In this document: positions 1-64,000 of the stretch, piece by piece
How the letters are laid out: each line of letters begins with the position of its first letter
How positions within the stretch are numbered: position 1 is the stretch's first letter
Assembly (NCBI RefSeq): GCF_901827155.1
Contig: NZ_LR594659.1
Coordinates: 248,001 to 312,000 of the forward strand
Length of the DNA: 64,000 bases
Direction: 5' to 3'
Source of the DNA: Variovorax sp. PBL-H6
GTDB taxonomy: Bacteria; Pseudomonadota; Gammaproteobacteria; Burkholderiales; Burkholderiaceae_C
The notes under the pieces: model-generated
Told to the model about the DNA's origin: nothing
Database searches by the model: none
What the model saw: only the letters and a program-made list of their open reading frames with translations
Made by a program: the position numbers and the translations under genes

Positions 1-422
1 TGAGCGGGCAGGGCGGGCTTTCCGATGAGGACGAAGGGAGAGGTGCCCACGGTCGCGACGGGAACGAAGTCCTTGAAGCTGTCGTAGCGCACCGCCGACG
101 GTGCCACCAGCGGCGCCACGTTGAGCGGGCTCGCCACCGCGAAGAGCAGGGTGTAGCCGTCCGGCGCCGCGCGAGCCGCCTTCTGCGTGCCGATGGTGCC
201 GGCAGCGCCCGCCACGTTCTCGATCACCACCGGCTGCTTGAGCTGCTCGCCGAGCTTGGCGGTGAGCAGGCGCGCCGTGGCATCGACGCCACCGCCGGCG
301 GCGAACGGCACAATCAGCGTGATCGGCTTGGCGGGATAGCTTTGCGCCTGGGCCGCCGTGCCGGCGGCTAGCGCCATCGCGGCGGCGGTGGAACGGAAGA
401 AGAAGGCTCGGGCTGCGGACAT
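1..422 (-). CDS. Bug-family tripartite-tricarboxylate-type substrate-binding protein (partial, C-terminus off the left edge)
   Basis: The reverse strand reads from an ATG at 422 to the window edge, giving about 140 N-terminal residues. They begin with a hydrophobic Ala-rich export signal ending near AQAQ. The diagnostic Bug start follows (YPAKPITLIVPFAAGGGVD), then a QPVVIENVAGA-type segment and an APDGYTLL block. Bug proteins are periplasmic receptors for carboxylates and other small metabolites; most in Burkholderiales are orphans without TctAB membrane partners. The gene diverges from the GntR regulator at 497, with a palindromic operator between them, so the regulator probably controls it. 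The ligand cannot be told. Confidence 0.9.
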   Translation of the reverse strand, partial: MSAARAFFFRSTAAAMALAAGTAAQAQSYPAKPITLIVPFAAGGGVDATARLLTAKLGEQLKQPVVIENVAGAAGTIGTQKAARAAPDGYTLLFAVASPLNVAPLVAPSAVRYDSFKDFVPVATVGTSPFVLIGKPALPA

Positions 423-479
423 GGTCGTTTCCTTGGTCGGTGAATGAACGGAAAGAAGCACCCTGGCGGTGCAGAATCT

Positions 480-504
480 ACTTGTTATGACAAGTTATGA
501 CAAG
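480..504. promoter_or_regulatory. GntR-type operator between the Bug gene and the GntR regulator
   Basis: Positions 480-495 form a perfect inverted repeat, ACTTGT-TATG-ACAAGT. It overlaps a tandem direct repeat of TTATGACAAG (485-494 and 495-504). This resembles the short palindromes bound by HutC/FarR-subfamily GntR proteins. The second copy runs into the regulator's own start codon (497-499), so binding would block both the divergent promoter and the regulator gene. The sites are seen in the sequence; their function is inferred. Confidence 0.6.
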
Positions 505-1264
505 CGACGCAAGTCGTATGCCAGCGTCGGCGTCAAGGCCATCGATGTCTGAGCTTCCTCAGTCCTTGCACGCGCAGCTTCGCGACGCGCTGCGCGCGCG
601 CATCCTCGACGGCGAACTCGAACCGGGGGCCAAGCTGCCTTCCGAATCAGAACTGACGGCGGCGCACGGCGTCAGCCGCATTACCGTGCGGCAGGCGCTG
701 AGTGCGCTCCAGGCCGAGGGCCTGATCGTCAAGCTGCACGGGAAAGGGGCATTCGTGTCCCATTCGAAGGCATCCCAGAGTCTCAACCGGCTGCAGGGAC
801 TGAACGAGGCGCTGTCGCTTGAACAGCACGCAGTCAGCAGCAAGCGGCTCGCATGGCGCGAAGTGAAGGCGCCCGCCTCGGTGGCACGACAGCTGCAATT
901 GCCGGCCGGCGAGGTGGTGTACCACCTGCAGACGCTGCGCTACCTGGACCGCGAGCCGCTCTCGGTGAACAGTTCCTGGCTGCCGCGCTTCCTGGGGGAA
1001 CGGCTGGCGCGCGTCGATTTCTCGCAGCGCGACCTCATCGAGGTCTTCGAGCACGAGGGCGGGCTCGACATCGGCGAGGCACAGCTCGAAATCGGAGCCG
1101 GCCTGGCGAAGCCGCAGGAGGCGAAGCTGTTGCAGCTCAAGCCTGGGGCGCCGGTGTTGCAGGTGGAGCGGCTGCTGCACCTGTCCGGCGGCGGCCCGGT
1201 CCATGTGGAGGTCGCGGTCTACCGTGCCGACACCTTCCGCTACAAGCTCAGCCTCCGGCGCTGA
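497..1264 (+). CDS. GntR-family transcriptional regulator, HutC/FarR type with UTRA domain
   Basis: 255 residues. The N-terminal winged helix-turn-helix (about residues 22-90) has the typical pattern: LRARILDGELEPGAKLPSE, then VSRITVRQALSALQAEG, then a KGAFV wing. A UTRA ligand-binding domain (about 105-250) follows and ends with the usual EVAVYRADTFRYKL block. An ATG at 548 would give a shorter protein that still has the whole HTH and is also plausible. The gene diverges from a Bug-type binding protein and overlaps a palindrome, which suggests autoregulation and control of that neighbour. The effector is unknown. Confidence 0.88.
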   Translation: MTSDASRMPASASRPSMSELPQSLHAQLRDALRARILDGELEPGAKLPSESELTAAHGVSRITVRQALSALQAEGLIVKLHGKGAFVSHSKASQSLNRLQGLNEALSLEQHAVSSKRLAWREVKAPASVARQLQLPAGEVVYHLQTLRYLDREPLSVNSSWLPRFLGERLARVDFSQRDLIEVFEHEGGLDIGEAQLEIGAGLAKPQEAKLLQLKPGAPVLQVERLLHLSGGGPVHVEVAVYRADTFRYKLSLRR

Positions 1265-1285
1265 GGCTCACAGCGACGTCAGCGA

Positions 1286-1834
1286 CTACAGCGGGTGCTC
1301 GGTATAGAACCGGCCGCCGTGGAACAGCAGCGGAGAGGCGCCGGGGCTGTGCGCGCAGCGCTCGACCTCGCCGACGAAGATCACGTGGTCTCCTTCGTCG
1401 TAGCGGCTGCGGTTGAAGCATTCGAAGCTCGCCGCCACGCCTGCAAGCACCGGCGCGCCGCCGTAGCCTTCGGTGAAGGCGACATCCACCCAACGGTCCA
1501 CGTCCTTGGTGGCGAAACGCTCGGCCAGGTCCTTCTGGTTGGAGCCCAGGATGTTGATCGCATAGTGCGAGCCAGTGCTGAGCGCGACCATCGAGGCGGC
1601 GCTGCGCGCCAGGCTCCACAGCACCAGCGGCGGATCGAGCGACACGGAGTTGAAGGAATTGGCCGTGAGGCCGACCAGCCGTCCGTTGGCCGCGCGCGCG
1701 GTGACGATGGTGACGCCGGTCGCGAACATGCCCAGGGCTGCGCGGAATTCGTCGGTCGTGAAGGAGGGCGGTTTCGCCTGGGCGGGAGCGGTCACGGAGG
1801 AGCTGCGAAGTGAGGGGATATTCTGGCCGATCAC
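1286..1834 (-). CDS. flavin reductase-like (FMN-binding split-barrel) protein
   Basis: 182 residues. After a short leader the protein matches the flavin reductase/DIM6-NTAB family: FRAALGMFATGVTIVTA, GLTANSFNSVSLDPPLVLWSL, YAINIL, and a C-terminal HVIFVGEVE followed by LLFHGGRFY. These proteins are the small NAD(P)H:flavin reductase components that feed reduced flavin to a partner monooxygenase. No partner oxygenase is next to it, so its role is open. It is convergent with the GntR gene (22-bp gap) and lies 24 bp downstream of the SpmA/B-like gene on the same strand. Confidence 0.88.
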   Translation of the reverse strand: MIGQNIPSLRSSSVTAPAQAKPPSFTTDEFRAALGMFATGVTIVTARAANGRLVGLTANSFNSVSLDPPLVLWSLARSAASMVALSTGSHYAINILGSNQKDLAERFATKDVDRWVDVAFTEGYGGAPVLAGVAASFECFNRSRYDEGDHVIFVGEVERCAHSPGASPLLFHGGRFYTEHPL

Positions 1835-1858
1835 TCCGGCGGGCGCCGCCTCCCGGGT

Positions 1859-3088
1859 TCAGCCGAAGAACCAGTAGCCGACGCCAATGGCACCCAGCAC
1901 ACCGGCGAGCTCGGCCAGAAGCGCGCAACCCACCGCGTGCCGGGCCCGATGGATGCCCACGGCGCCGAAGTAAACGGCCAGCACGTAGAAGGTGGTTTCC
2001 GTGCTGCCCTGGATGGTGGCTGCAACCTTCGCCGCGAAGCTGTCGACACCCTGGCTCTGCATGGTCTCGATCAGCATCGCGCGCGCCGCACTGCCTGAGA
2101 AGGGCTTGACCAGCGCAGTGGGCAGGGCGTCGATGAAGCGCGTGTCCCAGCCCGCGAGGCCGACCGCCCAGCGGACGCCCGACAGCACGAACTCCAGCGC
2201 ACCCGAAGCCCGAAGCACGCCTACTGCGCACAGCATTGCCACCAGGTAGGGCAGCAGGTTCTTCGCCACGTCGAAGCCTTCCTTTGCGCCCTCGACGAAG
2301 CACTCGTAGACCTTGACGCGGCGCAGCGCGCCGGCCAGCAGGAAGACGAGCACGATTCCGAAGAGCGTGAGGTTGCCCAGCAGCGAGGAGAGCGAGGCCA
2401 GCGCGGCAGCCGAGAGCGTGGCCAGCAGCGCAATGAAGCCGGCGAGCAGCAGTGCGCCGGGCAGCAGATACGCGAGCACGACCGGGTCCCACAACCTGAG
2501 CCGCTGCACGAAGGCCACCGAGAGGAGGCCCACCAGCGTCGAGCAGCTGGTGGCGAGCAGGATCGGCAGGAACACCAGGGTCGGATCGGCCGCACCCTGC
2601 TGCGCACGGTACATGAAGATGGTGACGGGCAGCAGCGTGAGAGACGAGGCATTGAGCACGAGGAACAGGATCTGCGCATTGCTCGCCGTGGTCGCGCTCG
2701 GATTGAGGCTTTGCAACTCGCGCATTGCCTTCAGCCCGATGGGCGTGGCTGCGTTGTCCAGGCCCAGTGCATTGGCCGCGAAGTTCATGGTTATGAGGCC
2801 CAGCGCCGGATGCCCCGCGGGCACTTCGGGCATGAGCCGCCGGAACAGGGGGCCGAGCAGCCGCGCAAGACCAGCGACCAGGCCCGCGGCCTCGGCGATG
2901 CGCAGGAAGCCCATCCACAGCGTCAGCGTGCCGAACAGCAGCACCATCACTTCGACCGAGAGCTTGGCCATGCCGAACAGGCTGTCCACGATGGCGGCGA
3001 ACACCGTCGCATCGCCGCCGATCAGCCAGCGCGAGAATGCGGCCAAGGCTGCCGCCAGAAAAAAGCCGAGCCACAAGCCGTTGAGCAC
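1859..3088 (-). CDS. SpmA/SpmB-type nucleoside-recognition (Gate) domain membrane protein
   Basis: 409 residues and very hydrophobic, with about ten membrane segments. The N-terminal half resembles SpmA (TLWMGFLRIAEAAGL, GLITMNFAANALGLDNAATPIGLKAM) and the C-terminal half SpmB (AKNLLPYLVAMLCAVGVLR, a PFSGSAARAM block, IQGSTETTFYVLAVYFG). The two are fused in one chain. Proteins named for Bacillus spore maturation occur widely in non-sporulating proteobacteria with unknown transport roles. The start is a GTG at 3088 preceded by an AAAGGGA stretch; no better ATG is visible. Confidence 0.85.
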   Translation of the reverse strand: MLNGLWLGFFLAAALAAFSRWLIGGDATVFAAIVDSLFGMAKLSVEVMVLLFGTLTLWMGFLRIAEAAGLVAGLARLLGPLFRRLMPEVPAGHPALGLITMNFAANALGLDNAATPIGLKAMRELQSLNPSATTASNAQILFLVLNASSLTLLPVTIFMYRAQQGAADPTLVFLPILLATSCSTLVGLLSVAFVQRLRLWDPVVLAYLLPGALLLAGFIALLATLSAAALASLSSLLGNLTLFGIVLVFLLAGALRRVKVYECFVEGAKEGFDVAKNLLPYLVAMLCAVGVLRASGALEFVLSGVRWAVGLAGWDTRFIDALPTALVKPFSGSAARAMLIETMQSQGVDSFAAKVAATIQGSTETTFYVLAVYFGAVGIHRARHAVGCALLAELAGVLGAIGVGYWFFG

Positions 3089-3172
3089 GCGTATCCCTTT
3101 GCCGATGCCGTTCTTCGAAGTTGCGCGCGATCATAGGCGGCGCCGTGGCGTCCTCTTCTCCTTGAAAGACCT

Positions 3173-4717
3173 ATGAATCTTCGCCGTCGAGATCTGAATC
3201 GCGCCGCGCTGTGGCTCGCCCTGTGCGGCTGGGCGGCCGCGCCGCCTGCGCGCGCGCAACCGGCGCCGCGCTGGCGTTCGAACCCTTTCACGCTCGGAGT
3301 CGCCAGCGGCCAGCCGCGGCCGGACAGTGTCGTGCTCTGGACGCGGCTGGTGGCCGAGGACGACGAGCCGGGTTTCGAGGGTCTTCAGCGCTGCGCCGTG
3401 CACTACGAAGTCTTCGGCGATGCCGAGCTCAAGCGACCTGTCATGCAGGGGGAAGTGCATGCCGAAGCGGCGCACGCCTTCAGCGTGCACGTGCACGTGC
3501 AAGGCTTGGCGCCGCAACGCGAGTACTGGTACCGCTTCAGCTGCGGTGATGCACGCAGCACGGTCGGACGCACGCGCACGGCCCCTGCCGTGGATGCGGC
3601 GGTGCCGCGGCTGCGCTTCGCACTCGCCTCCTGCCAGAACTACGAGCATGGCTACTACGCGGCGCATCGCGAGATCTCGACGCGCGAGCTCGACTTCGTG
3701 CTCTTCGCCGGCGACTACATCTACGAAGGCAGCAGCCAGGGGCCGATGCCGCGCCGTCACGGAGCGCCCATTCCGTTGACGTTAGAGGAATACCGAGCGC
3801 GCCATGCGCTGTACAAGCGCGACGCCGATCTGCAGGCCGCACATGCAGCCCACCCGTGGATCCTGACCTGGGACGACCACGAGGTGGTCAACGACTACGC
3901 CAACGATCGCGACCCGGCGTACACCGAGCCTGCGCTCTTCCTGCAGCGCCGCGCGGCGGCCTACCGCGCCTACTTCGAGCACATGCCGCTGCTGCTGCCG
4001 CCGCAAGGGGCCGCGATGCGCATTCACGACCGCTTCGCCTGGGGGCGGCTGGCCGAGCTCTGGACGCTCGACACGCGGCAGTACCGCAGCCACCACGTCT
4101 GCCCGGACCCGGCGCACGACTGGGGACGCCTGGTGATCGGCTGCGAGGCGTTGGCGGACCCGTCGCGCACCATGCTCGGCGCCGACCAGGCGCGGTGGCT
4201 CGCGCAGGGCCTGGCGGCATCCGGAAGGCAATGGAAGCTGCTGGGGCAATCCACCCAGATGAGCTCCGCCAGCCTCGATGCGCCGCGGGGCCGCCAATCC
4301 TGGACCGACGGCTGGGACGGCTATCCCGAGGCGCGGCGGCAGTTGCTGCAAGGCATCGGCGAGGGAGGCCTGCGCGACGTGGTGGTGCTGGGCGGCGACG
4401 TGCACCGGTACGTGGCCGCCGACCTGCGCGTGGTGCCCAACGACACGGCGTCGCCGGTGGTCGCAAGCGAGTTCGTCGGCGGCTCGATCAGCTCGCGCGG
4501 CGCCAGCCGGACCTCGATGGAATGGCTGCAGCGCGACAACCCCGACGTGCTGCATGCGCGCGGCGACGAGCGCGGCTATGCCTTCATCGAGGCCACACCC
4601 AAGGCCATGCAGTGCGAGTTCCGCGCGACTGCGCATCCGGCGGCGCCCGACGCGCGCTTCCACACCCAGGCGCGTTTCGCCGTCGAAGCCGGCCATGCGG
4701 GCGTGAAGCCGGCATGA
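3173..4717 (+). CDS. PhoD-like alkaline phosphatase / phosphodiesterase
   Basis: 514 residues. The N-terminus (MNLRRRDLNRAAL, then a hydrophobic run ending PPARAQ) is a Tat signal with the twin-arginine pair, as expected for PhoD enzymes exported folded. The N-terminal accessory domain begins at NPFTLGVASGQPRPDSVVLWTRL. The metallophosphatase core carries RFALASCQNYEHGYYAA, the FVLFAGDYIYEG metal-ligand block, WDDHEVVNDYA, and a late VVVLGGDVHRY histidine motif. It probably releases phosphate from extracellular phosphomono- or diesters. It converges with the metallophosphoesterase gene six bases away. Confidence 0.92.
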   Translation: MNLRRRDLNRAALWLALCGWAAAPPARAQPAPRWRSNPFTLGVASGQPRPDSVVLWTRLVAEDDEPGFEGLQRCAVHYEVFGDAELKRPVMQGEVHAEAAHAFSVHVHVQGLAPQREYWYRFSCGDARSTVGRTRTAPAVDAAVPRLRFALASCQNYEHGYYAAHREISTRELDFVLFAGDYIYEGSSQGPMPRRHGAPIPLTLEEYRARHALYKRDADLQAAHAAHPWILTWDDHEVVNDYANDRDPAYTEPALFLQRRAAAYRAYFEHMPLLLPPQGAAMRIHDRFAWGRLAELWTLDTRQYRSHHVCPDPAHDWGRLVIGCEALADPSRTMLGADQARWLAQGLAASGRQWKLLGQSTQMSSASLDAPRGRQSWTDGWDGYPEARRQLLQGIGEGGLRDVVVLGGDVHRYVAADLRVVPNDTASPVVASEFVGGSISSRGASRTSMEWLQRDNPDVLHARGDERGYAFIEATPKAMQCEFRATAHPAAPDARFHTQARFAVEAGHAGVKPA

Positions 4718-4723
4718 GCCTGC

Positions 4724-5554
4724 TCAGGCGGTGCGCGCTGGACGCCTCGGCGGCACCTCGATGAGCAGCTCGGGTCTGAAACCCTCCTGCTCCCCCTTGG
4801 TCTCGTAGCCCAGCGGGTTCGCCACGACCCGGCAACCGTCCTTCACATAGTCGAAGGCGCAATGCAGGTGGCCGTGAAGCCACAGGTCGGCGCGGGGCAG
4901 CAGCTCGTCCAGCGAGTTGCAGAAGCCCGCAGTGCCAGGGCTCAGTCCGTAACGCGGATCGGCGCTCGCCAGCGTCGGCGCGAAGTGCGTGACAGCCACG
5001 GTCGGCCCCTCGAAGTGTTGAGCCAATGCCTGACGCAGCCAGGCCTGGCACGTCAGTGAGTGCTCTCTCAACGCGTCGGCGAGAAAGATCTCGCCGGCCC
5101 GCATGGTCCCTGCTTTCTCCAAGTAGAAGTTGGCGGCACGCATCGCTTTGCCGCGCTTCTTCAGGGCCTCGCTCATGCTGTCGCCGTGCTCGATCAGCGC
5201 ATCGAAGTCGGCCCACAAGGTGGTGCCGATGAAGCGGACGCCGTCGATCACGCGGCTTTCGCGCTCGAGCCACTGGATCTCCAGTGCCTCGCACAACGCG
5301 CGCAGGCGCTCGTGGGTTTGGTCGAAGTCGGCGCTGTCGTATTCGTGATTGCCCGGCACGTAAAGCACCGGGGTCGGCCAGCCGTGGCGTGGTGAAAAGC
5401 GGGTGAGACCGAAGTCGGGCTCGAGCAGGCGCGATCCCGATTGATAGGAGCCGATATCGCCAGCGAGGATCAGCAGATCGGCGCCGGGTGCCGGCGTGAT
5501 GCAGCACCGGGGATGCACCTCCAGATGAAGATCCGAGAGCAGCTGAAGCTTCAT
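4724..5554 (-). CDS. calcineurin-like metallophosphoesterase
   Basis: 276 residues with the full set of metallophosphoesterase motifs: DLHLE near the start, LLILAGDIGSY, VPGNHEYD, VTHFAPT and WLHGHLH. These supply the Asp, Asn and His ligands for a two-metal centre. There is no signal peptide, so the enzyme is cytoplasmic. The substrate cannot be inferred. The gene is a single transcription unit, convergent with the phosphatase gene on its right-hand end. Confidence 0.88.
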   Translation of the reverse strand: MKLQLLSDLHLEVHPRCCITPAPGADLLILAGDIGSYQSGSRLLEPDFGLTRFSPRHGWPTPVLYVPGNHEYDSADFDQTHERLRALCEALEIQWLERESRVIDGVRFIGTTLWADFDALIEHGDSMSEALKKRGKAMRAANFYLEKAGTMRAGEIFLADALREHSLTCQAWLRQALAQHFEGPTVAVTHFAPTLASADPRYGLSPGTAGFCNSLDELLPRADLWLHGHLHCAFDYVKDGCRVVANPLGYETKGEQEGFRPELLIEVPPRRPARTA

Positions 5555-5677
5555 TGCGCCAGTCTAGGCGAATATCCCTATGCGCAAAGCGCATGAGGTT
5601 GGGCTGGAAATATTGGGGAAAACCCTTAATCTTGGTTCATCACCCACTCCAGCGCGGCTTGCACGCCCGCAAACGTC

Positions 5678-5851
5678 ATGTTCAGCCTAGTTGCCCAAGC
5701 GGCACGCCTGTTTCGCTTCAACCCCGTCGAAACCCCTTCGAGCCCAGCCACCGCCTTGATGGAAAGCGCCGGCTCCCGCGCCGGCCTGGATGCGCACCAC
5801 GCGCAGGAACTGCGCGCTGCCGCGACCGCCTGGCTCAGCGTCGTTCGCTAA
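5678..5851 (+). CDS. small protein of unknown function (57 aa)
   Basis: An ATG at 5678 opens a 57-codon frame ending in TAA at 5849-5851. The product starts MFSLVAQAARLFRFNP and ends AATAWLSVVR; it is short, mildly basic and has no membrane segment. The Ala-rich composition and third-position G/C look coding. The stop overlaps the end of the convergent LysR gene by four bases. I recall similar short proteins in Comamonadaceae but recognise no function. No strong ribosome-binding site is visible, so confidence is moderate. Confidence 0.5.
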   Translation: MFSLVAQAARLFRFNPVETPSSPATALMESAGSRAGLDAHHAQELRAAATAWLSVVR

Positions 5852-6822
5852 GCCGGTCCGCCGGGCGCGCCGGCAAAGGCCGCCCTTGCCGAACGCAGCA
5901 GCGCTTGCCGCAGCCAACCATGGGCCGGCCCGTGCTGCGCCCGCCGATGCCAGATGGCGTCCACATGCACCAGCGGCTGCTGAAAAGGCAGCTCCTGCAG
6001 CAAGAACTGCTCGTCGATACCCGTCACCTTGACGAAATGCCGGGGTAGCACCGTCAGCAGGTCCGAATTGGCCACCACCCGGCCGGCGGTGAAGAACTGG
6101 TTGACCGTCGCCACGATGCGCCGCTCCCGGCCCAGCGCACCGAGCGTCTGGTCGATGAAGCCGTAGGGCCGGCCCGAGAAGCTCACCAGCAGGTGGCGCG
6201 CCGTGCAGAACGCATCCAGCGTCAGCGGCTGCCCCGCGAGCGGATGGCCACGCCGCATCACGCACACGTATTCGCCCACGTAGAGCCGCTGTGTGTCGAA
6301 TGGCAGCAGGGCGGCATCGGACTGTCCGCGCGCAGCCAAGTTGGCGATCACTGCCGGAAAGTAGCCGATGGCCATGTCTACCTCCTCGCTCTCGAGCAGA
6401 CGTCGGGGATCGCGCGTGGTCAGGGGCAGGACCCGTAGCGAAATGGCGGGTGCCTCTTCCTCGACGATCTTGATCAGCCCCGGAATCAGCTCCGCTGCAG
6501 TGGCATCAGCCATGGCGAGAACGAAGGTGTTGTCGGCGATGGCTGGATCGAATTCGCCCGGCGCCAGCGTGTGCTGCAGTTGTTGCAACGCGCCGCGCAC
6601 GGTGGGCCACAGCGCCATTGCGCGCGGCGTGGGCTCGACGCCGGCGCCCGAGCGACGCACGAGTTCGTCGCCCAGCGTTTCGCGCAGCCGCCGCAACGCA
6701 TTGCTCACGGCGGGCTGCGTGATCGAGAGATTGCGGGCCGCGCGCGTGAGATTGCGCTCGGCCATCACCTCGTCGAAGACGCGCAGGAGGTTCAGGTCCA
6801 ATGTGCGAAAGTTGACATCCAT
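5848..6822 (-). CDS. LysR-family transcriptional regulator
   Basis: 324 residues. The N-terminal HTH (LDLNLLRVFDEVMAERNLTRAARNLSITQPAVSNALRRLRETLGDELVRR) is the NodD/SyrM-like subgroup with MDVNFRTLDLNLL at the start. A type 2 periplasmic-binding-like effector domain follows (about residues 90-310). The gene diverges from a small membrane protein gene at 6930 with a 107-base gap, so that gene is a possible target. Confidence 0.9.
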   Translation of the reverse strand: MDVNFRTLDLNLLRVFDEVMAERNLTRAARNLSITQPAVSNALRRLRETLGDELVRRSGAGVEPTPRAMALWPTVRGALQQLQHTLAPGEFDPAIADNTFVLAMADATAAELIPGLIKIVEEEAPAISLRVLPLTTRDPRRLLESEEVDMAIGYFPAVIANLAARGQSDAALLPFDTQRLYVGEYVCVMRRGHPLAGQPLTLDAFCTARHLLVSFSGRPYGFIDQTLGALGRERRIVATVNQFFTAGRVVANSDLLTVLPRHFVKVTGIDEQFLLQELPFQQPLVHVDAIWHRRAQHGPAHGWLRQALLRSARAAFAGAPGGPA

Positions 6823-6929
6823 AAGTACGATGAATGATAGACATCATGAAGCTAAAGTGGAAAAGCACTAGGGAAACCACTAATATCACTGCATCGGTAT
6901 TAGTCATCAGTCCTAGGAGGGACCTCATC

Positions 6930-7448
6930 ATGACCAGCTTTGTCCATGTTGAACAACCGGCCACTCATCCGGGCGTTGCCCGCGCTGAAGCCGTCATCGA
7001 CCACATTCGCTCTGCCCGCCGCAGCTTCGACGGCGCCCGCGGTTTGGCAGCCTTGCTGCTGGCGGCGATCGTCGCCTCGCTGCTCGTCGTCGCCGACTCG
7101 CTCATCTCGACCTGGAACGACGGTGGGTTGCTCGTCGCCTGGCTCGTCATGTGGGGCGTGGGTTTTGCAGCCCTCGGCCTTTTCGCCGGCACCGCGCGCA
7201 GCGTGGCGGTTCGGACAGTGACGGCGGTTCGCACGTCGGCACGCCGCATGGCCGCCGCCCGCGCCGACGAGCAGTTCCTGGCCTATGCCAAGCAGGATCC
7301 GCGCATTCTTCGCGATCTGCAGGCAATCAGCACGCGCCAGGAAACGGAGGCGACCGAGATCGCGGCATCGGCCAAGATCGCTGCCGACGCGAGCGTGCCG
7401 ACCCTGTACTCGGCGCTGCGCGCCGTGAACCTCGGCCAGCACTACTGA
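6930..7448 (+). CDS. hypothetical inner-membrane protein with two transmembrane segments
   Basis: 172 residues. The start at 6930 is chosen because a strong AGGAGG lies 10 bases upstream (6915-6920); an earlier in-frame ATG at 6834 lacks one. Two hydrophobic helices (about residues 41-58 and 66-88) are joined by a short acidic loop, followed by a long Ala/Arg/Glu-rich soluble tail likely to be helical. No family is recognised. It diverges from the LysR gene and is followed by a strong terminator. Confidence 0.8.
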   Translation: MTSFVHVEQPATHPGVARAEAVIDHIRSARRSFDGARGLAALLLAAIVASLLVVADSLISTWNDGGLLVAWLVMWGVGFAALGLFAGTARSVAVRTVTAVRTSARRMAAARADEQFLAYAKQDPRILRDLQAISTRQETEATEIAASAKIAADASVPTLYSALRAVNLGQHY

Positions 7449-7462
7449 TCGATCGCGTGATG

Positions 7463-7489
7463 AAAAAAGCCGCCCTCGGGCGGCTTTTT
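7463..7489. terminator. bidirectional intrinsic terminator
   Basis: GCCGCCC-TC-GGGCGGC (7469-7484) is a perfect 7-bp stem flanked by six A's on the left and five T's on the right, so it works on both strands. It lies between the convergent membrane-protein gene and pckG. Confidence 0.9.
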
Positions 7490-7506
7490 GCTTTTGGCCG
7501 GGCCTT

Positions 7507-9354
7507 TCAGGCAGCCAGTCGCTGCTCGATGGCCGCCTTGGTGGCTGGCAGCTCCTTGGGCAGATGATGCGCCAGCTGCTGGAACAGCTCCGCATGCAGC
7601 TTCAGCTCCGCCTGCCATGCGGCCTTGTCGATGTGGGTGACCGTGGCGAACTGCTCGGCGCTGAAATCGAGGCCGGACCAGTTGAGGTCTTCGTACCGCG
7701 GGCTGACGCCGAACACATGCTCCTTGCCCTCGGCCTTGTCTTCGATGCGGTCGATCATCCACTTCAGCACACGCATGTTCTCGCCGTAGCCGGGCCAGAC
7801 GAATTTGCCATCGGCGCCCTTGCGGAACCAGTTGGTCGTGTAGATCTTGGGCAGGCGGGCGCCCGCGGCCTCGAGCTTCTTGCCGAGGTCCAGCCAATGC
7901 TGGAAGTAGTCGCTCATGTTGTAGCCGGCGAAAGGCAGCATCGCGAACGGGTCGCGCCGTACGACACCCTGCTGGCCGCCAGCGGCTGCGGTGGTCTCGG
8001 AACCCATGGTCGCAGCCATGTAGACGCCCTCGATCCAGTTGCGCGCCTCGGTCACCAGCGGCACGGTGGTGGAGCGTCGGCCACCGAAAATGAAGGCATC
8101 GATCGCCACGCCCTTGGGGTCGTCCCAGGCGTCGTCGAGCGCTGGATTGTTGGCGGCGGCGACCGTAAAGCGCGCGTTCGGATGCGAGGCCTTGGCGCCG
8201 GTCTCCTTCGCGATGGCGGGCGTCCAGTCCTTGCCCTGCCAGTCGATCGCGTGGGCCGGGGGCTCGCCCATGCCTTCCCACCAGACGTCGCCATCGTCCG
8301 TCAGGGCCACGTTCGTGAAGATCACGTCGCGGTCCAGGCTGGCCATGCAGTTCGGATTGGTCTTGACGTTGGTTCCGGGCGCAACGCCGAAGTAGCCGGC
8401 CTCCGGGTTGATGGCGCGCAGCTTGCCGTCCGCACCGGGCTTGATCCAGGCGATGTCGTCGCCGATCGTCGTGACCTTCCACCCCTCGAACCCCGCCGGC
8501 GGGATCAGCATCGCGAAGTTGGTCTTGCCGCAGGCACTCGGGAAGGCCGCAGCCACGTGGTATTTCTTGCCCTCCGGATTGGTGACGCCGAGGATCAGCA
8601 TGTGCTCTGCCAGCCAGCCTTCGTCGCGGCCCATGTTCGAGGCGATGCGCAGGGCGAAGCACTTCTTGCCCAGCAGCGCATTGCCGCCGTAGCCCGAGCC
8701 GTAGCTCCAGATCTCGCGGGTCTCGGGGTAGTGGACGATGTACTTGGTCTTGTTGCAAGGCCAGGCCACGTCCTTCTCGCCGGCCTGCAGCGGCGCGCCG
8801 ACCGTGTGAACACAGGGAACGAAGTCGCCCTCGGCGCCCAGGACGTCGTACACGGCCTTGCCCATGCGGGTCATGATCTTCATGTTGACTGCTACATACG
8901 GGCTGTCGGACAGCTCGATGCCGATGTGGGCGATCGGCGAGCCCAGCGGGCCCATGCTGAACGGGACGACGTACATCGTGCGGCCCTTCATGCAGCCATC
9001 GAACAGCGGCTGCAGCGTGGCGCGCATCTCGGCCGGCGCCATCCAGTTGTTGGTGGGCCCGGCGGCTTCCTTTTTCTCGGAACAGATGAAGGTGCGATCT
9101 TCGACGCGGGCGACATCGCTCGGGTCAGAGGTGGCGAGGAAGGAGTTGGGCCGTTTCGCGGGGTTCAGTTTCTTGAAGGTGCCGGCGTCCACCAGCAACT
9201 GGCACAGGCGTTCGTATTCTTCCTGGCTGCCATCGCACCAGTGGATGGCTTCGGGCTTGCACAGCGCGGCCATGTCCGCGACCCAGGCGACCAGCTTGGT
9301 GTTCTTGACGTAGGCAGGTGCCTGTACGGCAAGGCCCTTCAGTGGTGCGTTCAT
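7507..9354 (-). CDS. pckG: phosphoenolpyruvate carboxykinase (GTP)
   Basis: 615 residues, the normal length for GTP-type PEPCK. It converts oxaloacetate and GTP to phosphoenolpyruvate, CO2 and GDP, the entry step of gluconeogenesis from organic acids. Visible motifs include the P-loop with the reactive cysteine ([14 protein letters not shown], about residue 281-294), the kinase-2 region [10 protein letters not shown], the GTP-site [14 protein letters not shown], and the [11 protein letters not shown] block. An AGGAG sits just before the ATG. No regulatory element is recognised in the 170 bases upstream. Confidence 0.97.
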
Positions 9355-9530
9355 AGAAACTCCTAAGTTGAAAAATCGTCTTTTCGAACGGGGCTGTGGC
9401 GCCGGGCCATCGAGGTCCGTTGGAGAAAACGTTTCAGTCTCGGGAGGATGGATCGTGCAGCCGGAGACGGGGCTCGCAATCCTCGAACGGCGGCAGCCTG
9501 CGGGGTGTCCGCCGCTGCCGCAGCCGGATG

Positions 9531-9683
9531 TCAGGCCAAGTAGACGGCGATGGAGGCCAGCAGGAGCATCAACACCCCGCCCGCCAGCGGCAGCACCAGG
9601 GGCATCAGGTGAACGATCGACTCGACCGCGTCGTCCTCGACGGCGGCGGCCTTGGCCGGTTCGACAGGAGTGGGATTGGACAT
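9531..9683 (-). CDS. small single-pass membrane protein (50 aa)
   Basis: 50 residues, starting [18 protein letters not shown] and ending in one hydrophobic helix (about residues 25-49). The ATG at 9683 is preceded by GAGGA at the right distance; a longer in-frame start at 9716 is less well supported. The gene sits between pckG and the threonine deaminase gene, on the same strand as both. It resembles the short hypothetical membrane peptides common in Comamonadaceae; no function can be assigned. Confidence 0.65.
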
Positions 9684-9762
9684 GCTTATTCCTCGTGTAC
9701 GCAAAACTGAGGCCATTTTACCGACGGACCCGCACGACGCGATCTAGGGGCTTGCCAGACCC

Positions 9763-10962
9763 TCAGCGCTGCTCGTCCGCCTCGAATCCAGCCGTGCGCA
9801 AGGCCTCGAGCACCATGGCCAGATGCGCACGTCCACGGGTCTGCAACACCAACTCGATATCCACGTTCTGCGCTGCCAGCATGGTGAAGGCGCGTTGGTG
9901 GTGCACCTCGTCGACGTTAGCGCCCGCTTCGGCGACAGTGGCCGTGATCTGGGCCAAGGAGCCGGGCACGTCGCGCGCGCTGACGCGCACGCGCGCAAGC
10001 CGGCCGGCGCGCACCATGCCGCGCTCGATGATTGCCGCCAGCAGCAGGGGGTCGATGTTTCCGCCCGAGAGCACCAGGCCGACCCGCTTGCCCTTGAAGC
10101 GCTCGGGATGCCGAATCAGCGCCGCCAGCCCGGCCGCACCCGCGCCCTCGACCAGCGTCTTCTCGATCTCGAGCAGCATGAGCACTGCCTGTTCGATGTC
10201 GCCCTCGTCGACCAGGAGCAGATCGTCCACCTGCGAGCCGATGATGGCCTGCGTCAGCACGCCCGGTGTGCCGACCGCGATGCCCTCGGCGATGGTGCTC
10301 TGCCCCGATGGATGATTTGTGCCCTGGACGGCATTGACCATCGCCGGAAAGCGCCGGGTCTGTACGCCCACGATCTCGATCCCGGGCTTGCGCGCCCGGG
10401 CAGCGAGCGCCATGCCCGCGATCAGGCCGCCGCCGCCCACCGAGACCACCAGCACATCGAGCTGCGGCACCGCGGCCAGCATCTCGAGCGCGACGGTGCC
10501 CTGGCCGGCGATGATCGCCTCGTCGTCGTAGGGGTGGACGAAGGCCAGGCCTTCCTGCTCCGCGAGCGCCAGGGCGTGGGCACGCGCTGCGTCCAGCGTG
10601 TCACCGTGCAGCACCACCTCGGCCCCGAACCCGCGGGTTCGCTCGATCTTCACGCCCGGCGTGAAGCGGGGCATGACGATCAGCGCCCTCAAGCCAAGAC
10701 GCTGGGCATGGTAGGCCACGCCTTGGGCATGGTTGCCGGCCGACATCGCGATCACGCCCTGGACGCCCTTCTCGGAAAGATCGACCAGCTTGTTGCAGGC
10801 GCCGCGCTCCTTGAAGGAGGCAGTGAACTGCAGGTTCTCGAACTTGAGGAAGACCTGCGCCCCGACGATCTCTGAAAGCGTGCGCGATTCCACGCAGGGC
10901 GTATCGAGCACCTGGCCCTGCAGGCGCTCGGCGGCGCGTTCGATGTCGTCGATTCCAAGCAT
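9763..10962 (-). CDS. threonine ammonia-lyase with C-terminal ACT domain
   Basis: 399 residues from ATG 10962; an ATG three codons upstream (10971) is equally possible. It is a fold-type II PLP enzyme: the PLP lysine is in ASFKERGACNKL, the phosphate-binding glycine loop is SVGGGGLIAGM, and MSAGNHAQGVAYHA is the substrate loop. A C-terminal ACT domain (about residues 325-399) follows. This short layout is that of the TdcB/catabolic threonine deaminases, which make 2-oxobutyrate and ammonia from threonine (or pyruvate from serine). Biosynthetic IlvA usually has a longer regulatory region. Confidence 0.9.
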   Translation of the reverse strand: MLGIDDIERAAERLQGQVLDTPCVESRTLSEIVGAQVFLKFENLQFTASFKERGACNKLVDLSEKGVQGVIAMSAGNHAQGVAYHAQRLGLRALIVMPRFTPGVKIERTRGFGAEVVLHGDTLDAARAHALALAEQEGLAFVHPYDDEAIIAGQGTVALEMLAAVPQLDVLVVSVGGGGLIAGMALAARARKPGIEIVGVQTRRFPAMVNAVQGTNHPSGQSTIAEGIAVGTPGVLTQAIIGSQVDDLLLVDEGDIEQAVLMLLEIEKTLVEGAGAAGLAALIRHPERFKGKRVGLVLSGGNIDPLLLAAIIERGMVRAGRLARVRVSARDVPGSLAQITATVAEAGANVDEVHHQRAFTMLAAQNVDIELVLQTRGRAHLAMVLEALRTAGFEADEQR

Positions 10963-11091
10963 GGGCGGCATTGTGGGACGGAATCGCAACATCCGGGTTT
11001 TTACGGTGCCCGAGTCTTCCCGAAGGCAAAACTCTGCGCTATGGTCGCGATCAGTTTCCGATTCTGGTTTCTCCTAACTGGAGGTTGCTCG

Positions 11092-13413
11092 ATGGTCAAG
11101 CGTTCCGGTGCCGATGTCGTGGCTGCGGCTTCCCGCGGTCATGCATTGCCGTCGCCCGGACTCAAGGAAGCGCCGGTGCTCGAGCTCATGTGCTCGCACT
11201 TCGTGCTCACCCTCGCGGCCAAGCAGGGGCCCCGCTTCAACGTGAGGCGCGACCTCAACGGCCTGCTCTCGCTGACCGGCCGGCACCTGGTCTGGCCCCT
11301 GCCCGTGCTGCAGCGCCTGCGCGAATTCCTCGGCCGCCGCTGCGCCGGCAACGAAGTGTGGAAAGGCGTCGAGCACTTCGATGGCCGCACGCTGCTGGAG
11401 CGTCACGGTGTGTGGCGCGGCCCCTACGAGGAGGGCACGCTCTTCTTCTATCTCGACGAGTACGCCAAGGACCAGCCGAAGGATCTGCTCTCGGTGCTCT
11501 CGGCCACGCGCGACTGGCTCACCCATGCGCTGCGCAAGCAGTCCACCCTGGTCGAGAAGAACATCGACGCGCTCGCAGGCCTCCTTCAGCTCAACAGGGC
11601 CGAGCGCGCGCTCCTGCTCTACGGCACGCTCGCGCGCTACCAGCGCGATCTGCGCTCGCTCTTGGTCGAGTTCAAGGTCAACAACGCGCCGGAAGCCTAC
11701 GCCGCGATCGCCGAGGTGGCCGGTGTCGAAGCCAGCGACGTGGGCGAGGCACTGCGCGCCGGCTCGCGGCTCGAGCGAATCGGCCTGGTCGAAAACCTCA
11801 TCTCCGAGCACAACATCACCGACCTGGCCGACCTCATGAAGGTCAGCGAGAAGCTGCCGCCGGTGCTGATGCGCGAATACCGCGACCACAACGAGCTGAT
11901 GGCCGTGTTCACGCGGCCCTCCGCCAAGAGCGCGCTCGTGGTGCAGGACTTCAGCTTCGTGCAGGAAGATGCGCAGATGCTGATCACCCTGCTTTCCGCC
12001 GCGGTGGCGCGCAAGGAGCCGGGGGTCAACGTGCTGCTCTACGGTCCGCCCGGCACCGGCAAGACCGAGCTCGCGAAGGTCGTCGCCCAAGCCGCCGGCC
12101 TGGAGCTGTTCGAGGTCGAGTACGCCGACCGCGACGGCAACTCGCTCTCGGGCCGTGACCGATACCGGTCACTGCAGATCGCGCAGGTCTTCCTCAAGGG
12201 GAGCGCGCAGGCGGCATTGCTTTTCGACGAGGTCGAGGACGTGTTCCCGCCGATCAGCACCGAGGCGGCCCAGCTCATGGCGCGCGCCGAGCAGATTCCT
12301 GCATCCGCCAGCGGCAGCGTGAGCGGCAAGGCCTGGGTCAACCAGATCCTCGAGTCGAACGCGGTGCCCACGATCTGGGTGACCAACCGCATCGAGCAGA
12401 TCGACCCCGCCTTCCGGCGCCGCTTCGCCTACCACCTCGAGCTCAAGTCGCCGCCGCCCGGTGCGCGCGAGCAACTGGTGCGCAAGACGCTCGAGGGCGT
12501 GGCTGTGTCCGATGCCTTTGCGGCGAAACTGGCTGCCCGCAAGGGCTTGACGCCTGCTCAGATCCGCACGGCGGTGCGCTTCGCGGGTCTTGCCATGTCG
12601 CAGGGCACTTCCATGGAAAGCCTGATCGAACGCCAGCTGCGCAATGCAGACCTTGCACTCGGCACGCAGGGCGGTCTGGGCGCGCGCCGCAGCGTGACCA
12701 CTTACGACCTCGACATGCTCAACGTCGAGAGCCGCTTCGAGATCCCGCGCATCGTCGAGGCGCTCAAGGTGCGCGGCCACGGCACCCTGTGCTTCTACGG
12801 CGCGCCCGGCACCGGCAAGACGGCGCTGGCCGAGCACCTGTCACGCGCCATCGGCCGGCCGCTGATCATCAAGCAGGCGAGCGACCTGATGAGCAAGTAC
12901 GTCGGCGAGACCGAGCAGAACATGGCCGCCATGTTCAAGGAGGCCGAGGCCGAAGAAGCCGTGCTCCTGCTCGACGAGGCCGACAGCTTCCTGCAGGACC
13001 GCCGCGGCGCACAGCGCACCTACGAAGTGACCGAGGTCAACGAGATGCTTCAGGGCATGGAACGCTTCGACGGCATCTTCGTCTGCACGACCAACCTGCT
13101 CGACCGCCTCGACCAGGCCGCGTTGCGGCGCTTTACGTTCAAGATCAAGTTCATGCCGCTGACGCCGGTGCAGCGCGAGCGCATGTTCTTGATCGAGGCG
13201 CTGGACGGCGACGCTGCCGGCCTGACGAGCGAACGGCAACAGCGCTTGGCCAGGCTGCCGCAGCTGTGTCCTGGCGATTTCGCGGCCGTCAAGCGCCAGA
13301 CCGATATTCTTGGCGTCGCGTTCTCGGCAGACGAGTTCCTGGACCAGCTCGAGGCCGAGCACCGCATCAAGCCCGAGGTACGCGAATCGCGCAGCATGGG
13401 CTTCGTTCACTGA
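11092..13413 (+). CDS. double AAA+ ATPase of unknown function
   Basis: 773 residues from ATG 11092, chosen for its GGAGG eleven bases upstream. About 290 N-terminal residues are helical and not recognised. AAA module 1 has Walker A GPPGTGKT near residue 318 and Walker B ALLFDEVEDVF. Module 2 has Walker A GAPGTGKT near residue 570, Walker B VLLLDEADSF and an arginine-finger region ALRRFTFKIKF. Module 2 resembles FtsH/p97-like modules. It is probably a protein-remodelling or unfolding ATPase. The two protease lipoprotein genes downstream could be transcribed with it, but a hairpin lies between them. Confidence 0.85.
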   Translation: MVKRSGADVVAAASRGHALPSPGLKEAPVLELMCSHFVLTLAAKQGPRFNVRRDLNGLLSLTGRHLVWPLPVLQRLREFLGRRCAGNEVWKGVEHFDGRTLLERHGVWRGPYEEGTLFFYLDEYAKDQPKDLLSVLSATRDWLTHALRKQSTLVEKNIDALAGLLQLNRAERALLLYGTLARYQRDLRSLLVEFKVNNAPEAYAAIAEVAGVEASDVGEALRAGSRLERIGLVENLISEHNITDLADLMKVSEKLPPVLMREYRDHNELMAVFTRPSAKSALVVQDFSFVQEDAQMLITLLSAAVARKEPGVNVLLYGPPGTGKTELAKVVAQAAGLELFEVEYADRDGNSLSGRDRYRSLQIAQVFLKGSAQAALLFDEVEDVFPPISTEAAQLMARAEQIPASASGSVSGKAWVNQILESNAVPTIWVTNRIEQIDPAFRRRFAYHLELKSPPPGAREQLVRKTLEGVAVSDAFAAKLAARKGLTPAQIRTAVRFAGLAMSQGTSMESLIERQLRNADLALGTQGGLGARRSVTTYDLDMLNVESRFEIPRIVEALKVRGHGTLCFYGAPGTGKTALAEHLSRAIGRPLIIKQASDLMSKYVGETEQNMAAMFKEAEAEEAVLLLDEADSFLQDRRGAQRTYEVTEVNEMLQGMERFDGIFVCTTNLLDRLDQAALRRFTFKIKFMPLTPVQRERMFLIEALDGDAAGLTSERQQRLARLPQLCPGDFAAVKRQTDILGVAFSADEFLDQLEAEHRIKPEVRESRSMGFVH

Positions 13414-13421
13414 GACTGCGA

Positions 13422-13440
13422 CCGGCGCATTGCGCGCCGG
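13422..13440. terminator. hairpin between the AAA+ gene and the first S41 gene
   Basis: CCGGCGC-ATTGC-GCGCCGG is a perfect 7-bp G/C stem directly after the AAA+ stop codon. It lacks a T-run, so it is at best a weak or factor-dependent terminator. Confidence 0.35.
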
Positions 13441-13459
13441 CGCGTGAGGGGGATACTTC

Positions 13460-15034
13460 ATGGAGCTTCGATTGCAGCGGCTGGCTGCGCTGGTGACTGT
13501 GTGCGCGGCCGCCGCAGCAATGACGGCCTGCGGAGGTGGTGGCGGAGGCGGTGGCGGCGCCTTCATGCCCGTGGCCACGACCCCGCAGCGCCCGGCCGAG
13601 CCCGCGGCCGAGGACGATGCCATCGCCGCTTCCGCCAGCGTCGCGGGCCTTTGCGCCGCGCCGCGCAACGGCATCGACCCGGACACCGGCGCCGTCTTCC
13701 CCGACCGCAGCGGCACCACCGCCGACGAGAAGCGCTGGGTGCGCGGCTGGATCGACGAAACCTACCTCTGGTTCGACGAAGTGCCGGCCACTCTGGCATC
13801 GAAGGACTACGCCACGCCGATTGCCTGGTTCGACGTGCTCAGGTCACCTCGGCTCACCGCTTCCGGCCGAGCCAAGGACCGCTTTCACTTCACGCAGGGT
13901 ACGGCCGCCTATCGCGCGCTGTCGCAAGGCGGTGTGGATGTGGGCTACGGCCTGGAACTGGCTTTCCTGAGCGCATCGCCGCCGCGTGACGTGCGCGTGG
14001 CCTACACCGAGCCCAACTCGCCCGCGGCGCAGGCGGGCATCGTGCGCGGCACGCGCGTCGTGGAAATCGATGGTGTCGACGTTGCCAACGGCGTCGACAC
14101 GACCACGCTCAACGCAGGCCTGGCCCCGGCCCGCGAGGGCGAGGCGCACAGCTTCAGGCTGCGCGCGCCCGACGGCGCAGAGCGCACGCTCGCGCTGGCC
14201 GCCGCGCGTGTTACCCGCACTCCAGTGCAGAACGTGAAGACCATCGCGACCGCAAGCGGGCCGGTGGGGTACATGCAATTCAACGACCACCTCGCGACCG
14301 CGGAGGCGGCGCTGATAGCGGCCGTGAACCAACTGCAAAGCGCGGGCATCGCCGACCTGGTGATCGACATGCGCTACAACGGCGGCGGCCTGCTCGATGT
14401 TGCGAGCGAGCTGGCTGCCATGGTCAGCTCGCAGGGCGCGACCACCGGCGCCGTGTTCGAGCGCCTCGTTTTCAACAGCAAGAACCCTTTTCGCCTCGCG
14501 CCCGCGCAGGCCACCTTGCCCTTCCACGTGACTTCGCGCGGCTTTTCCACACCGGCCGGGCAGGTGCTGCCGCGCCTGGGCCTGTCGCGCGTCACCGTGC
14601 TCGCGGGCCCTGACACCTGCTCCGCCAGCGAATCGGTGATCAACAGCCTGCGTGGCGTCGGCGTCGCGGTCAACCTGATCGGCGGCCCCACCTGCGGCAA
14701 GCCCTATGGCTTCCTGCCGCAGGACAACTGCGGCACCACCTACTTCGCGATCCAGTTCCAGGGCGTCAACAACCAGGGCTTCGGCGACTACGGCGACGGC
14801 TTTGCGCCGACCTGCGTCGTGGCCGACGACTTCGATCACGCCTTGGGCGACCCTACCGAGGCGCGGCTCGCGGCGGCGTTGACCTTGCGCAGCAGCGGCG
14901 CGTGCCCGGCGTCGGAGTCGAGCAAGGCCGAACTGGCGTTGCGCAAGGCGGAGACCCAGGGCGCGCCGTATCTCATGCGATCGCCAGTCCGTGAAAACCG
15001 GCTGGTTGCCACGCTGCGCGCGACGCAGCCCTGA
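13460..15034 (+). CDS. S41-family peptidase lipoprotein (paralogue 1)
   Basis: 524 residues. The signal ends in a lipobox (MTAC at 21-24, Cys24) followed by a Gly run, so the mature protein is a lipid-anchored envelope protein. A PDZ-like segment lies around residues 150-250 (YTEPNSPAAQAGIVRGTRVVEIDG). The S41 core holds DLVIDMRYNGGGLLD, then CSASES (Ser388/390) and CGKP (Lys414). The spacing of about 25 residues fits the Ser-Lys dyad of C-terminal processing peptidases. A near-duplicate follows at 15150. The substrate is unknown. Confidence 0.88.
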   Translation: MELRLQRLAALVTVCAAAAAMTACGGGGGGGGGAFMPVATTPQRPAEPAAEDDAIAASASVAGLCAAPRNGIDPDTGAVFPDRSGTTADEKRWVRGWIDETYLWFDEVPATLASKDYATPIAWFDVLRSPRLTASGRAKDRFHFTQGTAAYRALSQGGVDVGYGLELAFLSASPPRDVRVAYTEPNSPAAQAGIVRGTRVVEIDGVDVANGVDTTTLNAGLAPAREGEAHSFRLRAPDGAERTLALAAARVTRTPVQNVKTIATASGPVGYMQFNDHLATAEAALIAAVNQLQSAGIADLVIDMRYNGGGLLDVASELAAMVSSQGATTGAVFERLVFNSKNPFRLAPAQATLPFHVTSRGFSTPAGQVLPRLGLSRVTVLAGPDTCSASESVINSLRGVGVAVNLIGGPTCGKPYGFLPQDNCGTTYFAIQFQGVNNQGFGDYGDGFAPTCVVADDFDHALGDPTEARLAAALTLRSSGACPASESSKAELALRKAETQGAPYLMRSPVRENRLVATLRATQP

Positions 15035-15149
15035 CGCGAAACCGTGAATCTCCCATTCTGAAGAATTGTCGTTGCGAGAACTATTTTGACCTGAGTGTTT
15101 CTAGCATCCCCCGGCTGCAAATTGACAGCGATGTCTCATCGGAGGAAGC

Positions 15150-16883
15150 ATGGGGAGAGTTCTCGACAAGAAGCTGGCGCGATGCGCGCTCGGCCTGGCA
15201 TGGACCGTCGCACTCGCGGCATGCGGTGGTGGAGGCGGCGGCCCCATGTTTCCACCTTTCCTCACGGCTCCTGCCGCGCCCGGGGACTCTGCTTCGGTTC
15301 CGGTGCCGACGGCCGCCGAGGACCCGGTCGCGTCCTCTCCGGCTGTGCCTCCCCTGGACCCCGCTGCGCCCTTGCAGCCCGCCAATCCTCCAACGGCAGT
15401 GCCCGAGGCGCCGGTCGTCCCACCAGCGCCTCCAGCGCCCGAGCCTCGGGAAGACATCGTCAAGTCATCCGACGTGGCCGCCCAATGCGCCGCGCCGCGA
15501 ACCGGCATCGATCCGTCGACCGGCGCCGCGTTCACCGATTTGCAAGGCACGCTGGCTCTCGAAAAGAGTTGGGTGCGCGGCTGGATCGATGAAACCTATC
15601 TGTGGTACGACGAAGTGCCCACCTATCTGCTCGCGAAAGACTACGCGACACCCGTCACCTATTTCGACGTCCTGAAAACGCCGAAGCTCACTGCGTCAGG
15701 CAAACCCAAGGACCGCTTCCATTTCACCGCCAACACGGAGCAGGCGCGCGCACTTTCGCAGAACGGCACCGAAATCGGCTATGGCATGCAACTCGCCTTC
15801 ATCAGCGCCTCGGCGCCGCGCGACATCCGCGTCGCATTCACCGAGCCGGGTTCTCCGGCGGCACAGGCCGCTGTGGCTCGTGGGGATCGGTTGATCGAGA
15901 TCGACGGCATCGATGCCGTGAACGGGACGGAGGTCGACTCGCTGAATGCCGCGATCGCGCCCCAGCGCGCAGGAGTACAGCACAGCTTCAAGCTGCGGGC
16001 GAACGATGGCACCGAGCGCATCCTCACGCTCGCGTCGGCGTCGATTACTCGCGATCCCGTGCCGACGCTCAACGCCTTCACCCTCCCCGGCGGCAAGCGT
16101 GTCGGCTACATGCTTTTCAACGAACACATTGCGACAGCCGAATACTGGCTCACCGCCACGATGGAGCTATTCCAGTCCATCGGCATCACCGATCTCGTGA
16201 TCGACATGCGCTACAACGGCGGCGGGTATCTCGACATTGCGAGCCAGCTGGCCTACATGGTGAGCTCCAGCGCGGCGACCCAGGGCAAGACCTTCGAGCG
16301 GCTTCAGTACAACCGCAAGAATCCGTTTCAGCTGACGCCAGAGCAGACCATCGTGCCCTTCCATCCCACGGCCCTCGGATTCTCGGAGGATGCGGGGCTC
16401 CCTATGAGTGCGGGGTACGCCTTGCCGCAACTCGGGCTGTCCCGCGTCACAGTGCTGAGTGGCCCCGACACCTGCTCGGCCAGTGAGTCCGTCGTCAACA
16501 GCCTGCGAGGCATCGGCATCACGGTCGACCTGGTCGGCGGCGGCACGTGCGGCAAGCCCTACGGATTCACCCCGCAGGACAACTGCGGCACCAGTTACTA
16601 CGCGATCCAGTTCCAGGGCGTCAACGACAAGGGCTTCGGCGATTACGGCGATGGCTTCAAGCCGACCTGTGCGGTGGTGGACGACTTCACGCACGCGCTC
16701 GGCGATCCAAAGGAAGCGCGGCTTGCAGTGGCATTGCATCTGCTCGGCGGCGGCGTCTGCCCCACACCGCCATCGTCGGTCAGCAAGGGTGACATTGCCA
16801 TGCGCAAGGCCGAAGCCGAGCGCGTGCCTTACCTGGTGCGCTCTCCGATCCTCGAGAACCGGCTGCTCCGGCCCGGCCGCTAG
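15150..16883 (+). CDS. S41-family peptidase lipoprotein (paralogue 2)
   Basis: 577 residues, strongly similar along its length to the preceding gene product: GIDPSTGA, VRGWIDETYLWYDEVP, DLVIDMRYNGGG, CSASESVVNSLRG and CGKPYGFTPQDNCGT. The lipobox is LAAC at the end of a 29-residue signal, followed by GGGGGG. A Pro/Ala-rich linker of about 80 residues, much longer than in paralogue 1, precedes the core. The ATG at 15150 has GGAGGAAG just upstream. The gap of 115 bases with its own start region allows separate expression. Gene duplication is evident. Confidence 0.88.
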   Translation: MGRVLDKKLARCALGLAWTVALAACGGGGGGPMFPPFLTAPAAPGDSASVPVPTAAEDPVASSPAVPPLDPAAPLQPANPPTAVPEAPVVPPAPPAPEPREDIVKSSDVAAQCAAPRTGIDPSTGAAFTDLQGTLALEKSWVRGWIDETYLWYDEVPTYLLAKDYATPVTYFDVLKTPKLTASGKPKDRFHFTANTEQARALSQNGTEIGYGMQLAFISASAPRDIRVAFTEPGSPAAQAAVARGDRLIEIDGIDAVNGTEVDSLNAAIAPQRAGVQHSFKLRANDGTERILTLASASITRDPVPTLNAFTLPGGKRVGYMLFNEHIATAEYWLTATMELFQSIGITDLVIDMRYNGGGYLDIASQLAYMVSSSAATQGKTFERLQYNRKNPFQLTPEQTIVPFHPTALGFSEDAGLPMSAGYALPQLGLSRVTVLSGPDTCSASESVVNSLRGIGITVDLVGGGTCGKPYGFTPQDNCGTSYYAIQFQGVNDKGFGDYGDGFKPTCAVVDDFTHALGDPKEARLAVALHLLGGGVCPTPPSSVSKGDIAMRKAEAERVPYLVRSPILENRLLRPGR

Positions 16884-16888
16884 CCAGG

Positions 16889-18868
16889 CTAGAACGCGGC
16901 GCAGACCCTGAGCACATCCGCCCCGTAGGCATCCAGCTTCTTGCTGCCGATCCCGCTCAGGCCTTGCAGGTCCTCGAGTGTGCCCGGTGCCCGCTCGGCA
17001 ATCGCGGCGAGCGTGGCGTCGTGAAAGATCACGTAGGCCGGCAGGTTGTGCTCGCGCGCCACCTCCCCGCGCCAGGCCTTCAGCGCGGCGAAGCGTGCCT
17101 GGCCCGCCATGTCCAACGTGGCCGCTGCGGGCGAGGGCGCGCCGCGCGCCGGCTTGTCGCGCCGTGACTTCTTCCGATCGGCTGGTGACGACACCGACTC
17201 GCGCAGCAGCACTTGCATCTCGCCCTTCAGCACCGCGCGCGAGCCTTCGGTGAGCTGCAGGGTGTTGAAGGCCTGTGAATCGACCGACAGCGCGCCGGTG
17301 GCGATCAGCTGGCGCATCACGCCGCGCAGCTGTGCCTCGCTGAACTCGCTGCCGAGGCCGAACGTGCTGAGCTTCGCATGGCCGAACTGCGTCACCTTCT
17401 CCGTGGTCTTGCCGCGAAGAATGTCCATGATGTGGCCGGCCCCGAAGCTGATGCCGCTGTGCTGCTGCACGCGGTAGATGGTCGACAGCAGCTTGCGTGC
17501 CGCGTCCGTGCCGTCCCACACCTGCGGCGGGTTCAGGCAGTTGTCGCAGTTGCCGCAGACTGTGCTGTGCTCGCCGAAGTAGTTCAGTAGCCGCACCCGC
17601 CGGCAGTCGCTGGCCTCGGCCAGCGAGAGCAGCGCGTCGAGCTTGCCGCGCATCACCTGCTTGAACTCCTCGCCGGCAGGGCTCTCGTCGATCATGCGGC
17701 GCTGGTTCACCACATCCTGCAGGCCGTAGGTCATCCACGCGTCGGCCGGCGCGCCGTCGCGGCCGGCGCGACCTGTCTCCTGGTAGTAGCCCTCGATGTT
17801 CTTCGGCATGTCGAGGTGGGCCACGAAGCGCACGTCCGGCTTGTCGATCCCCATGCCGAAGGCAATGGTCGCCACCATCACGATGCCTTCGTCACGCAAA
17901 AAGCGATCCTGATGTTTCTGGCGCACCGCGGCATCGAGCCCGGCGTGGTAGGGCAGGGCCTCGACGCCGGCGTCGCGCAGGGTCTGGGCCGTGTCCTCGA
18001 CGCGTTTGCGCGACTGGCAATACACCACGCCCGCGTCGCCCTCGTGCTCGCGCTCGATGAAGCGCAAGAGCTGCGTGGTCGGGTCCTTCTTCTCGACGAT
18101 CGTGTAGCGGATGTTCGGCCGGTCGAAGCTGGAGACGAACTGGCGCGCCTCCTCGAGCTGCAGCCGCTCCACGATGTCGGCGCGCGTCAGCGCGTCGGCG
18201 GTGGCGGTGAGCGCGATGCGCGGCACGCCGGCATAGCGCTCGTGCAGCACCGTCAGCGCGCGGTACTCGGGCCGGAAGTCGTGGCCCCATTGGCTCACGC
18301 AGTGCGCTTCGTCGATCGCGAACAGCGACAGCTTGCCGCGCTGATGCAGTTCGTCGAGCTGCGAGAGAAAGCGCGGCGTCGTCACCCGTTCGGGCGCCGC
18401 GTAGAGCAAGGTGATCTCGCCACGCAACATGCGGCGCTCGACGTCCTGCGTCTCTTGCCAATCGAGCGTGGAGTTGAGAAAGGCCGCATTGACGCCGGCC
18501 TCGTGCAGGGCGCCCACCTGGTCGTGCATCAGCGCGATCAACGGCGAAACGACGACCGTCACGCCGCGGCCGGCGCGCTGCCGCGCGATCGCGGGGATCT
18601 GGTAGCACAGCGACTTGCCGCCGCCGGTGGGCATCAGCACCAGCGCGTCGGCTCCGGCGGTGACGTTCTCGATGATGGCTTGTTGATGGCCGCGGAATTC
18701 GGCGTAGCCGAAGACGTCGCGAAGGATCTGCGACAACTCGCGATCGGATGATGGGGACGGCAAGACGGACACGGGCGTGGCACCGATGGCGTGAAGATTC
18801 TCGGGGGAGGACGGACTGGCACCGCATTGGGCGCCGAAAGCTGATTGTCGCTTCAGCCGCCGCCACAA
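16889..18868 (-). CDS. recQ: ATP-dependent DNA helicase RecQ
   Basis: Up to 659 residues. The superfamily 2 helicase motifs are clear: [12 protein letters not shown] (Walker A), [15 protein letters not shown] (DEAH plus aromatic loop), [24 protein letters not shown] and [10 protein letters not shown]. An RQC zinc region follows ([19 protein letters not shown]), then a C-terminal HRDC domain (about the last 80 residues, [12 protein letters not shown]). It unwinds DNA 3' to 5' in RecF-type repair. The start is uncertain: the first 30-odd residues before [10 protein letters not shown] look dispensable, and a GTG at 18772 or TTG at 18763 are alternatives. Confidence 0.95.
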
Positions 18869-18961
18869 AAGGTCAGGCTTTCCGGCGGAGTGCCGGGGAG
18901 ACGATTGTTACCAACTAGCCAAGTGGATTTCCTTTGTTCGATCTGATGAGGAGACGGGCTC

Positions 18962-19423
18962 ATGAGTAGGGAAGACTATGTCGAGCTGGTTCAGGATCTT
19001 TGCGAGGAGCTGGGGCTCGCCGACGCCAGCGAGTTCCTGGGTCGCGGCTTGCTTCGGGTGGACGACACGCTGATCGCCATCGAGTACATCGAGGAGCGCG
19101 ACGAGATCCGCCTGCTGGCGGACCTCGACGAGTTCGAGGAGGGCGTCGACAGGGGCGAGATGCTCCAACTGCTCCTGGAGCTCAACCTCGGCAACGCCGG
19201 CTTCTATTTGCCCGCCTTCAGCCTGCACCCTGAGAGCGATCACCCCGTGTTGGCCCACCACATTCCCCTGCCGGTATTGCTGGAGGAAGACGTCGATCTG
19301 GCATTCGTGCTCACGGAGAGGCTGGTCCCCTTGCTGGACGATTCGAAGCTCAGGTTGAGGGAGGCACTCGACAGCAAATCTTCAAGCGCCGGCCCCTTGC
19401 CGCTTCCTGGTTCGTTGGTCTGA
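18962..19423 (+). CDS. CesT-like type III secretion chaperone (paralogue A)
   Basis: 153 residues, acidic, with the shape of the Tir-chaperone family: an N-terminal helix (MSREDYVELVQDLCEELGL), alternating short strands (LIAIEYIEERDEIRLLADLD), then LLQLLLELNL and a late helical segment ending LLDDSKLRLREAL. Such proteins bind the N-terminus of one secreted effector and keep it export-ready. The GAGGAGA stretch seven bases upstream of the ATG supports the start. It heads a likely operon with a second copy at 19434 and a large protein at 19919. No secretion apparatus lies in the window. The family call is by pattern, not search. Confidence 0.65.
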   Translation: MSREDYVELVQDLCEELGLADASEFLGRGLLRVDDTLIAIEYIEERDEIRLLADLDEFEEGVDRGEMLQLLLELNLGNAGFYLPAFSLHPESDHPVLAHHIPLPVLLEEDVDLAFVLTERLVPLLDDSKLRLREALDSKSSSAGPLPLPGSLV

Positions 19424-19433
19424 CAAGCAAGGG

Positions 19434-19901
19434 ATGCGTGTGAGCAGGGAAGACTACGTCGAGCTGGTACAAGATTTCTGCAAAGACATCGACTTCGAAG
19501 AAGCAGGCGAGTTGCTGCACCAAGGTGTCCTGCAATTGGACGATGCGCTCATCGGCATCGAGTACCTGGAAGAAAGAAATGAGGTTCGCCTGCTCATGGA
19601 CCTCGGGGACATGGAGGCGGAAGAAGACAGGGCAGCGCTGTTTTCCCTGTTACTGGAATTCAACTCGAGCAACAACGGTCTGTACTTGCCGATCTTCAGC
19701 ATTCATCCCGAGACCGGGCACGCGATCGTTGCGTATCACCTGCCCCTGAAGATCCTGCGCGGCCAAAACATCGGCCTCGCCTTCGTGCTCGACGAGCAGT
19801 TGATCCCGCTGCTCGACGACTGGAAGTCTGCCATTCGACAAGCGCTCAGCCATGTGCGCTCCGGCAGCCAAGCTTTTCCTCCACTCGGAACATTTGCCTG
19901 A
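19434..19901 (+). CDS. CesT-like type III secretion chaperone (paralogue B)
   Basis: 155 residues, clearly a tandem duplicate of the gene just upstream. Both carry SREDYVELVQD, IGIEYLEERNEVRLLMDL (DTLIAIEYIEERDEIRLL in A), LLLEFNSSNNGLYLP (LLLELNLGNAGFYLP) and GLAFVLDEQLIPLLDDWK. The frame opens at GTG 19434 (frame read as MRVSREDY; GTG at 19440 is the direct counterpart of paralogue A's start). The two chaperones may form a heterodimer or serve two regions of the large protein that follows 17 bases downstream. Confidence 0.65.
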   Translation: MRVSREDYVELVQDFCKDIDFEEAGELLHQGVLQLDDALIGIEYLEERNEVRLLMDLGDMEAEEDRAALFSLLLEFNSSNNGLYLPIFSIHPETGHAIVAYHLPLKILRGQNIGLAFVLDEQLIPLLDDWKSAIRQALSHVRSGSQAFPPLGTFA

Positions 19902-19918
19902 ACGAAAGGACGCTTCTT

Positions 19919-22312
19919 ATGAAACCCCTCAGTCTCACACCCAGTGTCCGGCACATCGTGGACCATGGTGACAGCTCGACGAGCCGAACCAGAGAAGGGA
20001 CTCCCCGGGGAGGCAAGCTTGTCAAGCGGTCGGCTGTTCTTTTCGACACGCCGGCTGCGCGGGCCCTCGCCCGCAGCAACGCCGATGAACGCGGCTTCCT
20101 CGAGCACGCCGAAGAACTCAAGGCGTCTGATCTGTTTCCGCCCGCGCCCGACGACGACGCCGCGCATCAGGTGGAGTCCCGGCAGGCGGTTTCCTTCGGA
20201 ATCGACCTGCAGACATTGAAGGAACAAAAAACAAAGGGTGAGGCAGCGTTTGATCGGCATTACCAACTGGCAAAGCGGCTGGAGACGAAAAAAGCCAGGA
20301 GCAAGCGCTACGAGAAAATAGCCCTGCTCGATCGCGACGGCAAGCCTCGAAACGAGTTCGAAGTGGTCAGAACGAAGGAGACCGGAGTTCAGCGCTTCGC
20401 GGGCTGGCAGACCAAAAAAGGAGCGGCGGTACAGAAGGCTGTCAACCGTACACGCGACCTTTGGCGCGAATTGGCCGGAACAGAACGCAAGTACGGCAGC
20501 AATTACCTGAGCACCGAGGGCACTGAAGGTCTGGTGACTGGCGCCAAGGTCGTGCCGCTGGAAAACGCTGGGGCGGCCCTTGGCGGAATCGCGCAAGCCG
20601 ACCGCATTGTTGGCGCCGCCAGCGCGGGGTTGGACCCGCCAGCCATCGCGGCCGGCGCGGGCGTGGTCGGCAACACGCTGGGCCTTGTCGCGCCGGTGCT
20701 GGTGGCGGCCAATGCCGTCGCCGCGACGGTCGCTGTCTCATCGCTCATGAGCGACCGGGACAAGGCCAATGCGGACCTGCTGCACAGTTTCAAGGATGCC
20801 AGGCGCTACGTTGACTACCTTGAAAGAGCCACCCCCGAGGAGTCGGACCTGTTCCTGGACTTCGACGAAGCCGCCCAGAAGCTGTTCTCTCCGACCCGGC
20901 AAGAACGCGCGAACATGGCCGCGGCCCAGGCTGGCGCCGCCAACCAGGCGGGTGTTCAGCCCTTGGCTGCCGGCGTGTTGGCAGGCACGGCGATCACCCA
21001 CCTGGCCGCGCCCGCGCTTGCGATCTCGGGCCCTGGCGCCCTGGTCCTGGCACCGGTGGCCGCTGTCGGTGCGGCCATCGATGTTTACAAGGCGTACCAG
21101 GAACGCCAGGGCCAGTTGAGCAGGAAGGAACAGGCCGAGCTGCGCAAGACTGCCATGGAGGCCGTCCTGGAGGCCAACCCGGGGCATTCCGAGTACGCGC
21201 TGCTGGCGGGCATCGTGCAGGGCTTGGGCGGATGGCAGGACAAGTTGGTTGATCAGTCGGAATGGGGGGAGAGTTTCGCCGAAGCTCACCTCGGCACGGC
21301 TGGTGGGACCCTGGGCGGAATGGCGTCACTGACGGTGGCCGGAGGTCTGGTCCTGGGCGGCGTCCTCACCGCACCGTTGCTCGGTCCGGTCGCGGTATTG
21401 GCTGCTGCGCCTGGGGCCGTTTGGGGAGGTGTGTCAGCCAGGCGCACCTACGTGGAACATCGAATCGAGCACAAGTCCAAGTGGCGCCAGCGGGCCGCGC
21501 GCGTCCTGGGCTTCGAACTGTCCCGCGAGGCTTTGGAGGAGAACCTGGCGGAAGACCGCCGGCTGAACATGAATTTCCAGGAAGGCGAGTACCTGCCTGC
21601 AGAGGAGCGCTTCGCCGGCGGCCGAGAGATGTTGTTCGATGCCCGAAACAACGAGTACCTGGGACTTCACGCGTTGGCGCTTCGGGTCCAGGATCTGGTC
21701 CGGGAGGGCAGGTACGACGCAGACTCTCCCTTCATCCAGCTTCTGCACGTCATCGGCATCGACGCGGTCAGGCTGCTGGCCATCTGCAAGGCGGCCTCTG
21801 CCAGGCCGGCGGATATGCAACTGGACTACATCCAGTCGAGGATTGCACCCAGGCTGGACATGAAATTGCGAATGCAGGGCGAGCTTCGGCAGCAGGCCCT
21901 GCCCCATGTGTCGCACTTTCTCGGGCATTTCCGGAGAGCTGTGTCGACTGTCCGTGCGCGCTACGAAACGGGAAACGGTTCGGCTGATCTACATGCAGAA
22001 ATTCGGAAGGAGCTGGCAGCGTTCTATCCCGATGCGCAGGCGGGCTTGCAGGCTTTCGACACTGCCATCAGCGCTTTCCTGGCAAAAACGCAGCCCAAAA
22101 ACCTTCCTGAGACGCCGTTTCTGAAAATTCTGAAGGGCTTCGCTAACTATTCGGCAGGGCTCCAGGCGGCTCGCGGAGAGTCCGACGGTCCTGTGAAGCA
22201 GAGGGCTGCCGAGAAAGAACGCGCCATGAAAGAGATCAATGCTCTTGTCGAAGAACTGGAAAGCTTCGCTTCTGCGGAGCAGGCCGATGCGATCAGGTTG
22301 ACACAACCCTGA
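19919..22312 (+). CDS. large protein of unknown function, candidate type III secreted effector or translocator
   Basis: 797 residues, not recognised. It begins MKPLSLTPSVRHIVDHGDSS, a polar Ser/Thr-rich N-terminus such as type III cargo has, with no Sec signal. Three Gly/Ala-rich hydrophobic stretches (about residues 225-280, 340-390 and 455-505) could insert in membranes or pack as helical hairpins. The C-terminal third is helical and charged, ending near VEELESFASAEQADAIRL. An AAGGACG precedes the ATG. Its place directly behind two CesT-like chaperones is the main reason to suspect type III secretion; a different surface or toxin role is possible. Confidence 0.6.
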   Translation: MKPLSLTPSVRHIVDHGDSSTSRTREGTPRGGKLVKRSAVLFDTPAARALARSNADERGFLEHAEELKASDLFPPAPDDDAAHQVESRQAVSFGIDLQTLKEQKTKGEAAFDRHYQLAKRLETKKARSKRYEKIALLDRDGKPRNEFEVVRTKETGVQRFAGWQTKKGAAVQKAVNRTRDLWRELAGTERKYGSNYLSTEGTEGLVTGAKVVPLENAGAALGGIAQADRIVGAASAGLDPPAIAAGAGVVGNTLGLVAPVLVAANAVAATVAVSSLMSDRDKANADLLHSFKDARRYVDYLERATPEESDLFLDFDEAAQKLFSPTRQERANMAAAQAGAANQAGVQPLAAGVLAGTAITHLAAPALAISGPGALVLAPVAAVGAAIDVYKAYQERQGQLSRKEQAELRKTAMEAVLEANPGHSEYALLAGIVQGLGGWQDKLVDQSEWGESFAEAHLGTAGGTLGGMASLTVAGGLVLGGVLTAPLLGPVAVLAAAPGAVWGGVSARRTYVEHRIEHKSKWRQRAARVLGFELSREALEENLAEDRRLNMNFQEGEYLPAEERFAGGREMLFDARNNEYLGLHALALRVQDLVREGRYDADSPFIQLLHVIGIDAVRLLAICKAASARPADMQLDYIQSRIAPRLDMKLRMQGELRQQALPHVSHFLGHFRRAVSTVRARYETGNGSADLHAEIRKELAAFYPDAQAGLQAFDTAISAFLAKTQPKNLPETPFLKILKGFANYSAGLQAARGESDGPVKQRAAEKERAMKEINALVEELESFASAEQADAIRLTQP

Positions 22313-22491
22313 GGGCCTGCGCCTGGAATTGCGCGCAGCCGCCGCGCGGCGTTGCGAATGGCGAGGCGCTGCGTGTGTGGCACGAGCCTTGCTGTCCCGG
22401 TGCCAGCCTGCGCCTGCGCAGGCTGCCGACGAGCCCACGTGCACCGGACCCGAGCGCGCGAAGTCATGAAAATGTGCCGCGTTGGGGTTTG

Positions 22492-22505
22492 CCTGTATAT
22501 ACAGG
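22492..22505. promoter_or_regulatory. HutC-type operator upstream of the hut-linked ABC transporter
   Basis: CCTGTATATACAGG is a perfect 14-bp palindrome with the TGTATATACA core known for HutC repressors. It lies 87 bases before the substrate-binding protein gene. A related site (12 of 14 bases identical) lies just before hutH. Binding by the HutC encoded at 25252 is inferred. Confidence 0.75.
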
Positions 22506-22592
22506 TGCATCGCACGCCGGCACCATGCCTGCGTGCCGCGTGTGTCACGCAGGGCGAGTCCAAGTTTTTACGAACGCAACAGGAGTACCCAG

Positions 22593-23558
22593 ATGGTCGA
22601 CACCCTCGCCAGAACCGCGTCGCTGCTCGCGGCAGGCCTTTGCGCCGCAGCCATGGCGGCAAGCGCCCATGCCCAGGACGCCAAGATCACCCTCGGCATG
22701 TCCGGCTGGACAGGCTTCGCGCCGCTCTCGCTCGCCGACAAGGCCGGCATCTTCAAGAAGAACGGGCTCGACGTGGAGCTCAAGATGATCCCGCAGAAGG
22801 ACCGGCACCTGGCCCTGGCCTCCGGCGCCATCCAGTGCGCGGCCACCACCGTCGAGACGCACGTGGCCTGGAACGCGAACGGCGTGCCCATCGTGCAGAT
22901 CTTCCAGATGGACAAGTCCTACGGCGCCGACGGCATCGCGGTGCGCAACGACGTCAAGTCCTTTGCCGACCTCAAGGGCAAGACCATCGGCGTGAGCGCA
23001 CCCGGCACCGCACCTTACTTCGGCCTGGCCTGGATGCTGAGCAAGAACGGCATGACGCTGAAGGACGTGAAGACCGTCTCGCTCGAGCCCCAGCCTGCGG
23101 CCCAGGCCTTCGTGGCCGGCCAGAACGACGCCGCCATGACCTACGAGCCCTATCTTTCGACCGTGCGCGCCAACCCGCAGGCCGGCAAGATCCTGGCCAC
23201 CACGCTGGACTACCCGATGGTGATGGACACCGTCGGCTGCGCGCCCACCTGGCTCAAGGCCAACGCCAAGGCCGCGCAGGCTTTGACCAACTCCTACTTC
23301 GAAGCGTTGGAGATGATCAAGAGCGACCCGGCCAAGTCCAACGAACTCATGGGCTCGGCCGTCAAGCAGGGCGGCGAGCAGTTCGCCAAGTCCTCGGCCT
23401 ACCTGCGCTGGCAGGACAAGGCGGCCAACCAGAAGTTCTTCGCGGGCGAGCTCACCCAGTTCATGAAGGACTCGGTGCCGATCCTGCTGGAGGCCGGCGT
23501 GATCCGCAAGGCGCCCGAGGATCTCTCGGCGACCTTCGACGCGAGCTTCATCAAGTAA
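22593..23558 (+). CDS. NitT/TauT-type ABC transporter substrate-binding protein
   Basis: 321 residues from the ATG at 22593, which has AGGAG eight bases upstream; longer in-frame starts lack one. The Sec signal ends at SAHAQD. The mature part matches NMT1/SsuA-like receptors: ITLGMSGWTGFAPLSLADKAGIFKKNGLDVELKMIP, LASGAIQCAATTVETHVAW and LKGKTIGVSAPGTAPYFGLA. It lies behind a HutC operator and ahead of permease, ATPase and hutC genes, so it probably feeds histidine, urocanate or a related imidazole into the pathway. Confidence 0.88.
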   Translation: MVDTLARTASLLAAGLCAAAMAASAHAQDAKITLGMSGWTGFAPLSLADKAGIFKKNGLDVELKMIPQKDRHLALASGAIQCAATTVETHVAWNANGVPIVQIFQMDKSYGADGIAVRNDVKSFADLKGKTIGVSAPGTAPYFGLAWMLSKNGMTLKDVKTVSLEPQPAAQAFVAGQNDAAMTYEPYLSTVRANPQAGKILATTLDYPMVMDTVGCAPTWLKANAKAAQALTNSYFEALEMIKSDPAKSNELMGSAVKQGGEQFAKSSAYLRWQDKAANQKFFAGELTQFMKDSVPILLEAGVIRKAPEDLSATFDASFIK

Positions 23559-23592
23559 GTGCGCTGAGCACGAAGCTGGCCCGGCCACTGCC

Positions 23593-24453
23593 ATGCAAGC
23601 GACCACCGCCGTCCCCACCGCTGCGCCTGCAGCACCTGCCGCCATGCCGGTCATGGCAGCGCCCCGTCGGCGCCGCGGCATGGCGCCGCTCGAACCCGTC
23701 AGCCCACGCGCGCGCTGGATGCTGGGCCTGGGCTTCTTCGTGCTGTTCTTCGCGGTCTGGGCTGCGTTCACGCTGGGCGGTTTCGTGCCGCCCACCTTCC
23801 TCGCGAGCCCGGTGACGATGGTGAAGGAGGGCTACGGCCTCTTCACCGAATACAACTTCATCCACGACATCGGCATGACGGTGTGGCGCGTGGTCGGCGG
23901 CTTCGTGCTGGCCGCCATCGTCGCGGTGCCGCTGGGCATCGCCATGGGCGCCTACAAGCCCATCGAGGCCTTCTTCGAGCCTTTCGTCTCCTTCTGCCGC
24001 TACCTGCCGGCCTCGGCCTTCATCCCGTTGCTCATTCTCTGGGCCGGCATCGGCGAGGCGCAGAAGCTGCTGGTGATCTTCATCGGCTCGGTGTTCCAGA
24101 TCACGCTGATGGTCGCCGTGACCGTGGGCGGCGCGCGCCGCGACCTCGTGGAGGCGGCCTACACGCTGGGCGCCAACAGCCGCGGCATCGTCGCGCGCGT
24201 GATGATCCCGGGCGCCGCACCGGGCATCGCCGAGACCTTGCGCCTGGTGCTGGGCTGGGCCTGGACCTACGTCATCGTGGCAGAGCTGATCGGCTCCTCC
24301 TCTGGCATCGGCCACATGATCACCGACAGCCAGGCGCTGCTCAACACCGGGCAGATCATCTTCGGGATCATCGTCATCGGCGTGATCGGGCTGGTCTCGG
24401 ACTTCGTCTTCAAGTTCGTCAACCGGCGCCTCTTCGCCTGGAGCACGCTGTGA
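23593..24453 (+). CDS. NitT/TauT-type ABC transporter permease
   Basis: 286 residues with about six membrane helices after a 40-residue Ala/Pro-rich N-terminus. The BPD_transp_1 signature is visible near residues 180-220 (EAAYTLGANSRGIVARVMIPGAAPGIAETLRL), including the EAA-type loop that docks the ATPase. It is the second gene of the transporter operon, and its TGA overlaps the ATPase start codon by one base, so the two are translationally coupled. Confidence 0.92.
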   Translation: MQATTAVPTAAPAAPAAMPVMAAPRRRRGMAPLEPVSPRARWMLGLGFFVLFFAVWAAFTLGGFVPPTFLASPVTMVKEGYGLFTEYNFIHDIGMTVWRVVGGFVLAAIVAVPLGIAMGAYKPIEAFFEPFVSFCRYLPASAFIPLLILWAGIGEAQKLLVIFIGSVFQITLMVAVTVGGARRDLVEAAYTLGANSRGIVARVMIPGAAPGIAETLRLVLGWAWTYVIVAELIGSSSGIGHMITDSQALLNTGQIIFGIIVIGVIGLVSDFVFKFVNRRLFAWSTL

Positions 24454-25235
24454 TGCAAAGCAAGCTTTCGATCCGCGGCGTGTCTCGCACCTTCACCGGC
24501 AACCGTGGCCAGCGCACGCAGGCCCTGCTGCCCATCGACTTCGACGTGCGCGAGAACGACTTCGTCACCATCCTCGGCCCCTCGGGTTGCGGCAAGTCCA
24601 CGCTGCTGCGCATCGTGGCGGGTCTCGACGACCCGAGCGAAGGCCGCGTGCTGCTCGACGGCCAGCCCATCGAAGGGCCGGGCGCCGACCGCGGCATGGT
24701 GTTCCAGAGCTACACGCTCTTCCCCTGGCTCACCATCGCGCAGAACATCCGCTTCGGCCTGCGCGAGCGCGGCATGGGCGACGCCGAGCAGAAGGAGCGC
24801 AGCGACTACTTCATCGCCAAGGTCGGCCTGCGCGGCTTCGAGAGCCACTACCCCAAGCAACTCTCGGGCGGCATGCAGCAGCGCACAGCGATCGCGCGTG
24901 CGCTCGCCAACGACCCCAAGATCCTGCTGCTCGACGAGCCCTTCGGCGCGCTCGACAACCAGACCCGCGTGCTGATGCAGGAGCTGCTGCTCGGCATCTG
25001 GGAATCAGCGCAGAAGACCGTGCTCTTCGTCACCCACGACATCGACGAAGCCATCTTCATGGCCAACCGCGTGGCGGTGTTCAGCGCACGGCCAGGCCGC
25101 ATCAAGAGCGAGATCGCGGTCGACTTCCCGCATCCGCGGCACTACACGATCAAGACTTCGCCCGAGTTCATGGCCATCAAGGCGCGCCTGACCGAGGAGA
25201 TCCGGGCGGAGTCGATGGCCGCGGCCGAACACTGA
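24453..25235 (+). CDS. NitT/TauT-type ABC transporter ATP-binding protein
   Basis: 260 residues starting at the ATG that shares a base with the permease stop. Motifs are Walker A GPSGCGKST, Q-loop VFQSYTLFPWLT, signature LSGGMQQR, Walker B ILLLDEPFGALD and the switch histidine in VTHDIDEA. It powers import by the SBP/permease pair. It is followed 16 bases later by hutC. Confidence 0.95.
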   Translation: MQSKLSIRGVSRTFTGNRGQRTQALLPIDFDVRENDFVTILGPSGCGKSTLLRIVAGLDDPSEGRVLLDGQPIEGPGADRGMVFQSYTLFPWLTIAQNIRFGLRERGMGDAEQKERSDYFIAKVGLRGFESHYPKQLSGGMQQRTAIARALANDPKILLLDEPFGALDNQTRVLMQELLLGIWESAQKTVLFVTHDIDEAIFMANRVAVFSARPGRIKSEIAVDFPHPRHYTIKTSPEFMAIKARLTEEIRAESMAAAEH

Positions 25236-25251
25236 AGAACGAAGACAAGCC

Positions 25252-26037
25252 ATGAGCACCAGCGCCAAGCACCGCAGCAGCACGACCGGGCACCGAGCCG
25301 CGGCGCCGGTGCAGCCTGCGCTGGCGCTTTACGAGCAGGTCAAGTCCTTCATCACCCACAAGATCCAGGACGGCTCCTGGCCCGCCGGCCACCGACTGCC
25401 TTCGGAAAGCGAACTGGTCGCGAAGTTCGGCGTGGCGCGCATGACCGTCAACCGCGCGCTGCGCGAGCTGATGGAGCAGGGCCGCATCGTGCGCGTGGCC
25501 GGCGTGGGCAGCTTCGTGGCCGAGGACAAGCCGCAGTCCACGCTGCTGCAGATCGCCAACATCGCGAGCGAGATCCGCGCCCGCGGGCACGACTATCGCT
25601 GCAAGTTCCTCGTCGCAGAGCGCATTGCGGCCTCGCCCGACGTCGCCGTGTGGCTCGACCTGCGGCCCGGCGAGTCGGTGTTCCACACCGTCTGCCTGCA
25701 CCTGGAGAACAACCTGCCCGTTCAGCTGGAAGACCGCCACGTCAATCCGCGCATGGTGCCCGCCTTCCTGGAGCAGGATTTCTCGGCCACTTCGCCCAGC
25801 GAGTACCTGGTGCGCAACGTGCCGTTCGACCAGATCGAGCATGTGGTCGACGCCGTATTGCCCACGCCCGAGCAGGCGCAGCGGCTCGACATGCCGGCCA
25901 GCGACCCGTGTCTGCTGCTGACGCGGCGCACCTGGTCGCGCAGCACGCCGGTCACCATGGTGCGCTGCCTGCATCCGGCCTCTCGCTACCGGCTGGGCAG
26001 CCGCTTCCGCGCGGACGGCAACCCGAGCTTCGGCTGA
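25252..26037 (+). CDS. hutC: histidine utilisation repressor HutC
   Basis: 261 residues. The GntR HTH (about residues 25-90) reads LYEQVKSFITHKIQDGSWPAGHRLPSE, then GVARMTVNRALRELMEQG. The UTRA domain follows: HTVCLHLENNLPVQLEDRHVNPRMVP, CLLLTRRTWSR, LHPASRYRLGSRF. This closely matches HutC, which represses hut genes until urocanate binds. Its likely operators are the palindromes at 22492 and 26072. A leader of about 22 residues with GHRAAAPVQP is longer than usual. Confidence 0.95.
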   Translation: MSTSAKHRSSTTGHRAAAPVQPALALYEQVKSFITHKIQDGSWPAGHRLPSESELVAKFGVARMTVNRALRELMEQGRIVRVAGVGSFVAEDKPQSTLLQIANIASEIRARGHDYRCKFLVAERIAASPDVAVWLDLRPGESVFHTVCLHLENNLPVQLEDRHVNPRMVPAFLEQDFSATSPSEYLVRNVPFDQIEHVVDAVLPTPEQAQRLDMPASDPCLLLTRRTWSRSTPVTMVRCLHPASRYRLGSRFRADGNPSFG

Positions 26038-26071
26038 ACGAAGGTACGCACCTGCGCTTCGCACGCACCTA

Positions 26072-26085
26072 CTTGTATAGACAGG
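26072..26085. promoter_or_regulatory. HutC-type operator upstream of hutH
   Basis: CTTGTATAGACAGG differs at only two positions from the perfect palindrome at 22492. It lies six bases before the hutH ATG, in the hutC-hutH gap, where a bound repressor would cover the ribosome-binding region and block promoter clearance. Function is inferred. Confidence 0.65.
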
Positions 26086-26091
26086 ATCCAC

Positions 26092-27726
26092 ATGGACGAC
26101 ACTCCCCTCTCCACCGCGCCGCTGCTGCTCACGCCCGGCGAGGTCGAGCTCGCGGCGCTGCGGCGCGTGCATGCCGGCCGCGTGCAACTCGCCCTCGACC
26201 CTGCGGCGCGCGTGGGCCTGCTGGCTGCGCAGGCGACCGTGCGCGGGATCGTCGATTCCGGCGAGGTGGTCTACGGCATCAATACCGGTTTCGGCAAGCT
26301 CGCCCAGACCATCATCCCGCACGAGCGCCTGGCCGAGCTGCAGCGCAACCTCGTGCTCTCGCACAGCGCCGGCACCGGCGCGCCGCTGCCTGACGGCGTG
26401 GTGCGGCTGGTGCTCGCCACCAAGGCCGTGAGCCTGGCGCGCGGCCACTCGGGCATCGCGCCCGAGATCGTCGATGCGCTGATCGCGTTGCACAACGCCG
26501 GGCTGCTGCCGCGAATCCCGTCAAAAGGCTCGGTCGGTGCCTCGGGCGATCTCGCGCCGCTGGCCCACCTGGCCTGCGTACTGATCGGCGAGGGCGAGGT
26601 CACGACGCCCGAGGGCGCGGTGATCGGCGGCGCGGAGGCGCTTTCGCGCATCGGCCTCGAGCCCTTCGTGCTCGGCCCCAAGGAAGGCCTGGCCTTGCTC
26701 AACGGCACGCAGGTCTCGACCGCGTTGGCGCTGGCAGGCCTGTTCGGCGCCGAGGACGTGTTTGCGGCCGGCCTGCTGGCGGGCGCACTGTCGCTCGAGG
26801 CGATCCAGGGTTCGATCAAGCCCTTCGATGCGCGCATCCATGCCGCGCGCGGGCAGCCGGGGCAGATCGCCGTCGCTGCCGCGGTGCGCACGCTGCTCGA
26901 AGGCAGCGAGATCATTCCCTCGCATGCCGACTGCGGCCGTGTGCAGGACCCGTATTCGATCCGCTGCGTGCCGCAGGTCATGGGCGCCTGCCTCGACAAC
27001 CTCGCGCATGCGGCGCGGGTCCTGCGCATCGAGGCCAATGCGGCTTCCGACAACCCGCTGGTCTTCGACAACGGCGACGTGATCTCCGGCGGCAATTTCC
27101 ACGCCGAGCCCGTCGCCTTCGCGGCCGACATCATCGCGCTGGCGGTGGCCGAGATCGGCGCCATCAGCGAGCGCCGCATGGCCCTGCTGCTCGACAGCGG
27201 CCTCTCGGGCCTGCCGCCCTTCCTGGTGCGCGATGGCGGCGTCAACTCCGGCTTCATGATCGCGCAGGTCACGGCCGCATCGCTCGCTTCGGAGAACAAG
27301 TCGCTTGCCCATCCGGCCAGCGTGGACAGCCTGCCCACCTCGGCCAACCAGGAGGACCATGTGTCGATGGCCACCTTCGCCGCACGGCGTCTCGCCGAGA
27401 TGGTCGAGAACACCGCGGTGGTCGTGGGCATCGAGGCGATGGCCGCCGCGCAAGGCATCGAATTGAAACGAGGCAGCATGAAACCCACGCTCGGCACTGG
27501 CGTGTCCTCGCTGCCCCCCGAGGGCGCGCAGCCCGCCTTGGGGCGGCCCGGCGGCGGGCTGAAGAGCTCCGCCTTGCTCGAAGCCGAATTCACCGCCATC
27601 CGCCAGCGCGTCGCCTTCATCGACCAGGACCACTTCATGGCCCCCGACATCGAAGCCATGCGCCGGTGGGCGCGCCGCAGCAATTGGCCCTCCGCCCTGC
27701 TGGACCTCCTCCCCAGCCGCCCCTGA
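26092..27726 (+). CDS. hutH: histidine ammonia-lyase
   Basis: 544 residues. It removes ammonia from L-histidine to give urocanate. The Ala-Ser-Gly triad that cyclises to the MIO cofactor is at residues 150-152 ([15 protein letters not shown]). Also present are [22 protein letters not shown] and [14 protein letters not shown]. The C-terminus, with [26 protein letters not shown], is about 25-30 residues longer than usual (roughly 510). First gene of the catabolic operon, behind a HutC operator. Confidence 0.97.
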
Positions 27727-27755
27727 ACCTCGCCCCCACGAAAGGACATGCCGCC

Positions 27756-29477
27756 ATGAACGCTCCAGACAAGTTCGTCGCCCAGACCGCCACCGATCCA
27801 CGCCATGACGCGACCCGCGTGATCCGCGCGCCGCGCGGCAGCCAGCTCAGCTGCAAGAGCTGGCTCACCGAGGCCCCGTTCCGAATGCTGCAGAACAACC
27901 TCGACCCCGAAGTGGCCGAGCGCCCGCAGGACCTGGTGGTCTACGGCGGCATCGGCCGCGCGGCGCGCAACTGGGAATGCTTCGACCAGATCCTCGCCTC
28001 GTTGAAGACCCTCGAAGACGACGAGACCCTGCTGATCCAGTCGGGCAAGCCCGTCGGCGTCTTCAAGACCCATCCCGACGCCCCGCGCGTGCTGCTCGCC
28101 AACTCCAACCTCGTCCCGAAGTGGGCGACCTGGGAGCACTTCAACGAGCTCGACCGCAAGGGCCTCTTCATGTACGGCCAGATGACCGCCGGCAGCTGGA
28201 TCTACATCGGCAGCCAGGGCATCGTGCAGGGCACCTTCGAGACGTTCGTGGAGGCCGGCCGCCAGCACTACGACAACGACCTCGCGGGCAAGTGGTTCCT
28301 CACGGCCGGCCTCGGCGGCATGGGCGGCGCGCAGCCGCTGGCCGCGACGCTCGCCGGCGCCGTCTCGCTCAACATCGAATGCAAGCAGTCGAGCATCGAC
28401 TTCCGCCTGCGCACGCGCTACGTCGACAAGCAGGCCAGGGACATCGACGACGCGATTGCCCTCATCCGGCAGCACACGGCGGCGAAGGAGGCGGTGTCGA
28501 TCGCCCTGCTCGGCAACGCGGCCGAGGTCCTGCCCGAGCTGGTGAAGCGCGCCAAGGCCGGCGGCCTGAAGCCCGACCTCGTCACCGACCAGACCTCCGC
28601 GCATGACCTGATCAACGGCTACCTGCCCGCCGGCTGGAGCGTCGAGCAATGGATCGATGCGCAGAAAGACCCGTCGCAGCATGCGCGCCTCCAGGCCGAG
28701 GCCGCGAAGTCCTGCGCCGTGCACGTGCAGGCCATGCTCGACTTCCAATCCATGGGCATTCCCACCGTCGACTACGGCAACAACATCCGCCAGGTCGCCT
28801 TCGACGAGGGCGTGAAGAACGCCTTCGACTTCCCCGGCTTCGTGCCGGCCTACATCCGCCCGCTCTTCTGCGAAGGCAAGGGCCCGTTCCGCTGGGTCGC
28901 GCTCTCCGGCGACCCGGAAGACATCTACAAGACCGACGCCAAGATCAAGGAACTGTTCCCCGACAACAGGCACACGCACCGCTGGCTGGACATGGCGCGC
29001 GAGCGCATCTCTTTCCAGGGCCTTCCCGCGCGCATCTGCTGGCTGGGCCTGGGCGAGCGCCACAAGGCCGGGCTCGCCTTCAACGAGATGGTGAAGTCGG
29101 GCGAGCTCAAGGGCCCGATCGTCATCGGCCGCGACCATCTCGACACAGGCTCCGTCGCCAGCCCCAACCGCGAGACCGAGGCCATGAAGGACGGCACCGA
29201 TGCCGTGTCCGACTGGCCGCTGCTCAACGCACTGCTCAACACCGCCGGCGGCGCGACCTGGGTCAGCCTGCACCACGGCGGCGGCGTCGGCATGGGCTAT
29301 TCGCAGCATTCGGGCGTCGTGATCGTGTGCGACGGCACCGACGCCGCGGCGAAGCGCATCGCGCGCGTGCTCTGGAACGACCCGGCCACCGGCGTCATGC
29401 GCCACGCCGACGCGGGCTACGAGCAGGCCATCGCGGCCGCGAAGAAGCATTCTCTTCAACTCCCCATGATCAAGTGA
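27756..29477 (+). CDS. hutU: urocanate hydratase
   Basis: 573 residues from ATG 27756 (AAAGGACA upstream). It adds water to urocanate to form imidazolonepropionate using tightly bound NAD. Family blocks include [36 protein letters not shown], the NAD-binding [12 protein letters not shown] (about residue 190), [16 protein letters not shown] and [15 protein letters not shown] with the conserved Cys. Ends 11 bases before the cyclodeaminase-like gene. Confidence 0.97.
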
Positions 29478-29488
29478 GGCTCCAAGCA

Positions 29489-30490
29489 ATGTCAGAGATC
29501 TACCTGCACTACCTGAACCACCTCGACGTCCAGGCGCTCGCCATGACCGACGCCGAGATCGTCGCCGCCGTCGAAGCCGGCCTGCTCGCGCAGGGACGCG
29601 GCGAGACCACCATCGAGCCGCGCATGCACCTCGTGCCCGAGAAGGACTACCCCGGCCACTTCAACGTGCTGCGCGGCTACGTGCGGCCGCTCGGCGTGGC
29701 GGGCGTCAAGGTGGTGGGCGACTTCTACCGCAACTACGAGAAAGGCCTGCCGTCGGAGCTGGCGCTGCTCAACCTCTTCGACCCGAAAACCGGCGTGCCG
29801 GTGGCCATCATCGATGCCTCCGACATCACCGACATGCGCACCGGCGCGATCACTGCCATTGGCGCCAAGCACCTTGCGCGAAAGAACTCGAAGATCCTCG
29901 GGCACATCGGCGCGCGCGGCACTTCGTACTGGAACGTGCGCCTGCTGCATTCCATCTTCCACTTCGACGAGATCCGCGTGCATTCGCGCCGCCCCGAGAG
30001 CCGCGAGAAGTTTGCCGCGCGCCTGGAGCGCGACCTCGGCACGAAGATCACCATCACCGAGGACTGGGAGTCCTGCGTGCGCGGTGCCGACATCGTGGTC
30101 GAGGCCTCGCGCCTGGAGAAGCCCACGCCCATGCTCAAGACCGAGTGGATCAAGAAGGGCGCGTGCGTGATTCCCTACGGCACCATGAGCGCCGTCGAGC
30201 TCTCGCTCACCGACATCATGGACAAGATGGTGATGGACGACTGGGGCCAGGCCAAGGCGGGCCCGCTGGGTGCGCTGCGCGCGCACGTCGACAGCGGCAA
30301 GCTCTCCGAACAGACGCTGCACGCCGAGCTGGGCCAGATCGTCGCGGGGCTCAAGCCCGGACGCGAAAGCGAGGATGAGACCAACCTGTTCTGGCATCGC
30401 GGCCTCTCGCTGTCGGACATTGCGCTGGGCTCGGCGATGCTGGACAAAGCCAGGCGCATGGGGCTCGGGCAGCAGCTGCGCTTCCGCTGA
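29489..30490 (+). CDS. ornithine cyclodeaminase / mu-crystallin-family protein
   Basis: 333 residues. The fold is indicated by YVRPLGVAGVKVVGDFYRNYEKGLPSELALLNLFDPKTGVPVAIIDAS followed by ITDMRTGAITAIGAKHLAR. The nucleotide-binding loop reads GHIGARGTSYWN instead of the common GxGxQA. The ADIVVEAS and late LGQIVAGLKPGR blocks also fit. Members are NAD(P)-dependent deaminating cyclases or reductases. It lies inside the hut operon between hutU and hutD but is not part of the textbook pathway, so it may handle a side product or an imidazole analogue. Confidence 0.85.
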   Translation: MSEIYLHYLNHLDVQALAMTDAEIVAAVEAGLLAQGRGETTIEPRMHLVPEKDYPGHFNVLRGYVRPLGVAGVKVVGDFYRNYEKGLPSELALLNLFDPKTGVPVAIIDASDITDMRTGAITAIGAKHLARKNSKILGHIGARGTSYWNVRLLHSIFHFDEIRVHSRRPESREKFAARLERDLGTKITITEDWESCVRGADIVVEASRLEKPTPMLKTEWIKKGACVIPYGTMSAVELSLTDIMDKMVMDDWGQAKAGPLGALRAHVDSGKLSEQTLHAELGQIVAGLKPGRESEDETNLFWHRGLSLSDIALGSAMLDKARRMGLGQQLRFR

Positions 30491-30494
30491 CGCC

Positions 30495-31301
30495 ATGGCC
30501 CTCGCCGCCAACGCGCGCATGTACTCGGCCACCGCCTCGGCGCGGGCCGACTGGAAGACGCTGCTCGCCTGGGTGCTCGCGCGCGCGGAGCTCGACTGGG
30601 AGGTGATCGACTACGACGCGCCTGCGCCGCTCTCCGCGCTGTGGGCGCGCGAGGACCTGGGACTGGCGATGATGTGCGGACTGCCCTTCTCGGAACGCAC
30701 GCCGCAGCCGACGCTGGTCGCCGCGCCGGTGCCTTCGCCCGCACGCTATGCGGGCCGGCCCGTCTACTTCACCGACATCGTGGTGCGTGCCGATGCACCG
30801 TACCAGCGCCTCGAGGACACTTTCGGTGGCGTGGTGGGCTACACGCTCGCCGATTCGATGTCGGGCGGCGTCGCCCTCGCTCATCACCTCGCGCCTCATC
30901 GGGAAGCGCATGGAAAGCGTCTCTTCCGCAAGTCAGTCGGCAGCCTGATCCACGCGCGCGGCGTGATCGATGCGCTGGCCGCCGGCGCCATCGATGTCGG
31001 ACCGCTCGACAGCTACTACCACGACCTCCTTCGGCAGGGCGAGCCTGCCTTCGCGCAGCAGGTGCGCACCCTCGCGAGCACCGAAGCCCGGCCGATCCCG
31101 CCGCTGGTGGCCACCGCCGCACTGACGCCGGACGAGCTCGCGCGCCTGCGCCGTGCGCTGCAGGCCAGCACGAAGGCGCCCGAGCTGCTCGCCGTGACGG
31201 AACGCTTGTTGCTTGCCGGCTTTGCCATGCCCGATCCCGCGGACTACGACGTCCTCGCGCGGATCGCCCAATCCAACCTTCCTATCTTCGAGGACCTCTG
31301 A
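30495..31301 (+). CDS. PhnD-like substrate-binding protein without a signal peptide
   Basis: 268 residues. The pattern LGLAMMCGLPFSERTPQPTLVAAPV, GRPVYFTDIVVRADAPYQRLEDTFGG, LAAGAIDVGPLDSYYHDLL and ARPIPPLVATAAL is that of phosphonate/transition-state binding proteins (PhnD family). There is no export signal, so it probably works in the cytosol, perhaps as a ligand-binding or catalytic relative. The ATG follows the cyclodeaminase stop by four bases and its TGA overlaps the Bug gene ATG, indicating coupled translation. Confidence 0.8.
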   Translation: MALAANARMYSATASARADWKTLLAWVLARAELDWEVIDYDAPAPLSALWAREDLGLAMMCGLPFSERTPQPTLVAAPVPSPARYAGRPVYFTDIVVRADAPYQRLEDTFGGVVGYTLADSMSGGVALAHHLAPHREAHGKRLFRKSVGSLIHARGVIDALAAGAIDVGPLDSYYHDLLRQGEPAFAQQVRTLASTEARPIPPLVATAALTPDELARLRRALQASTKAPELLAVTERLLLAGFAMPDPADYDVLARIAQSNLPIFEDL

Positions 31302-32260
31302 TGATCCAGCGTCGCCTTGCCCTTCTCTTGCCCCTTCTTTTCGCGTCCGTCGTCAACGCGCAGACGTGGCCTGCCAAACCTGTGCGCATCATCGTGCCCT
31401 TCGCGCCCGGCGGCCCGGCCGACGTGCTGGCGCGGGTGGTCGGCCAGGAGCTATCCGACACGCTGGGCCAGCCCTTCCTCGTCGAGAACAAGGTCGGTGC
31501 GGCCGGCAACATCGGCGTCGAGCAGCTCGCCAAGGCCGCGCCCGACGGCTACACGCTGGGCATCGTCCCGGTGGGCAACGTCGCGGTCAATCCCAGCCTC
31601 TTTCCCGCGTTGCCCTACAAGGCCAGCGAGCTTGCGCCGGTCGCCATGCTGGCGACGGTGGAGAACGTGCTCGCGGTGAATGCCGCAGTGCCGGCTCAAT
31701 CGCTCAAGGAGCTGCTCGCGCTGGCGAAGCAGAAGCCTGGCGCGCTGAGCTTCGCCTCGCCCGGCGCGGGAAGCCAGGCCCACCTGGCCGGCGAGCTGAT
31801 GGCACTGGAGGCGGACGTGAAGCTGATCCACGTGCCCTACAAAGGCATCGGCCCGGCCATCAACGACCTGGTCGGCGGCCAGGTGACGATGATGTTCGGC
31901 GCCATGTCCGCCGTGCTGCCGCACGTCAAGTCCGGCAAGCTGCGCGCGCTCGGCGTCGCCAGTCTGAAGCGCTCGGCCGCCATGCCCGAGCTGCCGACCA
32001 TCGCGGAGCAAGGCTTGCCGAAGTTCGAGGCCGTGTCGTGGTACGCGCTGATGGCGCCCGCCGGGACGCCTTCCGCCGTGGTCGATCGCCTCAATGCCGA
32101 GAGCGCCCGCTCGCTGGCCAAGCCCGCGATCAGGGAGAAGTTCGCCGCCCAGGGCCTGGAGCCCGGCAGCGGCAAGCCGCAGGACCTCGCGGCCACGATC
32201 CGCACGGAAACCGTGCGCTGGTCCGAGGTGATCAAGAAGCAGAACATCAAGCCCGATTGA
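31301..32260 (+). CDS. Bug-family tripartite-tricarboxylate-type substrate-binding protein
   Basis: 319 residues. A short Sec signal ends at VVNAQT, then the Bug hallmarks WPAKPVRIIVPFAPGGPADVLAR, PFLVENKVGAAGNIG, APDGYTLG, VPYKGIGPAINDLVGGQVTMMF and YALMAPAGTPSAVV. It is a periplasmic receptor with no membrane partners nearby. Its position inside the hut operon suggests it senses or delivers an imidazole or dicarboxylate linked to histidine breakdown. The start overlaps the stop of the preceding gene (TGATG), and its own stop lies in an octamer repeat. Confidence 0.92.
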   Translation: MIQRRLALLLPLLFASVVNAQTWPAKPVRIIVPFAPGGPADVLARVVGQELSDTLGQPFLVENKVGAAGNIGVEQLAKAAPDGYTLGIVPVGNVAVNPSLFPALPYKASELAPVAMLATVENVLAVNAAVPAQSLKELLALAKQKPGALSFASPGAGSQAHLAGELMALEADVKLIHVPYKGIGPAINDLVGGQVTMMFGAMSAVLPHVKSGKLRALGVASLKRSAAMPELPTIAEQGLPKFEAVSWYALMAPAGTPSAVVDRLNAESARSLAKPAIREKFAAQGLEPGSGKPQDLAATIRTETVRWSEVIKKQNIKPD

Positions 32261-32286
32261 TGGATTGATGGATTGATGGATTGATG
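32255..32286 (+). repeat. four tandem copies of GATTGATG at the Bug-hutD junction
   Basis: GATTGATG is repeated four times without error, covering the Bug stop codon (32258-32260) and ending three bases before the hutD ATG at 32289. Each unit contains an ATG soon followed by TGA in its own frame. Copy-number change by slippage would alter the spacing between the two genes. Confidence 0.9.
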
Positions 32287-32288
32287 TG

Positions 32289-32864
32289 ATGGGCCTCACG
32301 CATTTCTCGCGCCGCACCTTGGCCGTAGCGCCGTGGAAGAACGGCGGCGGCACCACGCAGGAAATTGCCTGCTGGCCGCCCGGCGCGGGCCTGTCCGATT
32401 TCGGCTGGCGCGTGAGCATCGCGACCATCGCGGCCGAGGGGCCCTTCTCTGTCTTCGCGGACATCGATCGCAGCATCATGCTGCTGGAGGGCGAGGGCGT
32501 TCGCCTGCGCTCGCGTGATGGGCGCATCGATCACTCGCTCGACATACCGCACAGGCCCTTCGCCTTTGCCGGCGATGTGGAGATCGATTGCACGCTGCAG
32601 GGCGGGACTTCGAGCGACTTCAACGTGATGACGCGGCGCGGGCAATGGCAGGCCGAGCTGCGCGTGCTCGGGGGAGCAGCCGCCGTCGAAGCAGCTCTCC
32701 ATGGCGTGCTGCTGGCATTGCGCGGCGACTGGCGCCTGAACGATGAGGAGCAGATCTGCCGAGAAGGCGAGGGCCTGTGCTGGACCGATGCGCCGCACGC
32801 ATGGCAGGCCTTGCCGCTGGCGCCGGATGCACGCCTGGCTGCGGTGCGCATCCTGCCCGCCTGA
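32289..32864 (+). CDS. hutD: HutD-family cupin protein
   Basis: 191 residues. HutD is a conserved cupin of the hut locus thought to modulate hut expression, perhaps by binding the end product. Visible features are [16 protein letters not shown] near the start, [60 protein letters not shown] and the late [14 protein letters not shown]. The start is the ATG directly after the octamer repeat; there is no ordinary Shine-Dalgarno sequence, so translation may depend on reinitiation from upstream. Confidence 0.9.
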
Positions 32865-32886
32865 CCCAGGATTTGAGAGACGAACG

Positions 32887-34170
32887 ATGAAAGCCCTGAA
32901 TCAACTTCCTTCCGCCGATGGACTGTGGACCGAGCTGCGGCTCGCGCCTGGCGCGGCGCCCGATGTCACCTTGCCCGATGAAGGCGCACGCGCGGTGATC
33001 GCCGTCGAGCAAGGCCGCATCGCCTGGATCGGCGACAGCCGCGCAGTGCCTGAGCGCTTCGCGGATGGTCCGCATCACCACGGGGGCGGCGCATTGGTCA
33101 CGCCCGGCTTGATCGACTGCCACACGCACCTGGTCTACGGCGGCCAGCGTGCCAACGAGTTCGCGATGCGGCTCGCGGGTGCGAGCTACGAAGAGATTGC
33201 GAGGGCCGGCGGCGGCATCGTCTCCTCGGTTCGCGCAACACGCGAGGCCGACGAGGATCAGCTCTTCGTCCAGGCCGCGCCGCGCCTCGAACAGCTGCTG
33301 GCCGACGGCGTGTGCGCCATCGAGATCAAGTCCGGCTATGGCCTCTCGCTCGACCACGAGCGCAAGCAGCTGCGCGTTGCGCGGCGGCTCGGCGAAGCCT
33401 ATGGCGTGACCGTGCGCACCACCTTCCTCGGCGCGCATGCGCTGCCGCCCGAATACGCGGGCCGCAGCGGCGACTACATCGACGCCGTCTGCAGCGAGAT
33501 GATGCCGGCGCTCGCCGCCGAAGGGCTGGTCGATGCGGTCGACGTCTTCTGCGAGCGCATCGCCTTTTCGCTGGAAGAGACAGAGCGCGTGTTCCAGGCC
33601 GCCCGCGCGCTGGGCCTGCCGGTCAAGCTGCATGCCGAGCAGCTCACCGACATGGGCGGCGCGGCACTGGCGGCGCGCTACGGCGCGCTCTCGTGCGACC
33701 ACATCGAGCACCTCTCCCCCGAGGGCATCACCGCCATGCGCGAGGCCGGCACCGTCGCCGTGCTGCTGCCCGGCGCGTACTACACGCTGCGCGACACGCA
33801 CCTGCCGCCCATCGAAGCACTGCGCACGGCCGGCGTGCCGATGGCGGTGGCGACCGATCACAACCCCGGCACCTCGCCGGCGCTGAGCCTGCTGTTGATG
33901 ATGAACATGGCCTGCACGCTGTTCCGCCTGACGGTCCCCGAGGCACTGGCTGGGGTCACCGTGCACGCCGCGCGAGCGCTGGGCTTGTCGGACACGCATG
34001 GTGTGCTCGGGGTCGGGCGGGCGGCCGACTTCGTGATGTGGGATGTCCGCGAGGCGGCCGAGCTCGCGTACTGGTTCGGGCAGAGGCCTGCGCGCATCGT
34101 GGTGCGGCAGGGCCGAGTTGCTTCTCCCGCTCCCGCCGGGAACAGGCAGGGTGAGGGCACGCGGCCGTGA
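32887..34170 (+). CDS. hutI: imidazolonepropionase
   Basis: 427 residues. It opens the imidazolone ring to give N-formimidoylglutamate. This amidohydrolase has [16 protein letters not shown] (metal His pair), [26 protein letters not shown] and [12 protein letters not shown] (catalytic Asp). The last 20 or so residues, after IVVRQGRV, are encoded by an intergenic-type repeat that has replaced the normal end. The stop codon overlaps the GTG used for hutF. Confidence 0.95.
34120..34166 (+). repeat. intergenic-type repeat absorbed into the hutI 3' end
   Basis: The stretch CTTCTCCCGCTCCCGCCGGG and the following CAGGGTGAGGGCAC match, with a few changes, the outer end of the 218-bp repeats at 60567 and 61093, which share the CTCTCCC ... 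GGGTGAGGGCACCGGG layout. Here it lies inside the hutI reading frame. Confidence 0.6.
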
Positions 34171-35630
34171 ACAGTCCACTTGCGTCTCTCGAAGGCCCGG
34201 TGCGCTCACCCAAACACTCTCCCGGAGGGAGAGAGAGCAAGGGAGGCACGACACTCTTCGCGCAGGATGCGCTCCTTCCGGAGGGCTGGTCGAAGAACGT
34301 GCTGCTGGCGTGGAACGACGCAGGCCAACTCACCCATGTGCAGGCCAACGCGCAGCCGCCTGCGGGCACGACGGCGGCAAGCGGCCCCCTTCTTCCCGGC
34401 ATGCCCAACCTGCATTCGCACGCCTTTCAGCGCGCCTTCGCCGGTCTCACAGAATTCCGTGGCAGTGGAGAAGACAGCTTCTGGAGCTGGCGCACGCTGA
34501 TGTACCGCTTCGCGGCCCAGCTATCGCCTCGGCAGGTCGAGGCCATTGCCACCTGGCTTTATGTCGAGATGCTCGAGGCTGGCTACACGTCGGTGTGCGA
34601 GTTCCACTACCTGCATCACGACCGTGACGGACGTCCTTATGCCGATGACGCGGAGCTCGCGCTCGCCCTGCTGCGCGCAGCCGAGCGAAGCGGCATCGGC
34701 CTGACCTTGCTGCCGGTGCTCTACCAGGCCAGCGCCTTCGGCGGCCAGCCGCCCGACGCGGGGCAGCGGCGCTTCGTGCGTTCGACGGAGTCGATGCTGC
34801 GCTTGCTCGATCGGCTGCGGCCCTTGTGCGAGTCGCAGGGAGCGCGCCTCGGCCTCGCGCCGCATTCGTTGCGCGCGGTCGCGCCCGAAGCCTTGCGCGA
34901 CGCGCTCTCGGGGCTGGACGCGATCGATGCCACCGCGCCCATCCACATCCACATCGCCGAACAGACCGCCGAGGTCGAGGCCTGCCTGGCCTGGAGCGGG
35001 CAGCGCCCCGTCGCCTGGCTGCTCGAGCACGCGCCGGTCGACGCGCGATGGTGCCTCGTCCATGCCACGCACATGGATGCCGGCGAATACCGTTGCGCTG
35101 CCGCGAGCGGCGCGGTGGCGGGCCTGTGCCCGACCACCGAGGCCAACCTCGGCGACGGCCTCTTCGACTTCGCTGCCTGGCGGTCGAGTGGCGGGCGCTG
35201 GGGCATTGGCTCCGACAGCCATGCCTGCGTCAACGCCGCCGAGGAACTGCTGATGCTTGAATACGGCCAGCGGCTCGCGACCCGGCAGCGCAACATCGGC
35301 GCCGATGCGGCCGAGCCCTGTGTCGCGACGGCCATGACGCTCGCGGCAGTGCAGGGCGGGGCACAGGCTTGCGGCCGAGCGGTCGCGGGCCTCGCCGTCG
35401 GCCAGCAGGCCGACTTCGTCATGCTCGATGCCGAACATTCCGCGCTCGCCGGCCTCTGCGCGCCCGACATGCTGTCCTCGCACGTCTTCGCCAGTCACCG
35501 GACCAATGCCATTGCCGCGGCCTGGGTGGCCGGGCAACAGCGTGTTGCCGGCGGATTGCATCCGCTTCACCACGACGCGGCGGCGGCCTTCGTCGCCGCG
35601 CGCAGTCAACTGCTCACTGCTTCATCATGA
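34167..35630 (+). CDS. hutF: formimidoylglutamate deiminase
   Basis: Up to 487 residues. It deaminates N-formimidoylglutamate to N-formylglutamate. Amidohydrolase motifs are [44 protein letters not shown] and [12 protein letters not shown]. The conserved core starts around [12 protein letters not shown]; the first 28 or so residues come from a repeat element. GTG 34167 overlaps the hutI stop and GTG 34200 is the other candidate. A strong AAGGGAGG at 34239-34246 sits just before the core, but no ATG, GTG or TTG follows it, so the true start is unclear. Confidence 0.93.
34192..34240 (-). repeat. inverted copy of the intergenic-type repeat at the hutF 5' end
   Basis: AAGGCCCGGTGCGCTCACCC and the following CTCTCCCGGAGGGAGAGAG read as the opposite orientation of the element at 34120 and of the outer ends of the 60.6-61.3 kb repeat. 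It encodes the N-terminal residues of HutF, from about [17 protein letters not shown]. Confidence 0.6.
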
Positions 35631-36442
35631 ATCTCTTCGAAACCACCGAGCCCCCTTTCCGCTTCCGCCAGGGCACCCGGCCGCTGCTGATCTCCATGCC
35701 GCATGTCGGAACCCATGTCCCGCCCACATTGGCCGCTCGATTGACCGACGAAGCGAGGCAAGTGCCCGATACCGACTGGCACCTGGAACGCCTCTATGAC
35801 TTCGCCGACGAACTGGGGGCTTCCGTCCTCGTGGCGACGCATTCGCGCTATGTGATCGACCTGAACCGGCCGCCGGACAACCAGAACCTCTACCCGGGCC
35901 AGGACACCACCGGCCTGTGCCCCGTTGACACCTTCGACAAGACACCGCTGTACGCCGCCGGCGACGTGCCGGACGAGGCCGAGATTGCGGCGCGCGTCGA
36001 TGCGATCTGGAGGCCATATCACCAGAAGCTGGCGGAAGCGCTGGAACGCATGAAGGCGGTGCATGGCACCGTGGCGTTGTGGGACGCGCACTCGATCCGC
36101 TCGGTGCTGCCGCGCTTCTTTGAAGGGCGATTGACCGATCTCAATCTGGGGACAGGGGGAGGGACGAGCTGCGATCCGGCGCTGGCTGCTGAGCTGCTGC
36201 GGATCGCCTCATCGGCAAGCGGCCATACCGCCGTGTTGAACGGCCGCTTCAAGGGCGGCCACATCACGCGCACCTACGGAAATCCCGCGGGAGGCGTGCA
36301 TGCAGTGCAGTTGGAAATGACGCAGGCCAGCTACATGGAGGAGCAGCTGCCTTTTGCGTACCTGCCTGAGACCGCCATCCGCGTGCAGCCGGTGGTGCGG
36401 CGGATGGTGGAGGCGGTGCTGGAGTTTGTTGGATCCCGGTAA
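35627..36442 (+). CDS. hutG: N-formylglutamate deformylase
   Basis: 271 residues. It hydrolyses N-formylglutamate to glutamate and formate, the last step. The family signature includes LLISMPHVGTHVP, THSRYVIDLNRPPDNQNLYPGQ, VALWDAHSIRSVLPRFFEG, VLNGRFKGGHITRTYG and VHAVQLEMTQASYMEE. The ATG overlaps the hutF stop (ATGA). With HutF this defines the five-step route, not the formiminoglutamase branch. Last gene of the hut cluster; the A+T-rich island begins 50 bases on. Confidence 0.96.
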   Translation: MNLFETTEPPFRFRQGTRPLLISMPHVGTHVPPTLAARLTDEARQVPDTDWHLERLYDFADELGASVLVATHSRYVIDLNRPPDNQNLYPGQDTTGLCPVDTFDKTPLYAAGDVPDEAEIAARVDAIWRPYHQKLAEALERMKAVHGTVALWDAHSIRSVLPRFFEGRLTDLNLGTGGGTSCDPALAAELLRIASSASGHTAVLNGRFKGGHITRTYGNPAGGVHAVQLEMTQASYMEEQLPFAYLPETAIRVQPVVRRMVEAVLEFVGSR

Positions 36443-36492
36443 GGCGCGCTTTCTGCGCCCCGAACAGCTTCGCGGGAGGTAAATCCCCCTTT

Positions 36493-37683
36493 TCAGCTAA
36501 TTTTTTCCATTTCCTCAATGATCTCCGTCCGGAGGTGCTTCAAATAGTTGTTCAAACTGATAATCTCCGTTACTAACTTGCTGCATTGCTCGATATTTTT
36601 GAGGCGAGGTTCTATCAACTCTTGTTGTGCCGGAGAGAGGTATTGCTTAAGCTTGAGATACAGTTCGTTGAGGTACTCTGACCTCTTCTCAAGCGGAATT
36701 TTCGTGAGAGCGTCAGCACAGGCATCAGTCTCCGGATAGGCGATCGGAAGGCAAAACTGCCTATGGCCACCTGCAGCACAGTAGAGAATATTCAGCGCTC
36801 GATCTGATTTCCGCTTGTCGCCTTCGTTGCGCTCAATCAGGAGTTTGACTGTCTCCGCCATCTTCTTGCTCGTCGCTGGCGCCAAATTTTGAGACATAAA
36901 GTTCGGCATTGCACGCACAGGCTGTTTCGTATCGCTTCGCTCCTCCAAAATCACAAACTTCTTGAACTCTTCCAGTTCTTTCACCACTTCATCTAGATCT
37001 TTTGGCTTGCTACGGCTTGATTCAATCTGTGATGCGGAGCCAGAAGAAGTTTCATGCTCTTCTCGAGTCCCACTCAAGATCGTTTGAATCTTGGCAGCAT
37101 CGGCCCCTGGATCAAGAAGAGTTTCGATCGCATCGAAATTAAATAGCTCCTCGTTCAGATTGGCTTCGTTCGCTATTTCTGGCTCGCCTGGAACTTGTGG
37201 AAGGCTGGGCAGCTGGCCGCTGAAATTCAAGGGCCTTGGACTTGGCCTCGGGAATTGCCGCTGTCGCGGTATGAGTCCTGTCCTGCTCTTGGGCTTTTCG
37301 CTGACGACTTTTTGTATGCTGGTCTTTTTCTCTTGGCGCTGCAATACTGGTCGTATTTTTGGCTTGGAGGCCATTCGCTCCTCGTTGCCGGGAGCAGTCT
37401 CTGTCCGGGAGATCTGGATGATGTTGGAGGCATCTTCAGCCGATTCGCTGCCACTGTCTTCCCGAGCGTGAGTCGCAACTTCCCGCTCCGACGCTTCAAG
37501 CTTCTCTCTCGTCTGCACATCCAGCTTTGGGCGAATTGCCGTTTGTCGGAGACGGGGAGATTCTGGACTCTTGCCCTCGAGAATGGATGCGAGATTCTCG
37601 TCGATTTTTTCGTTCTTTCTTTCTTTCTGCTCCGGCTTGGATTTATAGGAGGTGCTCCTGGTCACGGATGGAAATCGACTCAT
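36493..37683 (-). CDS. charge-rich protein of unknown function, candidate type III effector
   Basis: 396 residues, not recognised. The first 160 residues are disordered-looking and rich in Lys, Arg, Ser, Glu and Pro, with no Sec signal. From about residue 230 it becomes helical and acidic. The C-terminal region (about 275-360) contains APATSKKMAETVK, LYCAAGG, PETDACADALTKIPLEKRSE and YLKLKQYLSP; the same blocks occur in the broken gene at 39324, which defines a small domain family. A strong AAGGAG precedes the ATG. It is third in a leftward operon behind a CesT-like chaperone. Codon use is much A/T-richer than in neighbours. Confidence 0.6.
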   Translation of the reverse strand: MSRFPSVTRSTSYKSKPEQKERKNEKIDENLASILEGKSPESPRLRQTAIRPKLDVQTREKLEASEREVATHAREDSGSESAEDASNIIQISRTETAPGNEERMASKPKIRPVLQRQEKKTSIQKVVSEKPKSRTGLIPRQRQFPRPSPRPLNFSGQLPSLPQVPGEPEIANEANLNEELFNFDAIETLLDPGADAAKIQTILSGTREEHETSSGSASQIESSRSKPKDLDEVVKELEEFKKFVILEERSDTKQPVRAMPNFMSQNLAPATSKKMAETVKLLIERNEGDKRKSDRALNILYCAAGGHRQFCLPIAYPETDACADALTKIPLEKRSEYLNELYLKLKQYLSPAQQELIEPRLKNIEQCSKLVTEIISLNNYLKHLRTEIIEEMEKIS

Positions 37684-37694
37684 GGTTAGGCTCC

Positions 37695-38483
37695 TTAGTT
37701 TTCAGATCCAGACCCTGCGTCGCTTGGATCGCTTTGAAGGGTCGCCGGCGGAGTGACATTTTCCCGAGGCGCTCGGTACGCCGCAGATAATTGCCTCACG
37801 TGGCCCGTACGTTGCAGTTGGGGTCGAGCAGACTTCTTTTCGGGGCTGTTCAATCTCGATTGATTCCGGACCGGAATCTCATTGGCTTCTGTTTTCAGAT
37901 ATTCAGCAAGCTTGTCGAGTTCTTCATCGTAATTCGCCGGATGGTTTTCGTTGACTTGATTAACGGGCCGCGGGCTTAGCGAGAATTTTGGTATAGGTCG
38001 CGGCGAGCTGTTTTTCTGCTCACTCGTCTTCAATCGGTCCAGTCTCAGGAAGGCTGGCGCCTTGCCTGAAGGAGACGTCGTGAGGCGGCGCTTGACCTCG
38101 GCGGAAGAGCTTGCTCCGACCAACCCCGCCGGACGAATTTCGGACGGCAGATCGATGGCTTCGAAGCCGGTGTTGCTGCCTGTTGGCGGCAGTTGCTCGA
38201 GTGCCGCGTTGCCTGACTCGGGAACGACAGCTCGGCGGGGGACTGGCGGAGGCTGCCTTTTTGGAGGAGATGCTTGGCTTTCCGGTGCTTTTTCAGAATC
38301 CTGCTGGTTGAGCGGCGGGCGAGGCCGCTCTGGAGACGAATGAGGTGACTCCTTTGGAACCAGGACCGCCAAGTTCCCAGTGTTCTGAGGCATTGACACG
38401 TTTTTGATCTCGGCTGTGGCCTTGGAGGTCGAGCCGGGCGTAGGAAGTGGTCTTCCGGTGTTGTTTGGTCTTGAGGCGCTCAT
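37695..38483 (-). CDS. proline-rich protein with an SH3-ligand motif, candidate type III effector
   Basis: 262 residues, not recognised and probably largely unstructured: rich in Pro, Ser, Arg and Asn, without signal peptide or membrane segment. Around residue 75 the stretch PKRQPPPVPRR contains both an RxxPxxP (RQPPPVP) and a PxxPxR (PPVPRR) motif, the two classic SH3-domain ligand patterns of eukaryotes. It lies between a CesT-like chaperone and the 396-residue protein in the same orientation, 11 bases before the latter. Role as an injected effector is inferred from context and composition. Confidence 0.55.
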   Translation of the reverse strand: MSASRPNNTGRPLPTPGSTSKATAEIKNVSMPQNTGNLAVLVPKESPHSSPERPRPPLNQQDSEKAPESQASPPKRQPPPVPRRAVVPESGNAALEQLPPTGSNTGFEAIDLPSEIRPAGLVGASSSAEVKRRLTTSPSGKAPAFLRLDRLKTSEQKNSSPRPIPKFSLSPRPVNQVNENHPANYDEELDKLAEYLKTEANEIPVRNQSRLNSPEKKSARPQLQRTGHVRQLSAAYRAPRENVTPPATLQSDPSDAGSGSEN

Positions 38484-38534
38484 GACTTGAGTTTTCGATG
38501 GTTGAAGAAACAGTTGGGAAATAGCAAATACCAG

Positions 38535-38978
38535 TCAGGCCAGCACGCTGGTCAGAAGGACGCCATGGCTCTCCGACGCACGCAGGCCTATGACGTCCCG
38601 CGCCGTCCTGGTTTCCTCCAGGTGAAAGCGAAGCATCTCCGCCACGAACTCCCCGTCGAGCGCTTCGTCATCCCGAAGCTCCCCGCAAAAGATGGCTCGC
38701 GACGAGCCGGCGTCGAAGGCGTAGGCGCCACGGAGCGTTCCGTGCGTGCGCAGGTTGAGCTGCAGCAGTTGCTCGCAAACCTCGGCACGCTCGTGTGAGT
38801 CGGTGTCCCCCAGGTCGATGTAGAAGAAGAGCGCATCGCTGTCTTCCGCGTCGTCGAAGTCCATGAGGATTTCGACTTCGTCAACCGAGAGCGAGTAGCG
38901 TCCGTCCTGAGACGACGCTTCGACGTGCAATGCCCGGGATGCAGCTTCGCAGATGCCGTTGAATTGGAGCTGGTTCAT
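38535..38978 (-). CDS. CesT-like type III secretion chaperone (paralogue C)
   Basis: 147 residues from the ATG at 38978, supported by AGGAA upstream; a longer frame upstream has no such site. It begins MNQLQFNGICEAASRAL and has the chaperone layout: short strands (YSLSVDEVEILMDFDD, ALFFYIDLGD), then VCEQLLQLNLRTHGTLRGAYAFD and a helical AEMLRFHLEETR tail. It is acidic, like the pair at 18962 and 19434, but divergent from them. It heads an operon with two candidate effectors. A GGAAC-type promoter motif lies 51 bases upstream. Confidence 0.62.
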   Translation of the reverse strand: MNQLQFNGICEAASRALHVEASSQDGRYSLSVDEVEILMDFDDAEDSDALFFYIDLGDTDSHERAEVCEQLLQLNLRTHGTLRGAYAFDAGSSRAIFCGELRDDEALDGEFVAEMLRFHLEETRTARDVIGLRASESHGVLLTSVLA

Positions 38979-39323
38979 GGTGGTGTTCCTGATCGCGGCT
39001 TTGTCCACCGTGGACGCAACGCGCCCAGATGCGTAACCCCGGCGTGCGGAATGGTTCCATCGGTGCACAAGGCCAAAGTGCCGGGAAACTCGTCGATCCG
39101 CTTCCGTTCTCGCCCACACGGCATGCGCCGATGCCTCTGGAAACCCGACTACCAGAAGCGGGCGGCGCAACGGGAGCGGATGAAGGCAAGGCACAGCACC
39201 GGCGGCGCTGTGTGACGCCCAAGTCGATCCGTTCGATGCTGCCCTGCTTTCTCGAAAGGCAACCAGGCAAGCGGCGCTACAGCGGTGTTGGCGGGCACAT
39301 TACGCGCACCCAGGTACTAATTC
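38979..39323. other. intergenic region without a convincing gene
   Basis: The 345 bases between the chaperone start and the broken effector gene hold the promoter-like motif at 39030-39058. The rest shows only short frames without ribosome-binding sites; nothing else is recognised. Confidence 0.5.
39030..39058 (-). promoter_or_regulatory. ECF/HrpL-like promoter motif upstream of chaperone C
   Basis: On the reverse strand GGAACC, 16 bases, TTACGCA. GGAAC is the typical -35 of ECF sigma factors, and the HrpL consensus is GGAACC-N15/16-CCACNNA, so the downstream half matches in part (ACxxA). A second copy with the same flanks lies at 39982-40009. Function is inferred. Confidence 0.45.
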
Positions 39324-39911
39324 TTAATTGCTGGAGATAGCGCTGTCGTCAAGGAGTCGAAGGCCTTGTAGTCCAGCCCGTAATTCCGCCAATATCGAAT
39401 CTGTTTCCTCGGGTCTCCCCTCTGACTCGTTATTTAGAAAGATCTTCCCGATAGCCATGGTCGTCAGTAGTATTAGCTCTCGGGTCAGGTAAGGTCCCAG
39501 TTCGATGTAGATCTGCTTAAGATGCTCGAATCTTTTTTCGGAGGGAAGGTCGGTTAGCTTCTTTGCGCACGCATCGGTCTCTGGATGTTCTGGATTGACA
39601 GGAATAGTGCCGCCGGCCGCGCAGAAGAAGATGAGCAAGACGCGTACCGTGGCATTTCCGGTGAATGAAGTCCTGGCGATCTGATCTTTGACCTTTTCGG
39701 CCAATTTTTCACTCGAGGCTGGTGCCCAGTTGAGATCATTGAGGGTGGTGTTTTGCTCCGAGGCAGTAGGCGCTTGTTTTTGTTACTGCTTCTTGATGTT
39801 GATGCCGTCGATCCCTTGTAAGGTCGTTTTTTCATCGGCGGATGCGGTATTTGTAGATTCAAGTACGGGTTTGGGAAACGTTTTGGTAAAAGGAGTTCCA
39901 GCAGGGAGCAT
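39324..39911 (-). pseudogene. effector-like gene interrupted by an in-frame TAA
   Basis: An ATG at 39911 opens a frame starting MLPAGTPFTKTFPKP that meets TAA at 39783-39785 after 42 codons. The same frame then continues without another stop to 39324. It encodes APASSEKLAEKVK, FFCAAGG, PETDACAKKLTDLPSEKR and YIELGPYL, all matching the C-terminal region of the 396-residue protein at 36493. The homology starts downstream of the stop. The stop sits in a CAG-TAA-CAA-AAA-CAA context, so one C-to-T change would explain it. The intact length would be 195 residues. Confidence 0.65.
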
Positions 39912-39981
39912 AAATCAAATCCGACTATTGAATAATTTGAGAAACTCGCGTCACCAGCCGGTGACGCACCGTACGCTTAGT

Positions 39982-40009
39982 TCCGTAACTCAGTGTCGCG
40001 AATAGTTCC
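39982..40009 (-). promoter_or_regulatory. ECF/HrpL-like promoter motif upstream of the broken effector gene
   Basis: On the reverse strand GGAACT, 15 bases, TTACGGA, 70 bases before the ATG at 39911. It shares CGATGGAAC-ATTC and GTTACG with the motif at 39030-39058, plus an upstream CTTGTGC-like segment. The repetition in front of two related units supports a promoter role. Confidence 0.45.
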
Positions 40010-40090
40010 ATCGCGAGCACAAGTGGACAGATATGTGACCAAGAAACGGTCTTGGGAGGAGGTGTTCATGTCCGTTCCTACAATCCCCCC

Positions 40091-41137
<1,047 letters not shown>

Positions 41138-41356
41138 ACTGCGCCCGGCTGTTCCGAAGGCCGCTGGCATCGCCGCCGAAGGCGAGGTACTTTCCTAAGC
41201 TCGACAGGGGCCGGCTCCTGTAAAGGCCGGATGAAGAAGCTCTCCAAGGGTTATAGCGGTGCACCGCCTCTTGAGCGGGTCCGTTGGACGGTCAGGCCGT
41301 CGCCGAATGGCATGCCCGGGCCCGCGGTCTGCCCTGAAGTTCATCAAGGAGGCATC

Positions 41357-42247
41357 ATGAACAACAAGCTCTCGCAACGCTGGATCGGCATCGGAACCCT
41401 GGCCCTCGCGCTTCCGTTCGCCGCTGCGGCGCAGGAGGCCGTGGCGCGCAGTACCGTCAATCTTCGAGCCGGCCCTGCGGGCGACTACCCGGTCGTGGCC
41501 CGGCTGGGCCCCGGCCAGCCCTTCGAGGTGCTGGGCTGCACCAGTGGCTACAGCTGGTGCGACGTGGTGCTGCCGGACGGCCTGCGCGGCTGGGTGTATG
41601 CGGGCGCCGTCGACTACGTCTACGAAGACCGCCGCCTTCCCTTGGCGTCCTACGGCGCGACCATCGGCGTGCCGATCGTCGGCTTCACGATCGGCAACTA
41701 TTGGGCCGACCACTACCGCGACCGGCCCTGGTACCGCGAGCCGCGCTGGTGGCACGGGCGGCCGCCGCCGCCGTCGGCCGGTTGGCGGCCGGTGCCTGCA
41801 CCTCGTCCGGATTGGCAACCCCGGCCCTGGCAGGACCGCGAGTCGGGCTACCGCCCGCGTCCGGGTCCAGGCTACCAGCCCCAACCGGACCCGGGCTTCC
41901 GGCCGCAGCCCGGCTGGCAGCCGCAGCCCGGGCAGCGCCCACCGCCGGAGCACGGCTTCCGGCCGCCGCGGCCCGATCGTGACGTTCGTCCGCCGCAGCC
42001 AGGCCCCGACTTCCGTCCGCCGCAGCCAGGCCCTGATCTCCGTCCGCCGCGGGCCGATCGTGGTGTCCTGCCGCAGCATGCCCAACCGCCCGGCATGCCA
42101 CCAACCGCTCGCCCGCCGCAAATGCAGCCGGGCCCGCCGGCTGCTCGCCCGGCAGTGCCAGCGCCATCGATGCCCGGCGCGGATCTGCGGCAGCAGCAGA
42201 TGGACAGGATCAACAGGCCGCCGTCGGCGTCGGGCGACCGTCCTTAG
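41357..42247 (+). CDS. exported SH3-domain protein with a proline-rich repeat tail
   Basis: 296 residues. The start is fixed by AAGGAGG just upstream (41346-41352). A Sec signal ends at FAAAAQE. A bacterial SH3_3 domain (about residues 30-95) follows: STVNLRAGPAGDYPVVARLGPGQPFEVLGCTSGYSWCDV. After a Tyr/Trp-rich linker, residues 130-296 are almost entirely Pro, Arg, Gln, Gly and Asp in imperfect repeats such as PPQPGPDFR. Probably a periplasmic or envelope protein binding peptidoglycan or a polyanion. Its end overlaps the convergent LysR gene by four bases. Confidence 0.82.
   Translation: MNNKLSQRWIGIGTLALALPFAAAAQEAVARSTVNLRAGPAGDYPVVARLGPGQPFEVLGCTSGYSWCDVVLPDGLRGWVYAGAVDYVYEDRRLPLASYGATIGVPIVGFTIGNYWADHYRDRPWYREPRWWHGRPPPPSAGWRPVPAPRPDWQPRPWQDRESGYRPRPGPGYQPQPDPGFRPQPGWQPQPGQRPPPEHGFRPPRPDRDVRPPQPGPDFRPPQPGPDLRPPRADRGVLPQHAQPPGMPPTARPPQMQPGPPAARPAVPAPSMPGADLRQQQMDRINRPPSASGDRP
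41985..42050 (+). repeat. in-frame 27-bp repeats in the proline-rich tail
   Basis: Two near-identical copies of a 27-base unit (CGTCCGCCGCAGCCAGGCCC followed by a short variable part) and a degenerate third encode successive PPQPGPD units of the SH3-domain protein. Because the unit is a multiple of three, copy-number change would keep the frame. Confidence 0.7.
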
Positions 42248-43140
42248 GGGGCTTGATCCTTCTTGCGCGCGATCAGCGCCACGAAGCGCTGCGCGCCGAG
42301 GCCCAGCGGGCGCTCGCGCGACCAGACCACGTCCACCCACAGGTCCAGCCCGTTCGAGAGGTTCTCGAACGGGATCTCCAGCAGTGCGCCGGTGGCCACG
42401 TGCGGCCGGGCGAAGTTGCGCGGCAGCCAGCCCCAGCCCAGCCCGGCAGTGATCAGGCTCAGCGCCGCCAGCGCGTTGTCGGTGCGCCAGACATGGCGCG
42501 CGAACTCGAAGCGCGCGTCGCGGGTGGTCAGGTCGCGGCCGGCCACCACGATCTGCCGGGTGGTCCTCAGGTGGTCCTCGCGCAGACGGCCGCCGGCACC
42601 AGCCAGCACGGGATGTGCGGGCGCGATCACGGCCACCATCATCTCGTTGGCGACTTCGTGAAAGGCCTCGCGACCGTCGAGGCTCGGGCGCTCGAACACC
42701 AACGCCAGCTGCGCGCGGCCGCTGTGCAACAGCGCCAGCGCATCGTCCTGCGGCGCGGCCAGCACCTCGACCTCCAGCTGCGGGTATTCCTGTGCGAGCG
42801 TGGCCAGCGCTCCGCTCCACGGCGCGGCCAGCAGTTCCGGCGCGATGGCAAGGGTCAGCCGGTTCTCCAGGCCCTGCGTGAGGGCGAGCGCCTGCACCCG
42901 AAGCTGCTGCAGTTGCGCGGACAGGAGGCGCGCCTGCGGCTCCAGTGAGCGCGCGGCGGGGGTCGGCTGGGGCTCGCGCCCTTTGCGGTCGAACAAGGCG
43001 AGGTCCAGCTCCGCCTCGAGGTTGGCAATCGCCATGCTGACCGCCGAAGGCACGCGGTGCAGCGCGCGGGCGGCGGCCGAGAACGAGCCGTGGTCGAGTA
43101 CGGCGAGGAAGACCTCCACGTTGTCGCTGTTGAAACTCAT
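42244..43140 (-). CDS. LysR-family transcriptional regulator
   Basis: 298 residues. The HTH (about residues 3-62) reads NVEVFLAVLDHGSFSAAARALHRVPSAVSMAIANLEAELDLALFDR. A LysR substrate domain follows, with ARHVWRTDNALAALSLITAGLGWGWLP typical of the subgroup. It diverges from the PACE efflux gene across 93 bases, the usual arrangement for a LysR regulator and its target, so control of the efflux gene is likely. Confidence 0.92.
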   Translation of the reverse strand: MSFNSDNVEVFLAVLDHGSFSAAARALHRVPSAVSMAIANLEAELDLALFDRKGREPQPTPAARSLEPQARLLSAQLQQLRVQALALTQGLENRLTLAIAPELLAAPWSGALATLAQEYPQLEVEVLAAPQDDALALLHSGRAQLALVFERPSLDGREAFHEVANEMMVAVIAPAHPVLAGAGGRLREDHLRTTRQIVVAGRDLTTRDARFEFARHVWRTDNALAALSLITAGLGWGWLPRNFARPHVATGALLEIPFENLSNGLDLWVDVVWSRERPLGLGAQRFVALIARKKDQAP

Positions 43141-43233
43141 CGCCCTATCAGTAAACCTGAAAGAAGATGACTTTATATGTCAGCGACAGACGCATAACGT
43201 CGACCCCTCAGCAAGCACTACAGGAAAGAGTTC

Positions 43234-43671
43234 ATGCAAGGCCTCAAGCGCCGCATCGTCTACATCACGCTCTACGAGGGCATTGCCATCATCGTGGCCA
43301 GTGGGGGACTGGCACTGATGACCGGCCAGAGCGCCGGTCATTCGGGCGTCGCGGCAGTGCTGGCGTCGGCCATCGCCATCCTGTGGAACCTCACGTTCAA
43401 CGCCTTGTTCGAGCGCTGGGAGTCGCGCCAGGCCATGCGCGGACGGAGCCTGCGCCGCCGCATCGCCCACGCGATCGGCTTCGAGGGCGGGCTGGTGGCC
43501 TTCCTCGTGCCGGTCTTCGCCTGGTGGCTGGACGTGAGCCTGTGGGAGGCACTGGTGATGGACCTGGGCCTCGTGGTGTTCTTCCTGGTCTACACCTTCG
43601 CCTTCAACTGGGCGTTCGATGGCGTCTTTGGCTTGCCCGCCTCCGCGTCCGCGGCTGCGCAGCCGGCGTAA
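43234..43671 (+). CDS. PACE-family multidrug/biogenic amine efflux transporter
   Basis: 145 residues, four membrane helices arranged as two bacterial transmembrane pair domains. The signature RRIVYITLYEGIAIIVA carries the key Glu15 in helix 1. The second pair contains RIAHAIGFEGGLVAFLVPVFAWWL and the W-x-D loop, then FNWAFD near the end. PACE proteins export chlorhexidine-like biocides and natural diamines in exchange for protons. AGGAAAG precedes the ATG. Likely regulated by the divergent LysR protein. Confidence 0.93.
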   Translation: MQGLKRRIVYITLYEGIAIIVASGGLALMTGQSAGHSGVAAVLASAIAILWNLTFNALFERWESRQAMRGRSLRRRIAHAIGFEGGLVAFLVPVFAWWLDVSLWEALVMDLGLVVFFLVYTFAFNWAFDGVFGLPASASAAAQPA

Positions 43672-43680
43672 AATTGCCGG

Positions 43681-43770
43681 CTCCCAAGGAGCGTTGCAGC
43701 GCGGCCCTCCCATCGAGGGCGCCGCGTCAGGCTTGGGCTTCCATTTTTTGGAGTGCAACGACGCTCGCCT
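43681..43770 (+). ncRNA. SAH (S-adenosylhomocysteine) riboswitch upstream of metH part 2
   Basis: The conserved SAH-riboswitch segments are present in order: CCCAAGGAGCGTTGCAGCG (from 43683), a G/C-rich hairpin (43701-43725), CAGGCTTGGG (43728-43737), then GCAACGACGCTCGCC (43755-43769). Visible pairings are GAGCG with CGCTC, CCCAAG with CTTGGG, and TTGC with GCAA. This on-switch class senses SAH and is common upstream of ahcY and metH in beta-proteobacteria. The metH start follows 24 bases later. Confidence 0.82.
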
Positions 43771-43793
43771 GATCTCCATCCGCAGGTGAGCCC

Positions 43794-46546
<2,753 letters not shown>

Positions 46547-46547
<1 letters not shown>

Positions 46548-48334
46548 TGCCGGTCGAAAAACTGATGTTCGCGGCCGTGCACTATGCGGCGCTGGCGATC
46601 TTCGTCGCTGCCTGCTGGGGCTTCGGCCGGGCCGTGTTCGTGCGCCTGGGAGCACCGGTGCACCGCGACTTCTGGCTCGAAATGGCCATGACCACGGCGC
46701 TCGGCGTCGGCATCTTCATCTGCGTGTTCCAGGCGCTCGGCATCGCGGGGCTGCTCAATGTCCCCGGCGTGCTGCTGCCGGTCGCAGTGGGCTTTGCCGC
46801 GGCCTGCGTGCAGTTCCCCGCCTGGCTGCGGCTGGCGCGCGCCCTCGAGCCCGGGCGGTCCCTCACCTCGCTCGAGAAGGTGGGCCTGGCCGCGCTGGCG
46901 CTTGTCGCGCTGCCCACGCTCGTGGCGCCGCTGGCGCCGCCGGCCGCCTTCGACGAGCTGATGTACCACCTGCCCTACGCGCGCCAGGTGGCGCAGAGCG
47001 GCACATTGGGCATCCACGAGTGGCTGCGCTACCCCTGGTTTCCATACAACTACAACCTGCTCTATGCCGGCGCGCTGCTGGTCGGTGACGACGCGCTGCC
47101 GCACTTCATGAACGCCCTGGCGGGCTGGCTGTCGGTGTGGATGGTCTACCGCCTGGGCGTGCAGCACCTCAACCGGGTGCTGGCCTGCGCCGCAGCCGGC
47201 ATCTGGCTCGGCATCGGCGACTACTCCAACGCGCTGATCGACATGGGCGTCGCGCTCTTCGTGCTGTCTGCCTGGATCGCCCTCTGGTGGTGGAACGAGT
47301 CGCACGCGGCGCAGCCGGCCCAGGGCGCGCGCTGGCTGGCCCTGGCGGCCTTCTTCCTGGGCCTTGCGGCCGGGTCCAAGTACCAGGCCCTGACCTTCCT
47401 GCCGCTGGCCGCGTGGTTCGTGGTCCGGCGCGAACGGCGCCCGGCCGTCTGGGCGGTGGGACTCGTGTGCTTCCTGCTGCCTTGCGTCTACTGGTACGCG
47501 CGCAACGCGGTGATGACCGGCGACCCCTTCAACCCGATCGGCGCCAAGCTGTTCGGCTTCAGCAACTGGAACCTCGCCGACTACAAGAACCAGCTCGACG
47601 ACGTGCGCGCCCACGCGGCGTTGCCGAACTTCCTGATCTGGCCGGTGGTGCTCGCGCCCTTCAGCCTGGCGTGGCGGCGCTCGGCGGCGGTGCACGCGGC
47701 AATCGTGTTCTGCGCCTATTCGCTGCTCGTGTGGGCGCTGACCTCGCGCTACCCGCGCTACATGACCGCTTCCTTCCCGCTGCTCGCGCTGGTTGCGGTG
47801 CTCGGGTGGCAAGTGCTGCTGGAATGGGTCGCGGCGGGGTTGCGCAGGCTGCTGCCGGCGATCGGCCGGCCTGGCTGGACGCTGCGTGCGGGCAGCATCG
47901 CGGCCGGCCTGTTCCTCGCTGTCTTGGCGGCGGTGTCGTTCCGGCACACCCTGCGCGAGGTGGCCAGGGTGTCGCCCACGCCTGCTGCCCGCGAGGCTTT
48001 CCTGCGGGCCAACGTGCCGGGCTATGCCGTGATGAACCACGTGCGCGAGCAGGTCTCGGGCCGCGTCTACCAGATCGCACTCAGCGAGGCGATCTACTAT
48101 GGGCCCAACCCGATCTGGGGCGACACCCTCGGTCCCTGGCGCTATGCGGATTTCCCGCTGTTGCCGGCGGCCGATGCCGCGCGCAGGTTCGCCGGGCTGG
48201 GCTTCGAAGCCATCGTCATGCCCGATGCGGTGGCGCTCACCTTGACGAGCCATGAGGACTTCAACCGCCACTTCGCCCTGATGTACGAGCGGGACGGCGC
48301 CAAGGCGTACCGTATCCTGCCCCCCGCACCATGA
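46547..48334 (+). CDS. multi-pass membrane glycosyltransferase (GT39/ArnT-like), GtrC-like role
   Basis: 595 residues with about a dozen hydrophobic helices. A first-loop acidic motif is visible (APPAAFDELMYHLPYARQVAQ), as in polyprenyl-phosphate-sugar-dependent transferases, which use an Asp/Glu there. The rest, with FPYNYNLLYAGALL and GLAAGSKYQALTFLPLAAWF, also fits GT-C proteins. It probably adds a sugar to a periplasmic glycan or lipid. It is translated in one block with the GT2 and GtrA genes downstream (ATGA overlap). Confidence 0.8.
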
Positions 48335-49314
48335 CCGAAGCCCCTGCCTCCAACGCCGCCTGGCCCGCGCTGCACATCGCGGCGGTGATCCCCTGCTACA
48401 ACGAGGCGCTCGCCATCGCGCAGGTGGTGGACGAGTTCCGCGCCGTGCTGCCCGAGATCGAGATCCACGTCTTCGACAACGCCTCCACGGACGGCACCGC
48501 CGATGTGGCGCGGGCGGCCGGTGCCCGGGTCACGCATGTGGCCCTGCGCGGCAAAGGCAATGTTGCGCGCCGCATGTTCGCGGACGTGGAGGCCGACATC
48601 TACGTCATGGTCGACGGCGATGCCACCTACGACCTGGGCGAGCTTCGCCACCTGGTCGACACGCTGGTGCAAGGCAACCTCGACATGGTGGTCGGCTCGC
48701 GCGTCGACGACGGCGGTGACGCCCAGACCTACCGCACCGGCCACCGCTTCGGCAACCGGCTGCTCACCGGCGCAGTGGCGGCGCTTTTCGGCGGCCGGCT
48801 GACCGACATGCTCTCCGGCCTGCGCGTGTTCTCGCGGCGCTATGCCAAGTCCTTTCCTGCCGTCTCCGAAGGCTTCGAGATCGAGACCGAGCTCACGGTC
48901 CACGCGCTGGAGCTGCGCATGCCCTTCGCCGAGCTGCCGGTGCGCTATCGCTCGCGGCCCGAGGGCTCGCACAGCAAGCTGTCCACCTACCGAGACGGCT
49001 GGCGCATCCTCAAGACCATCTGCCAGCTGTTCGTGAGCGAGAGGCCGTTGCTGTTCTTCTCGGGCATTGCGACCGTGCTTGCGCTGGGCTCGATCGTGGC
49101 GGCAGTGCCCCTGGCCCTGACCTACCTCGCCACCGGCCTGGTGCCGCGCCTGCCTACCGCGGTGCTGCTGACCGGCACCATGCTGACAGCGATGCTGGCC
49201 TTCGTCTGCGGCATCGTGCTGCATGCCGTGACCATGGGGCGCCGCGAGGCCAAGCGTCTGCGCTACCTCGGCATCCCGGGCGTGCTGCACCGCGGGCCCG
49301 TCGAGCAGCCCTGA
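48331..49314 (+). CDS. family 2 glycosyltransferase (GtrB/DPM-like)
   Basis: 327 residues. The GT2 domain (about residues 10-240) shows AAVIPCYNEALAIAQVVDEF, HVFDNASTDGTADVA, the DGDATYD metal-binding motif and GSRVDDGGD. Two membrane helices at the C-terminus (about 237-300) fit polyprenyl-phosphate sugar synthases, which charge undecaprenyl phosphate with a sugar on the cytoplasmic side. GtrA follows two bases later. Confidence 0.92.
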   Translation: MTEAPASNAAWPALHIAAVIPCYNEALAIAQVVDEFRAVLPEIEIHVFDNASTDGTADVARAAGARVTHVALRGKGNVARRMFADVEADIYVMVDGDATYDLGELRHLVDTLVQGNLDMVVGSRVDDGGDAQTYRTGHRFGNRLLTGAVAALFGGRLTDMLSGLRVFSRRYAKSFPAVSEGFEIETELTVHALELRMPFAELPVRYRSRPEGSHSKLSTYRDGWRILKTICQLFVSERPLLFFSGIATVLALGSIVAAVPLALTYLATGLVPRLPTAVLLTGTMLTAMLAFVCGIVLHAVTMGRREAKRLRYLGIPGVLHRGPVEQP

Positions 49315-49316
49315 CG

Positions 49317-49715
49317 ATGAAAGCGGGCCGCGAGTTCCTGCTGTTCGCGCTCGCCGGCGTGATCGGTTTCGGCGTCGATGTGGGCGTGCTCTACCTGGCG
49401 GCGCCGCTGCTGGGCTGGTATGCGGCCCGCGTGCTGTCCTTTCTCGCGGCCGCGACCGCCACCTGGGCGCTGAACCGGCGCTATGCCTTCGGCGCACGCC
49501 ATTCGGGTGCGTCCCTGGCGCGCGAATACCTGGGCTACCTGCTGACCATGCTGGGCGGCGCGGTGGTGAACTATGGCGTCTACGTGCTCGTGCTGCATAC
49601 ATTCAGCGGGGTCTGGGTGCCCGCGCTCGGCGTGGCGCTGGGCAGCTGCGCGGGGTTGGCGCTCAATTTCCTCGGCGCGCGACAACTGATCTTCAAGTCC
49701 CGGCGCGGGCACTGA
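49317..49715 (+). CDS. GtrA-family membrane protein (putative polyprenyl-glycan flippase)
   Basis: 132 residues with four membrane helices. It starts GREFLLFALAGVIGFGVDVGVLYLAAP and carries the family's short loop WALNRRYAFG after helix 2, then VNYGVYVLVLHTF and the closing LNFLGARQLIFKS. GtrA proteins are thought to flip the polyprenyl-linked sugar across the inner membrane. Third gene of the cassette begun at 46547. Confidence 0.92.
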   Translation: MKAGREFLLFALAGVIGFGVDVGVLYLAAPLLGWYAARVLSFLAAATATWALNRRYAFGARHSGASLAREYLGYLLTMLGGAVVNYGVYVLVLHTFSGVWVPALGVALGSCAGLALNFLGARQLIFKSRRGH

Positions 49716-49839
49716 CGGAAGCGGCGCGATGCGCAGCAGCTGTAACACACGTTGCTGTTGGATGAAGAGAAAAGTACTATTTGACTGATGTAGTCGAGGG
49801 CGAAGGCTCGCGACTTTCCGATCATTCACCGGAGGGAAG

Positions 49840-50508
49840 GTGCCGACTCTCCTTGTCATGGAAGGCGCTCGCTGCGTCCGACGCCTCCGGATTCCCGAAG
49901 GGGAGGTCCGGATCGGGCGGTGGGACGGCAACGAGGTCGTTCTTCCCAGCCGGAAGGTCAGCCGGATCCACGCGTTGCTGAGCTGCCGCGGAGGCTTCGC
50001 GACGATCAAGGACGCACGCAGCACCAACGGAACCTTCGTCAACGGCAGCCGCATCGAAACCCTGTCCGTGCTGGACGGCGACCGGCTGCAGTTGGCCGAC
50101 GTCGAGCTCCTGTTCTGCTGCATGGATGATCCGGCGGCGGAGCTCGCACAAGCCCGGCCGGCGTCAGGCCCCGATGCGAGCGCCACCGCCCATGGAGACC
50201 TGGTCGCAACTCCATCGCCGGGAGGCGGCGAGCGCATGCGGTCCCCGCTGGCGAACCGGATACGCCACGCCGAGTCCGTCGGAGAGGGCGTCGCCTTCAC
50301 TCTCCCGATGCGTGGCCGCGAGGTGTCGGCGCTGATCACCTACGACGCCCTTGCCTCGCATTTCGGCGCCTACGCCTTCGGGGAAGACGGCGGCAGCCGC
50401 GCGCTGGATGCCTACGAGGCGAACCATCTCGCCATTCATGTGGCGGCAACCTATCGGTTCCAGCAGCTTCCGCACGAGCCGGTGGTCTTGCGGGCGCGCG
50501 ATTTCTAG
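49840..50508 (+). CDS. FHA-domain protein with a DUF1488-like C-terminus
   Basis: 222 residues starting at GTG 49840 behind GGAGGGAA. The forkhead-associated domain (about residues 15-85) has IGRWDGNEVVLPSRKVSRIHALL and DARSTNGTFVNGSRI, the phosphothreonine-binding Arg, Ser, His and Asn positions. After an Ala/Pro linker, residues 150-222 (VAFTLPMRGREVSALITYDALASHFG then ANHLAIHVAATYRFQ) resemble DUF1488. FHA domains read Ser/Thr kinase signals; no kinase lies nearby. Confidence 0.82.
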   Translation: MPTLLVMEGARCVRRLRIPEGEVRIGRWDGNEVVLPSRKVSRIHALLSCRGGFATIKDARSTNGTFVNGSRIETLSVLDGDRLQLADVELLFCCMDDPAAELAQARPASGPDASATAHGDLVATPSPGGGERMRSPLANRIRHAESVGEGVAFTLPMRGREVSALITYDALASHFGAYAFGEDGGSRALDAYEANHLAIHVAATYRFQQLPHEPVVLRARDF

Positions 50509-50563
50509 TGCGGAGGGGCTGAGAAGACGGATATCCGCCCTCTGCATTCGGTGCTCGTATTCC

Positions 50564-51763
50564 TCAGTGCGCGCCCGACACCACCACTGGAATCTCCGTG
50601 GCCGGCGGCGTGTTGCGGCTGCGCCCGCAGCGCACGATGCCGTCGATCATCACCATGCCGACGCCGGGGATGTCGCCCAGCTGCACGCTTTCGAGCAGCG
50701 TCTTGCCGGCCGTGTGCTGCGCCCGGTCCATGAAGACGAAGTCGGCCGCGCGGCCGGGTTCGATCAGCCCGCAGTTCAGCTTGCGGATGCGCGCCGTGTT
50801 GCCGGTCGCGAAGCAGAACACCAGCTCGGCCGGAATGTTGGCGAGCGAAGACAGCATCGCCACCATGCGCAGAATGCCCAGCGGCTGCACGCCCGAGCCG
50901 GCCGGTCCGTCGGTGCCCAGGATGATGCGGTGCGGGCACTTCAGATCCAGGGCCGCCTTGGCCGCGGCGATGGCGACACGCTCGTTGCCGTTGTGCACGA
51001 TCTCGATGGCGCGCGAGGACTTCTCGCACAGCTCGCACACGTGGGCTTCGGGCAGCGAGGTGTGGCCGCCATTGATGTGGCCGATGACGTCGGCATCGGC
51101 CTCCAGCACCACGTCCTTGTCGATCAGGCCCGAGCCCGGAATCGAGGGCCCGCCGGTGTGGATGGTGCTCTGGATGCCGTACTTGCGCGCCCAGGCCACC
51201 ATCTCCTTTGCCTCGTAGCCGGCCTTCACCGAGCCCAGGCCCACCTCGCCCAGCAGGCCGACGCCGGCCTCGGCCATTTCCTTGAAGTCGCTCTCGACCA
51301 TGCCCTTCTCGAGCACCGGCGCGCCCGCCAGCACCTTGACGCCGCCGGGGCGGAAGTTGTCGAAGGCGCGCTGCGCCGTAATGGCCAGCGCCTTCACGCC
51401 GACGATGTCCTTCGGGCGGCCGGGCAGGTGCACCTCGCCGGCGGAGATCATGGTGGTGACGCCGCCATGCATCGTGGAATCGATCCAGCCCAGCTGGCCC
51501 TGGCGCGGCGTCCAGTCGCCGAAGACGGGGTGCACGTGGCTGTCGATCAGGCCCGGCGCGACGCAGGTCTTCTTCGCGTCGATGACCGTCTGCGCGCCTT
51601 CGGTGTCGCAGTCCTTCTCCTTGCCGATGGCGACGATCAGGCCGTCGTTCACGACGATGGTGTCGGCCTCCAGAATGGGGCGGTCGAGGTCGCCCGAGAG
51701 CAGCAGACCTATGTTCCGGATGACGACCTTGCCCGACTTTGCGCCAGTTGCGACTTCTGCCAT
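50564..51763 (-). CDS. enamidase-like amidohydrolase (predicted 1,4,5,6-tetrahydro-6-oxonicotinate hydrolase)
   Basis: 399 residues from the ATG at 51763 (AGAGGA upstream). Amidohydrolase metal motifs are APGLIDSHVHPVFGDW, STIHTGGPSIPG, VIGHINGGHTS and ILGTDGPAGSG. The overall pattern is that of enamidase, the Fe-Zn enzyme of nicotinate fermentation that releases ammonia and 2-formylglutarate from tetrahydro-6-oxonicotinate. It overlaps the end of the TetR gene by 55 bases and lies near a 6-hydroxynicotinate-reductase-like gene, which makes the pathway reading consistent. The actual substrate is inferred. Confidence 0.8.
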   Translation of the reverse strand: MAEVATGAKSGKVVIRNIGLLLSGDLDRPILEADTIVVNDGLIVAIGKEKDCDTEGAQTVIDAKKTCVAPGLIDSHVHPVFGDWTPRQGQLGWIDSTMHGGVTTMISAGEVHLPGRPKDIVGVKALAITAQRAFDNFRPGGVKVLAGAPVLEKGMVESDFKEMAEAGVGLLGEVGLGSVKAGYEAKEMVAWARKYGIQSTIHTGGPSIPGSGLIDKDVVLEADADVIGHINGGHTSLPEAHVCELCEKSSRAIEIVHNGNERVAIAAAKAALDLKCPHRIILGTDGPAGSGVQPLGILRMVAMLSSLANIPAELVFCFATGNTARIRKLNCGLIEPGRAADFVFMDRAQHTAGKTLLESVQLGDIPGVGMVMIDGIVRCGRSRNTPPATEIPVVVSGAH

Positions 51764-52467
51764 TTTTTGTCCTCTTGGGGTGGTGGTGTTTCTTCCTCGG
51801 GAGCGCCCGCATCGACCGTGCGCAGCACGGTCTCGATCACGAAGTCTTCCCAGTGCGCGACCGCCTCCGGCGTCTCCAGCGGCTCGCCCAGGAAGGCGGT
51901 CAGCGTGTGGCGGTTGGAGGTGTAGAAATAGCCGGTGGAGGCGATCAACAGGTAAAGGTCGCGCGCCGCCACGTCCTTGCGGAACAGGCCTTGCGCCACG
52001 CCGCTTTCGAGCAGCTCCTGAATGATCGCGATCGCCTTCGACGAATACTCGCGCGCGCGCAGCGACTTCGCGATGTGCCGGCCCTTGTGCAGGTTCTCGG
52101 TGTTGAGCAGCGTCACGAACTCGGGGTTCTTGCGGTAGTAGCCGAGCACGAAGCTGATCACCGCCGCCAGTGCCTCGACCGGCCGGCTCGCGTCCAGATG
52201 GAGCGCTGCCTCCGCGTCGTCCATGCGACGGTAGATGCTTTCCAGCACCGCGATGAACAGCCCTTCCTTGCTGCCGAAGTAGTAGTAGATCATCCGGTCG
52301 TACGAATTGGCGGCCTTCGAGATCTTCTCGACGCTGCCGCCGTCGTAGCCGTACCTGGCGAACACCTTCGTGGCCGCGCGCAGGATGCTGTCGCGCGTGG
52401 CCTGCGCCGCGGCTTCGCGCACGCCGGTGCGGCGCGTGGCCGGCTTGGGTGCGCGGGCCGCTGCCAT
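51709..52467 (-). CDS. TetR-family transcriptional regulator
   Basis: 252 residues. The HTH (about residues 20-75) reads ATRDSILRAATKVFARYGYDGGSVEKISKAANSYDRMIYYYFGSKEGLF. A ligand-binding helical domain follows. About 35 extra C-terminal residues rich in Glu, Pro, Gln and Lys run into the neighbouring gene. Sandwiched in an operon between fpr and the enamidase-like gene, it probably controls both arms of the cluster through the inverted repeats at 53384 and 53421. Confidence 0.9.
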   Translation of the reverse strand: MAAARAPKPATRRTGVREAAAQATRDSILRAATKVFARYGYDGGSVEKISKAANSYDRMIYYYFGSKEGLFIAVLESIYRRMDDAEAALHLDASRPVEALAAVISFVLGYYRKNPEFVTLLNTENLHKGRHIAKSLRAREYSSKAIAIIQELLESGVAQGLFRKDVAARDLYLLIASTGYFYTSNRHTLTAFLGEPLETPEAVAHWEDFVIETVLRTVDAGAPEEETPPPQEDKKWQKSQLAQSRARSSSGT

Positions 52468-53241
52468 CTACTTTTCGGCGAAGGCGCGTTCGATGACGAA
52501 GTCGCCCGGGGTCGACGTGTTGCCTTCCTTGAAGCCGCGGCCTTCCAGGATGTGCTTCAGGTCCACCAGCAGGCCGGGGCTGCCGCACAGCATGACGCGG
52601 TCTTCGGCGGCGTTCAGCGGCGGCAGGCCCAGGTCGTCCGTCAACTTGTTGGTCGCGATCAGGTCGGTGATGCGGCCCATGTTGCGGAACTCCTCGCGCG
52701 TGACGGTCGGGTAGTAGAGCAGCTGCTTCTCGACCATCTCGCCCAGGAACTCGTGCTTGGGCAGGTGGTCGGTCACCAGGTCGTGATAGGCCAGCTCGTC
52801 GATCTGGCGCACCCCGTGCACCAGCACGACCTTTTCGTACTTCTCATACGTCTCCGGGTCTCGGATGATGCTCATGAACGGTGCGAGGCCCGTGCCCGTG
52901 CCGAAGAGATAAAGACGCTTGCCCGGCAGCGTGTAGTCGATCAGCAGCGTGCCGGTGGGCTTGCGGCCCACGATGATGGTGTCGCCCACCTGGATGTGCT
53001 GCAGCTTGGAGGTGAGTGGCCCTTCCTCGACCTTGATGCTGAGGAACTCCAGGTGCTCCTCGTAGTTCGGGCTCACGATGCTGTAGGCGCGCAGCAGGGG
53101 CTTGTTGTTGATCCTCAGGCCGATCATCGTGAAGTGGCCGTTCGAGAAGCGCAGCGCCGGGTCGCGGGTGGTGGTGAAGGTGAACAGGCGGTCGGTCCAG
53201 TGGTGGACGCTCAACACACGTTCTTCGCTGAATGCACTCAT
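52468..53241 (-). CDS. fpr: ferredoxin--NADP reductase
   Basis: 257 residues, the size of bacterial FPR. FAD-binding motif LLRAYSIVSPNYEE, then the NADP pocket LFGTGTGLAPFMSIIRDPE, VMLCGSPGLL, and the family C-terminus VIERAFAEK. It moves electrons between NADPH and ferredoxin or flavodoxin. Here it is the first gene of the arm diverging from a 6-hydroxynicotinate-reductase-like gene, whose known relative takes electrons from ferredoxin, so it may be the dedicated electron supply. Confidence 0.94.
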   Translation of the reverse strand: MSAFSEERVLSVHHWTDRLFTFTTTRDPALRFSNGHFTMIGLRINNKPLLRAYSIVSPNYEEHLEFLSIKVEEGPLTSKLQHIQVGDTIIVGRKPTGTLLIDYTLPGKRLYLFGTGTGLAPFMSIIRDPETYEKYEKVVLVHGVRQIDELAYHDLVTDHLPKHEFLGEMVEKQLLYYPTVTREEFRNMGRITDLIATNKLTDDLGLPPLNAAEDRVMLCGSPGLLVDLKHILEGRGFKEGNTSTPGDFVIERAFAEK

Positions 53242-53383
53242 AGGAATCAGGGATGGTTGTGAACGAAAAAACGCGCACGAACGCGGTGCGCGGTGGCGCG
53301 GAGCCGAGCACCGTCGGTCTGCCGCAACCCTCCGATTGTCGGCGACACCTGAGAAAACACCATTGCAAGCATCGGGTCTGTTT

Positions 53384-53404
53384 GCTACATTGACTTCATG
53401 TAGC
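53384..53404. promoter_or_regulatory. palindromic operator candidate 1 in the divergent control region
   Basis: GCTACAT-N7-ATGTAGC is a perfect inverted repeat with 7-bp arms, midway between fpr and the reductase gene. It shares the GTAG/CTAC half-site with the second palindrome 17 bases away. Recognition by the cluster's TetR protein is inferred. Confidence 0.6.
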
Positions 53405-53420
53405 GATCACCACATGAATT

Positions 53421-53436
53421 TGTAGTGAATGCTACA
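53421..53436. promoter_or_regulatory. palindromic operator candidate 2 in the divergent control region
   Basis: TGTAG-TGAATG-CTACA is a perfect inverted repeat with 5-bp arms, extended imperfectly by TT/CAA on the flanks. Same half-site as the element at 53384. It lies 81 bases before the reductase ATG. Confidence 0.55.
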
Positions 53437-53516
53437 CAAAGCGAAGTTCCAGCACAAGCAGCAGCCCGGCGCATTTGTTGCACACCCCGCCGCCACGATT
53501 TCACGAGAAGCCCGCG

Positions 53517-55124
53517 ATGACCGAACACACCAAGACAGACGGATTGCCCGGCATGGACGTGCCAGTGCTGCCCGAGGCCGGTGGCCGCGCACCCTTGCGC
53601 AACGAGCGCATGGGCGCGGCCAAGGTCGAGTGCAACGCCTGCCCCGTGCTCTGCCAGATCTCCGAGGGCCGCACCGGCGCCTGCGACCGCTATGCCAACC
53701 GCGAAGGCGTGCTGGTGCGGGTCGACCCGGTGCTGCTGCTGCGTCGCGAGCTGGCCAGCGAGTCGCCGGCGCTGGTGCCCTTCGCGCGCCCCGCTGCCGA
53801 GCCGGCGGCGCCCGGTGCCGAGCCCGAATGGAGCGGCGATCTCCTCCATGCCGACGAGGTCTTCGTGACCGGCGTGGGCTCCTCCACCACCTATCCCGAT
53901 TACAAGCCGGCGCCCTTCATCGTGGCGTCCAAGGCGCAGGGCGTGGACATGGTCACGGTGGTCACCGAGGGCATCTTCAGCTACTGCAGCTTCAAGGTGA
54001 AGATCGACACCGACCGCTTCCTCGGCGCCGAGCAGGCCAACGTGCGCTACCGCGGCGAGGTGGTGGGCCACGTCACCACCGCTGAATACGGCTCGCAGAT
54101 GCTCTCGCTCGGCGGCGTGCACCATCTCACCGGCGGCAGCAAGAAAGAAGGCCGGATGACGGCCGAGCTGATGCAGCTGCTGGGCAACAAGAAGGCAGTC
54201 GAATGCGTGATCGATGGCGGCGCCGGCATGGTGATCCAGGCCGGCCGCGCGCCCATCGTCAACGGTGTCGAGGAACAACGCATGCGCGTGGGCTGCGGCT
54301 CGGCCGCGATCGGCATCTTCGCGCGCCAGCTCTTCGGCCAGGCCGACGAGGTGGTGGTGGTCGACGATCACATCACCGGCGTGCTGACCGAGCACCAGGC
54401 CGGCCGCTGCCTCGACATGCAGCCCTCGGGCATCCAGATGCGCGGGCGCAAGTCCACGCCGGGGCGTTACTTCCAGGTGGCCAATCCGGGCAATGGCTGG
54501 GGCGGTACCGACATCGACGACCCGCTCTCGATCATCGAAGGCTGGGAAGAAGGCGTGGCCAGGCCGGGCCTGCGCCTGCTGATGACGTCCACCACGGGCG
54601 AGCATGCGCAGTGGTACGTGCTCGACGACGAGCTCAAGCCCGTCGAGCAGCAGATGCCGGCCGAAGTGCGCCGCGTCGTCGAGCGCATCGGCGAGAACTG
54701 CGAGCCCTCGCTGTGCAGCGTGCTCTTCCTCGGCGGCGCCGGCGGCTCCTTGCGCGCCGGCGTGACGGAGAACCCCGTGCTGCTCACCCGTGCCATCAAG
54801 CGCGCGCTGGTCAACGTGACCTGCGGCGGCGCGCCGGCCTATGTGTGGCCGGGCGGCGGCATCACCGTCATGGCCGACGTGCTGCGCATGCCCGACAACA
54901 GCTTCGGCACCGTGCCGACGCCGGCCATCGTGGCGCCCATCGAATTCAGCATGCGGCGCGATGACTACGCGGCCCTCGGCGGTCACATGGAGCATGTGTT
55001 CTCGCTCGAGCAGGCGCTGGCGCGCGGCGCCTGGCAGAACGACGGCGCACCGCTTGCGCGCCAATGGCTTCGCATGGACGATGCCAACCCTTGGCCGCTG
55101 GGCCACCCGCCGATGCTCGGTTGA
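53517..55124 (+). CDS. 6-hydroxynicotinate reductase-like iron-sulphur flavoprotein
   Basis: 535 residues from ATG 53517. Near residue 40 a cysteine cluster CNACPVLC then GAC (Cx2Cx3Cx9C) suits a [4Fe-4S] centre. Further cysteines (SYCS, VGCGS, NCEPSLC, VTCGG) are spread through the chain. The rest matches the family I know as 6-hydroxynicotinate reductase, which reduces the ring to tetrahydro-6-oxonicotinate; the E. barkeri enzyme holds Fe-S clusters and covalent flavin. It heads the rightward operon opposite fpr. The start carries only a weak AGAAG. Confidence 0.82.
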   Translation: MTEHTKTDGLPGMDVPVLPEAGGRAPLRNERMGAAKVECNACPVLCQISEGRTGACDRYANREGVLVRVDPVLLLRRELASESPALVPFARPAAEPAAPGAEPEWSGDLLHADEVFVTGVGSSTTYPDYKPAPFIVASKAQGVDMVTVVTEGIFSYCSFKVKIDTDRFLGAEQANVRYRGEVVGHVTTAEYGSQMLSLGGVHHLTGGSKKEGRMTAELMQLLGNKKAVECVIDGGAGMVIQAGRAPIVNGVEEQRMRVGCGSAAIGIFARQLFGQADEVVVVDDHITGVLTEHQAGRCLDMQPSGIQMRGRKSTPGRYFQVANPGNGWGGTDIDDPLSIIEGWEEGVARPGLRLLMTSTTGEHAQWYVLDDELKPVEQQMPAEVRRVVERIGENCEPSLCSVLFLGGAGGSLRAGVTENPVLLTRAIKRALVNVTCGGAPAYVWPGGGITVMADVLRMPDNSFGTVPTPAIVAPIEFSMRRDDYAALGGHMEHVFSLEQALARGAWQNDGAPLARQWLRMDDANPWPLGHPPMLG

Positions 55125-55136
55125 ACGGGAGCGCCC

Positions 55137-56057
55137 ATGAGTGCCCAACGCAGCGCGCTCGACGGAGGCCGCTGGCATTTCAACCATGGCCCGATCGACA
55201 TCGTGGCCGAGGCGCATGGCGATGACGTCGAGGTTGCCGTTGCGCACGAGCTCGCATGGCGGCGTTTCGGCACGGTGCTCGACGAACTCGTGGCCGAGCT
55301 GCGCCTGCTGCGCCAGCCCGTGGGCGAGGCCTGTGCGCTGGAGGGCCCGATCGCGCGCCGCATGTGGGAGGCGTGCGCGCCCTACCGCGCCAGCTTCATC
55401 ACGCCGATGGCCGCGGTGGCGGGGGCCGTCGCCCAGGAGCTCGTGGCTTGCTACCAGCGCGAAGGCATCGAGCGCGCCTGGATCAACAACGGCGGCGACA
55501 TCGCCTTGCACCTCGCGCCCGGCCAGTCGGCGCGCGTCGGCCTCTTCGCCGACCTGGCGCGCTTCGACATTCGCGAGCGCGGGCCGCTCACCACCGACGG
55601 CCAGTTCGAACTGCGCGCCGAGATGCCCGAGCGCGGCGTCGCCACCAGCGGCTGGCGCGGGCGCAGCTTCTCGCTCGGCATTGCCGACAGCGTGACCGTG
55701 ATTGCGGCGACGGCAGCAGAGGCCGATGCGGCGGCCACGGTGATCGCCAATGCCGTGAATGTGGAAGACGCGGGCGTCCATCGCCGCCCGGCGAGCGAAT
55801 GCAAGGACGACAGCGACCTCGGCGACATTCCGGTGACGGTGAATGTCGAGCCGCTCGCGCCCGCGCAGGTGCAGCGCGCACTGGCCGCGGGCGCAGCCCG
55901 CGCCGCGGATCTGCAGCGCGCGGGACGGATCGGGTCCGCCATGCTCGTTTGCCAGGGGCAATGGCGGCTGGTGGAGCCCTTAAGCTTGCGGGGATCGGGC
56001 ATGTCTTCGCTCGGGAATTCGCCGCAGGCTGCTGCAGTTGGTTCAGTATTTGCTTAA
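55137..56057 (+). CDS. UPF0280 (ApbE-superfamily-like) protein
   Basis: 306 residues. Family blocks: HFNHGPIDIVAEAHG, PIARRMWEACAPYRASFITPMAAVAGAVAQELV, AWINNGGDIALHLAPGQSARVGL, WRGRSFSLGIADSVTVIAATAAEADAAATVIANAV. UPF0280 proteins share the fold of ApbE flavin transferases, and the TPMAAVAG and NNGGDIA stretches are the ApbE-like core. It starts 12 bases after the reductase stop. Since the known reductase carries covalent flavin, a flavin-attachment role is a good hypothesis but is not shown. Confidence 0.85.
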   Translation: MSAQRSALDGGRWHFNHGPIDIVAEAHGDDVEVAVAHELAWRRFGTVLDELVAELRLLRQPVGEACALEGPIARRMWEACAPYRASFITPMAAVAGAVAQELVACYQREGIERAWINNGGDIALHLAPGQSARVGLFADLARFDIRERGPLTTDGQFELRAEMPERGVATSGWRGRSFSLGIADSVTVIAATAAEADAAATVIANAVNVEDAGVHRRPASECKDDSDLGDIPVTVNVEPLAPAQVQRALAAGAARAADLQRAGRIGSAMLVCQGQWRLVEPLSLRGSGMSSLGNSPQAAAVGSVFA

Positions 56058-56078
56058 CGAAAAGCAGGACTTGTCTTC

Positions 56079-56723
56079 ATGATCGATATCCGCCGTGTCT
56101 TCACCCAGGTCGAGCACATCCACCACGAATTCGGCCCGCGTGCCGCCACGCCGCTGGTGCGTGGTGCCATCGGCGCGGTGCTGACCAACCCCTTTGCCGG
56201 CCGCTACGAGCCGGACATCCTGCCGATGATGGCGCTGCTCGACCCGGTCGGCGTCGACCTGGCGCACCGCCTGCATGCGGCGATGGACGTGCCGCTCGAT
56301 CGCATCGCGACCTACGGCAAGGGCGCCATCGTCGGTGCCGCCGGCGAGCTCGAGCATGGTGCGCTGTGGCACGTACCGGGCGGCTACGCCATGCGCGAGC
56401 TGCTGGGCTGGAAGGGCGACCGGGCGGCCTACACCGCCGGCACCGTCGACGAGAAGAAGACCGGCCAGCCCGGCAACGCGCTGTCGATCGTGCCTTCGAC
56501 CAAGAAGGTCGGACCGCCCGGCGCCGCGCTGGACGTGCCGCTCACCAACATCAATGCCAGCTACGTGCGCGGCCAGTTCGACGCCATCGAAGTGCGCGTG
56601 CCGGGTGCACCGGCGGCCGACGAGATCGTCTTCATCCTGGCGATGAGCACCGGCTACCGCGTGCATGACCGCGTGGGCGGCCTGCGCGCCGAGAACATCG
56701 CCAAGTGGGATGGCCTGCGCTGA
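56079..56723 (+). CDS. DUF1185 / amino-acid-synthesis family protein (paralogue 1)
   Basis: 214 residues. The family pattern is visible: TPLVRGAIGAVLTNPFAGRYEPDILPMM, ATYGKGAIVGAAGELEHGALWHVPGGYAMRELL, PSTKKVGPPGAALDVPLTNINASYVRGQFDAIEVRV and DEIVFILAMSTGYRVHDRVGGL. Known structures of this family have a chorismate-mutase-like variant fold, with no established reaction. The context suggests a step in N-heterocycle breakdown. A shorter paralogue follows. Confidence 0.88.
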   Translation: MIDIRRVFTQVEHIHHEFGPRAATPLVRGAIGAVLTNPFAGRYEPDILPMMALLDPVGVDLAHRLHAAMDVPLDRIATYGKGAIVGAAGELEHGALWHVPGGYAMRELLGWKGDRAAYTAGTVDEKKTGQPGNALSIVPSTKKVGPPGAALDVPLTNINASYVRGQFDAIEVRVPGAPAADEIVFILAMSTGYRVHDRVGGLRAENIAKWDGLR

Positions 56724-56763
56724 ACCCGCAACGCCCTTCATTCAGAGACACAAGGAAAGAACC

Positions 56764-57348
56764 ATGAGCGCCAACATCCGCAAGCTCGTCGTGCAGATCG
56801 ACGAAACCCGCAAGGAAATGGGCAAGACCATCGAGCCGCCCGCGCGCCGCGCTGTCGCCATTGCCGTCATCGAGAACCCTTACGCCGGGCGCTACAGCGA
56901 ATCGCTCGACGAGCTGATTGCCATCGGCGAGGAACTGGGCGCGCTGCTGGGCCAGAAGGCCGTCAAGGCGCTGGGCATCGAGCCCGGCCAGGCGCAGAGC
57001 TATGGCAAGGCCGCGATCGTCGGCGAGAGCGGTGAGCTGGAGCATGCGGCGGCGATCCTGCACCCCAAGCTCGGTGCGCCGTTGCGCGTGGCGGTGGAGA
57101 AGGGCGCGGCGCTGGTGCCTTCGGCCAAGAAGCGCGGCACCCTCGGCACCGCCATCGACGTGCCGCTGGGTCACAAGGACGCGGCCTTCGTGCGCAGCCA
57201 TTTCGACGCAGTCGAGGCGCGCGTGTCGGATGCACCGCGCGCCAACGAAATCGTGGTCGCCGTGGCCGTGACCGACAGCGGGCGTCCGCTGCCGCGCATC
57301 GGCGGGCTGCAGGTTTCCGAGATCAAGGGTGAGGATGGACTCCGCTGA
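56764..57348 (+). CDS. DUF1185 / amino-acid-synthesis family protein (paralogue 2)
   Basis: 194 residues. Shares with the preceding protein ENPYAGRYSESLDELI, YGKAAIVGESGELEHAAAILHPK, PSAKKRGTLGTAIDVPLGHKDAAFVRSHFDAVEARV and NEIVVAVAVTDSGRPLPRIGGL, but lacks the insert around the LGWKGDRAAY region. AAGGAAAG precedes the ATG. Tandem duplication followed by divergence suggests either a heteromer or two related substrates. Confidence 0.88.
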   Translation: MSANIRKLVVQIDETRKEMGKTIEPPARRAVAIAVIENPYAGRYSESLDELIAIGEELGALLGQKAVKALGIEPGQAQSYGKAAIVGESGELEHAAAILHPKLGAPLRVAVEKGAALVPSAKKRGTLGTAIDVPLGHKDAAFVRSHFDAVEARVSDAPRANEIVVAVAVTDSGRPLPRIGGLQVSEIKGEDGLR

Positions 57349-57400
57349 GCCTCACTGCCACCTGTCGCAATTCATCAACCATTCCAACGAGGAGTTCACC

Positions 57401-58612
57401 ATGACCATGCGTTTCGCGCTCAGCGCGGTGTCGATCGCCGCTCTCACCTTCGCACTGATTCCCGCCGCGCAAGCGCAGGGCGTGATCAAGATCGGCGAGA
57501 TCAACAGCTACAAGGCCCAGCCTGCCTTCCTCGAGCCCTACAAGAAGGGCATGGAGCTGGCGGTCGACGAGATCAATGCCGCGGGCGGGGTCAACGGCAA
57601 GAAGATCGAGCTCGTCACGCGCGACGACAACGCCAACCCCGGCGACGCGGTGCGCGTGGCCGAGGAGCTGGTCTCGCGCGAGAAGGTCGACATGCTCGCG
57701 GGCACCTTCCTGTCGAACACCGGCCTGGCGGTCACCGACTTCGCCAAGCAGAAGAAGTTCTTCTTCCTGGCCGGCGAGCCGCTCACCGACAAGATCACCT
57801 GGCAGGGCGGCAACCAGTACACCTTCCGCCTGCGCCCCGGCACCTACATGCAGGCCGCGATGCTGGTACCCGAGGCAGCCAAGCTCAAGAAGAAGCGCTG
57901 GGCGCTGGTCTACCCCAACTACGAATACGGCCAGTCGGCGGTGGCGGCCTTCAAGAACCTGCTGAAGGCGGCGCAGCCCGACGTGGAGTTCGTGGCCGAG
58001 CAGGCCACGCCCCTCGGCAAGGTCGATGCCGGCAGCGTGGTGCAGGCCCTGGCAGACGCCAAGCCGGACGCCATCTTCAACGTGCTCTTTGCCGCCGATC
58101 TCTCGAAGTTTGTCCGCGAGGGCAACACGCGCGGCCTGTTCAAGGACCGCGAGGTGGTCAGCGTGCTGACCGGCGAGCCCGAGTACATGGACGCTCTGAA
58201 GGACGAGGCGCCCAACGGCTGGATCGTGACCGGCTATCCGTGGTACGGCATCAACACGCCCGAGCACAAGAAGTTCGAGCAGGCGTACCAGGCCAAGTTC
58301 AAGGACTACCCGCGCCTGGGTTCGGTGGTGGGCTACAGCATGATCAAGTCGGCCGCCGCCGGCATTGCCAAGGCCAAGAGCACCGACACCGACAAGCTGG
58401 TCGCGGCCTTCAAGGGCCTGCAGGTCGATACGCCCTTCGGCAAGATCAGCTACCGCCCGGAAGACCACCAGTCGACCATGGGCGCTTTCGTGGGCCGCAC
58501 CAAGAACGAGGGCGGCAAGGGCGTGATGGTCAACTACGTGTACCTCGATGGTGCCGACCCCAAGTACCAGCCGCCGATCGAAGAGCTGAAGAAGTCCCGC
58601 GCGAACGATTGA
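57401..58612 (+). CDS. branched-chain-amino-acid-type ABC transporter substrate-binding protein
   Basis: 403 residues from ATG 57401 (GAGGAG upstream). A Sec signal ends at AAQAQG. The mature chain has the type I receptor pattern: IKIGEINSYKAQPAFLEPYKKGMELAVDEINAAGGVNGKKIELVTRDDNANPGDAVRVAEELVSREKVDMLAG, then RWALVYPNYEYGQ. LivJ-like receptors take amino acids, amides or aromatic acids. Its place after the reductive pathway genes suggests a pyridine carboxylate or related ligand. Confidence 0.92.
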   Translation: MTMRFALSAVSIAALTFALIPAAQAQGVIKIGEINSYKAQPAFLEPYKKGMELAVDEINAAGGVNGKKIELVTRDDNANPGDAVRVAEELVSREKVDMLAGTFLSNTGLAVTDFAKQKKFFFLAGEPLTDKITWQGGNQYTFRLRPGTYMQAAMLVPEAAKLKKKRWALVYPNYEYGQSAVAAFKNLLKAAQPDVEFVAEQATPLGKVDAGSVVQALADAKPDAIFNVLFAADLSKFVREGNTRGLFKDREVVSVLTGEPEYMDALKDEAPNGWIVTGYPWYGINTPEHKKFEQAYQAKFKDYPRLGSVVGYSMIKSAAAGIAKAKSTDTDKLVAAFKGLQVDTPFGKISYRPEDHQSTMGAFVGRTKNEGGKGVMVNYVYLDGADPKYQPPIEELKKSRAND

Positions 58613-58630
58613 GGCAGAGGCGAACGAGTC

Positions 58631-60547
58631 ATGAGCTTTTCAGGTTTCATCGTCCAGCTGCTCAACGGACTGGCGAGCGCGTCCTCGCTGTTCCTCGTGG
58701 CGGCGGGGCTGTCGCTGATCTTCGGCGTCACGCGGATCGTGAATTTCGCGCATGGCTCGTTCTTCATGGTGGGCATCTACATTGCCTACACGCTGGTCGA
58801 TCGCCTGGGCACCGGCTTCGGCTTCTGGCCCTCGCTGGTGCTGGCGGCGCTGGCGGTGGGCGTGCTCGGCGCGCTGATCGAAGTGGTGCTGCTGCGCCGC
58901 ATCTACAAGGCCCCCGAACTCTTCCAGCTGCTGGCCACCTTCGCCCTGGTGCTGGTGATCAAGGACGCGGTGCTGTGGCTCTGGGGCCCCGACGAGCTGC
59001 TGGGCCCGCGTGCGCCCGGGCTCTCCGGCTCGGTTGCCATCCTCGGGCGCCAGTTCCCGTCCTATGACCTGTTCCTGATCGTGGTCGGCCCGGTGGTGCT
59101 GGGCCTGGTGTGGATGCTGCTCACGCGCACCCGCTTCGGCACCCTGGTGCGTGCCGCCACGCAAGACCGCGAGATGGTCAGCGCGCTGGGCGTCAACCAG
59201 GCCTGGCTGTTCACGGCCGTGTTCGCGCTCGGCGCGCTGCTCGCGGGCCTGGGCGGTGCGCTGCAGCTGCCGCGCGAGCCCGCCACGCTGGAGATGGACC
59301 TCAACACCATCGGCGCCGCCTTCGTGGTGGTGGTGGTGGGCGGCATGGGCTCGATCCCCGGCGCTTACGCGGCCGCGCTGCTGATCGCCGAGATCAAGGC
59401 GATCTGCATCTGGCTGGGCGTGGTCGATGTCTTCGGCATCAGCGTGTCCTTTTCCAAGCTCACGCTGGTGGTGGACTTCCTCGTGATGGCCGTGGTGCTG
59501 GTGTGGCGCCCGTGGGGCCTGTTCGGCCGTCCGCAGGCTGCCAGCCGCCACGTCGGCATGCAGGAGGAGCCGTTGCGCCGCCCGAGCCGGGCCTACCTGG
59601 TGGCTGCTGCCGTCTTCGGGCTGGTGCTGGCGGCCTTGCCGGTCTTCACGGCCGACTCGCCCTACACGATGGTGCTGATGATCGACCTGATGATCGCTGC
59701 GCTCTTCGCCACCAGCCTGCACTTCATCATGGGCCCCGCCGGGATGCATTCCTTCGGGCACGCGGCCTACTTCGGGCTCGGCGCGTACGGCGCCGCGCTG
59801 CTGGTGCGTGCGAGCGGCATGCCGATGGAGCTGGCGCTCATCGTCGCGCCGTTGGTGGCTGCCGCCGGTGCCTTCATCTACGGTTGGTTCGCGGTGCGGC
59901 TCTCGGGCGTGTACCTGGCTATGCTGACGCTGGCTTTCGCGCAGATCACCTGGGCCATCACCTACCAGTGGGACGGCTTCACCGGCGGTAGCAACGGATT
60001 GACGGGCGTATGGCCGGCGGAGTGGCTGTCGGACAAGCGGGTGTATTACTGGCTCACGCTGGCGCTGGTCGCGCTGGGCGTGCTGTGGCTGCGCCGCGTG
60101 CTGTTCTCACCCTTCGGCTATGCGCTGCGTGCGGGGCGCGACTCGGCGCTGCGGGCGGATGCGATCGGGATCGACGTGAAACGCATGCAGTGGGCGGCCT
60201 TCGTGATCGCGGGGACTGCGGCGGGGCTCGCTGGAGCGTTGTATGCGTTTTCCAAGGGCAGCATCTCGCCGGAGTCGCTGAGCGTGGGCAAGTCGGTGGA
60301 CGGGCTGGTGATGGTGCTGCTGGGCGGCATCCAGACGCTGGCGGGGCCGGTCGTGGGCGCGGTTACCTTCACCTGGCTGCATGACACGGTGGCGCGCAAT
60401 ACCGACTACTGGCGGGCAATGCTGGGGGGGATCATCTTGCTGCTGGTGCTGCTGTTCCCGCAGGGGATCGCGGGGTTTGCGAAGCAGTTGTTCGATCGGA
60501 AGCGGCATGAGAAAGATGCGGGTGAGTTGAAGGAGGTGAAGGCTTGA
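58631..60547 (+). CDS. fused LivH-LivM-type ABC transporter permease
   Basis: 638 residues, two permeases in one chain. Residues 1-300 are LivH-like: LFLVAAGLSLIFGVTRIVNFAHGSFFMVG, VRAATQDREMVSALGVN, FVVVVVGGMGSIPGAYAAALLIAE. Residues 315-638 are LivM-like: FATSLHFIMGPAGMHSFGHAAYFGLGAYGAALL, LRAGRDSALRADAIGIDVKRMQW, LGGIQTLAGPVVGAV. Usually these are separate subunits. The ATPase genes of the same system lie beyond an 800-base repeat-filled gap. Confidence 0.92.
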   Translation: MSFSGFIVQLLNGLASASSLFLVAAGLSLIFGVTRIVNFAHGSFFMVGIYIAYTLVDRLGTGFGFWPSLVLAALAVGVLGALIEVVLLRRIYKAPELFQLLATFALVLVIKDAVLWLWGPDELLGPRAPGLSGSVAILGRQFPSYDLFLIVVGPVVLGLVWMLLTRTRFGTLVRAATQDREMVSALGVNQAWLFTAVFALGALLAGLGGALQLPREPATLEMDLNTIGAAFVVVVVGGMGSIPGAYAAALLIAEIKAICIWLGVVDVFGISVSFSKLTLVVDFLVMAVVLVWRPWGLFGRPQAASRHVGMQEEPLRRPSRAYLVAAAVFGLVLAALPVFTADSPYTMVLMIDLMIAALFATSLHFIMGPAGMHSFGHAAYFGLGAYGAALLVRASGMPMELALIVAPLVAAAGAFIYGWFAVRLSGVYLAMLTLAFAQITWAITYQWDGFTGGSNGLTGVWPAEWLSDKRVYYWLTLALVALGVLWLRRVLFSPFGYALRAGRDSALRADAIGIDVKRMQWAAFVIAGTAAGLAGALYAFSKGSISPESLSVGKSVDGLVMVLLGGIQTLAGPVVGAVTFTWLHDTVARNTDYWRAMLGGIILLLVLLFPQGIAGFAKQLFDRKRHEKDAGELKEVKA

Positions 60548-60566
60548 TTGCCTCGGACTTCGATTT

Positions 60567-60784
60567 GCTCCCTCTCCCTCTGGGAGAAGGGTGGGGTGAG
60601 GGCACCGGGCCTTCGATTTGTACGTTGCGCTTGTTCGGAGGCCGGAGCCGGGGCGTCGTCCCGGCGGCCGAGTCACTTTCTTTTGCTTCGCCAAAAGAAA
60701 GTAACCAAAGAAAAGGCGACCCCACTGCGCGTGACCCTTCGCTTCGCTACGGGCAACCTGCGGTGCTCGCTTTTCGCGGGGTCC
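60567..60784 (+). repeat. left arm of a large inverted repeat
   Basis: 218 bases beginning GCTCCCTCTCCC and ending TCGCGGGGTCC. Its inner part has the motif CACTTTCTTTTGCTTCGCCA with its own palindromic core TCTTTTGCTTCGCCAAAAGA, and AACCTGCGGTGCTCGC. The reverse complement of 61093-61310 matches it with few differences. The same family's outer end occurs at 34120 and 34192. Confidence 0.9.
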
Positions 60785-60950
60785 GCGCAAACTCGCTGCG
60801 CTCAAACACGCGCGGCCCTGATCCGCGAAAAGCTCCGCTCCTCGGCACGCGCAGAGGGGAGTGGGGACCGTTCGGGCCATTGCTTCGCTCGGCCACCAAC
60901 GGCCTCGCTGCGCGAGGCCTGGAACAGGTGCGTGCTTATGCGCCCCAACG

Positions 60951-61078
60951 TGAGCATGAGCATGAGCATGGCCATGAGCACAAGCACGAGTACCAGTACG
61001 AGCACAAGTACGAGCGCGAGCTTGTGCAAGTGCATGTGCTGCGTGTGCGTGTGCGTGTGCGTGTGCGAGTGCGCGAGA
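60951..61078 (+). repeat. low-complexity repeats in the hairpin loop
   Basis: Runs of GAGCAT and GAGCAC/GAGTAC (60951-61020) are followed by runs of GTGTGC (61041-61070). These are simple repeats prone to slippage, not a CRISPR-like array: there are no unique spacers. Confidence 0.75.
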
Positions 61079-61092
61079 GCCAACGTGAGCGA

Positions 61093-61310
61093 GGACCCCG
61101 CGAAAAGCGAGCACCGCAGGTTGCCCGTAGCGAAGCGGAGGGTCGCGGCCAGTGGGGTCGCCTTTTCTTTGGTTACTTTCTTTTGGCGAAGCAAAAGAAA
61201 GTGACTCGGCTGCCGGGACGACATCCCGGCTCCGGCCTCAACACAAGCGCACGGTACCAATCGACCGCCCGGTGCCCTCACCCCAACCCTCTCCCCGAGG
61301 GAGAGGGAGC
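61093..61310 (-). repeat. right arm of a large inverted repeat
   Basis: 218 bases, the inverted mate of 60567-60784, beginning GGACCCCGCGAAAAGCGAGC and ending GAGGGAGAGGGAGC. Equal arm length and high similarity suggest recent gene conversion or one event that created both. Folded as RNA the arms would form a stem of about 200 bp. Confidence 0.9.
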
Positions 61311-61346
61311 AACACCCGCGGGAGCAAGACGCGCAGAACCAAGACC

Positions 61347-62147
61347 ATGAGCCTCCTCAAAGTCCAAGAACTCGGCAAGTCCTTCGGCGGCGTCAAGGCC
61401 GTCGACGGCATCAGCTTCGACCTCGCCCCCGGCGAGCTGCTGGCGCTCATCGGCCCCAACGGCGCCGGCAAGTCCACCACCTTCAACATGGTCAACGGCC
61501 AGCTCAAGGCCGACCGCGGCTCGATCCTGCTCGATGGCGAAGAGCTGGTGGGTCGCAGGCCGCGGGAAATCTGGCGCATGGGCGTGGGCCGCACCTTCCA
61601 GATCGCCGAGACCTTCGCCTCGCTCACCGTCGTGGAGAACGTGCAGATGGCCCTGCTGTCGCACGACCACAAGCTGTTCTCGACCTGGCGCCGCGCCGCC
61701 GACCACAAGCGCGACGAAGCGCTGGTCCTGCTCGATCAAGTCGGGATGAAGGCGCAGGCGGACCGGCCCTGCAGCGTGCTCGCCTACGGCGACGTCAAGC
61801 GCGTCGAGCTCGCGATCGCCATGGCCAATTCGCCCAAGCTGCTGCTGATGGACGAGCCCACCGCCGGCATGGCGCCCAAGGAGCGCAACTCATTGATGGC
61901 CCTCACGAAACAGCTGGTGATCGACCGCGGCATGGCCGTGCTCTTCACCGAGCACAGCATGGACGTGGTCTTCGCGTACGCCGACCGGATGATCGTGCTC
62001 GCGCGCGGCCGCCTCATCGCGCAGGGCAAGCCGCTCGAGATCCGCGACCATCCGAAGGTGCAGGAGGTCTACTTCGGCAGCGGCAAGACCTTCGAGAAGA
62101 TCGCCGAGAAGGCCGCCGCTGTGAATGCGGCCGTGGGAGAGGCTTGA
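61347..62147 (+). CDS. branched-chain-type ABC transporter ATP-binding protein (LivG-like)
   Basis: 266 residues from ATG 61347, just after the right repeat arm. Motifs: Walker A GPNGAGKSTTFN, Q-loop RTFQIAETF, signature-like LAYGDVKRVELAIA in place of LSGGQ, Walker B LLLMDEPTAGMAP and the TEHSMDVVF histidine. The C-terminal HPKVQEVYFG extension is typical of LivG. It energises the permease at 58631. Confidence 0.94.
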   Translation: MSLLKVQELGKSFGGVKAVDGISFDLAPGELLALIGPNGAGKSTTFNMVNGQLKADRGSILLDGEELVGRRPREIWRMGVGRTFQIAETFASLTVVENVQMALLSHDHKLFSTWRRAADHKRDEALVLLDQVGMKAQADRPCSVLAYGDVKRVELAIAMANSPKLLLMDEPTAGMAPKERNSLMALTKQLVIDRGMAVLFTEHSMDVVFAYADRMIVLARGRLIAQGKPLEIRDHPKVQEVYFGSGKTFEKIAEKAAAVNAAVGEA

Positions 62148-62175
62148 TGAGTTCCGCCCCCGAAGGTGTATTTCA

Positions 62176-62910
62176 ATGATCACGCACGAAACACTGCTCG
62201 AAGCCAAGTCCCTCCGCGCCTGGTACGGCGCCGCCCAGATCCTCTACGACGTCGACCTCGAGGTGCGCCGCGGCGAAGTGGTCGCGCTGATGGGCCGCAA
62301 CGGCGCCGGCAAGTCCACCACGCTCAAGGCGCTGATCGGGATGCTCTCCAAGCGGCGCGGCGCGGTGCGTTTCCTGGGCCACGACATCTCGAAGTGCGAG
62401 CCGCACCATGCGGCCAAGCTGGGCCTCGGCTTCGTGCCCGAGGACCGGCGCGTGTTCACCGACCTCACGGTGATGGAGAACCTCGAAGTCGGCAAACAGG
62501 CGCCGCGCCGATGGTCCGACGGCAGCGATGCGCCGCTGTGGACGCCCGAGCGCCTGTTCAAGCTTTTCCCCAACCTCGGCGAGATGCCGCAGCGCCCGGG
62601 CGGCCGCATGAGCGGCGGCGAGCAGCAGATGCTGACGGTGGCGCGAACGTTGATGGGCAACCCCTACCTCGTGCTGCTGGACGAGCCCTCCGAAGGCGTG
62701 GCGCCGCTCATCGTCGAGCAGATGGCCAACATGATCCTCGAGCTCAAGGCGCAGGGCGTGAGCATCCTTCTGTCGGAGCAGAACATGCACTTCGCCGAGC
62801 TGGTCTCCGACCGCGCCTACGTGCTGGAGAAGGGGCAGATCCGCTACCAGGCTTCGATGGCCGACCTGGCGACCAACGAGGAAGTGCGGCGGGCCTACCT
62901 GTCCGTCTGA
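62176..62910 (+). CDS. branched-chain-type ABC transporter ATP-binding protein (LivF-like)
   Basis: 244 residues from ATG 62176. Walker A GRNGAGKSTTLKALIG, LGFVPEDRRVFTDLTVMENLEVG, signature MSGGEQQMLTVARTLMGNP, Walker B LVLLDEPSEGVAP, SEQNMHFA and the LivF ending EEVRRAYLSV. It pairs with the LivG-like protein 28 bases upstream. Confidence 0.94.
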   Translation: MITHETLLEAKSLRAWYGAAQILYDVDLEVRRGEVVALMGRNGAGKSTTLKALIGMLSKRRGAVRFLGHDISKCEPHHAAKLGLGFVPEDRRVFTDLTVMENLEVGKQAPRRWSDGSDAPLWTPERLFKLFPNLGEMPQRPGGRMSGGEQQMLTVARTLMGNPYLVLLDEPSEGVAPLIVEQMANMILELKAQGVSILLSEQNMHFAELVSDRAYVLEKGQIRYQASMADLATNEEVRRAYLSV

Positions 62911-62944
62911 GCCAGGGTTTTTCATCAACCGAGGAGCGAACATC

Positions 62945-63670
62945 ATGCACGACACGCACCGCAGAATCTTTCTCCAGTCCGCTGCCGCATTGGGCCTGGC
63001 CGGCTTGTCGATGCCGCTGTTCGCGGCGGCAAAGGTCAGGCCGAACGACAAGTCGGCGCTGATCGTGGTCGACGTGCAGAACTGCTTCGTCGACGGCGGC
63101 ACGCTGCCGGTGAAGGGCGGCGCGGATGTGGTGCCGGTGATCAACAAGCTGTCCACCGCCTTCGAGAACATCGTGCTCACGCAGGACTGGCACACGCAGG
63201 GCCATGCGTCCTTCGCGAGCGCACATGCGGGACAGAAGCCCTTCAGCAGCATCAAGCTGGGCTACGGCAACCAGGTGCTGTGGCCCGACCACTGCGTGCA
63301 GGGCACGGACGACGCCGCGCTGCACAAGGACCTGAAGCTGCCGAGCGCGCAGCTGATCATCCGCAAGGGCTACCACAAGGGCGTGGACAGCTACTCGGCC
63401 TTCGAGGAGGCCGACCGCAAGACGCCCACGGGCCTGGCCGGCTACCTCAAGCAGCGCGGCATCAAGACCGTGTTCGTTACCGGGCTGGCCACCGACTTCT
63501 GCGTGGCCTGGACCGCGCTCGATGCGCGCAAGGCTGGCTTCGAGGCCTATGTGATCGAGGACGCGACGCGGGCCATCGACCTCGACGGCTCGCTCGCGAA
63601 GGCCTGGAAGGAGATGCAGGCCAAGGGGGTCAAGCGCATCCAGTCCAGCGACATCGAGATCAGCGCTTGA
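62945..63670 (+). CDS. Tat-exported nicotinamidase-like cysteine hydrolase
   Basis: 241 residues. The N-terminus HRRIFLQSAAALGLAGLSMP is a Tat signal (RRIFL matches the RRxFL core) ending near FAAAKV. The mature enzyme has the nicotinamidase triad: Asp in LIVVDVQNCFVDGG, Lys in IIRKGYHKGVDSYSAF, Cys in VTGLATDFCVAWTALDA. Metal ligands are in DWHTQGHASF. It probably deamidates nicotinamide to nicotinate in the periplasm. The isochorismatase superfamily includes other amidases, so the substrate rests on context. Confidence 0.88.
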   Translation: MHDTHRRIFLQSAAALGLAGLSMPLFAAAKVRPNDKSALIVVDVQNCFVDGGTLPVKGGADVVPVINKLSTAFENIVLTQDWHTQGHASFASAHAGQKPFSSIKLGYGNQVLWPDHCVQGTDDAALHKDLKLPSAQLIIRKGYHKGVDSYSAFEEADRKTPTGLAGYLKQRGIKTVFVTGLATDFCVAWTALDARKAGFEAYVIEDATRAIDLDGSLAKAWKEMQAKGVKRIQSSDIEISA

Positions 63671-63679
63671 AAGTGAAGC

Positions 63680-63779
63680 TCTCCCACAGGCTCCCCCACT
63701 TCGTGGGGTCCGCCAACCCCCTTCCGGGGGCAACACCAGCGGCCCGGCAAAGCCGGTTCCGCGGTGTTCCACGAACGCA
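63680..63779. repeat. intergenic repeat with nested hairpins
   Basis: Between the hydrolase and the next gene: CCCCAC-TTC-GTGGGG (63693-63707), ACCCCCTTCCGGGGG (63716-63730), and an outer AACACC/GGTGTT pair enclosing CCGG-CAAAG-CCGG (63731-63769). The layout resembles REP-type elements scattered between genes in Comamonadaceae. It could attenuate or stabilise the transcript. Confidence 0.65.
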
Positions 63780-64000
63780 ATGCCGGAACTCGCACTGAAG
63801 GTCAACGGACGCGACGTCGCACTGTCGGTGCCCGAGGCGGCCACGCTGCTGCACGTGCTGCGCAACGACCTCGCGCTCAACGGCCCCAAGTACGGCTGCG
63901 GCCTCGGCCAGTGCGGGGCTTGCACGGTGTGGGTGGACGGTGTGGCGGCGCGGGCCTGCGTGATCCCTGCGCATGGCGTGGCGGGACGTGCCATCACCAC
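63780..64000 (+). CDS. [2Fe-2S] small subunit of a molybdenum hydroxylase (partial, cut by the right edge)
   Basis: The first 73 residues or so from ATG 63780. After MPELALKVNGRDVALSVPEAATLLHVLRNDL comes YGCGLGQCGACTVWVDG, the plant-type ferredoxin cysteine cluster, and then RACVIPAHG leading to the second cluster region outside the window. This subunit type serves isoquinoline, nicotinate and aldehyde dehydrogenases of the xanthine dehydrogenase family. In this context nicotinate 6-hydroxylation is the likely reaction; the large subunit would lie just beyond the edge. Confidence 0.88.
   Translation, partial: MPELALKVNGRDVALSVPEAATLLHVLRNDLALNGPKYGCGLGQCGACTVWVDGVAARACVIPAHGVAGRAIT

Follow-up and report, generated by a model that had tools for sequence, protein, structure and literature searches.

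Does an aerobic Variovorax carry the reductive nicotinate route known from the fermentation of Eubacterium barkeri? The question is raised by a divergent gene cluster in the DNA that we analysed, 64,000 nucleotides from Variovorax sp. PBL-H6 (the window). A preliminary description proposed that the cluster encodes the upper E. barkeri-type route, and implied that a reductive route in an aerobe would be a surprise. The proposal is supported by enamidase orthology, a nicotinamidase, a molybdenum hydroxylase, the naming of Hnr relatives and recurring linkage. On these sequence-level grounds, we consider it very probable that, with this cluster, an aerobic Variovorax-type bacterium carries the upper part of a reductive nicotinate route. 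The surprise does not stand, because such a route is already in print for Azorhizobium caulinodans (PMC3511419). The aerobic reductive pathway itself is not new; the cluster extends the described route to Variovorax and other Burkholderiales.

Open reading frames with family or structural support confirm the divergent cluster at 50564-64000, and the two hydrolases, hydroxylase subunit, two reductases, transporter and regulator named in the preliminary description are all present. The enamidase gene (Ena, minus strand) spans 50564..51763, its start having been corrected to about 51763. Its product matches the solved E. barkeri enzyme 2vun with 372.8 bits (phmmer, E 2.4e-110, residues 11-390 of 399), whereas the next solved relative reaches only 30.1 bits. 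The HVH, GEVGLG, HTGG and HINGG motifs and the late Asp all align, and we regard the two enzymes as orthologues. Upstream of it, also on the minus strand, are the genes of a TetR/RutR-like regulator (51709..52467; PF00440, PF17938), for which the best NCBIfam match is RutR with a score far under the cut-off (66.4 vs 368 bits), and of a ferredoxin--NADP reductase (Fpr, 52468..53241; PF00175 and PF00970; NF008178 138.5 bits, below the cut-off of 390).

The plus strand begins with Hnr (53517..55124), a 535-residue protein that belongs to no Pfam or NCBIfam family. Its assignment comes from the names of homologues and plasmid records, mostly automatic annotation: among the 120 matches listed of 8000, the proteins are named 6-hydroxynicotinate reductase or else are unnamed or 'hypothetical protein', and related plasmid clusters carry the annotator labels nicA, nicB, nicR and hnr. 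An N-terminal Cys4 motif (C39, C42, C46, C56) is present in 71/71 aligned sequences, that of the window included. Three further cysteines (C157, C260, C395) are invariant in the same alignment, as is DHITG with Ser or Thr as the next residue (291). No solved relative was found by sequence, so that a structure of Hnr would be informative.

Between the Hnr gene and those of the transporter lie three genes that the preliminary description does not mention. The first encodes a UPF0280 protein (55137..56057, plus strand; NF003322 393 bits vs cut-off 290). The others encode PF06684 (DUF1185, 'AA_synth') proteins, at 56079..56723 (plus; 209.6 bits vs cut-off 27) and 56764..57348 (plus; 239.4 bits), the second being a close relative of solved 2qtp (phmmer E 5.7e-86). 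A complete Liv-type ABC transporter follows on the plus strand: a binding protein (57401..58612, scanned from 57404; PF13458, 244.7 bits), a fused LivH-LivM permease (58631..60547; PF02653 in two stretches), and LivG-type (61347..62147, scanned from 61350; PF00005, PF12399) and LivF-type (62176..62910, scanned from 62179; PF00005) ATPases.

The last genes, also on the plus strand, encode the nicotinamidase and the hydroxylase. The nicotinamidase (62945..63670) passes a curated NCBIfam cut-off (NF008623, 178.7 vs 174 bits) and has a Tat-like leader, HRRIFLQSAAALGLAG; similar leaders are also found elsewhere. The 2Fe-2S subunit of a molybdenum hydroxylase (NicA-like; PF01799, PF00111) starts at 63780 and is cut by the window end at 64000, its gene ending at the equivalent of 64259 (L004:780-1256). 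The preliminary description had looked to the DNA beyond 64000 for a large subunit that might reveal the substrate. The large subunit is indeed there (L004:1256-5014, with an inferred GTG start), with MoCoBD_1 and MoCoBD_2 domains fused to cytochrome c domains. It is not diagnostic of a substrate: it passes no NCBIfam cut-off, and among solved structures its molybdenum part best matches the large subunit of an aldehyde dehydrogenase (8gy3_C, 151.7 bits), compared with 101.7 bits for E. barkeri nicotinate dehydrogenase (3hrd_B). A molybdenum hydroxylase is present, its substrate not fixed by sequence.

The gene arrangement is not due to chance, as most of the cluster genes are seen again close to Hnr in a set of 100 further loci. 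Relatives of Hnr turned up in at least 591 genome stretches. The 100 loci were picked for having Hnr, and their flanks of at most 10 kb, together with contig ends, cut many of them short, NicB most often; near Hnr we found UPF0280 in 99, LivHM in 89, AAs1 in 88, AAs2 in 87, NicA and LivG each in 83, LivF in 80, Ena in 76, SBP in 74, TetR in 73, Fpr in 68, NicB in 63 and PncA in 39. Flank length limits the NicB counts and also the labels 'NicB' and 'NicB with cytochrome'.

We propose the following pathway. The nicotinamidase, exported if its leader is a guide, would hydrolyse nicotinamide, and the Liv-type transporter would take up nicotinate. The cytochrome c-fused molybdenum hydroxylase would convert nicotinate to 6-hydroxynicotinate and pass the electrons to the respiratory chain, and Hnr would reduce the ring of 6-hydroxynicotinate to give 1,4,5,6-tetrahydro-6-oxonicotinate. 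The ferredoxin--NADP reductase is the probable electron source for Hnr: electrons would flow from NADPH through this reductase to a ferredoxin encoded elsewhere, no ferredoxin gene having been recognised among the cluster genes scanned. By orthology, the enamidase would then open the ring, yielding 2-formylglutarate and ammonia. The two PF06684 proteins may, speculatively, have as their substrate what the reduction or the ring opening yields.

How does this compare with known systems? Similar nicotinate clusters were described in 2012 in Azorhizobium caulinodans, Bradyrhizobium japonicum USDA110, R. palustris HaA2 and strain SG-6C; the hosts include aerobic alphaproteobacteria, A. caulinodans is called aerobic, and an aerobe that degrades nicotinate has, in a cluster of this type, a homologue 42% identical to E. 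barkeri Hnr (PMC3511419). The Variovorax cluster differs from the Azorhizobium type in its Burkholderiales host, its TetR regulator and its Tat-like nicotinamidase. The two unknown proteins of the published cluster are presumably UPF0280 and PF06684. With the E. barkeri fermentation cluster it has the molybdenum hydroxylase, Hnr and enamidase steps in common, although the Variovorax hydroxylase, in contrast to that of E. barkeri, has cytochrome c domains. With the Pseudomonas nic route (NicAB) it shares a two-subunit molybdenum hydroxylase, and Pseudomonas NicB is likewise a molybdenum hydroxylase subunit with cytochrome c. However, the nic route cleaves the ring oxidatively, whereas here we expect 6-hydroxynicotinate to be reduced, and the cluster genes scanned include none recognisable as NicC- or NicX-like. 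Another member of the Burkholderiales, B. gladioli NGJ1, is reported to use nicC and nicX (PMC10269826).

E. barkeri is an anaerobe with a different lower route, in which the 3-methylitaconate isomerase belongs to the PrpF family. Searching the Variovorax genome for PF04303 and CsiD identified no lower-pathway genes: the genome has four PF04303 genes, none with an assigned function, and all of them map to 3.98-4.27 Mb, a long way from the cluster (0.30 Mb); the glutarate-consuming CsiD (PF08943) has no match. The lower steps probably run via glutarate, as reported for the Azorhizobium lower nicotinate route (PMC3511419). An FAH-family gene, considered as a possible lower-pathway gene, is located downstream of the large subunit, about 13 kb past the end of Hnr; it was seen in 0/100 Hnr loci, an absence that is uninformative at this distance given flanks of at most about 10 kb.

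Potentially of greater weight than the cluster itself is the linkage between Hnr and UPF0280 (which we take to be COG2122), as it makes the job of UPF0280 easier to study. Among 398 Pseudomonadota genomes, the 32 that have UPF0280 above its cut-off are also the 32 that have Hnr, and in 32/32 the two genes adjoin on the same strand. The Fisher value for this co-occurrence (6e-48) ignores kinship and overstates independence because the 32 genomes are related; 15 of the 212 genera sampled carry Hnr. Two genomes (G293 and G373) have weak UPF0280 hits, under the cut-off, without Hnr. Of 72,556 plasmids, 26 encode both proteins and one, from Hydrogenophaga sp. BPS33, UPF0280 without Hnr; there the gene lies in repeated stretches that are flanked by IS1071 and also hold Rieske oxygenase genes. 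This plasmid and the two weak genome hits tell against a strictly exclusive pairing. We propose that UPF0280 is a partner or maturation factor of Hnr. Judging from the linkage, it is most likely required to make Hnr or keep it active.

COG2122 is known from homocysteine synthesis and its chemistry is unsettled; that pathway also joins a COG2122 protein with an iron-sulfur protein, its COG2122 partner being DUF39 where ours is Hnr (PMC5764234). DUF39 is found in 0/398 Pseudomonadota genomes, and in one of 14 control genomes, that of Synechococcus elongatus, DUF39 is present although UPF0280 gave no hit. Kinship between Hnr and DUF39 would have explained the shared partner. When Hnr was compared with DUF39/HcyBio (PF01837), the profile probability was 0.4% and segment comparisons did not beat reversed controls; with two profiles as shallow as these (Neff 2.0 and 2.7), kinship is left unproven and not disproved.

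We offer one joint reading, tentatively and at somewhat less than even chance. UPF0280/COG2122 might be a general accessory that performs one chemistry for two or more clients that look unrelated: DUF39, for the anaerobic synthesis of homocysteine, and Hnr, for the reduction of N-heterocycles in aerobes. In Pseudomonadota Hnr would be practically its sole client. As part of the same reading, Hnr and UPF0280, usually with PF06684, would form a portable ring-reducing core that is joined with varied hydroxylases and ring openers (enamidase or hydantoinase) to attack several heterocycles. What COG2122 does biochemically is a question that is difficult to address in methanogens and sulfate reducers. 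If our reading is true, Hnr from an aerobic, genetically tractable host, produced with and without UPF0280, offers a direct route to what COG2122 does.

What might that chemistry be? One suggestion, which we hold to be unlikely, is that UPF0280 works via sulfur, as proposed for COG2122 in methanogens, loading a persulfide or helping to build an iron-sulfur centre in Hnr. The seven invariant cysteines of Hnr are consistent with this. So are two reports: COG2122 is needed with DUF39 and a NIL/ferredoxin protein for Desulfovibrio homocysteine synthesis, and a persulfide modification involving it has been suggested (PMC5764234); MA1715 is termed a sulfur donor (PMC12068725). However, the lack of Hnr-DUF39 profile similarity above the reversed control does not support a mechanism common to both clients. 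Moreover, Cys is absent from the positions that are kept in 97% or more of 84 UPF0280 proteins, so that a cysteine persulfide on UPF0280 itself is unlikely.

The other suggestion is that UPF0280 acts as an ApbE-type flavin transferase and links FMN covalently to Hnr. UPF0280 is detectably a distant ApbE relative by sequence: the GGD...ADxxAT region aligned in one pairwise profile comparison (hhalign E 6.7e-6, probability 84.7) with an ApbE profile that included some doubtful frames, and the Pfam ApbE match is sub-threshold (21 bits, E 0.00026; cut-off 25.6). N117, G119, G120, D121, T170, S171, G172 and D197 are kept in 84/84 UPF0280 proteins, T201 is retained in 81 and replaced by S in 3, and the invariant DHITG-Ser/Thr of Hnr could offer an acceptor. 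Nevertheless, ApbE uses an H-x-(ILMV)-D-P segment for catalysis and flavin binding, and this segment defines the transferases. The motif occurs in 0/84 UPF0280 proteins. The stretch from TSG to SVTV has 12 residues in all of the UPF0280 proteins that allowed a measurement (82 of 84), whereas it has 30 in 7 of 13 ApbE frames (8 of the 13 have the motif, the gap being measurable in those 7; of the 5 without it, two are partial or sub-threshold matches and the rest probably wrong frames). The short stretch and missing motif together indicate that the catalytic, flavin-binding segment of ApbE is gone from UPF0280. Nor does DHITG fit SGAT, the acceptor pattern of ApbE-type flavinylation. Attachment of FMN to Hnr by UPF0280 is accordingly a doubtful prospect, and with HxxDP missing we have lowered our estimate for an ordinary ApbE flavin transferase.

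The surroundings of the Hnr-UPF0280 core also bear on the substrate. In 12 of 109 loci the core is accompanied by hydantoinase-type genes but not by enamidase, and in 18 by neither, several of these loci being cut short; one locus with full 10-kb flanks (L082) has nicotinamidase, NicA and NicB with no enamidase in reach. Because the core also occurs without enamidase, Hnr alone does not fix the substrate. The Variovorax cluster might then degrade another hydroxylated N-heterocycle, such as a different pyridine carboxylate, with the nicotinamidase-like enzyme acting on its amide; pairing of the core with NicB-type or XDH-type molybdenum hydroxylases and hydantoinase-type ring openers, which may mean that it serves several substrates, and the failure of the large subunit to reach any NCBIfam cut-off fit this idea, but the closeness of the enamidase to the characterised E. 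barkeri enzyme, the curated nicotinamidase score and a tree of 66 chosen rows, in which Burkholderiales form one group of 40 (36 with an enamidase label and 4 with no opener label, the gene not being in reach), make it very improbable.

Nicotinate remains our preferred substrate, and the DNA upstream of Hnr suggests how the cluster is regulated. Two palindromes there are candidate operators. The first, GCTACATTGACTTCATGTAGC (53384..53404, 7-base arms), was seen on inspection and has no second copy in the window, the only match being the site from which the pattern was copied. The second, TGTAGTGAATGCTACA (53421..53436), is of the TGTAG/CTACA type, and its search pattern was made from that site itself. 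TGTAG/CTACA palindromes lie within 350 bases upstream of Hnr in 36/80 loci compared with 3 in 1.31 Mb elsewhere in these loci, for a pattern picked after viewing 18 upstream regions and loci of which many are closely related. Conserved in this part of the loci, the palindrome is a candidate operator, and the TetR protein probably acts through it on the divergent promoters.

The pathway in this cluster is of low novelty, and it is the pairing of 6-hydroxynicotinate reductase (Hnr, 53517..55124, plus strand) with a UPF0280 protein (55137..56057, plus strand) that deserves follow-up. Within the window, which spans positions 248001-312000 of its contig, genes for a ferredoxin-NADP reductase, a TetR regulator and an enamidase (50564..51763) follow one another outwards on the minus strand. 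Leading away from the same centre on the plus strand are the genes for Hnr, UPF0280, two PF06684 proteins, a Liv-type ABC transporter and a nicotinamidase (62945-63670), then that for a molybdenum-hydroxylase 2Fe-2S subunit. The divergent gene cluster claimed for 50564..64000 in the preliminary description is confirmed. Its reading as an upper reductive nicotinate pathway is also supported at that level: the enamidase matches the solved Eubacterium barkeri enamidase 2vun at 372.8 bits over query residues 11-390 (next solved relative, 30.1 bits), and the nicotinamidase scores above its curated cut-off. At E ≤ 0.001 Hnr itself falls in neither a Pfam nor an NCBIfam family, and a sequence search for solved relatives found none. 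Its near relatives bear the name 6-hydroxynicotinate reductase, mostly by automatic annotation. The Hnr of Variovorax sp. WDL1 is 97% identical, which makes the host a Variovorax or a very near relative.

The large hydroxylase subunit, which the preliminary description suggested looking for beyond 64000, is present there. Its molybdenum part scores 151.7 bits against an aldehyde dehydrogenase large subunit (8gy3_C) and 101.7 bits against E. barkeri nicotinate dehydrogenase (3hrd_B), and is thus closer to the former. With the additional DNA the 2Fe-2S subunit is complete at 159 residues. It is followed by the large subunit of about 1252 residues, which carries cytochrome c domains besides its two molybdopterin domains and in which three CxxCH motifs are readable (CAVCH, CGACH, CGACH). 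Because the large subunit reached no curated family cut-off and its molybdenum part lies nearer the aldehyde dehydrogenase, we infer nicotinate as the hydroxylase substrate from context.

According to passages of PMC3511419, reduction of 6-hydroxynicotinate was found in E. barkeri and later reported in the aerobe Azorhizobium caulinodans, by a route passing through glutarate. They also describe, in strain SG-6C, an Hnr homologue that shares 42% identity with the E. barkeri enzyme and is encoded in a cluster common to A. caulinodans and other proteobacteria. Since both the cluster and the aerobic reductive route are already described there, the Variovorax cluster adds one more case to a known kind, in a different taxonomic order. 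PMC9304392 places Azorhizobium beside E. barkeri, yet terms their pathway anaerobic; PMC10269826 gives Burkholderia gladioli an oxidative nicC/nicX route. Among the matches listed for Hnr, enamidase, E. barkeri, or 6-hydroxynicotinate with Burkholderiales names (for this last combination, 20 of 2,474), we found no account of the Variovorax cluster.

Of 398 genomes drawn evenly across the phylum, 32 encode Hnr, and UPF0280 scores above its NCBIfam cut-off in the identical 32. In all 32 it lies downstream of Hnr on the same strand, separated from the end of the Hnr match by 7 to 488 bases. DUF39 (PF01837), the partner of COG2122 in the homocysteine synthesis of anaerobes, occurs in none of the 398. 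PF06684 is more loosely associated (59 genomes, 31 of these with Hnr; G139 is the sampled genome with Hnr and no PF06684). Among plasmid records, Hnr occurs in 26, UPF0280 in 27 and both in 26. The lone exception, a Hydrogenophaga sp. BPS33 plasmid (L165), has UPF0280 but lacks Hnr; there the gene stands in repeated stretches flanked by IS1071, together with a Rieske oxygenase, a PDR/VanB reductase and a uracil-DNA-glycosylase-like gene. In 14 control genomes the UPF0280 model matched only in Methanocaldococcus jannaschii and Methanosarcina acetivorans, both below cut-off and both with DUF39; the control Synechococcus elongatus has DUF39 without UPF0280.

We take UPF0280 and COG2122 to be one family, with which the two control matches agree. 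UPF0280 aligns with ApbE (hhalign E 6.7e-6); it retains NxGGD, TSG and the metal-site Asp/Thr, yet it has no H-x-x-D-P segment. We therefore favour a putative accessory or maturation role towards Hnr, uncommitted between flavin and sulfur chemistry. Passages of PMC5764234 describe COG2122 as a distant ApbE relative, report that homocysteine formation in Desulfovibrio vulgaris needs COG2122, DUF39 and NIL/ferredoxin, and relay a suggestion by others of a role in persulfide modification. Profile comparison showed no sign of a common ancestry between the two presumed clients, Hnr and DUF39. No paper in the literature searched mentions 'UPF0280' by name, and nicotinate was the subject of no title among the four papers naming COG2122 (two clinical microbiota studies, PMC9431491, PMC5764234).

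In the genome collection, at least 591 stretches encode an Hnr relative. The 80 we kept are the closest to that of the window and are titled as Burkholderiales genera or families, 'beta proteobacterium' or 'bacterium'; they therefore cover only part of the range over which Hnr is spread. Adding 20 further regions gave 100 loci, in which neighbour counts are lower bounds because many absences are contig or flank ends: UPF0280 99, LivHM 89, the two PF06684 proteins 88 and 87, the small hydroxylase subunit NicA 83, LivG 83, LivF 80, enamidase 76, the transporter binding protein 74, TetR 73, ferredoxin-NADP reductase 68, the large subunit NicB 63 and nicotinamidase 39. UPF0280 is missing from L071 alone, where the contig, 3,055 bases long, stops shortly after Hnr.

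With nine plasmid regions added (109 loci), the ring opener is of enamidase type in 79 and hydantoinase type in 14, with neither within the fetched stretch in 18; two of the 14 also have an enamidase, and their identity to the hydantoinase query is only 36-42%. Burkholderiales loci showed the enamidase type only, save L111 with both. At loci L121, L122, L124, L127-L129 and L167-L172 the Hnr-UPF0280 core lies beside hydantoinase-type genes, with enamidase absent within reach. The plasmid records of this kind are all from Alphaproteobacteria; within reach they have an XDH-type hydroxylase, a NicB-type one or none. A tree of 66 selected rows (44 enamidase, 12 hydantoinase, 10 none) requires 9 changes of the enamidase label against a shuffled mean of 18.4, and 5 of the hydantoinase label against 11.2. 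This suggests exchange of ring openers around the Hnr core, with change counts inflated by some 'none' labels that are contig ends. The row for L129 has a long branch and a split Hnr. Because the core occurs with differing ring openers, apparently exchanged, reduction of the Hnr type may act on several heterocycles.

The gap between the divergent genes holds two palindromes, at 53384-53404 and 53421-53436. Of the 80 loci, 36, from Variovorax to Paraburkholderia, have a TGTAG/CTACA palindrome in the 350 bases upstream of Hnr; the pattern was picked after inspecting 18 upstream regions including that of the window, and many loci are closely related. The remaining 1.31 Mb of the loci, mostly coding, contain three. 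Among the other 44 loci, partial versions are visible in some of the rows inspected.

By a strict rule, 24 of 39 loci show a twin-arginine pattern in the leader of their nicotinamidase, and another seven fit by eye (RRxV), for a total of 31; six have no leader and two mis-started frames were left unjudged. These leaders make it plausible that a periplasmic nicotinamidase supplies a nicotinate importer. For the lower steps, CsiD had no match in the genome, whose four PrpF-family genes are distant from the cluster. PMC7913881 cites the PF06684 homologue TgnF of Acinetobacter baylyi as stimulating an oxidation by TgnE, and proposes a like role for HcdD in coumarin breakdown, although all attempts to see that effect failed. 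That the PF06684 pair acts on reactive intermediates is therefore only a lead.

Between the permease and first ATPase genes, within an apparent single operon, about 800 bases (60548-61346) read as one large inverted repeat, imperfect and with short simple repeats mid-way. In L004, the stretch reaching past the window end, positions 3550-3650 at the start of the molybdenum/cytochrome c linker of the large subunit read LLPLPPGEGWGEG, and share at least one 16-base word with this repeat, at a resolution of 100-base bins. The large-subunit coding region may thus contain a repeat element in frame.
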